IMG/VR virus record: IMGVR_UViG_3300024255_000123
Coordinates: 1 to 27,725 of that record
DNA: 27,725 nucleotides
Direction: 5' to 3' (one strand)
Source of the DNA: a virus
Shown: positions 1 to 27,725 of the stretch, one piece after another
Numbering within the stretch: position 1 is the stretch's first letter
Layout: each line of letters opens with the position of its first letter
Made by a program: the position numbers and the translations under genes
The notes under the pieces: generated by a model
Database searches by the model: none
Seen by the model: only the letters and a program-made list of their open reading frames with translations
Told to the model about the DNA's origin: nothing

Positions 1-1250
1 GTGCTCATTCAATTGATGGTGATAAAAAGTATGAAGGTAAAAAACTCACTGCAGCTACATTCGGGGGTACGGAAGATGGATCTACTGCAGGTCCTGGTAC
101 TGAAGCTGGAAGCAGAGACTCTGCAACGGGAGAACTAGCAGGTGCTGGATTTGATAAGAAGTTTGCAGCACTGCTAGGTAATTATGAAGGTCTAAAACTA
201 AAGGCATATGCTGATGCTAATTATGGGTGGGAGATTCCTACGATTGGTATTGGTGCAACTTACTATCCAGAGGGATTCCGTAAGTCTGGTAAGGTTCAGA
301 AGGGTGACACGATTACTGACGATGAAGCATATTGGATCAAGTCTAAGCATATTGTTGAGCACCGCAAGCGTCTCACCGATGAGGTTGGCAGTGACTATAA
401 TAAGGCACCGAATAGAGTAAAGGCAGGACTAGAGTCTGTAGTCTTCAACTATGGATCTTTGTCTGGTGCTGGTATAAAAGATACTGTGAAACAGTCACTG
501 AGCAGTGGTAATTATGCCCCAGTTATTGATGCATATCGTACTAGATTAGCAAGTCATAACGGTGGTATCAATAACTGGCGTCGTAATGATGAAGCAGGTG
601 TGATGCAAACTGGAACTAGTAAGCGTGCTGGTATTTCTTTTGCATCACACGGTGGACCCATCAAGTTAGTCAAAAGTCTCTCTGCTGGTGGTGGTCAGCA
701 GAGTCCAGAATTCCAAAAACAATTCCAAAAACAGATGATGCAACTCAAGCATCAAAGAGATTACATTAGGGCAGCGATGAGCTCACCAGTAGGACCAAAA
801 TCACTCGGGATGTTCAAAGATCCTCGTACTGGTGGTCTAGTCAGTGCAGCAAATTTAGAAAATCAATATACAGCGTACAAGCAGAAGGAACGTTCTCTGG
901 AACGTTTGGTAAAAAATAGAGGTAGCACTTCTGAACCGAGAGGGGAGGTAGTACCTGCAAATATCAAACCTCCTACTGTAAAACCACAGCAAGTACAACT
1001 TCAAACTAATAATGTTGCTACAGCAAAGAGTGCGGTAAAAGCAAAACAGAAAACAGGAGCAGCTGCCGCAGTTGCACAAACACAACAGCAGAATCAGGCA
1101 GCACAAAAACAAGTACAAGAAATGTCTAAACCAATACCAGATAAAACAGTCAAAGTTCCTGTTCCGAAAGGTGGCGGCGGTGGTCGGTTATCTAGTGACG
1201 ATATATACAATTATCGTCCTGGATTTGGTCTGTTTGCTGGAGGTTTCTGA
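1..1250 (+). CDS. Tail/baseplate protein with GH24 (T4-type) lysozyme domain, 5'-truncated
   Basis: The reading frame is open from base 3 and enters from outside the window. It has a T4-lysozyme-like active site: the run EGLKLKAYAD (Glu codon at 186, Asp codon at 213), then PTIGIG with Thr at 240. This matches the E11-D20-T26 triad of T4 lysozyme, although the Asp-Thr spacing is three residues longer. GH24 enzymes cut peptidoglycan, so this is probably a virion-borne lysozyme that opens a local hole during infection. The C-terminal part is Gln/Ala/Lys rich and low in complexity, and ends in a Gly-rich GLFAGGF tail. It overlaps the next hub gene by one base (TGATG). In T4 the lysozyme is a domain inside gp5; here it sits in a separate protein two structural genes upstream of the gp5 homologue. 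The lysozyme domain is clear; the identity of the missing N-terminal part is unknown. Confidence 0.85.
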   Translation, partial: AHSIDGDKKYEGKKLTAATFGGTEDGSTAGPGTEAGSRDSATGELAGAGFDKKFAALLGNYEGLKLKAYADANYGWEIPTIGIGATYYPEGFRKSGKVQKGDTITDDEAYWIKSKHIVEHRKRLTDEVGSDYNKAPNRVKAGLESVVFNYGSLSGAGIKDTVKQSLSSGNYAPVIDAYRTRLASHNGGINNWRRNDEAGVMQTGTSKRAGISFASHGGPIKLVKSLSAGGGQQSPEFQKQFQKQMMQLKHQRDYIRAAMSSPVGPKSLGMFKDPRTGGLVSAANLENQYTAYKQKERSLERLVKNRGSTSEPRGEVVPANIKPPTVKPQQVQLQTNNVATAKSAVKAKQKTGAAAAVAQTQQQNQAAQKQVQEMSKPIPDKTVKVPVPKGGGGGRLSSDDIYNYRPGFGLFAGGF

Positions 1251-3040
1251 TGGATGTAAAAGGAGGACAGGGCACAACGGGTTTTAGTCTTGAGATTGAA
1301 GGCGTTGCAGGACCAGATAACAAAACTAATAAGTTTGATGAGTATGTAAACGAAGTTAGAATCATGGAGGGGATTGATTCCCCTTCTATCAGAGCAATTA
1401 TAGCATTTGATGACTCTGGTGATGTCATCAGTAGATTAGCAGGTGGTGAAACATTCTTCCTTACATTAGAAAACGATGTTAGTGGAAAGAAAGTTGAGTA
1501 TAATCTTCAACTTTATAAGATCACTGATCGTGTTAGATTTGAAAAACGTAACGTATATAATTTACACCTCTGTTCAGAAGAGTTTCTGAGAAATGAACTT
1601 GTCAATGTATTTGGTTCATTCCAAGGTAAAAAGACTGATCAATATGTTGGTGAGTATCTAGGTTCAGACTATATCAACACTGACAAAGAGTTGTATGCAG
1701 AAACAACTGATGAGAAGTTTTCTTATGTTTGTCCAAACTGGAGACCATTCAATGCTATCAATTACCTAGCAGAGAAGTCTCTTCGCAAGAAACAGACAGG
1801 TAAACTACGTCAGAGTGGATATATTTTCTACGAGAATACATCTGGATATCATTACATCACAATCGATGCGATGATTGAGGATGCAAATAAACAGAAACCA
1901 AAACGTGAAACGAAAGGTACTGCTAAGAGACCACTACCACAACTGTATTACTATGGATATGGTCAAGCAAACCTACCAAGTATTGCAGAAGAAACTAAAG
2001 ACTTTATCATCCAAACGATTTCATTTCCTAAGTCTTATAACCTGCTAGAAAATCTTAGGCATGGTACATGGGCAGGATATACACAAGGATTTGATCCTGT
2101 TGATCTTGCTAAGAGTTCTAGTGGAGATCAATCAGGCGATCTACCATTAGCATTGGATGAGTATGCTATTAGAAGAAACTGGAAAGACATGGCACATGTC
2201 AATCCAAAAGGTAAACCACCATTTGATATGAGTAAGTTGGCACCTCAGGGTGAACCATCGATGGTTGATACTCCTAGACGAGTAAGACTGAAACCAGTCA
2301 TGACTCGTGGTTATGGCAACATGGAGAAGAAAGAATCTAAACAGTCTGCTCCAATTGGTGGACAGAGTGTGAAGTCTATTGTTGAAGCAGGATCATACAA
2401 TTTCCTAAGACTGAAGAGTCTTTTATATCAACAACTTCAAGTTACTGTACCAGGTAACTTAGATTTGATGGCAGGTCATGGTATTCATATCACGATCCCA
2501 AAGGCACTACCAGATAAACCAAACAGTACAAATATTCCCACAGATCAACGTTGGAGTGGTCTTTGGATCATTGCTAGTGCTGAGCATAAGTATCATGATG
2601 GAAGAATGATATCGATTCTTCTATTGACTAGAGATTCTACACCTGATTCTGGTGGTGCAAGTTCTAAAAATAATGAGAGTACCTCAACCATTGCTGGTAA
2701 TTCTAGTGGTAGACGGAGACGTAAGGGACGTGTTCGTAAGAAGCGTAGAGGACTTAGACGCCGTGGTGCAATGCCTGCTGTTGGAAGTGGACTGGGTAGC
2801 AGGAAGAAGAGACGGCGGAAATCTAAAAAACGTGGTAAGAATGTTAGCAATCCCGAAAGAAGACAGCGGCGTAATAAGAAGAGGTCTACAGCGGGACGGA
2901 GAGCGATCAAGCGTAATGATACAACGGCACGGAGAAAGAATCGCGGCGGCCGCCAGGGTTCTGGAGGAACTCGTACTAAGAAGAGGAACAATAAGACGAA
3001 CAAGAGACGCAATCGTCGGCGTAAGAACAAAAACCGTTGA
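1250..3040 (+). CDS. Baseplate hub protein, gp27-like, with poly-basic C-terminal tail
   Basis: A 596-residue protein. The first ~100 residues resemble the N-terminal barrel of phage hub proteins (a run containing EGIDSPSIRAIIAFDDSGD followed by GGETFFLTLEN). The region around residues 400-460 (GNLDLMAGHGIHITIPKALP, then WSGLWIIASAEHKY) resembles the second barrel of gp27/gpD-type hubs. The position between a lysozyme protein and gp5 supports a role as the hub ring that carries the needle. From about residue 488 (base 2711) to the stop, roughly half of 109 residues are Arg or Lys, which is very unusual for a hub. The start overlaps the previous stop (TGATG). The gp27 assignment is an inference from weak sequence resemblance and gene order. 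The basic tail is directly visible and in frame. Confidence 0.7.
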   Translation: MDVKGGQGTTGFSLEIEGVAGPDNKTNKFDEYVNEVRIMEGIDSPSIRAIIAFDDSGDVISRLAGGETFFLTLENDVSGKKVEYNLQLYKITDRVRFEKRNVYNLHLCSEEFLRNELVNVFGSFQGKKTDQYVGEYLGSDYINTDKELYAETTDEKFSYVCPNWRPFNAINYLAEKSLRKKQTGKLRQSGYIFYENTSGYHYITIDAMIEDANKQKPKRETKGTAKRPLPQLYYYGYGQANLPSIAEETKDFIIQTISFPKSYNLLENLRHGTWAGYTQGFDPVDLAKSSSGDQSGDLPLALDEYAIRRNWKDMAHVNPKGKPPFDMSKLAPQGEPSMVDTPRRVRLKPVMTRGYGNMEKKESKQSAPIGGQSVKSIVEAGSYNFLRLKSLLYQQLQVTVPGNLDLMAGHGIHITIPKALPDKPNSTNIPTDQRWSGLWIIASAEHKYHDGRMISILLLTRDSTPDSGGASSKNNESTSTIAGNSSGRRRRKGRVRKKRRGLRRRGAMPAVGSGLGSRKKRRRKSKKRGKNVSNPERRQRRNKKRSTAGRRAIKRNDTTARRKNRGGRQGSGGTRTKKRNNKTNKRRNRRRKNKNR

Positions 3041-3062
3041 CACTAGAGGGTAACAATATTAT

Positions 3063-3070
3063 ACTAAATA
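3063..3070 (+). promoter_or_regulatory. T4-type late promoter (ACTAAATA)
   Basis: The box CTAAATA at 3064-3070 matches the cyanophage form of the T4 late -10 element. It lies in the intergenic gap 26 bases before the cp12 start codon. A loose inverted repeat (GAGGG near 3046, CCCTC near 3080) flanks it. The same type of box precedes several other late genes in this window. Confidence 0.65.
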
Positions 3071-3095
3071 AGTACATTCCCTCAGACTTATTTCT

Positions 3096-3323
3096 ATGGA
3101 ATCAATTGAAAAGCATATTGAAAAGGACAAGGAGATCCTTGACAACCCTCTAACTTCACCTAATCAACGTCGTCACATTGAAGGTGAACTACATGAATTG
3201 GAAGAATATGCAGAACATCACAAGGAAGAGATTGAAGCAGGTGATCATCATGATCCAACACCACTAGAACTATACTGCGACACCAATCCATCAGAACCAG
3301 AATGTTTAGTATATGAAGATTGA
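3096..3323 (+). CDS. cp12: CP12-like Calvin cycle inhibitor
   Basis: A 75-residue acidic protein whose C-terminus, from PLELYCDTNP to ECLVYED, matches the CP12 signature. Cys61 and Cys70 are separated by eight residues, as in the C-terminal redox loop of CP12 that binds glyceraldehyde-3-phosphate dehydrogenase. The N-terminal cysteine pair of plant CP12 is absent and the AWDxVEEL core is replaced by a charged helix (ELHELEEYAEHH). In the host, CP12 bridges GAPDH and phosphoribulokinase and shuts down carbon fixation. Cyanophage copies are known auxiliary genes thought to push carbon towards the pentose phosphate pathway. It is followed by cpeT with an 11-base overlap and preceded by a late-type promoter. 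The later gnd gene fits the same metabolic programme. Confidence in the family is high; activity on both host enzymes is inferred. Confidence 0.85.
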   Translation: MESIEKHIEKDKEILDNPLTSPNQRRHIEGELHELEEYAEHHKEEIEAGDHHDPTPLELYCDTNPSEPECLVYED

Positions 3324-3759
3324 AGATTATGTTCTAGGTGTTTGGGATAATATTGAGCAATGTTCAATGTATCCTACAGATTTTTCTAGAATAATTGTTG
3401 AATGGATCAAGATTCCAGACGGATATGAATCTTGGCAATGGAAACATCCAGAAGGTAAAGAAAATGCCTATCGTCATACCTTACACAAATTCGTAGAGTA
3501 TGATGATGGGTCTGTTGTTATGGAAACTTATAACACAGATTGGACAAGAAAAGGTAACTGTGCTATTGTCTTGACACCACGTAGAAATGGGTGGTTTGGA
3601 CAAGATAATGGTAATTGCCAAACTAAGAATGGTACGCTAATTGCTACAAAGATGGAATTACTTCCTGATTTGTATAGAGTATATGATAGAGGCACCGATC
3701 AATATGGCGAGTATGTCTTTGGTGGTTGTCAATTCTATGAATTCAAAAGGCGTAAATGA
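3313..3759 (+). CDS. cpeT: CpeT-like phycobiliprotein lyase
   Basis: A 148-residue protein of the CpeT/CpcT family, beta-barrel lyases that handle phycobilins and attach them to phycobiliproteins. Visible family features are the central NGWFGQDNGNCQTKNGT segment (residues 92-108), corresponding to the conserved glycine/cysteine region of CpeT, and YRVYDRGTDQYGEYVFGG (about 121-138) before a FYEFKR terminus, matching the family's DRGxD and WG...FE(K)R motifs. It is shorter than cyanobacterial CpeT (about 200 residues), as is usual for phage copies. It overlaps cp12 by 11 bases, so the two are probably one transcript ending at the terminator just downstream. Phage CpeT is thought to modify host light harvesting; its exact substrate cannot be read from sequence. 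Confidence 0.88.
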   Translation: MKIEDYVLGVWDNIEQCSMYPTDFSRIIVEWIKIPDGYESWQWKHPEGKENAYRHTLHKFVEYDDGSVVMETYNTDWTRKGNCAIVLTPRRNGWFGQDNGNCQTKNGTLIATKMELLPDLYRVYDRGTDQYGEYVFGGCQFYEFKRRK

Positions 3760-3784
3760 AAACGAACTTTTGATTCTGAAAAAG

Positions 3785-3827
3785 GGCGGAAAAAAACTCC
3801 GCCAAAAATGAGACCTATAAGGTTTTT
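3785..3827 (+). terminator. Double-hairpin rho-independent terminator after cpeT
   Basis: Two hairpins follow the cpeT stop. GGCGGA (3785-3790) pairs with TCCGCC (3798-3803) around an A-rich loop. ACCT (3813-3816) pairs with AGGT (3820-3823) and runs into a T tract (3823-3827). It sits immediately before the late promoter of gene 5, so it isolates the cp12-cpeT unit from the needle gene. Confidence 0.7.
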
Positions 3828-3828
3828 C

Positions 3829-3836
3829 CATAAATA
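3829..3836 (+). promoter_or_regulatory. T4-type late promoter (CATAAATA)
   Basis: CATAAATA differs from the T4 late consensus TATAAATA at the first base only. It ends 22 bases before the ATG of the gp5-like gene and directly follows the cpeT terminator, which is a sensible promoter position. Confidence 0.8.
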
Positions 3837-3858
3837 ATGTACGATTTGATTTCATAAT

Positions 3859-6342
3859 ATGGCAACGTCCCAAGTTGAAGGATATGTAAAAGAACGTCAG
3901 AATGACTTCTTTGGTAAGGACGGAATGCAATGGTGGATCGGTGAGGTTGAAGATAACCAAGATCCCCTGCAGATCAACCGTGTCAAAGTAAGAATTTTGG
4001 GTTGGTATACAGATGCTGATGGTGGTTCTATGGAGACACTACCAACAGATGATTTGCCATGGGCGTTAGTTTTACAACCTACAAACCAACCAGGTAATGA
4101 TGGTCAGGGACAGTCTTCTGGTCAATTGCAATCTGGTGCTATTGTTCTAGGTTTCTTCCTAGACGGTGAAGAAGCACAGATGCCTTGTGTTATGGGAGTT
4201 CTTCGTACTATCAAAGGTGGAGAATCACGTAAGGAACCACTTTTTGCCCTAACTGGCGGCGAAATGCGTAAAGTGGTCAATTACACCACTGCCTCAGGTG
4301 CCAATAATACGGCAACTATGGAAGGAGACGAGCAAAACGCAAATAGAAATAATTCAGTCCAAACTGCAGGAACTAAAGAGGACTCTCAAAGCGCACCAGC
4401 GAACCCGCAGGGCGTTGGCGTCAAAACTGGTACGGCAGGCGCTGCAAAGAGTATTGGACCCCCAGTCGCTGCTGCAGACGGCGTTGGTGGACCTTCTAAG
4501 ACCCTTACGGTGCATCTAGAATCTGTTCTTGATACAGCAGCAAAAGAACTGTCTGGAATCAAGCCTCAAGGTAATGGATATGTCAGTCTTGCTACAGGTG
4601 CTCCAGTTGCACTTGATAATATCATTGGATCTGTAGAAAACGCAATTGCGGCGATTGGCGGTGAAGCAATTGCTGCTATGCGAGAGTTTTTGACAGAACT
4701 TGCAGGAAAACTAACTTCTGGTGGTGCTATGATTGCATCATTTACTGGTATTCCAACTGCAACAATGGCAATTGTGAAAACTGGTATTCAGTTGATTTTG
4801 TCTCAGATCTGTACTCTTGATGATCAGATCGGTAGTTTTATTGACATGGTGATGTCACCATTCAGTTCATTTATTGAATCTGCCCTCGATAAAGCATTGG
4901 ACTTTGCTAGCGATTTTATCAATCAGGGTATTGATAAACTTGGGCAAGGCATTTTGTCAGCAATGGATAGTCTTCTGTGTGCTGTAAAGAATATTGTATC
5001 TGCTGCTGAAGGTATTCTTTCTGGTATTGGTGCTGCAAAGAAGATTATTGATACTTGGAAAGAAGGATCTACAATTTTTGCTGATGGATTTGATCTTGCG
5101 TCAGTTGGTTTTGAAGGGTTCTTGCAAATTGTTTTGTTCTTGTTCAACCTCTTTGATTTTGGGTGTGATAGAACCAGACAAGATAATAGAACAAAGGCAT
5201 TCATCCCATTCTTAGGTACTACTTATTGTGATGCAGAAGGACTTGCAGATAAATTAGGAAACCGTAAATGTGGTGACTTAGGAAGTGGATTTGCTCAAGG
5301 TAGTCGTAATGTTGCATCAGATTTTGTCTCACAAATTTATAACGATGCTAGTCCTTATCTGACTCAGGCAGAAACTTTCATGAGTGGTGGTTGGAAACAA
5401 CACACTGGTGTTCCTGGTAGACAATCCCAGACTGAAAGAACTCCTTCTGGTACTGTGCATACATCAATTTATGTCGATGATAATGCATATAAGAAGTATC
5501 TTGCTACAGAAGCAGGAAAAGACGAAAAGAAAGCACTTTCTAGGGATAAAAGTAAAACTGACAAGAAACCAGTAGCAGGTGACCATAGTCAATATGCAAA
5601 CGCATATACCGTTGATGTTGCTAAAGATCTTTGTTATAACATCCGAGGCGATGAAGTTCACACTGTCAATGGTGATTATCACCTAAAAGTGACAGGTAAC
5701 TTCCATCTTGAGGTAGGTGGTGCCATGATGGTTACTGCTGTTGGCGCTCCACAGCAGAAAGATGCTAATGGTAAAACTCCTAAGAAGACAGATAAGATTC
5801 AAAAGCACCAAATCAAATTTGAATCTGATGTAGATATCAGTTCATCTGGTGGTACACTCAAAGTGAATGCTACTGATGGTCAAATCAATACTATGAACAC
5901 CTCTGTTGGTGCTCCAACAGGTAATACTGAGATCAATGCTCCATCAGTGAATATTCGTGGTGGTGATATTGTTATGAGTGCTAACAATACATTGACAACA
6001 TATTCATCTGCTCAGTGGCACTTTGTAAACGTACCACCATTGCCTAAGGCAAAATCGGGTGTATTCTGGCAGTGTAATGGACCCTATGATATTATCCTAG
6101 GTCCATCACCATCAATTGATCCTATTCCTAGGTTCTCTGTTGTTACACCAGGTCCATTCTTGGTAACCTGTAAAGTAGGTGGTGCTTTGTTCAAGGTTGG
6201 TGCTGGCGCATTTGTTGCTAATGTTGCTGCTGGTGCGGTCCTACTAAAAGCAAGTGCTGCAGTGGATATCACTGGTGGTGCAATCGTCACGATGAAGGGT
6301 GCAATCGTAAACATCCTGGGTGGTGCGATCAACCTGAATTGA
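3859..6342 (+). CDS. 5: gp5-like baseplate hub/needle protein
   Basis: An 827-residue protein. Residues ~24-125 form the gp5 OB-fold: WWIGEVEDNQDPLQINRVKV closely matches the T4 gp5 start (VGVVEDRMDPLKLGRVRVRV), and DLPWALVLQP and LGFFLDGEE follow as in T4. Residues ~130-220 are an Ala/Gly/Thr-rich linker. Residues ~225-420 are largely hydrophobic helices with no lysozyme motif. From ~575 come beta-helix repeats (YNIRGDEVHTVNGDYHLKVT), and the Gly/Ala/Val-rich end (GGAIVTMKGAIVNILGGAIN) suits a membrane-piercing needle. T4 gp5 carries its lysozyme between the OB-fold and the needle; here that slot is different and the lysozyme is encoded upstream. The gene has its own late promoter, and its stop codon lies inside the -35 box of the next promoter. 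Assignment by the OB domain is strong; the role of the central helices is unknown. Confidence 0.9.
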   Translation: MATSQVEGYVKERQNDFFGKDGMQWWIGEVEDNQDPLQINRVKVRILGWYTDADGGSMETLPTDDLPWALVLQPTNQPGNDGQGQSSGQLQSGAIVLGFFLDGEEAQMPCVMGVLRTIKGGESRKEPLFALTGGEMRKVVNYTTASGANNTATMEGDEQNANRNNSVQTAGTKEDSQSAPANPQGVGVKTGTAGAAKSIGPPVAAADGVGGPSKTLTVHLESVLDTAAKELSGIKPQGNGYVSLATGAPVALDNIIGSVENAIAAIGGEAIAAMREFLTELAGKLTSGGAMIASFTGIPTATMAIVKTGIQLILSQICTLDDQIGSFIDMVMSPFSSFIESALDKALDFASDFINQGIDKLGQGILSAMDSLLCAVKNIVSAAEGILSGIGAAKKIIDTWKEGSTIFADGFDLASVGFEGFLQIVLFLFNLFDFGCDRTRQDNRTKAFIPFLGTTYCDAEGLADKLGNRKCGDLGSGFAQGSRNVASDFVSQIYNDASPYLTQAETFMSGGWKQHTGVPGRQSQTERTPSGTVHTSIYVDDNAYKKYLATEAGKDEKKALSRDKSKTDKKPVAGDHSQYANAYTVDVAKDLCYNIRGDEVHTVNGDYHLKVTGNFHLEVGGAMMVTAVGAPQQKDANGKTPKKTDKIQKHQIKFESDVDISSSGGTLKVNATDGQINTMNTSVGAPTGNTEINAPSVNIRGGDIVMSANNTLTTYSSAQWHFVNVPPLPKAKSGVFWQCNGPYDIILGPSPSIDPIPRFSVVTPGPFLVTCKVGGALFKVGAGAFVANVAAGAVLLKASAAVDITGGAIVTMKGAIVNILGGAINLN

Positions 6343-6367
6343 CAATGCTCTCTGGGTGTGCTATGAT
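6339..6367 (+). promoter_or_regulatory. Host sigma-70-type promoter (TTGACA-N17-TATGAT)
   Basis: TTGACA at 6339-6344 and TATGAT at 6362-6367 are separated by exactly 17 bases, close to an ideal sigma-70 promoter. The stop codon of gene 5 (6340-6342) is part of the -35 box. A GGGGG run at about 6370-6374 could act as a distant ribosome-binding site for the gene at 6391. It probably drives early transcription of the small-gene cassette 6391-8082, and perhaps the halogenase-like gene beyond. Confidence 0.8.
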
Positions 6368-6390
6368 CAGGGGGTAAGCGAAACACCTCC

Positions 6391-6585
6391 ATGGAAGAAA
6401 CCACCCAGTTCCTTGAGCATGTGGTCATAAACGTGGCACAACGCAAGATCGAGATGACTTCTGATCGTGGTGACTACGAAGAAGTTCAGTTCCTCTGGGA
6501 TGAGGAAGGACGTGAAGGATTCACTGATACCTGGAACATGATCAAAGCATTTGTCCCTGATGAAATGTATTCTGTAAGACTATGA
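6391..6585 (+). CDS. Small hypothetical protein, first gene of early-type cassette
   Basis: A 64-residue acidic protein (motifs TSDRGDYEEVQFLWDEEG and AFVPDEMYSVRL). I recognise no domain; it looks like a small beta/alpha fold without membrane segments or cysteines. It is the first gene after the sigma-70-type promoter at 6339-6367, and its stop overlaps the next start (ATGA), implying translational coupling. Small genes of this kind directly behind host-type promoters are often early takeover genes in T4-like phages, but nothing in the sequence shows a function. Confidence 0.75.
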   Translation: MEETTQFLEHVVINVAQRKIEMTSDRGDYEEVQFLWDEEGREGFTDTWNMIKAFVPDEMYSVRL

Positions 6586-6806
6586 ATCAATACGAAATCT
6601 CTTATGAAGAGTTCGAGAAGAATCTAGAATTCTGCATTGAACTCACTGGTAGGGAAAACATTGTGTGGAAAGTACGTTTGGAAAGCGGGAAGTATGTCAT
6701 GTGCGTACCTGTTGCTGAACGTGCTGCACCTGTCGAACCTGATATCCTTGACATGGTGAATGAATTCAAATCCCAATTTATCGAAAATAATGACACCCGT
6801 GACTAA
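6582..6806 (+). CDS. Small hypothetical protein
   Basis: A 74-residue acidic protein, with charged helical ends and a central beta-type stretch (ENIVWKVRLESGKYVMCVPV). No family is recognised. It starts on the ATGA overlap with the previous gene, and its TAA stop abuts the next ATG without a gap, so it sits inside a coupled unit. It is presumably expressed early from the promoter at 6339. Confidence 0.72.
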   Translation: MNQYEISYEEFEKNLEFCIELTGRENIVWKVRLESGKYVMCVPVAERAAPVEPDILDMVNEFKSQFIENNDTRD

Positions 6807-7019
6807 ATGGCAAATCTAGTTCGTCTAAGGGTCTTAGGTAGTGCTCTTGTTATTATTGCCTACTTTATTGTCCTTCATGTAAATGTATTAGTTGGTGTAA
6901 CTGCACACTTTGTTGCAGATCTAATTTCAATTCCATACTTTATAAAGACAAAATCGTGGGATGTAGTTATAATGCTAGCATTCCTATTGTTCATTTCGTT
7001 ATCTAAATTATATCCATGA
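6807..7019 (+). CDS. Small membrane protein
   Basis: A 70-residue protein with two strongly hydrophobic stretches, at about residues 8-33 (ALVIIAYFIVLHVNVLVGV) and 52-68 (VVIMLAFLLFISLSKLYP), joined by a short loop containing TKSWD. It is probably an inner- or thylakoid-membrane protein with two helices. There is no recognisable family. It starts directly after the previous stop and overlaps the next gene by ATGA. Proteins like this may alter host membranes or superinfection, but that is only a guess. Confidence 0.72.
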   Translation: MANLVRLRVLGSALVIIAYFIVLHVNVLVGVTAHFVADLISIPYFIKTKSWDVVIMLAFLLFISLSKLYP

Positions 7020-7204
7020 GACCTGAAACCCGTCGATCAATGGAAATGCTGTGGTCAGCAAAGTGGAACTTGCCAAAAGCAGCAAAACATGCTAATCTCA
7101 CTGAGAAGGAAATGAAAATTACCTTCAACGAATACTGCAATTTTCACCCACCTACATATAGTATCGATGACGATCCCCAAGCAGTATCAACCAGGAGGAC
7201 TTGA
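7016..7204 (+). CDS. Small hypothetical protein, possible helix-turn-helix
   Basis: A 62-residue basic protein. Residues ~12-42 (SAKWNLPKAAKHANLTEKEM, then a helix) have the pattern of a short helix-turn-helix, with a conserved-looking Ala-x-x-Ala in the first helix and a Leu-Thr turn. DNA or RNA binding is therefore possible but unproven. It starts on an ATGA overlap with the membrane protein upstream, and its end overlaps the next gene by 38 bases in another frame. Confidence 0.65.
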   Translation: MRPETRRSMEMLWSAKWNLPKAAKHANLTEKEMKITFNEYCNFHPPTYSIDDDPQAVSTRRT

Positions 7205-7388
7205 AAGACTTCCTGCTAACATACTGAGATTACTTAGTGAATTAGAGGGATCTTATCAACTCTGTAAGTATATGGGTTTTGAAGAGGATATGAAAGTCCT
7301 TGAAGAAATGAAAAAACCGTATTACAAACTATATTTCAAACTTCTAAAAGAAGAAAAACAAAGGGGAGTACAAAAGAACTCTGAATAG
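7167..7388 (+). CDS. Small hypothetical helical protein
   Basis: A 73-residue, mostly helical, charged protein (ANILRLLSELEGSYQLCKYM and KVLEEMKKPYYKLYFKLLKE), with Lys/Glu-rich ends. No family is recognised. The ATG at 7167 lies within the previous gene. The GGAGGA at about 7194-7199 is inside this frame and does not define a better start, because the TTG at 7201 is in another frame. It is followed by a possible hairpin before the Sm-like gene. Confidence 0.62.
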   Translation: MTIPKQYQPGGLERLPANILRLLSELEGSYQLCKYMGFEEDMKVLEEMKKPYYKLYFKLLKEEKQRGVQKNSE

Positions 7389-7405
7389 AAAGAGCGCCCC
7401 TTTTG
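7359..7405 (+). other. Possible stem-loop at the end of the small-gene block
   Basis: CAAAGGGG (7359-7366) can pair with CCCCTTTTG (7397-7405) with one bulge, around a loop of about 30 bases that includes the stop codon of the upstream gene. The sequence after it is A-rich, not T-rich, so it is not a standard terminator. It may be an mRNA-stability or processing element, and could be chance. Confidence 0.3.
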
Positions 7406-7425
7406 AAAAAAAATTATTTATTACC

Positions 7426-7722
7426 ATGATCCAACTATTGCGAATGGCGTCGGGCGAAGAGGTTATTACCGAAATTCTCGACGAAACTGATGACATTATT
7501 ACTGTATCAAACCCGATTGTTGCCGTTCCTGGTGAAGGTAACAAAATCGGTTTTGTATCTTGGGCACCCTTTCTTTCAAAGGAATCTACTGATAAACTGG
7601 AAGTGACCAAACGATTTATCGTTTTCCGTGGAGAAGTCAATGATGATATTCATGACTACTATATGAATACATTCAGTACAATTATCAAACCAACCCGTAG
7701 TGCAGGTAAACTAGTTTTATGA
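7426..7722 (+). CDS. Sm-like (LSm-type) cyanophage protein, putative
   Basis: A 98-residue protein. The first 40 residues (LLRMASGEEVITEILDETDD, then IITVSNPIVAVP) have the strand pattern of an Sm1 motif: a Gly after the first strand, then EVI-EI and an xNP turn. The second half (IGFVSWAPFL and KRFIVFRGEV) could give the remaining strands. I recall that an Sm-like protein of putative cyanophage origin and about this size has been solved structurally, and this gene resembles it. Sm-like proteins form RNA-binding rings, so a role in phage or host RNA metabolism is plausible. It overlaps the next gene by ATGA. The family call rests on recognition of a pattern, not an alignment. Confidence 0.6.
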   Translation: MIQLLRMASGEEVITEILDETDDIITVSNPIVAVPGEGNKIGFVSWAPFLSKESTDKLEVTKRFIVFRGEVNDDIHDYYMNTFSTIIKPTRSAGKLVL

Positions 7723-7979
7723 CAATTGAAGGACGCCCTGAAATGGAACTTTGGCAAACTCAATACGCTGTTCAGCGTAAAGATCGAATGGGTGACGCTA
7801 TCGGAGATTATCTAAGTGATGATAAAGTGGAAGCGAGGCAAGCATACGAGGAAATCCTCTCGGAAGCGATCGACTGGAGAGACTACCACCAAAAGCAACT
7901 CACAAAAGCACAACAATTCCTTGATCTCATCCACCCAAACCATGGAGAATCACTCTCAAATCTCGACTTTCTTGACTGA
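7719..7979 (+). CDS. Small hypothetical acidic helical protein
   Basis: An 86-residue protein, predicted mainly helical (DRMGDAIGDYLSDDKVEARQ, then YEEILSEAIDWRDYHQKQL), ending in an acidic NLDFLD. There are no membrane segments or cysteines. It resembles small conserved cyanophage proteins of unknown function. The ATGA overlap with the Sm-like gene suggests that the two are made together and may act together. Confidence 0.68.
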   Translation: MTIEGRPEMELWQTQYAVQRKDRMGDAIGDYLSDDKVEARQAYEEILSEAIDWRDYHQKQLTKAQQFLDLIHPNHGESLSNLDFLD

Positions 7980-8082
7980 GTGGATGAGTTATAGGTTTGC
8001 ATGTGAGTCTCTAGATGTAAGACCAAATGTCAATAGGTTTGCAAAATACAATACCTTATATCCAAACACAGAAAAACTATGA
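7942..8082 (+). CDS. Very small hypothetical protein (46 aa)
   Basis: An ATG at 7942 opens a 46-codon frame whose TGA (8080-8082) overlaps the halogenase ATG as ATGA, the coupling pattern used throughout this region. The product (containing WMSYRFACESLDVRPNVNRF) is basic with no known domain. A second in-frame ATG at 7984 would give 32 residues and avoid overlap with the gene upstream. A longer in-frame start at 7816 would lie almost wholly inside another gene and is less likely. Confidence 0.5.
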   Translation: MENHSQISTFLTEWMSYRFACESLDVRPNVNRFAKYNTLYPNTEKL

Positions 8083-9158
8083 AAGTTGCAGTTCTTGGCA
8101 AAGGTCTAGCGGGAGTCCTTACAGCATTATATTGGCGACATTACTCACCTAAGACTGAAGTCGAACTGTATTATGATGAGGAGATTGATACAGAACCTGT
8201 TGGGTCGGGATCCTTTCCTGGTCTAACAGGTTTTCTGGCAGATACATTTGGATGGAGTCTAAACTGGCACGATAATCCTTGGAAAGCAACTCCTAAGTTT
8301 GGTATCAAATATGAAGGGTGGGGAGATAAACCTGAATGGTTTCATCCATTCAACTTTGATGAGGTAGGTATGCACCTAGATCCTCATCTATTTCAAGATT
8401 TTTTATGCGATACAGGCATCTTCAAGGTAACTCAGAAGCATATTGAGACCTATGATGAATGTGACGCAGACTATGTGTATGACTGTAGAGGATTTCCTAC
8501 AGATTATACAGACTATAATATAATTACTAACCCTTTGAATCGGGTAATGTTATCTAACATGCCCAATCCAGATAATGTTCCATGGACTAGGACTGTCACA
8601 ACACCAGATGGATGGACATTTGTAATCCATTTGCAGGATCGTGTGCAATATGGATACTTATATAATAGTGATATTACTAGTGACACTGAAGCAGAGATAA
8701 ATTTCAAAGAACAATTTGGTGTAGATAATATTACTGCAACCTTCCCGTTCAGGAACTATTATGCCAAAAGTCCTATTATCGATAACCGAGTATTCCTAAA
8801 TGGCAACAGATACTTTTTTATCGAACCTATGGAAGCAACATCTGTTGCTGGATATATGAAGTGGATTGAACTTACGATGGAAGCAGTATGGGGAGAAAAA
8901 CCAATACAGAAAATTGAGTATGATATGCAACGCTCAATCAAAGAGAATGCTAACTTTATCCTGTATCATTATAAGTTTGGATCTAAGTATGATACGCCAT
9001 TTTGGGATTATGCAAAAAGTTTAGAACTCAACGATTCATTTATTCAGAACATAATTGATGGCGACATCCGTACAAATATGGTTACTTATGGTTTCCATAC
9101 ATCTCAGTCGGTCATGAACATGTATGATAATCTAGGACGCATCTACAAACCAGTATAA
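8079..9158 (+). CDS. Flavin-dependent tryptophan halogenase-like protein
   Basis: A 359-residue protein with the hallmarks of the flavin-dependent halogenase/monooxygenase fold: an N-terminal FAD dinucleotide site VLGKGLAG (GxGxxG at residues 7-12), a PVGSGSFPGLTGFL segment, TPKFGIKYEGW (Lys73 is at the position of the catalytic Lys79 of PrnA), and FIEPMEATSVAGY (about 247-259), matching the conserved EPLE(A/S)T motif. The family's WxWxIP motif appears as GWTFVIHL (178-185), so it is altered. At 359 residues it is shorter than bacterial tryptophan halogenases (about 500-540). Halogenase-like genes are known in cyanophages, but their substrate is unknown. It starts on an ATGA overlap, and its TAA stop is part of the following late promoter. 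Family membership is firm; halogenation of tryptophan is not. Confidence 0.82.
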   Translation: MKVAVLGKGLAGVLTALYWRHYSPKTEVELYYDEEIDTEPVGSGSFPGLTGFLADTFGWSLNWHDNPWKATPKFGIKYEGWGDKPEWFHPFNFDEVGMHLDPHLFQDFLCDTGIFKVTQKHIETYDECDADYVYDCRGFPTDYTDYNIITNPLNRVMLSNMPNPDNVPWTRTVTTPDGWTFVIHLQDRVQYGYLYNSDITSDTEAEINFKEQFGVDNITATFPFRNYYAKSPIIDNRVFLNGNRYFFIEPMEATSVAGYMKWIELTMEAVWGEKPIQKIEYDMQRSIKENANFILYHYKFGSKYDTPFWDYAKSLELNDSFIQNIIDGDIRTNMVTYGFHTSQSVMNMYDNLGRIYKPV

Positions 9159-9161
9159 ATA
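9154..9161 (+). promoter_or_regulatory. T4-type late promoter, perfect consensus (TATAAATA)
   Basis: An exact match to the T4 late promoter element. The TAA stop of the halogenase-like gene (9156-9158) is inside the box. It lies 28 bases upstream of the GTG start at 9190 and begins the large structural gene block. Confidence 0.88.
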
Positions 9162-9189
9162 ACTTTTGTAAGAACTATATCGTCAGTCC

Positions 9190-10509
9190 GTGGGAACCAA
9201 AAAGATTTCGCAATTAGAGGACATTGCAGATGCTGCCTTATCGGGTGAAGCAATTCTGCCTGTCGTAGTATCTGACCCGCTTATTCCTAACAGGAAAGCG
9301 AGGATCAACCAGTTATTCAAAGGTGTGGGTGCGGGGTCTAAATCTGATCCTGGGATTGCCTTTGATTTGGACCGTAATTCTGGAGTGTACCAGAATGCAT
9401 ATGACCAACTTGGTCTATCATGGGGTGCTGGAGGAGTGTATTTCACACGTCTCTTGAACTCTGATGGTAGTACATCAAACTATTTGACTGCACTAGATGA
9501 TTTAGTAGATAACTCCGACCTTGTTCTTGCACCCAAAGGTACTGGATCTGTACGAGTTACAGGTCAGTTTAGGATTGACGATACTGCAATGATTCTTGAG
9601 GATTCTCAAGGTCAAAAAGCACGATTTGAAATTTCTGGTATTGGTAGTGGTACTGCTATCAGAATCTTCAACCTCCCACCAGTTACTGCTGGAAATGGTA
9701 CAGTTCTTGTAGGTGATGACTCTCAGCAAACACTGAGAAACAAAACTATCTTGGTTGATGAAGACAACTTTGTTTTGGTTGATGGTGATGAAGAAGCAGT
9801 ATTCCAGATCAACTGGGATGAAACTGTTGCTGCTAGACGTTCTTACTTCTTACCTGATGCTGGTGCAATTACCACTACAGCAGAAGCAAATGCTAACCAC
9901 TCCACGCTGTTAGATACTAAGACAGAACAAATTGTTCTCAATAAGAATTTTGTTTCAGTCAAGTTCCAACAGACATTTGACTCTGAGTTTAGTGCTAATA
10001 TCAATACATCAGAATTGACTGCTAATCGTATTATTACGATTCCTGATCTGAGTATGACATTATTGGGAAGAGATACAACTCAAACTATTACTAACAAAGT
10101 ATATTCCAATGCTATTTTTGCATCTGGTACAACGATCTCTAAGAAGATCAACTTTGACCTTGACAATCTGCTTGAGAATACAAACGAGACGTATCAGTTC
10201 CCATCTAATGGAATACTAAATAATGCAGGTGGTAATAACATTCTTGTTACCGAAAGAGCAGCACAGGATCTTAGAAACAAAACTCTACTATCTCCCGTTG
10301 TTAGACCTGCATTTGGTGGAGCAGGCGCGGTTATCTTCAACCTAGATAATCTACAGGCAACCAGAACAATCTCGTTCCCTGATGCAGATGCAACTCTGCT
10401 TTCTACAGATAACGTTACGCTAGATGACGTTACCTTCGGTGCTGGTATCGGTGCTGCTACCCTGACGGGTAGAACAAGACAACAACAATTCTTCTACGCT
10501 GGATTCTAA
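9190..10509 (+). CDS. Virion structural / tail fiber protein
   Basis: A 439-residue protein beginning with GTG. No in-frame ATG exists between the upstream in-frame stop and this codon, and no clear Shine-Dalgarno is present. The N-terminus (KKISQLEDIADAALSGEAIL) has the KISxL...LPVV form seen at the base-binding end of many phage fibers. GIAFDLDRNSGVYQ and repeated segments of the type QTLRNKTI, QTITNKVY and QDLRNKTL, followed by beta-rich stretches ending RTISFPDADATLL, are typical of repetitive cyanophage fiber shafts. It is transcribed from the perfect late promoter at 9154 and followed after only six bases by the next structural gene. The exact position in the virion is not visible. Confidence 0.75.
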   Translation: MGTKKISQLEDIADAALSGEAILPVVVSDPLIPNRKARINQLFKGVGAGSKSDPGIAFDLDRNSGVYQNAYDQLGLSWGAGGVYFTRLLNSDGSTSNYLTALDDLVDNSDLVLAPKGTGSVRVTGQFRIDDTAMILEDSQGQKARFEISGIGSGTAIRIFNLPPVTAGNGTVLVGDDSQQTLRNKTILVDEDNFVLVDGDEEAVFQINWDETVAARRSYFLPDAGAITTTAEANANHSTLLDTKTEQIVLNKNFVSVKFQQTFDSEFSANINTSELTANRIITIPDLSMTLLGRDTTQTITNKVYSNAIFASGTTISKKINFDLDNLLENTNETYQFPSNGILNNAGGNNILVTERAAQDLRNKTLLSPVVRPAFGGAGAVIFNLDNLQATRTISFPDADATLLSTDNVTLDDVTFGAGIGAATLTGRTRQQQFFYAGF

Positions 10510-10515
10510 TAAAAA

Positions 10516-11997
10516 ATGGCAACGCAAACAGGAAAACTAGCATCAGCGAAACCAGCTGCAACTACATGGACTGCCCTGTATAGAGCGCCTATCGACTCTT
10601 CTGCGAGTGGCGTTCTAAACATGGTCAGCGACGGTACTGCTGCTAATGTTCGTGTTGGTGTGAAAAAGTATGACATCGCAGCAACGCTGGATGCATCTAC
10701 TTATCTTCTCCACCCTGGAGATGTGATTACAAATAAAACTCTAACATTTGATACTTCAATTCCTATTATTACTGATCAGCAGGATACATTTACTCCTGGT
10801 CAGTTGATAACCACGAATGATGGCGAAACCACATTCAAATGGGAATCGTATTATGTTCCACCCTCAACTGACTTTTATGTAAAGAAGATTGGTATTCTTA
10901 CATATAGTATTGAGAACCAAACTGGTAGTTTCTCCGTTGGTGAAACAGTAACTGGTGGTACTGGAAGTGGTACAGCAGTTATCTATGATATTATTGACGG
11001 TTCTCTCGGTGGTTCTACTCTCTATCTCGGTCCTGTAACTGGAACCACTTTTGTTGAGGGTGAAACTCTAACTGGTGGTACATCTTCTGCAACTGGCGAT
11101 ATCGCTGCTGGTGGTGTTGGTGTTTCCCGTGATGAATTCGTATTCTCTGATAATGGTGCTGGCGGTACTTATAGTCTGCGTAGATCGGCAAGTGTGACAT
11201 TGTTCTTGGATAGAACTTATAAGTTCTTTGTACAAGATGCTTCAATGTCTGGAGTAGGTTTTGCATTATCTACAACCATCAACGGTACATTTGGTATTGA
11301 CCAAACTGCAGGAACATCTGATGATGGAACTGAGTATGTAAGTGGCAAGACAAGTAGCGGCACAGCTGGTGCTAGTGGAGCATATGTTCAGTATGATATG
11401 AGTGCTAATGGTGGTGGCGATGCTACTTACTATTACTTTGACACTGCCGATGGCACCCTAGGTGGTAGTGATCAATCACTGCTATTGTCAGTTGATTATT
11501 CTTATGACACCATCTACATCTATGACCTTCAAGGTACTCTGACTAATGCAAGTGATGCTATTACTTTGGGTCAAACTACATTTACTCTAACCTCTAATGC
11601 AGGATCTAAATGGGGTTATGTTCAGGAAATTTCTGGAACATCAGTAAATATTGTAACTGGTCTTGGATCAGCAGACTTTGCAGGTGCTGACACATTCTAT
11701 GATGTGCCTAAAATTGGTACAGCATCTAGGTCTCTTGCAACAATTAGTAGCATTGATACAGCAGCAAATGCTATTGATTCTGTAGATCAAATCATGCATG
11801 ATAACTCAGTTGATGCTGCAGAAAGACTGACCTCACTGATCATTGGTCCTGGTCAAGTCCTGATGGTATATGCCGCAACGCAAAATATCAGTTTTGACTA
11901 TAGTGGATTCCAAGATAGTTCTTCAGACTTCTCTGTACGATCCTTTGATGTCAATGCTGTTATCGCTGCTGCTGGTGGTGCGTCAGGTGGCGGTTGA
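10516..11997 (+). CDS. Virion structural protein, beta-rich with Gly/Thr repeats
   Basis: A 493-residue protein rich in Gly, Ser, Thr and Asp. Two copies of a short repeat, VGETVTGGTGSGTAV (about 141-155) and EGETLTGGTSSATGD (about 181-195), are visible. The N-terminus (TGKLASAKPAATTWTALYRA) and the C-terminus (LIIGPGQVLMVYAATQNISF, then a Gly-rich end) resemble abundant structural proteins of marine myoviruses. It begins six bases after the previous stop without its own promoter, so it shares the 9154 transcript. The fold is probably a chain of beta-sandwich modules; the precise role (fiber, collar or whisker) is not determinable here. Confidence 0.7.
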   Translation: MATQTGKLASAKPAATTWTALYRAPIDSSASGVLNMVSDGTAANVRVGVKKYDIAATLDASTYLLHPGDVITNKTLTFDTSIPIITDQQDTFTPGQLITTNDGETTFKWESYYVPPSTDFYVKKIGILTYSIENQTGSFSVGETVTGGTGSGTAVIYDIIDGSLGGSTLYLGPVTGTTFVEGETLTGGTSSATGDIAAGGVGVSRDEFVFSDNGAGGTYSLRRSASVTLFLDRTYKFFVQDASMSGVGFALSTTINGTFGIDQTAGTSDDGTEYVSGKTSSGTAGASGAYVQYDMSANGGGDATYYYFDTADGTLGGSDQSLLLSVDYSYDTIYIYDLQGTLTNASDAITLGQTTFTLTSNAGSKWGYVQEISGTSVNIVTGLGSADFAGADTFYDVPKIGTASRSLATISSIDTAANAIDSVDQIMHDNSVDAAERLTSLIIGPGQVLMVYAATQNISFDYSGFQDSSSDFSVRSFDVNAVIAAAGGASGGG

Positions 11998-12005
11998 TCG
12001 TCGCT

Positions 12006-12013
12006 CATAAATA
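12006..12013 (+). promoter_or_regulatory. T4-type late promoter (CATAAATA)
   Basis: CATAAATA lies in the 40-base gap between two structural genes, 24 bases before the ATG at 12038. A purine-rich AAGGAT follows at 12020-12025 as a possible ribosome-binding site. Confidence 0.8.
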
Positions 12014-12037
12014 ACAAAGAAGGATAGTAGATAGCAA

Positions 12038-15000
12038 ATGTCACTAACAAGACTCAAGAATATTATCACGTCCCGTACGGGACGTATTATCTACGTCAAC
12101 CCCGATGATTTCGATGCTTCGGATGCGATTGACAACAGAGGCAACTCTTCATTGAGACCTTTCAAGAGTCTGCAGCGTGCATTTCTTGAGGTGGCAAGGT
12201 TCTCGTATCGTGTTGGTCTATCAAACGACGAATTTGACGCATTTTCGATCTATCTCTATCCTTCTGAGTATGTCGTTGACAACAGACCTGGCGATGTTCT
12301 TTATACTAATGTAGCGCCACTTGACGCTAACTCTAACTTTGATGTTACCTCACCTAATAATGTACTGTATAAGTACAATTCTATTGAGGGTGGTATTATT
12401 GTTCCTAGAGGTTGTTCCATTGTTGGTTCTGACCTCCGTCGTACTAAGATTATTCCTAAGTACATTCCTTATCCTACTATCTACGCTGCAAAAAATATCA
12501 ATACTGAGGACCAAGTTCCTTCTCCTGTAAATATTTTTAGCGTAACTGGTGGTTGCTATTTCTGGCAGTTCTCATTCTTCGATGGTGATGACACTGGTGT
12601 ATATTTTAGACCAGACTCTACTGAAACTATTCCTCCATCGTATTCACACCATAAAGTAACAGCATTTGGTTTTGCTGATGGTGTAAACACTCTTTCCAAG
12701 TTGATTGAAGACGGCAGAGTTCCTAACAGTGATTACTCTGCTGTTGCTAATATCCTTGACAGAACTGACCTCGATATCTACTATCAGAAAGTATCGAAAG
12801 CATTTGCTACAATTCCTGATACTTCTGGAGATCCTGATACTGACCAGATTCAGGCAAGGGTTGAGGAAAACAGGATCGTTGGTCCTATTTCTGACGAATA
12901 TCGTATTTCGCAAATTACTCGTAACGGTCAAACTGCTACAGCGGTTACTGTTGATGAGTTTGGTAACCCACGAAACCATGGTTTCTCTGTTGGTGTGAAC
13001 GTCAACATCAGTGGTGTTACATCATCTACTGGTACATCTGGTGAAGTGGATGCATCATTGTATAATGGTTCGTTCCAAGTTACATCTGCATCAGGTAATG
13101 TCTTTACTTACCAGATGATTCAGGAACCAACTGGTACTGCAATTGGTTCAAACATTGTTGTCAAAGTTGAGATTGATACAGTTGACTCTGCATCACCATA
13201 CATGTTCAACCTATCCTTGAGATCGGTTTGGGGCATGAATGGAATGCACGCTGATGGTTCCAAAGCAACTGGTTTCAAATCAATGGTTGTGGCTCAATTC
13301 ACGGGATTGAGTCTTCAAAAAGATGATAGAGCATTCGTACGATATGATGAATCTACAGGTAACTATCTTGCAGCAACATCTGGAGATGGTGCTCACTTAG
13401 ATGGTTTCGCACGTTATAGAAAAGGATGGGAACACACCCATGTTATGTGTTCTAACGACTCGTTTATTCAGGTCGTTTCTGTGTTTGCTGTGGGTTATGC
13501 TGACCACTTTGCTGGTTTCCGTGGCGCTGACATGTCGATCACGAACTCAAACTCAAACTTTGGATCGACAGCTCTTAGATCTAAAGGTTTCAAACTAAAA
13601 TCATTCACTAAAGATAAGTCTGGACAACTTACACATATTGTTCCACCTAAGTCTCTTGCAGACGTGGACGAAGTATCAGTCAACTGGGTAAACATTGACA
13701 TCACTCGTACTAGACAAGTGAATGGACAGTTGAATAACATTGGTCAGACTGCTGGTAGTAGATTATATCTTTATGGTTATACTGCATCAGATTCTACTCC
13801 TCCAACTCGCATTCAAGGTTATGCAGTAGGTGCTAGACAAGATGGTACTGGTGCTTCAGCAGTTGCAGATAAAGTAAAATGTCTCTTGTTTGCTGATAAC
13901 AGTGCAACCACTGCATCAGTAAGAAGTGCAGCAATTTCACCATTCGGTCCTACTGTTTCTACTTCTGTTGCTGGTGAAGCAGGATCCCCATTCCAATATG
14001 ATGAAGGCACTTATGGTGGTGCATTTGGTCAAACTGGTACTGATGCTAACGGTAACCCAATCTACAATCCTGCTGGTTGGTATATTTCTACAAGTCCAAC
14101 TGATAACCAGATCTATGCTTCTATCCAGACGGGTAGAACTAAGTACGATAGTGTAAACTTCACACCAACTACGTTCATCTCTCGTGTTCCTGACGCAAGA
14201 AACCTGGTTGACAGAACTTATCGTGTACGAATGGTGATCCCACAAGATCAGCAGTTGCCATTGCCACGTTCACCTATCTCAGGTTTTGTTCTACAACCAC
14301 TGAATACAGATACTACTAGATACGAACTTACTCAGACATTCTATCTTTATGATATTGAAACTGTTACTAAGTTTGTTAGAGGTGAGAGCGATGGTGTTTA
14401 CTATCTGACACTGCTTTGGGCATCTGTTATTCCTGGTGAAGCAGGATCTCCTGTTGGTAACTATGATGATAAGAGATTCTCTCAGAACGTCAATGAGGTA
14501 TATCCATCGTTTGACAGAGACAACCCTGTAGCAGATCCTTCTGCAGCAGTATCTGTTGCCGATAAGAGAATTATCGGTTTGGTATATTCTACCAACGGTG
14601 CTACACCTGCTATCAATAACAAAGATCCTCAGCGTTCTATCACTAAAGAATCGGTTCTGAAACTGGTTGCTGATAGTGGTTGGTCACAACCTGGTACTAC
14701 GCCTAACTGGGATGCAGCAAACATTCAGTTGTCTGGTATTCCACTGACTGCACGCTTAGGTGATGCTGAAACTCGTAAGATTCCTATTCGTGTTGATGGC
14801 GAAGGCAACCTTGCACCAATTCCTGTAGAACTGAGAAGACACTCTATTCTACGTTCTGGTAACCACACCTTTGAATATACTGGTTTCGGTCCTGGTAACT
14901 ATTCTACAGCATTCCCACAGACACAGGTTGAGACACTTACTGATGATCAGATCAAGTTCTCTCAGTCAATCAAGGAAGATGCAGGTGTTGCATTCTACTC

Positions 15001-15853
15001 AGGTCTAAACTCTAACGGTGACCTATTCATTGGTAACCAGGTTATCAACCCAGTTACTGGTCAGATCACTAACGAAGATATTGCACAGTTGAATGTTGTT
15101 GGTGAAGAGAACACAACCATTCAAACGTTCTCTGAGTTGGTGCTGACTGATAAACTAACTGTTATCGGTGGTGGTTCCAACGCACTGGAATCAGTATTCT
15201 CTGGTCCAGTCACATTCCAGAATACTTTGTCATCTACGGGTAATATACTTGCACGTAAACTGACATACAACAACCAGGATGGTACAATCCTGAAGCAGAC
15301 GCTGTTAGCACCAAAAGATTCTAATGGTTTACCTGACTTCTCGGCATTTACTGCTGGAACATATGATACACCTGATGATGGTGATATCATTTATAATGAA
15401 AACTGGGAACTTGGCGATTCACTTGGTTGGATTCGTTGGCAGCAAAACTGGTATGAGTTTGGACTAACTAATACTGGTGCAATCGATCTGACTGCTGGTG
15501 GTAACGTTGGTCTCGGCAGAACTGCAGCATCTAACGATGCTAATAACAGACTTGAGGTGCAGGGTAACACCTACATCGATGGTGATCTTACTGTTACTGG
15601 CCGCGGCGCAGTTTCTCCTGCTAAGTATATTACCAGATCTACAGTTCTAACGGTAGCACAGAGTACATTTGCAATTACTGGTTATAGCAGTCTTACTCAT
15701 ACTGCAAGTTCAGTGCTTGTGTACATCAATGGTGTTGCACAAATTGGTGGTGTCAACTTCAACGTTGATAGTAATGGCACCAACGTTGTGTTTGATACAG
15801 GCACAATTCCACAGGCAGGTGATACAGTTCACATTATTGAGCTGCCTATCTAA
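12038..15853 (+). CDS. Large virion structural protein with N-terminal beta-helix-like domain (1271 aa)
   Basis: The largest protein in the window. The N-terminus (GRIIYVNPDDFDASDAIDNR, then SSLRPFKSLQRAFLEVA and IYLYPSEYVVDN) has the pattern 'YVN...D...G.S..PFK(S/T)(I/L)Q.A' that opens right-handed beta-helix domains in phage fibers and tailspikes. The middle is long and beta-rich without catalytic motifs I can name. Near the C-terminus a GNTYIDGDLTVTG shaft motif precedes a terminal module (SSVLVYINGVAQIGGVNFNV, ending AGDTVHIIEL) typical of phage fiber tips. It has its own late promoter, and its TAA is part of the next one (15850). A scaffold or proximal fiber that carries the smaller adhesins encoded downstream is a reasonable inference. 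Confidence 0.75.
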   Translation: MSLTRLKNIITSRTGRIIYVNPDDFDASDAIDNRGNSSLRPFKSLQRAFLEVARFSYRVGLSNDEFDAFSIYLYPSEYVVDNRPGDVLYTNVAPLDANSNFDVTSPNNVLYKYNSIEGGIIVPRGCSIVGSDLRRTKIIPKYIPYPTIYAAKNINTEDQVPSPVNIFSVTGGCYFWQFSFFDGDDTGVYFRPDSTETIPPSYSHHKVTAFGFADGVNTLSKLIEDGRVPNSDYSAVANILDRTDLDIYYQKVSKAFATIPDTSGDPDTDQIQARVEENRIVGPISDEYRISQITRNGQTATAVTVDEFGNPRNHGFSVGVNVNISGVTSSTGTSGEVDASLYNGSFQVTSASGNVFTYQMIQEPTGTAIGSNIVVKVEIDTVDSASPYMFNLSLRSVWGMNGMHADGSKATGFKSMVVAQFTGLSLQKDDRAFVRYDESTGNYLAATSGDGAHLDGFARYRKGWEHTHVMCSNDSFIQVVSVFAVGYADHFAGFRGADMSITNSNSNFGSTALRSKGFKLKSFTKDKSGQLTHIVPPKSLADVDEVSVNWVNIDITRTRQVNGQLNNIGQTAGSRLYLYGYTASDSTPPTRIQGYAVGARQDGTGASAVADKVKCLLFADNSATTASVRSAAISPFGPTVSTSVAGEAGSPFQYDEGTYGGAFGQTGTDANGNPIYNPAGWYISTSPTDNQIYASIQTGRTKYDSVNFTPTTFISRVPDARNLVDRTYRVRMVIPQDQQLPLPRSPISGFVLQPLNTDTTRYELTQTFYLYDIETVTKFVRGESDGVYYLTLLWASVIPGEAGSPVGNYDDKRFSQNVNEVYPSFDRDNPVADPSAAVSVADKRIIGLVYSTNGATPAINNKDPQRSITKESVLKLVADSGWSQPGTTPNWDAANIQLSGIPLTARLGDAETRKIPIRVDGEGNLAPIPVELRRHSILRSGNHTFEYTGFGPGNYSTAFPQTQVETLTDDQIKFSQSIKEDAGVAFYSGLNSNGDLFIGNQVINPVTGQITNEDIAQLNVVGEENTTIQTFSELVLTDKLTVIGGGSNALESVFSGPVTFQNTLSSTGNILARKLTYNNQDGTILKQTLLAPKDSNGLPDFSAFTAGTYDTPDDGDIIYNENWELGDSLGWIRWQQNWYEFGLTNTGAIDLTAGGNVGLGRTAASNDANNRLEVQGNTYIDGDLTVTGRGAVSPAKYITRSTVLTVAQSTFAITGYSSLTHTASSVLVYINGVAQIGGVNFNVDSNGTNVVFDTGTIPQAGDTVHIIELPI

Positions 15854-15856
15854 ATA
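15849..15856 (+). promoter_or_regulatory. T4-type late promoter (TCTAAATA)
   Basis: The CTAAATA box at 15850-15856 incorporates the TAA stop of the 1271-residue protein (15851-15853). It lies 24 bases before the ATG at 15881 and likely drives the four-gene adhesin operon 15881-19461, which contains no other late box. Confidence 0.75.
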
Positions 15857-15880
15857 GTACACAGGGTATAAGAACGAGAA

Positions 15881-16315
15881 ATGGCACTTACTCAAATCAA
15901 TGGCAATAATATATCTCAGGCAACTGATGCCACGATTTCTGCCTTACGGTTCCTGAACACTAATGGTGACGCAATTCTGACGTTACCTATTGGAACTTCG
16001 GCGCAAAGACCAGGATCACCTGACGATGGTACTTTGCGTTTCAATACTACAGAACTCGGGGCAGAGATTTATAGAGAAACTGCACCTGGATCTGGTGCTA
16101 GGGGTTGGTTCCCTCTTGCTGGTGGTGGTCCTTCCATTGGTGAGAAAAGTGTTATCAGAACTAATGCTGCTACAATTGATGAAAACTTGACTGTTGGAAC
16201 GACAGGTACTAATAATGGACCTGAATTTGCCAATGGTTTGAGTGCAGGACCAATTACAATTTCACAAGGTTTCACAGTTACGGTTCAGTCAGGAGCAGCG
16301 TGGAGCGTTAGATAA
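15881..16315 (+). CDS. Short tail fiber/adhesin-family protein
   Basis: A 144-residue member of the five-gene family. It carries the shared module LTLPIGTSAQRPGSPDDGTL RFNT followed by EIYRET...GWFPL (about residues 32-85). The rest is a short beta region ending FTVTVQSGAAWSVR, resembling the short C-terminal trimerising ends of phage fibers. It lacks the large receptor-type domain of its neighbours, so it may be a connector. Its stop overlaps the next start (TAATG). Confidence 0.72.
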   Translation: MALTQINGNNISQATDATISALRFLNTNGDAILTLPIGTSAQRPGSPDDGTLRFNTTELGAEIYRETAPGSGARGWFPLAGGGPSIGEKSVIRTNAATIDENLTVGTTGTNNGPEFANGLSAGPITISQGFTVTVQSGAAWSVR

Positions 16316-17241
16316 TGGGTCGCCTAAATGTAACAAACATAGCGGGACTAGATACTTCTGCAACAGTTGAAGGTGTAACTATACCTCAGTTCAATGTGCA
16401 TGTGAATGATCCATTACGTGTTGATGGAACATTACAAATGGAATCTGGAGCGAAGACTCTAAGTATTCCTAACGCACCTGTAAATCAAAGACCAGTCAAA
16501 GGTAAAAGAGTTGGTTCTTTATTTTATAATGAAACTGATAACAGAGTTGAAGCATGGGATGGCACTAATTGGGTAGCATCTGGAACTGGTGCTACTTCTG
16601 CAACAACATTAGGACTTCCCTCTAATCCTGCTCCTAGCGGACAGCATCTAAATTATGCTGGATTTGAGACGGGATATTACTATATTCAACCTAATAACGA
16701 AAGTTTAGCATACAGAATGTATGTTGACAATCGTAGATATGCTGGTGGTTGGACTTGTGCTGTTGTTGTTAGAAGAGAAGATTGTCAATCTCATGTAACT
16801 AACGGTCAGTACGGTACATTTACCAGAACTGATGGTTATCTGCAGGGTCCAATCTATGATGCTCAGGTTACTATCAAGATGGCAGATACTTTTATTCAAA
16901 ACCTGAGGAATAGTAGTCTATATAGAGGGCAGACACCATATTGGTTAGAGTCTGGTCATTGGACTAGTAACTATGGTCCTATCAATCAGTTCTTTCCATT
17001 TGCTATGACTATTGATCTACTCAGTAGTGCAAGTGGTCAAAATGCTCGTACAAACATTGCCTTGCAATATGAAGGACAATTCAATGATAGAAACCCAAAC
17101 ACGGGTACTCGCGGTATGGGAGATCACCATACAGGTGGGACTACTTATTTCGCTTACGGCAGGCATCCTGAGCAAGGGAACCAATGTGGATTCAGACAGG
17201 ATAGTTTAGGTGAAGCAAACGGATGGTTCTGGGTAAAATAA
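16315..17241 (+). CDS. Tail fiber adhesin with degenerate fibrinogen-like C-terminal domain
   Basis: A 308-residue protein. The N-terminal peptide RLNVTNIAGL is nearly the same as that of the 19489 gene. The shared module follows (LSIPNAPVNQRP, then GSLFYNETDNRVEAWDGTNW, residues 49-86). From about residue 103 the pattern SNPAPSG, ETGYYYIQP, AYRMYVDN and AGGWTCAV parallels the fibrinogen-like start of the 18385 protein (NPAPS, DGVYWIDP, QVYCDM, GGGW), but without the Cys of VYCDM. The C-terminal 150 residues are unlike known enzymes and probably form the receptor-binding face. It starts on TAATG, and only one base separates it from the next fiber gene. The fold assignment is inference from motif spacing. 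Confidence 0.72.
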   Translation: MGRLNVTNIAGLDTSATVEGVTIPQFNVHVNDPLRVDGTLQMESGAKTLSIPNAPVNQRPVKGKRVGSLFYNETDNRVEAWDGTNWVASGTGATSATTLGLPSNPAPSGQHLNYAGFETGYYYIQPNNESLAYRMYVDNRRYAGGWTCAVVVRREDCQSHVTNGQYGTFTRTDGYLQGPIYDAQVTIKMADTFIQNLRNSSLYRGQTPYWLESGHWTSNYGPINQFFPFAMTIDLLSSASGQNARTNIALQYEGQFNDRNPNTGTRGMGDHHTGGTTYFAYGRHPEQGNQCGFRQDSLGEANGWFWVK

Positions 17242-17242
17242 C

Positions 17243-18385
17243 ATGAGTAAGTTATACGTTGGAGATATAGCAGGTCCTATTCTTGGTGTTGTAAGAACTC
17301 AAGCAGGAACCACCATGAAGATCAACATTGAGTTAGATGCTCAATGTGGTAATGGTGCCCTAAAACTTCCTGCTATTACTAATAGTCAGAGACCTTCTAG
17401 TCCTGTTGCAGGTCAGTTATGTTATAATACTGAACAAAACAGGGCTGAGATATACAATGGTGCCACTTGGGTTGCTGTTAGTGTATCGACTGAACTTTCT
17501 GCTGGTATGACAGCAACTGGTGGCAACTTTACATATGACTATGATGGTTGGCGCATTCATACATTTACTAGCAACGGTACATTCAACGTTACTGCCGCAG
17601 GATATGCTGAGGTATTGATGGTTGGTGGCGGCGGAGGCGGCGGAGGTCGCTCTGGCGCTGGTGGAGGAGGCGGTGGTCTCGTTTATTATGGTGCCGAACA
17701 ACCTAGAATTGGTACAGAAAAGCATTTTCCTACTACTGGTAATCACACTGTTACTGTAGGAATTATTGGTGGTGGTGGAGCTGGTACTGGCGTCCCTGGT
17801 AATAATGGTGGTAACACTACTATCAGTGGTCCTGGATCATTTGTAAATATCACTGCTATTGGCGGTGGTGGAGGCGGTGCTGACGGGCAGAACAACGGGT
17901 CTAACGGTGGATCTGGTGGCGGTGGTAGATATGATGCAAACGGTGGTACTGGACAGCAATCTGGATCTGCTACAGGTGGTTTTGGCACTAATGGTGGATA
18001 TGGTACATCGAACACCTGGAATGCAGGTGGAGGCGGCGGTGCTTTGATGCCTGGTAACAGAGGTTGGGGACCATCTACTGGTGGTAACAACTCCGTCTCT
18101 GGTGAATGTGGTGATGGTGGTATTGGTCTTCAGTATAAAATTTCTGGTGCTAATAAGTATTATGCAGGAGGCGGTGGTGGAGGATCACACGACCCCGCTC
18201 ATACTGGAGGTTTTGGTGGTCCTGGTGGCGGGGGAAATGGCGGTGCTCCTGGAGGAAACAACGGGGGTATAGGTGGTGTCGATAACACTGGCGGTGGTGG
18301 TGGAGGAGGTTCAACCAACTCTGGCAACGGTGGCGGTGGCGGCGCAGGCGGTACTGGTGTAGTAATTATCAGGTATAGAATCTAA
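17243..18385 (+). CDS. Tail fiber adhesin with glycine-rich (polyglycine) domain
   Basis: A 380-residue protein. Residues 1-80 hold the shared N-terminal peptide (SKLYVGDIAG) and module (LKLPAITNSQRPSSPVAGQL, then CYNTEQNRAEIYNGATWV). A linker with WRIHTFTSNGTFNVTAAG (about 103-120) leads into a domain that is mostly Gly runs from residue 127 to the end, closing with TGVVIIRYRI. This 'sGtF.v..aG..v..l.vGgGGgG ... G.viirY' layout is a known glycine-rich domain class in phages and bacteria. In T-even type phages such as Salmonella phage S16, glycine runs form a polyglycine-II helix bundle that presents host-binding loops, so the variable segments between the Gly runs here are candidate receptor loops. 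It shares TAATG with the next gene. Confidence 0.78.
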   Translation: MSKLYVGDIAGPILGVVRTQAGTTMKINIELDAQCGNGALKLPAITNSQRPSSPVAGQLCYNTEQNRAEIYNGATWVAVSVSTELSAGMTATGGNFTYDYDGWRIHTFTSNGTFNVTAAGYAEVLMVGGGGGGGGRSGAGGGGGGLVYYGAEQPRIGTEKHFPTTGNHTVTVGIIGGGGAGTGVPGNNGGNTTISGPGSFVNITAIGGGGGGADGQNNGSNGGSGGGGRYDANGGTGQQSGSATGGFGTNGGYGTSNTWNAGGGGGALMPGNRGWGPSTGGNNSVSGECGDGGIGLQYKISGANKYYAGGGGGGSHDPAHTGGFGGPGGGGNGGAPGGNNGGIGGVDNTGGGGGGGSTNSGNGGGGGAGGTGVVIIRYRI

Positions 18386-19461
18386 TGAGTACAGTAAAAA
18401 CAGCGAGTATTGAAGGAACATCTGATAACGATTTTGTCGTTGTCGTACCTAGTGATGGCAACCTAATTATTGGTGGTGGACTAGAGTTTGGTGGTGATGC
18501 AACTTTATCAATTCCTGTAGGTACTACTGCACAAAGACCTACTGGTCAGGCATTACAAACAGGCATGATTAGATTCAATACTGATGTAGGATTTATTGAG
18601 GTCTATACAGGTGCTAACTGGATCAATTTTGGAGAGACTACAGCATCAGGTAGTTATGTAGATTTAGGAACACAGGCAAATCCTGCCCCATCTGCACTTG
18701 CTATCAAGAAACAGTATCCTAATGCACCTGATGGTGTCTATTGGATTGATCCATCTGGAACTGGTGGTGGTGCCTTTGGTCCTACTCAAGTATATTGTGA
18801 CATGACTACCGATGGTGGTGGTTGGATGATGGTCGCATATGCAGGTAATATCAACACCAACAAAACAAACACTGTTGGCAGTAACTATCTACCATTATTC
18901 AATACATATGGTACGTTATCTTCTACTGCAAAAACTAATAGAACTGCGTTTTCACGCATGGACTTTGCAAAAGCAATTGAAGGTGCAAGTGATACGAGTC
19001 AGATGATGGCACGCCGTACTGAATGTCAGAGTAAAATCTTTATTTGGGAAGTAACTGAACTGAATAGATTTGACACGACGGCGAATGTAAACTGGACATT
19101 TCCTGCCAACAATATTGGTACTGTTATTCGTAAATGCAGAATGAGCAATAAAGGACCTATGGGTCTGGTCTCTAGGGATTACATTGCAGGTGAAGCAGAT
19201 CGCGTACGTTATGAAAACGGACCATCATATCCTGGTATTGCATGGAACTCTAGTTTCAATGCTAATAATGATAACAGTGGTAATTTTGAGCAATTCTTAG
19301 TACGTCGCTCTATTTTGTACTGGGAGACAGGCGAGAGTAGTTATCAGGCAAACCAGTGGTTCCACGCTGATCCAATGCATTTAGCAGCATCTCGTGGTCC
19401 TGATAATGCAGTACAGGATATGGAGTTCTATTTCCGAGAGGAAGAACCTGGATTCTCATAA
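18385..19461 (+). CDS. Tail fiber adhesin with fibrinogen/intelectin-like lectin domain
   Basis: A 358-residue protein. The shared fiber module is at residues 40-82 (LSIPVGTTAQRP, then GMIRFNTDVGFIEVYTGANW). From about residue 97 comes a clear fibrinogen-related start: NPAPS, then PDGVYWIDPSGTGGGAFGP, QVYCDMTTDGGGWMMVAYAG. The C-terminus (ADPMHLAASRGPDN, then MEFYFRE) is more like intelectins, whose fold ends in a comparable FYFR-type strand, than like vertebrate fibrinogen. Such domains bind sugars or acetyl groups on surfaces, so this is probably the most direct glycan-binding tip of the set. It is the last gene of the operon, and its TAA forms part of the next late promoter. Domain recognition is good for the first 60 residues and moderate for the remainder. 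Confidence 0.8.
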   Translation: MSTVKTASIEGTSDNDFVVVVPSDGNLIIGGGLEFGGDATLSIPVGTTAQRPTGQALQTGMIRFNTDVGFIEVYTGANWINFGETTASGSYVDLGTQANPAPSALAIKKQYPNAPDGVYWIDPSGTGGGAFGPTQVYCDMTTDGGGWMMVAYAGNINTNKTNTVGSNYLPLFNTYGTLSSTAKTNRTAFSRMDFAKAIEGASDTSQMMARRTECQSKIFIWEVTELNRFDTTANVNWTFPANNIGTVIRKCRMSNKGPMGLVSRDYIAGEADRVRYENGPSYPGIAWNSSFNANNDNSGNFEQFLVRRSILYWETGESSYQANQWFHADPMHLAASRGPDNAVQDMEFYFREEEPGFS

Positions 19462-19464
19462 ATA
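19457..19464 (+). promoter_or_regulatory. T4-type late promoter (CATAAATA)
   Basis: CATAAATA contains the TAA stop (19459-19461) of the fibrinogen-like adhesin and lies 24 bases upstream of the ATG at 19489. AGAAGAGG at 19470-19477 may assist translation. Confidence 0.8.
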
Positions 19465-19488
19465 AACAAGAAGAGGTAACTATACGAA

Positions 19489-20982
19489 ATGTCTAGACTA
19501 AATGTTGATAGAATCTCAGGTCTAACTGCTGGAACGGGTGCTCCCGAACTAGAGATTGACAGTAGTGGTCGTTTCAATTTCGATAGCGGTACTCTGTATA
19601 TTGACTCGGTGAATAATCGAGTGGGTGTTGGTACTCAGACTCCAAGCGTGTCTATGGACATGGGTGGTGCTACTGATGGCATGGTTCTCCCTAAGGGCAC
19701 AGACGCTCAGAGACCTGGATCACCTGCAACAGGTATGCTGAGGTATAACACTACGTCAGGCAAGGTTGAGGTCTACGACGCATCCAACACCTGGGCAGAT
19801 GTGGGTGGTGGCATTCCTGAGATGAATGATGACACTTCAGGATCAGTCCTACGTTGTCGTCGTGCTAATGGTAATGCATATGACGATGATACTACTAGAA
19901 ATAATGATACTTACGAAGCATATTGGACACACGATCTAGACGCAAACTATAGACTAGAAAACCTCACACAGTGGCCCTTCAGATTTATTATCAACCGTGG
20001 ATATACTATCGGTGGATATAAGAACGCTGCTCCTTATCGTAATGGTAACCGTACTACTCACTCTGCTGACGTTACACTGTCACTAGGTGATGTTATTGAT
20101 AGATCTGCTGCATACATTGGCGGATCAGCAAACGGTATCAACCTCTTTGTTTACAACTGTGCTAACTCTTGGTTGCCTGCTGTTGCAAACACCTGTTCAT
20201 ATTCAATGATTACGGAAACAAACCGTGGTCAGAATAGCAACTGGAATACACTGAGAAACAGATCTTACTCTGGTGCATGGACTGATTTCCTTGGCAACCA
20301 ATGGTATACAAACAACGGTAGAAACAGAGCATATATTACTTCAGGTAATGGTAACACTGATCGTCACGATCTCAATACTGAGGTGATGCTAAGCGATATT
20401 AGTGGATCTATCAACCGTGTTGCACACGCTGAAGGTGAGTATTACTCCTGGGTGTCTACAGGTCACTACAGATTTGAATTCTCTAGTGAATCATATACTG
20501 CCTGGTCTAACTATGCACCAGCACCTAACAGTGGTGGTCTGAATAAGCACCTTAGGACTAGAATTGGTTTCTTCTATTGCTCTGAGGGTACAAACAGAAA
20601 CAGAGCGATCACGAAGCGTCGTGACTCTGATGCTGTCATTCTACGTTCTGGTATTACAAAACCAGAAGCTGGTGGTGAAGAGAACCAGCACACTGGCATG
20701 AACAAAGGTTACTGCATCTCTAACTATAACGGAGCACAGAACAATAACTCTTGGATCTATTACTATTACGTTGATACTATTCTCTTCGCTGACTCAACTA
20801 TCACATACAGAAAAGGTATTCCTGGATCATCCTCTGGTGTAGGACGTGAGGCAGGAGACATGATTGGTGCTGGTATTGTTCCACGTTCCTACATGACTTA
20901 CACAGGTTCTGGTTATCAGGCAATCGGCGGTGAACCACTTGCTGATGGCACTGGTGCATATGGTGGTTTCGGTTCTTACTAA
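19489..20982 (+). CDS. Tail fiber/adhesin protein with large unrecognised C-terminal domain
   Basis: A 497-residue protein. The N-terminal SRLNVDRISGL peptide is followed by a shaft motif (DSVNNRVGVGTQTPSVSMDM) and the shared module (MVLPKGTDAQRPGSPATGML, then RYNTTSGKVEVYDASNTW). The remaining ~380 residues are Asn/Tyr/Arg rich. They contain a run RGYTIGGYKNAAPYRNGNRT followed by SLGDVIDRSAAYIGGS, which hints at Kelch-like or beta-propeller blades, and a Gly/Tyr C-terminus. It has its own late promoter. It is the largest member of the adhesin family, and the C-terminal domain is probably receptor binding. I do not recognise that domain with certainty. Confidence 0.74.
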   Translation: MSRLNVDRISGLTAGTGAPELEIDSSGRFNFDSGTLYIDSVNNRVGVGTQTPSVSMDMGGATDGMVLPKGTDAQRPGSPATGMLRYNTTSGKVEVYDASNTWADVGGGIPEMNDDTSGSVLRCRRANGNAYDDDTTRNNDTYEAYWTHDLDANYRLENLTQWPFRFIINRGYTIGGYKNAAPYRNGNRTTHSADVTLSLGDVIDRSAAYIGGSANGINLFVYNCANSWLPAVANTCSYSMITETNRGQNSNWNTLRNRSYSGAWTDFLGNQWYTNNGRNRAYITSGNGNTDRHDLNTEVMLSDISGSINRVAHAEGEYYSWVSTGHYRFEFSSESYTAWSNYAPAPNSGGLNKHLRTRIGFFYCSEGTNRNRAITKRRDSDAVILRSGITKPEAGGEENQHTGMNKGYCISNYNGAQNNNSWIYYYYVDTILFADSTITYRKGIPGSSSGVGREAGDMIGAGIVPRSYMTYTGSGYQAIGGEPLADGTGAYGGFGSY

Positions 20983-20994
20983 TAGGAAATAACA

Positions 20995-21903
20995 ATGCGT
21001 ACATACTATCTCGCAAAAGCAGGCAAATGGATGAACTCGATGCCAGATGAGTTCGTCAACTATTATTCTGTCCTAGATTGGATCTCATTTTCTGTTGCGA
21101 CATCGAATAAGACTATCTTTGAAGATACTTATAATATGACTAATCCTCAGAATAGATTCTATATTCTGAATGAAATGATAGCAAGTAAAGGATTTAGATC
21201 CTTTGCTGAGGTTAGAGATAATATCAAAGTAATCAGAACGGATCTTGAAGGTGGTGAGATCATTGATAACACTGCTGCTGGTGGTGTTGATACTGATGAA
21301 GACAACGTGAGTTCTGTAACTAACTCTTGGGAACCTACGTCATTTGCATTTGATCCACAACTAAAATTCCTTACTGTTAGTCAACCAACTCAAAATCCTG
21401 GTGAGAAGGTCACACTTCCCTTTGATCAGCAACGAAAGGATGCAACTGTTCTGGCAATGAAAGCAGTCGCTAAGGCAGTTATTGAAGAAGAAATGGATAA
21501 GCGTCTTGCAAAACTTGATCTGAATAATACGTTAGAACAAGTAACATTTGAGTATCAATGGGAAGAAGCACAAGCATGGGCAGCAGATAATACTGCTGAT
21601 GTACCCATCTTGACAGCACTTGCTACTGCTAGGGGCTTGACAGTTGAGGATATTGTTGCTAAAGTCAACACTGCAAGGGTCAATCACAGGACTAGAGTAA
21701 CTACTCTGCTTCAGAAGATGGCACAAGTAAAGCAGGCATACAAAAACTGCGCTACAATCAAAGAGATGAACATTTTCTATGAAGACTATTTCAACATTGA
21801 AATGCCACAAACACAAGCAGTTGAGACTGGCAGACTTGTCATCGATGAAGAAACTGGTAAAGAGACCCGCACTAAGGAGTTAGGAATCGGTTTCGCTTTC
21901 TGA
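20995..21903 (+). CDS. Virion/assembly protein with tail-fiber-chaperone-like segment
   Basis: A 302-residue protein preceded by a good ribosome-binding site (AGGAAA just before the ATG). Residues ~186-245 (EYQWEEAQAWAADNTADVPI, then LTALATARGLTVEDIVAKVN) follow the 'eA.a.lad..a.tPlLdaLaaarGl....l..kV' pattern found in DUF4376-like or tail-fiber-assembly chaperone proteins. The N-terminal part (MRTYYLAKAGKWMNSMPDEF, then VNYYSVLDW) is unfamiliar. Its place immediately after five fiber genes fits a chaperone for their trimerisation, as in T4 gp38/gp57A-type systems. The family match is modest, and it could instead be a structural protein. Confidence 0.6.
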   Translation: MRTYYLAKAGKWMNSMPDEFVNYYSVLDWISFSVATSNKTIFEDTYNMTNPQNRFYILNEMIASKGFRSFAEVRDNIKVIRTDLEGGEIIDNTAAGGVDTDEDNVSSVTNSWEPTSFAFDPQLKFLTVSQPTQNPGEKVTLPFDQQRKDATVLAMKAVAKAVIEEEMDKRLAKLDLNNTLEQVTFEYQWEEAQAWAADNTADVPILTALATARGLTVEDIVAKVNTARVNHRTRVTTLLQKMAQVKQAYKNCATIKEMNIFYEDYFNIEMPQTQAVETGRLVIDEETGKETRTKELGIGFAF

Positions 21904-21912
21904 ACTATATAA
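21903..21912 (+). promoter_or_regulatory. AACTATATAA motif, possible promoter, copy 1
   Basis: AACTATATAA starts at the last base of the preceding stop codon, 18 bases before the ATG at 21931. An identical 10-mer is found at 25395-25404 in the same relation to stop and start. No convincing -35 is present. It may be a phage-specific -10 element. Confidence 0.4.
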
Positions 21913-21930
21913 TTTAGGTAACTAATCATT

Positions 21931-22689
21931 ATGTCATTATCCGCTGATCAGATTATTGACTATTCTGTGAAATATGCAAGCGGTCAAACAAAGTATCAAA
22001 ATGAAACTTTTGTTGGTAAGTCGCATGTCACAAAATATCGTCAAGTAAGACAAGCATTGCTTGAACTTGAGAACAGAACCCATTCACTGAAGAAAATTGA
22101 ATTTGAAATTGAACGCGAGAAAGTTCATCAGAAGTATATCGAGAGGCGTCTTGAAGAGTGCGGAGATGACTATGAGCGTGAGTTGCTACAGATCGATCAC
22201 AAAGATAAGGTCATCGATATTGAGATCGCAGAGCGTAAGTATAAGCGCCAGGTAAAAGAATCTGATCATTTTGTCAAGATGGTCCAAGATGCATGTGAGA
22301 CAGAAGAAGATCTTCTGCGCTATTGGAATGATGATGAGGAAGAAGAGAAGAAATATTGGATCGCTCGTATGGGCAAACAGGCAGCACTTGACATGATGTC
22401 ATTCGGTCGTATTAGTGTTGGTAATTTAGATTCTATCTCGATGATGCCTGAGGAGGATCAACTAAAAGCATTGTCAATTGGTTTCCAATACAGTAACTTG
22501 TTAGGTTCACAGTTACAGAAGATTGAAAGAGCATTGAAACCTGCTGCTAACGAATTGCTGCGTGATCCTAATAACTTTACACTTCCTAGTTGGGAAGGTA
22601 TTGAGGACACAATGAATATTCCTCTCCATGATATGATCACTGGTGGTAGTGATGCTATCACTAACATGTTGCAAGGATCTGAGGACTGA
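21931..22689 (+). CDS. Coiled-coil protein of unknown function
   Basis: A 252-residue, highly charged protein. Residues ~40-125 (LLELENRTHSLKKIEFEIER, then VHQKYIERRLEECG and further Lys/Glu heptads) predict a long coiled coil, followed by an acidic patch (WNDDEEEEKKYW). The C-terminal third is more globular. Similar coiled-coil proteins lie near the fiber region of marine T4-like phages and have no assigned function. An assembly or bridging role is plausible given fibers upstream and oxygenases downstream. Its stop overlaps the first oxygenase start (TGATG). No enzyme motif is visible. Confidence 0.7.
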   Translation: MSLSADQIIDYSVKYASGQTKYQNETFVGKSHVTKYRQVRQALLELENRTHSLKKIEFEIEREKVHQKYIERRLEECGDDYERELLQIDHKDKVIDIEIAERKYKRQVKESDHFVKMVQDACETEEDLLRYWNDDEEEEKKYWIARMGKQAALDMMSFGRISVGNLDSISMMPEEDQLKALSIGFQYSNLLGSQLQKIERALKPAANELLRDPNNFTLPSWEGIEDTMNIPLHDMITGGSDAITNMLQGSED

Positions 22690-23360
22690 TGTCATACTTT
22701 AGTTATGATGGTCCATCCGCTCCGATGGATTCATTTGTGCATGAAATTTTTTCTGTGCCATTGTTTGAATTTACATGTGCTGTTGAGGAACAGCGTGATA
22801 TTGTAAAAGAACTGCAAAAACCTTTACAGAATCAACATTTTACACCACAAGGTGAAGAGCAAGATGCATTTTCATCTCGTGATACACTACATGAAGAACC
22901 ACTATTCAAGAATTTTGGTATCAAAGTAGTTAGCGCACTCAATAATGTATGGGACAAGTGTGGTTATATGGATATCGAACCATATATCACATCGATGTGG
23001 GGCAACTCATTGAATACTGGTGGTTCTCTTCATCCTCATGCACATAGTAATTCATTTTTCTCTGGAGTATGGTATCCTAATGATGTAGAGATTGATGACA
23101 TGGGTGGTGGATGTGTAAAGTTCATCGATCCATTATCATCTCGATATCAAATTATGCCAAGGATTAGGAAAACTAACAAGTTCAACTCAGGCGAAATTAT
23201 TATTCGTCCTAAGAAGAGTATGCTACTAATTTTTCCTTCTTGGTTGGAACATTGTACAGTTCCATCAACGTTAGATAAACCAAGATATAGTATCTCATTC
23301 AATATTTGGATGACAGGTAAACTTGGACATGACTTCGCCCTAAATCGATTAGAATTTTGA
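22689..23360 (+). CDS. 2OG-Fe(II) oxygenase-like protein 1
   Basis: A 223-residue protein of the phage 2-oxoglutarate/Fe(II) oxygenase-like group (TIGR02466 type). Metal site: HPHAHSNSFFSGVWY gives His115/117/119. The distal site is IFPSWLEHCTVPSTLDKPRY, with His188, and Arg199 to bind 2-oxoglutarate before SISFN. These enzymes hydroxylate proteins, nucleic acids or small molecules; here the substrate is unknown. It is the first of four consecutive related genes and overlaps the coiled-coil gene by one base. All expected metal and cosubstrate residues are present, so it is probably active. Confidence 0.8.
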   Translation: MSYFSYDGPSAPMDSFVHEIFSVPLFEFTCAVEEQRDIVKELQKPLQNQHFTPQGEEQDAFSSRDTLHEEPLFKNFGIKVVSALNNVWDKCGYMDIEPYITSMWGNSLNTGGSLHPHAHSNSFFSGVWYPNDVEIDDMGGGCVKFIDPLSSRYQIMPRIRKTNKFNSGEIIIRPKKSMLLIFPSWLEHCTVPSTLDKPRYSISFNIWMTGKLGHDFALNRLEF

Positions 23361-23361
23361 C

Positions 23362-24042
23362 ATGGAACAAATAAGCAGTAATGTGATTGAGGTATTCCCT
23401 CAAGCGATTGGCGTTTATCGTATGCCTCAGAATGGCATTGATGATGTAAAAGAAAAATCTTTTGGAGTAATAGATCAGTATGCTGCTGATACTAATGTCT
23501 CTAGGATGAATGGTAATAGTATTGATCTACAACATTTTTTCAATACTGGTGGTCAATGCCTTCTCGATGAACCTGGGTGGGATAAGTTTCATTCATGGAT
23601 CAAAGAATGTACGTTAGACTATATTACTAACACACTAGGATATAAGTGTGAGTCTGTTGTTGTCACTGATTGTTGGTTGAACAAGTGTGATTATGCTGGG
23701 TATCAGTTCATGCACTGCCACAGTAATTCATTCATCAGTGGTACATATTATGTCAACTTTGAGACTGGTAAGCATCCACATCTAGGATTTCAGTTCCCTG
23801 GTGGTGTCCCTGGTGCCATGCACAAACCATACTTAGAACTGACAGAATCTAAGCAGACTAAGTATAATTCTACTGGTGCTATTCTTCCTAATCGAGAAGG
23901 TGATCTGATGTTGTGGCAATCTAATCTACTGCATGGATATGAGAATAGTCATGCAGACAATCGTGTAAGTATCTCATTCAATGTTCTTCCTGAGGTACTC
24001 GATTGTAGAGGTACATATTCATTCAAGGTGGTAAAGCAATGA
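23362..24042 (+). CDS. 2OG-Fe(II) oxygenase-like protein 2
   Basis: A 226-residue relative of the gene just upstream, with MHCHSNSFISGTYYV (His118/His120) and LMLWQSNLLHGYENSHADNR (His191, Arg201), then VSISFN. Overall sequence outside these motifs differs strongly, so it is an old paralogue and not a recent copy. It starts one base after the previous gene and overlaps the next by ATGA, which makes joint expression almost certain. Substrate unknown. Confidence 0.8.
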   Translation: MEQISSNVIEVFPQAIGVYRMPQNGIDDVKEKSFGVIDQYAADTNVSRMNGNSIDLQHFFNTGGQCLLDEPGWDKFHSWIKECTLDYITNTLGYKCESVVVTDCWLNKCDYAGYQFMHCHSNSFISGTYYVNFETGKHPHLGFQFPGGVPGAMHKPYLELTESKQTKYNSTGAILPNREGDLMLWQSNLLHGYENSHADNRVSISFNVLPEVLDCRGTYSFKVVKQ

Positions 24043-24755
24043 GTTTCAATTATATTGACGAAGAGAAATTTCTCAAAGCAGTACAGATAAATCCTGATAC
24101 TGAATTATCTACAGTACAGATTGATGGTATGAACTCCTTCAAGATGTATAGAAACTTCCTAAAGAATCCTGAACTGTATGTTGAGGTAATGGAACAGTTT
24201 CCTGTAATCTCAACACAATGGAAACGTACAGGAGGATTTGCACCTGGTTGGCGTCAAGAAATCCCACCATATGCTGCGGCAACTATTGTTGATCGCATTC
24301 GTAAGGATGTAGACTTTGCACCAGTTCGTGTGTTTACTAATGTATTCACAGGCGATATGCCTATGATTGAGAACTCTGAGCAACCACATGCTGACGTGTT
24401 CGTTGACCCTGAAGGTCAGTTGAATGTTATCAACTTCGTATTCAATCTTTGGATGTGTGAGGGTATTGGTGGCACTGCATTCTGGAAGTGGAGAGATAAG
24501 AAGTATGTCACTGAATTGAACAGGGAAGAGTATGAAGAACTATTCCCCGAAACCAATACTAATACTACCGTTCCATGGAAATGTTTCCGTGGTAATGAGG
24601 ATTGGAAACTTGACACTGTTGCACCTATTGAATACAATAGTTGTCTAGTATATGATGGAGGATTCTTTCATTCTGCATTCGTTCCTGAGTTATCATTTTT
24701 GGATGAACATAGATATTCATTAGTTGGCATGGGAATCCGTAATCAAAATGAGTAA
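24039..24755 (+). CDS. 2OG-Fe(II) oxygenase-like protein 3 (HxD type)
   Basis: A 238-residue protein with the classic HxD...H...R pattern: QPHADVF (His117, Asp119), GGFFHSAF (His211) and EHRYSLVG (Arg225). The mid-section NVINFVFNLWMCEGIGGTAF fits the jelly-roll strands of this fold, and the protein resembles the DUF6445-type group found in marine phages and bacteria. It is not closely similar to the two oxygenase-like genes before it. ATGA overlap upstream and an 8-base overlap downstream place it in the same unit. The fold and metal site are well supported; the substrate is unknown. Confidence 0.75.
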   Translation: MSFNYIDEEKFLKAVQINPDTELSTVQIDGMNSFKMYRNFLKNPELYVEVMEQFPVISTQWKRTGGFAPGWRQEIPPYAAATIVDRIRKDVDFAPVRVFTNVFTGDMPMIENSEQPHADVFVDPEGQLNVINFVFNLWMCEGIGGTAFWKWRDKKYVTELNREEYEELFPETNTNTTVPWKCFRGNEDWKLDTVAPIEYNSCLVYDGGFFHSAFVPELSFLDEHRYSLVGMGIRNQNE

Positions 24756-25395
24756 TATCACACTATTTGAGCAACCTAATCCAGCAAGAACGCCAGTAGC
24801 GATTCAGTTTAGTGCTAAGGCATGGCATGGTAAATGTATTAGTCCTCAAGAATCCTTGCAGTTAGCACAATTAGTGCTATCAAGGGAAGGAGATCTAATC
24901 AAAGAGCATATGGATCACACTGATGATGGTGGTACTGGTCTTGGTGAGTTTTCTCTTGCTGCTAAGTTCAGAGCATATAATATGTTTGCATGGGAAGATG
25001 AGACATGTAAGCATATCAAGAACGTGATAAAGCATTGTGTCAAGGACATGTATCCTGACTATGATGAACCTCTCTATGGAAGAATGTGGGGTACTATTCT
25101 AAGACGTGGGCAGTCAATCAAACCACACCATCATAATTTTGATGAGTATAGTTTTCTCTCTGCTAGTATCATCTTACAAAGTGAGACTACATCCACATTT
25201 TATCAGAATCCATTTGGTAACAATGCTATCAGTTATAAGGATGAAGCAGGAACACTAACTCTGTTTCCAGAGTATCTTACTTACTGGACAGATCAACATA
25301 AAAACTCAGTCGTACCAAGGATTGCATTAGGTGTTGACATTCTAACTGAGTGTGCTTTAGATGACAATCATAGACAAATGCTAGTAGGTATATAA
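24748..25395 (+). CDS. 2OG-Fe(II) oxygenase-like protein 4, possibly altered metal site
   Basis: A 215-residue protein when read from ATG 24748 (MSNITLFEQ). An upstream in-frame TTG at 24724 would add eight residues but lies deeper in the previous gene. KPHHHNFDEYSFLSASIILQ (His127, His129) corresponds to the HxH...SG strand of oxygenase-like protein 1. In LFPEYLTYWTDQHKNSVVPR the position of the distal His is a Tyr (Tyr179), with a His five residues later and Arg191 conserved. It may bind metal differently or be inactive. It is the last of the quartet and is followed by an AACTATATAA motif and gnd. Confidence 0.68.
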   Translation: MSNITLFEQPNPARTPVAIQFSAKAWHGKCISPQESLQLAQLVLSREGDLIKEHMDHTDDGGTGLGEFSLAAKFRAYNMFAWEDETCKHIKNVIKHCVKDMYPDYDEPLYGRMWGTILRRGQSIKPHHHNFDEYSFLSASIILQSETTSTFYQNPFGNNAISYKDEAGTLTLFPEYLTYWTDQHKNSVVPRIALGVDILTECALDDNHRQMLVGI

Positions 25396-25404
25396 ACTAT
25401 ATAA
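25395..25404 (+). promoter_or_regulatory. AACTATATAA motif, possible promoter, copy 2
   Basis: Identical to the 10-mer at 21903-21912 and again beginning on the last base of a stop codon, 19 bases before the gnd ATG. Candidate promoter of gnd and the small genes behind it; no -35 seen. Confidence 0.4.
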
Positions 25405-25423
25405 AGCGTCTAAAGAATCATCT

Positions 25424-26446
25424 ATGAAAGTCGGAATTATCGGTCTTGGTCGCATGGGCGAGGGTATGTCTCGCCGCATGATGAAACATGGCATTGAAAC
25501 TTGGGGTTATCGGAGAAACCGAGAAGCAGCAGAAGAAGCATATGAAAAAGGATATGTTTCTGGCGTTGTATATGGTATCGAAGAACTATCCAGAGTTTTG
25601 CATCAAGATGGACCAGCAATCTATCAAATGGTTGTACCAGCAGAGAACGTTGAGAACACCCTCCAGGAGATCCTAGAGAGTGCTACAGAGGGTGATATTG
25701 TCATAGACCATGGTAATAGCAACTTCAAGGATTCTAGACGCCGTGCTAATCGTCTCAGTAAATTGGGTATCCAATATATTGACTGTGGTACATCTGGTGG
25801 TGTATATGGTTTAGATCGTGGTTATTGTCTGATGGTTGGTGGTGAAACATCTGCTGTACAGGTTTGTTCACCTATTTTCAGGGCATTGTCTCCTGGTATT
25901 AGTGCTGAACCACGTACAGATCCAAAATCTATAGCAACATCTGCCGAGTATGGTTGGTTGCATTGTGGACCACCAGGTGCAGGGCATTTTGTGAAGATGG
26001 TTCACAACGGCATTGAGTATGGAATCATGCAAGCATATGCTGAAGGATTCAATGTACTTCATGAAGCAAATGCAGGTGCTAAGTATGTCAAAGAAGGAGA
26101 TGCTGAGGTTGCTCCAATGGAGAATCCAGAAGATTATTGCTATGACATTGACTGTACTGAGGTTGCTGAGTTATGGCGCAGGGGTTCTGTGGTTGGGTCT
26201 TGGTTACTTGATCTTACCGCTGATGTACTACGCCACGATCACAACGATCTCGGACAGTTTGACGGGGGAGTATCAGATAGTGGTGAAGGTCGTTGGACTT
26301 TGCACACTGCTGTGGATCTTGGTGTACCCACTCCTGTTATATCTGCTGCCTTATTTGAGAGGTTCAACAGTAGAAGATTAGGTGAGTTTGGTAACCGCGT
26401 ACTCAATGGAATGAGATATATGTTTGGAGGACACAACGTAAGATGA
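25424..26446 (+). CDS. gnd: 6-phosphogluconate dehydrogenase, decarboxylating (short type)
   Basis: A 340-residue enzyme converting 6-phosphogluconate to ribulose 5-phosphate plus CO2 and a reduced nicotinamide cofactor. The N-terminal Rossmann motif is VGIIGLGRMGEGMSRRMM (GxGxxG), and YRRN at the end of the second strand suggests NADP recognition. The substrate loop CGTSGGVYGLDRGYCLMVGG and the catalytic segment GHFVKMVHNGIEYGIMQAY (Lys and Asn of the active site) are intact. It is the short form (about 300-340 residues) and not the ~470-residue form. It is a known cyanophage auxiliary gene feeding the oxidative pentose phosphate pathway and complements the CP12-like gene in this window. Its TGA overlaps the start of a tiny membrane gene (ATGA). 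Confidence 0.95.
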   Translation: MKVGIIGLGRMGEGMSRRMMKHGIETWGYRRNREAAEEAYEKGYVSGVVYGIEELSRVLHQDGPAIYQMVVPAENVENTLQEILESATEGDIVIDHGNSNFKDSRRRANRLSKLGIQYIDCGTSGGVYGLDRGYCLMVGGETSAVQVCSPIFRALSPGISAEPRTDPKSIATSAEYGWLHCGPPGAGHFVKMVHNGIEYGIMQAYAEGFNVLHEANAGAKYVKEGDAEVAPMENPEDYCYDIDCTEVAELWRRGSVVGSWLLDLTADVLRHDHNDLGQFDGGVSDSGEGRWTLHTAVDLGVPTPVISAALFERFNSRRLGEFGNRVLNGMRYMFGGHNVR

Positions 26447-26574
26447 CCCTAGCACATGTCTTACTTTTCGGATCACTACCCTTTATATGTGCCACCATAT
26501 ATTTCGGGCACAGAAGAGGTGAAAATAACTATTACGAAACCGACGCCTACGGAGGAAATGGAACAGCGCATTAG
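26443..26574 (+). CDS. Small single-span membrane protein (43 aa)
   Basis: An ATG at 26443 overlaps the gnd stop as ATGA and opens a 43-codon frame ending with TAG at 26572-26574. The product has a hydrophobic N-terminal span (LAHVLLFGSLPFICATIYFG), then a charged Tyr/Gly-rich tail (HRRGENNYYETDAYGGNG), a convincing single-pass membrane protein with a soluble tail. Coupling to gnd and a normal composition favour it over the competing frame that starts at 26456. No family is recognised. Confidence 0.62.
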   Translation: MTLAHVLLFGSLPFICATIYFGHRRGENNYYETDAYGGNGTAH

Positions 26575-26761
26575 AATGCGATTTGCATTCGCTATGTCTT
26601 CTTTCGGGAGAATGTTTACCCCTGGTAAAATATCATTTGATATGAGGGCACTTTGTAATGAATGGTCTATGATTGAAGACCAACCACCTCAAGGTGATTT
26701 GTATCTAGTTGATCGTTATTTTCTAGAACTTTGGAAGAAAAGAGATGAACCTCAAGACTAG
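26558..26761 (+). CDS. Small hypothetical protein (67 aa; longer start at 26456 possible)
   Basis: The ATG at 26558 follows a strong ribosome-binding site, GGAGG, by a few bases and gives a 67-residue protein (starting MEQRIRMRFAFAMSSFGRMF, later WSMIEDQPPQGDLYLVDRYF). The frame stays open upstream to an ATG at 26456, which would give 101 residues but would overlap the 43-aa membrane gene almost completely. The GGAGG supports the shorter form. It overlaps the next tiny gene by 17 bases. Function unknown. Confidence 0.6.
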   Translation: MEQRIRMRFAFAMSSFGRMFTPGKISFDMRALCNEWSMIEDQPPQGDLYLVDRYFLELWKKRDEPQD

Positions 26762-26837
26762 TCTTTTCGCAACAGTGATACTAACAACAGTGATAGTTAG
26801 TATCCATTGGAGTTTACTAAATGGGTATGGATTATGA
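26745..26837 (+). CDS. Tiny membrane protein (30 aa)
   Basis: The ATG at 26745 to the TGA at 26835-26837 encodes a 30-residue peptide consisting of a short basic N-terminus, one hydrophobic helix (SLFATVILTTVIVSIHWSLL) and a short tail. It overlaps the 3' end of the upstream gene, and its stop overlaps the next start (TTATGATG). Composition and coupling suggest a real membrane peptide. Confidence 0.55.
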   Translation: MNLKTSLFATVILTTVIVSIHWSLLNGYGL

Positions 26838-26914
26838 TGTCAGGCATATTTGTATTTGTTTTTGTGATATTGCTTGTGTTTGGTATGGAACTAACATGGA
26901 GTAACAAACGATGA
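26834..26914 (+). CDS. Tiny membrane protein (26 aa)
   Basis: The ATGATG at 26834 (start at either 26834 or 26837) leads to a TGA at 26912-26914. The peptide is a single hydrophobic segment (GIFVFVFVILLVFGMELTW) with a basic end (SNKR), as expected of a single-pass membrane peptide of phage or photosynthetic type. It is linked on both sides by ATGA-type overlaps. Its small size keeps confidence moderate. Confidence 0.48.
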   Translation: MMSGIFVFVFVILLVFGMELTWSNKR

Positions 26915-27081
26915 CTAATTTAGCACTAAAGGCAGCACACTTTGCTGCCGCCACACTCAACAATCCTTTTGGGATTGGCACACTAAGTCTTATACTAATA
27001 GTCGTACCTATCATTGGTATGCACCTGGTTCATAAAAATGGTTGGCAACATTGGGAACCATTTGACAAGAAGCATAATTAG
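26911..27081 (+). CDS. Small membrane protein (56 aa)
   Basis: The ATG at 26911 overlaps the previous stop (ATGA), and the frame closes with TAG at 27079-27081. The product has a mildly amphipathic start (TNLALKAAHFAAATLNNPFG), one hydrophobic span (TLSLILIVVPIIGMHLV) and a soluble tail with HKNGWQHWEPFDKKHN. It is the last member of the tiny-gene chain after gnd. The codons for Phe-Asp-Lys near its end also form the -35 box of the next promoter. The architecture recalls small photosystem or thylakoid-associated polypeptides, but I see no specific family match. Confidence 0.6.
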   Translation: MTNLALKAAHFAAATLNNPFGIGTLSLILIVVPIIGMHLVHKNGWQHWEPFDKKHN

Positions 27082-27090
27082 TGCTAAGAT
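27062..27090 (+). promoter_or_regulatory. Host sigma-70-type promoter (TTGACA-N17-TAAGAT)
   Basis: TTGACA at 27062-27067, inside the end of the previous gene, is followed after exactly 17 bases by TAAGAT at 27085-27090. The ATG of the exported HExxH protein is 21 bases further on. It has the same design as the promoter at 6339-6367, including use of the upstream coding end. Confidence 0.72.
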
Positions 27091-27111
27091 AAAAGGGTAT
27101 CAGAGATTATT

Positions 27112-27725
27112 ATGATCCGTAATGCTATTTTGAGTGGGTTATTCCTAACTCTAACGGGCGGTGTTGCCGTATCTGCGATGGAGAATATCACTCCTGCTAA
27201 TTACAACACCAATCACTCTATGGGATGTATGCTTCTTGGTGAGTGTACTGATCAAGTGGAAGCAATCTGGGGTATTGGTTACCTAAAGCAACAGTATCCA
27301 GAAGCAGATTGGAGTCCAGTAGAATTAGAATTCTCTAGAATTTTGAATGCACTGACACTTGTCGATGTTCAAGTATATCTTGCACCACAAAAGTATTTCC
27401 CTGTAGGACATCGTGGTGTATATCATACTGTATCTAATAACTTCTATCTGAATGATGCATTTATGCACCGTCCTCATGTTCTGATGAGTGTAATGCGTCA
27501 TGAAGGATGGCACGCTGCACAAGATTGTATGGCAGGAACTATCGAGAATAGTATGATTGCTATCATCAAACCTGAGGATGAAGTACCTATGATCTGGCAA
27601 GAAATGGTGAATAGAACATATCCACCTGCTGCAAGACCATGGGAGAAAGAAGCAACCTGGGCAGGTAAAACTGAAGGTATGACTCAAGCAGCACTTGAAT
27701 CTTGTGCTCGGGGTACTATGTGGAC
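27112..27725 (+). CDS. Exported HExxH metallopeptidase-like protein, 3'-truncated
   Basis: The frame runs from the ATG at 27112 off the end of the window (204 codons visible). Residues 1-22 look like a signal peptide: a basic start (MIRN), a hydrophobic core (AILSGLFLTLTGGVAV) and a cleavage-like VSA-M. Residues 130-134 are HEGWH, the HExxH zinc site of zincin metalloproteases (bases 27499-27513), within a helix-like VLMSVMRHEGWHAAQDCMAG. A Glu at about 178-180 (PWEKEATW) could be the third ligand, as in gluzincins. Four cysteines (39, 45, 139, 198) could pair in an oxidising compartment. It has its own sigma-70 promoter. A periplasmic or lumenal peptidase made early is suggested; the substrate and the family are not identifiable. 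Confidence 0.7.
   Translation, partial: MIRNAILSGLFLTLTGGVAVSAMENITPANYNTNHSMGCMLLGECTDQVEAIWGIGYLKQQYPEADWSPVELEFSRILNALTLVDVQVYLAPQKYFPVGHRGVYHTVSNNFYLNDAFMHRPHVLMSVMRHEGWHAAQDCMAGTIENSMIAIIKPEDEVPMIWQEMVNRTYPPAARPWEKEATWAGKTEGMTQAALESCARGTMW

Follow-up and report, generated by a model that had tools for sequence, protein, structure and literature searches.

Domain exchange and a tail-fibre neighbourhood are typical of host-range determinants among phage receptor-binding proteins. A polyglycine adhesin, gp38, is found in T-even and S16-like phages, where it is a separate protein added to gp37. In the Ackermannviridae (CBA120 and other Kuttervirus), the receptor-binding proteins TSP1 to TSP4 are encoded by consecutive genes and positioned by their N-terminus; their receptor-binding modules have moved from one position to another, with a short conserved border as the exchange point, and a particle carries several specificities (PMC8432352, PMC8825819). 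Mosaic phage receptor-binding proteins in general pair an N-terminus that hardly varies with C-terminal domains unrelated to one another (PMC10684548). Cyanomyoviruses, which are abundant ocean viruses, lack recognisable homologues of several T4 tail-fibre genes, namely g12, g34, g35 and g37 (PMC2984593).

The array and its surroundings

The window analysed here is the whole stretch of 27,725 nucleotides. It stems from a T4-like cyanophage near S-ShM2/S-RIM14 (DNA identity 91.6%), and the virus, which comes from the ocean, is assigned to the T4-like cyanophages (Kyanoviridae). Five array genes, encoding proteins A to E in slots 1 to 5, span positions 15881-20982 and adjoin a conserved tail-fibre gene (Table 1); none of the five reading frames contains an internal stop. 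Our preferred reading, to which we give a probability of roughly 70%, is that these genes encode a rack of five paralogous adhesins with fixed slot-specific leaders and exchangeable tips, the leaders presumably docking and the tips presumably binding glycans. Each protein consists of a position-specific leader of about 40 residues, a common stem core of about 38 residues and a C-terminal tip.

Using the T4-type late-promoter consensus (PMC2984593), we observed five motifs over the whole window versus 6.3 expected, which is not above chance; the motif is notable only in its placement, 29-35 bases 5' of four gene starts.

Table 1. Array genes, neighbouring genes and putative late promoters in the window
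Feature	Position	Strand	Remarks
Virion structural protein, 439 aa, T4-GC 344	9190..10509	+	Orthologue in S-SZBM1 virions
Tail-fibre protein, 493 aa, T4-GC 345	10516..11997	+	Orthologue in S-SZBM1 virions
Late-promoter core ATAAATA (T4-type)	12007..12013	+	31 bases 5' of fibre start; putative promoter of fibre and slots 1-4
Conserved long tail-fibre protein, 1271 aa, T4-GC 346	12038..15853	+	Directly 5' of the array; S-SZBM1 orthologue in virions
Slot 1, protein A, 144 aa	15881..16315	+	Slot-1 leader, core 15977-16081, short C-terminus (tip type T0)
Slot 2, protein B, 308 aa	16315..17241	+	Leader, core 16459-16575, fibrinogen/intelectin-like tip, residues ~95-308 (T4)
Slot 3, protein C, 380 aa	17243..18385	+	Leader, core 17360-17473, polyglycine tip, residues 109-379 (Gly_rich_2, T11)
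Slot 4, protein D, 358 aa	18385..19461	+	Leader, core 18505-18624, fibrinogen/intelectin-like tip, residues ~85-358 (T8)
Late-promoter core ATAAATA (T4-type)	19458..19464	+	31 bases 5' of slot 5; putative separate slot-5 promoter
Slot 5, protein E, 497 aa	19489..20982	+	Leader, core 19681-19794, large tip, residues 109-497 (T1), fold unassigned
302-aa protein, phrog_10301	20995..21903	+	Beside slot-5 tip in distant contigs too; possible partner or chaperone
252-aa protein, phrog_1409, T4-GC 353	21931..22689	+	Beside slot-5 tip in distant contigs too
2OG-Fe(II) oxygenase, phrog_81	22689..23360	+	In same co-linear block as slot-5 tip
2OG-Fe(II) oxygenase, phrog_81	23362..24042	+	Elsewhere, homologues come after slot-5 and D-type tips
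238-aa protein, phrog_1644, 'minor coat protein'	24039..24755	+	Last gene of the co-linear block

Position-specific leaders and a common core

Proteins A to E share a core of about 38 amino acids (LP..TAQRP..G.lRyNT...EvY.G..W). Pairwise blastp matched the N-termini of all pairs except A-B, with E values of about 4e-10 (B/D, A/E), 3e-7 (C/E), 1e-6 (A/C, D/E), 2e-6 (A/D), 4e-6 (B/C) and 1e-4 (B/E, C/D), and all five proteins were matched (E 3e-14 to 1e-18) by a core HMM that had been iterated on 21 related loci. The N-terminal module that the earlier note had described for the five consecutive genes is thus confirmed, with significant similarity in profile comparison, and the start peptides it had quoted for four genes are those of B, C, D and E. 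Protein A begins MALTQINGNNISQ.

That note had further proposed a single common docking module, which has to be revised, since the N-termini are slot-specific. With held-out profiles for 22 dereplicated arrays, 108 of the 110 N-terminal modules were given the correct slot. The leader alone, the roughly 40 residues before the core, was sufficient for 107/110 assignments, and the core for 93/110. Because the slot signal sits in the leader, we regard the core as a generic stem and not as an address; the core also occurs in tandem and deep within other proteins. When the clade of the window was left out completely, A, C, D and E were still assigned to slots 1, 3, 4 and 5, and B without its close relatives scored 40.8 bits with the slot-4 profile, 37.0 with slot 3 and 33.8 with slot 2 and thus could not be placed in slot 2. 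The order of the leaders is fixed across genera while the tips vary. An AlphaFold model of B (308 residues) was partly confident, with a mean pLDDT of 66.5 and much of the leader below 60.

Tip folds and tip exchange

Several of the tips could be identified. The tips of B and D are fibrinogen-related domains: B is fibrinogen/intelectin-like by sequence (E 1e-4), and residues 104-308 of its model match the fibrinogen fold (Z 9.4, rmsd 4.0, 171 residues), while D matches Pfam COLFI (29.5 vs a cut-off of 26.2) and, in a profile search, intelectin-1 (E 2e-8), this sequence match covering the first part of the domain only. The C tip matches Pfam Gly_rich_2 (70.6 bits vs a cut-off of 24.3). For E no Pfam match was found, and its AlphaFold model (497 residues, 22 homologues) reached a pLDDT of 32. 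The earlier note had named the C, D and E tips correctly as polyglycine, as fibrinogen/intelectin-like and as a large unknown domain. It had called the B tip degenerate, which it is not: B carries a well-conserved family that occurs in three different slots. What it had called a short trimeriser in A is a C-terminus of about 55 amino acids that can be aligned and is shared with the long tail-fibre families phrog_5342 and phrog_745; the trimerising role is a proposal.

Among the relatives, tips include Laminin_G_3 (above cut-off) and F5/8C (weak). The recognisable tip kinds are fibrinogen/intelectin-, laminin-G-, F5/8C- and polyglycine-type, mostly carbohydrate-binding folds. Type T4 tips carry the conserved motif DHHT..GTYFA.GRHPE. 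A C-terminal profile of 21 of these tips found no PDB chain at E<10 and no intelectin, and for this reason we do not claim an intelectin-type glycan site for them. When the slot-1 and slot-5 families were searched as profiles against the PDB, only chance-level matches came up, and no Pfam beta-helix or hydrolase was matched among the array proteins.

The earlier note had considered the C-terminal domains interchangeable, and comparison with the fibre loci of relatives indeed revealed tip swaps behind the module. This holds for slots 2-4, where tips vary freely, but not for slots 1 and 5, where they are nearly fixed. Slot 3 carries one of seven tip types (T3, T4, T6, T10, T17, T27, T40) or none, and slot 4 one of ten (T2, T4, T5, T8, T13, T14, T16, T26, T36, T44). 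Tip T13 was found in slots 2 and 4, and tip T4 in slots 2, 3 and 4, with 60-80% identity between slots and little or no similarity in the N-terminal parts. Two kinds of tip are also found behind other stems: the E-type tip (64-70% identical) is attached to unrelated stems of about 300 amino acids in distant contigs (L129-L134, L136), and the D-type tip to other stems in L025-L028. One border could be mapped at the DNA level. S-RIM2 and S-RIM12 are co-linear to the module end, S-RIM2 then contains an additional 1.4 kb, and homology resumes at slot 3; slot 2 is thus filled in S-RIM2 and empty in S-RIM12, and the break coincides with the end of the module.

Nine tip types (T3, T4, T6, T8, T10, T14, T16, T26, T40) are remotely related and fibrinogen-like in profile comparison, and part of the tip variation is therefore divergence and not exchange. 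It is nevertheless highly improbable that the array arose solely by expansion of a gene family, with fast divergence of an ancestral fibrinogen-like tip and no recombination. This is already contradicted by the little-changed T4 tips behind three different leaders, by the E tip on unrelated stems, by polyglycine and laminin-G tips behind the same leaders as fibrinogen-like ones, and by the sharp insertion at the module end in S-RIM2.

Recent homogenisation of T4 tips within a genome was considered and rejected, since T4 tips in the same slot of different genomes resemble one another more closely (0.75 vs 0.69). Hypervariability among isolates was likewise rejected: S-RIM12 isolates have one layout, the S-RIM2 isolates listed match this layout equally, and 26 records from S-RIM12 and its near relatives contain the whole array at 95-100% identity. 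On the isolate time scale the array is thus not the domain-swapping hot spot of the earlier note; tip swaps are seen between species and genera.

Docking, receptor binding and known systems

In the rack reading, each leader would dock at its own distal-tail site, on the fibre or baseplate, and the tips would bind surface glycans of Synechococcus or Prochlorococcus. Tips are, as shown above, exchanged at the core/tip border, shifted between slots or missing. One particle might then offer several binding specificities in parallel, and a change of tip might alter host range with assembly undisturbed. We infer that the tips bind receptors and that all five proteins are part of one particle.

It might also be possible, although we consider it unlikely, that the array proteins form an ordered stack, binding one another in sequence, with leaders that recognise the neighbour and tipless modules that act as spacers. 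The strictly conserved array order is consistent with a stack, as are tipless proteins of leader and core only. Such module-only proteins, 76-124 aa long, occur often and evolve under purifying selection (median dN/dS 0.28-0.37). In the Ackermannviridae, the TSPs assemble into their complex by mutual binding of the kind that a stack would need (PMC8825819, PMC8432352). However, the arrays of Syn9, P-SSM3 and S-RIM50 have between one and four members, showing that stack neighbours are not strictly needed.

Virion data are available from S-SZBM1, a phage of another genus. S-SZBM1_51 was detected in virions by LC-MS with one peptide; its three upstream neighbours were detected as well (PMC9146016). 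This protein is the slot-1 orthologue (47% identity, E 1e-32); no slot 2-5 genes were recognised in S-SZBM1, and the virion detection covers slot 1 only. The orthologue of the 1271-aa fibre was represented by 16 peptides versus one for the slot-1 protein (PMC9146016). This difference, the better conservation of the fibre and the finding of slot 1 alone in Syn9 would suit array proteins that are decorations or accessory glycan binders for loose reversible attachment and not alternatives for host choice on one particle, the conserved upstream long fibre being the true receptor-binding protein. We regard this as doubtful, since tip exchange, kept module borders and the tail-fibre neighbourhood are typical of host-range determinants (PMC10684548).

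A more speculative extension, which we hold to be rather improbable, assumes addressed tail sockets: tipless leader-core proteins would be 'socket plugs' kept by selection after tip loss, and tips would arrive as cassettes together with a tip-hydroxylating 2OG-Fe(II) oxygenase. If true, many unexplained cyanophage oxygenases would gain a role in adhesin maturation.

For the cyanomyoviruses, the array supplies a concrete, ordered set of candidates whose exchange borders have been mapped, makes the host-range question testable by swap or deletion of a single tip, and predicts which 'hypothetical' cyanophage genes should be read as candidate host-range genes. Tip exchange may help these viruses to change the cells they stick to.

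Direct orthologues of the array genes are T4-GC 347-351 in S-ShM2, P-SSM4, Syn19 and others, where the annotation reads hypothetical or 'sericin 1 precursor-like'. No published account that we found treats these genes as an array whose leaders are slot-specific and whose tips can be exchanged; Sullivan et al. 2010 mention only virion proteins that are distributed similarly (PMC3037559).

Among known systems, the Ackermannviridae TSP1-4 cluster comes closest, and it likewise has consecutive genes and position-specific N-termini; our array is known from its genes, with receptor binding predicted. Both systems exchange tips between positions, as seen here for T4 and T13. In contrast to the cluster, which has at most four positions, the array has five slots, tipless members are common, and about 80 amino acids of leader and core appear to stand in place of the large XD domains: profile searches with A1, A3, A4 and A5 found no PDB chain of the XD1/XD2 (T4 gp10-like) kind, and the leaders are only about 40 residues long. 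The array tips are fibrinogen/intelectin-, polyglycine-, laminin-G- and F5/8C-type, whereas the TSPs carry beta-helix hydrolases. Since no beta-helix or hydrolase was matched by Pfam, we class the array as working alike and not as a member of the Ackermannviridae-type complexes. The fold of B and the sequence match of D resemble fibrinogen-related domains, intelectins and ficolins. Protein C and gp38 are both glycine-rich and adhesin-like, a likeness by type, but the polyglycine domain of C is covalently placed behind the stem module whereas gp38 is a separate protein. Unlike the general mosaicism of phage receptor-binding proteins, the array shows the constant N-terminus and variable C-terminus side by side in as many as five consecutive genes of one locus.

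Array genes and their slot addresses

The five consecutive genes on which the earlier note had built its adhesin array are all present, none of them with an internal stop. A and B, as well as C and D, overlap by one base and B and C are one base apart; thus, A to D look like a single unit, with 27 bases between D and E. Over 99% of the stretch compared, the window, a viral record of 27.7 kb, shares 91.6% identity with Synechococcus phages S-ShM2 and S-RIM14. S-ShM2 has the same five genes (T4-GC 347, 349, 1101, 349 and 351, in order), whose products are labelled there either as hypothetical or as 'sericin 1 precursor-like'. In S-ShM2, the plastocyanin gene petE also separates gnd from the last 2OG-Fe(II) oxygenase; the window has a gap of only 28 bases there (25395-25424).

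Coordinates of array genes and other features (L numbers: cyanophage or IMG/VR loci)
Feature	Locus	Position	Remark
A (slot 1)	window	15881-16315	144 aa
B (slot 2)	window	16315-17241	308 aa
C (slot 3)	window	17243-18385	380 aa
D (slot 4)	window	18385-19461	358 aa
E (slot 5)	window	19489-20982	497 aa
Tail protein	window	1250-3040	phrog_350; C-terminal tail of ~110 residues, very Arg/Lys-rich
Tryptophan-halogenase-like protein	window	8079-9158	359 aa, phrog_2928; directly 5' of tail-fibre genes
Tipless protein	L002	7900-8169	one of several examples
Tipless protein	L010	10776-11045	as above
Tipless protein	L017	7814-8074	as above
Tipless protein	L202	12100-12575	as above
Tip-adjoining 2OG-Fe(II) oxygenase stretch	window	22689-25395	
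Tip-adjoining 2OG-Fe(II) oxygenase stretch	L006	8866-9447	
Tip-adjoining 2OG-Fe(II) oxygenase stretch	L134	9251-10647	
Tip-adjoining 2OG-Fe(II) oxygenase stretch	L025	3941-4609	
Seven module proteins in a row, final three with two tandem cores	L016 (ACG-2014a)	7420-14188	
Slot-4 protein with double tip	L055	10828-12735	635 aa; polyglycine domain, then T17 domain

The proposed N-terminal module, which resolves into a leader of ~40 and a core of ~38 residues, was borne out: pairwise blastp linked every pair except A-B (E 4e-10 to 4e-4), and a core profile, built by iteration on the window together with 21 related phage loci, matched all five proteins (E 3e-14 to 1e-18) among about 80 core copies in total. 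These values exclude chance similarity.

In about 200 loci from named cyanophages and IMG/VR contigs, N-parts were clustered separately from tips. A single N-type accounts for nearly all of slot 1, for slot 4 and for most of slot 5; slot 3 shows one type, joined by a second in the clade of the window, and slot 2 a group of types. For 22 five-member arrays dereplicated at 85%, profiles built from the other arrays assigned 108 of 110 N-modules to the correct position. With the whole window clade excluded, A, C, D and E still scored best in slots 1, 3, 4 and 5 (75.5, 69.0, 81.5 and 123.1 bits); B was ambiguous (slot 4 40.8, slot 3 37.0, slot 2 33.8 bits). The residues before the core alone gave 107/110 correct, whereas the core alone gave 93/110, and the core lies past residue 130 in 24 proteins and occurs twice or more in 20. 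The core therefore looks like part of a stem, and the leader is the candidate part by which each protein would dock. The idea of a common docking module thus holds for the homology of the N-termini, but the slot address lies mainly before the core.

Exchanged, missing and transferred tips

Tips move between slots. Slot 2 carries three tip types or none, slot 3 seven or none and slot 4 ten. The type of B, T4, occupies slots 2, 3 and 4 of P-RSM4, S-MS29 and contig L057; compared across slots of the same genome, T4 tips have a mean identity of 69% and their N-parts 35%. In 127 protein pairs, tips at least 45% identical follow N-parts without detectable similarity, and conversely, N-parts up to 63% identical bear tips without detectable blastp similarity. 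The interchangeability expected from the window applies to slots 2-4, but in slot 1 the tip stays T0 (or T7, whose beginning is like that of T0), and behind the common slot-5 N-type it stays T1. The T7 proteins (305-314 aa, against ~140 aa elsewhere; Syn9, S-RIM50, S-RIM8, ACG-2014b and ACG-2014g, loci L003, L005, L014, L015 and L203) have a C-terminal extension of ~170 aa. Next to the double-tipped protein of L055, the slot-3 gene has the T17 domain standing alone.

Leader and core alone make up 38 distinct proteins of 76-124 aa, and their median dN/dS (0.28-0.37, by type) argues for maintenance by selection and against debris. Slot 2 is empty in S-RIM12 and filled in S-RIM2. Their DNA is co-linear (71%) up to the module end, after which S-RIM2 has about 1.4 kb extra (tip, small ORF and 2OG-Fe(II) oxygenase), and homology picks up again at slot 3. 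Within S-RIM12, the array is 95-100% conserved throughout.

The E tip (residues 109-497) also sits on unrelated stems of ~300 aa in L129-L134 and L136, at 64-70% identity. In L134 and L129, homologues of the window's downstream genes follow in unchanged order (302 aa, 252 aa, 2OG-Fe(II) oxygenases, 238 aa), a co-linearity that places the junction in E at the module/tip border, with the downstream genes travelling with the tip. Two halogenase-like genes are interposed in L129, encoding proteins longer than that of the window. The D tip (T8) is likewise carried by other stems in L025-L028, where a 2OG-Fe(II) oxygenase again comes next.

Such oxygenase genes are found again and again beside adhesin tips or moving along with them. 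Of 141 2OG-type genes in 18 cyanophage genomes, 39 fall in the 10 kb that follow the array, and 46 lie between the fibre start and 15 kb after the array, against 19 expected if evenly spread; the genomes are related, so these numbers exaggerate how independent the cases are. Further clusters occur elsewhere in the genomes. The connection is a lead only.

Folds, virion and transcription

Two tips have lectin-like folds. D matched intelectin-1 (E 2e-8) and B serum lectin/intelectin (E 1e-4); the B model, confident in parts only (mean pLDDT 66.5), matched fibrinogen-like domains over residues 104-308 (Z 9.4). The C tip is Gly_rich_2, and no known fold was found for E. In profile comparison, many tips fall into fibrinogen-like and polyglycine superfamilies, and others bear a laminin-G domain (above cut-off) or an F5/8C domain (weak). 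The types that were recognised are frequent among proteins that bind carbohydrates or receptors, and glycans may be the receptors.

LC-MS of purified S-SZBM1 particles detected proteins 54, 53, 52 and 51, the last by one peptide only (PMC9146016). By locus, lengths and blastp, the first three are orthologous to the proteins that the window encodes at 9190, 10516 and 12038, and protein 51 to the slot-1 protein (47% identity to A over 142 residues, E 1e-32). A profile search of seven genes around the S-SZBM1 fibre recognised no slots 2-5, and we found nothing on these slots in virions in the published literature. One particle might carry several tips.

The cyanophage late-promoter core ATAAATA (PMC2984593) lies 29-35 bases 5' of the genes at 3859, 9190, 12038 and 19489. 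This placement suggests late transcription of the array, with slots 1-4 transcribed together with the long fibre, and slot 5 together with its downstream genes.

Comparison with known receptor-binding clusters

The adhesin-array reading is supported in part, by homology, slot order, tip exchange, maintained tipless members and the lectin-like folds of two tips, and is refined by the leader-based address. The Ackermannviridae four-tailspike cluster has position-specific N-termini and receptor modules moving between positions (PMC8432352, PMC8825819), as the array, known here from its genes, has slot-specific N-termini and tips moving between slots. Unlike those tailspikes, the array is without beta-helix hydrolase tips, and XD anchors were not found in it; for these reasons, it appears to work like that cluster but not to belong to it. 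Domain shuffling in phage receptor-binding proteins is general and well known (PMC10684548). As far as we searched the open-access literature, it is new that five slots keep their order across genera, that slot identity maps to the leader and that tipless members are maintained.
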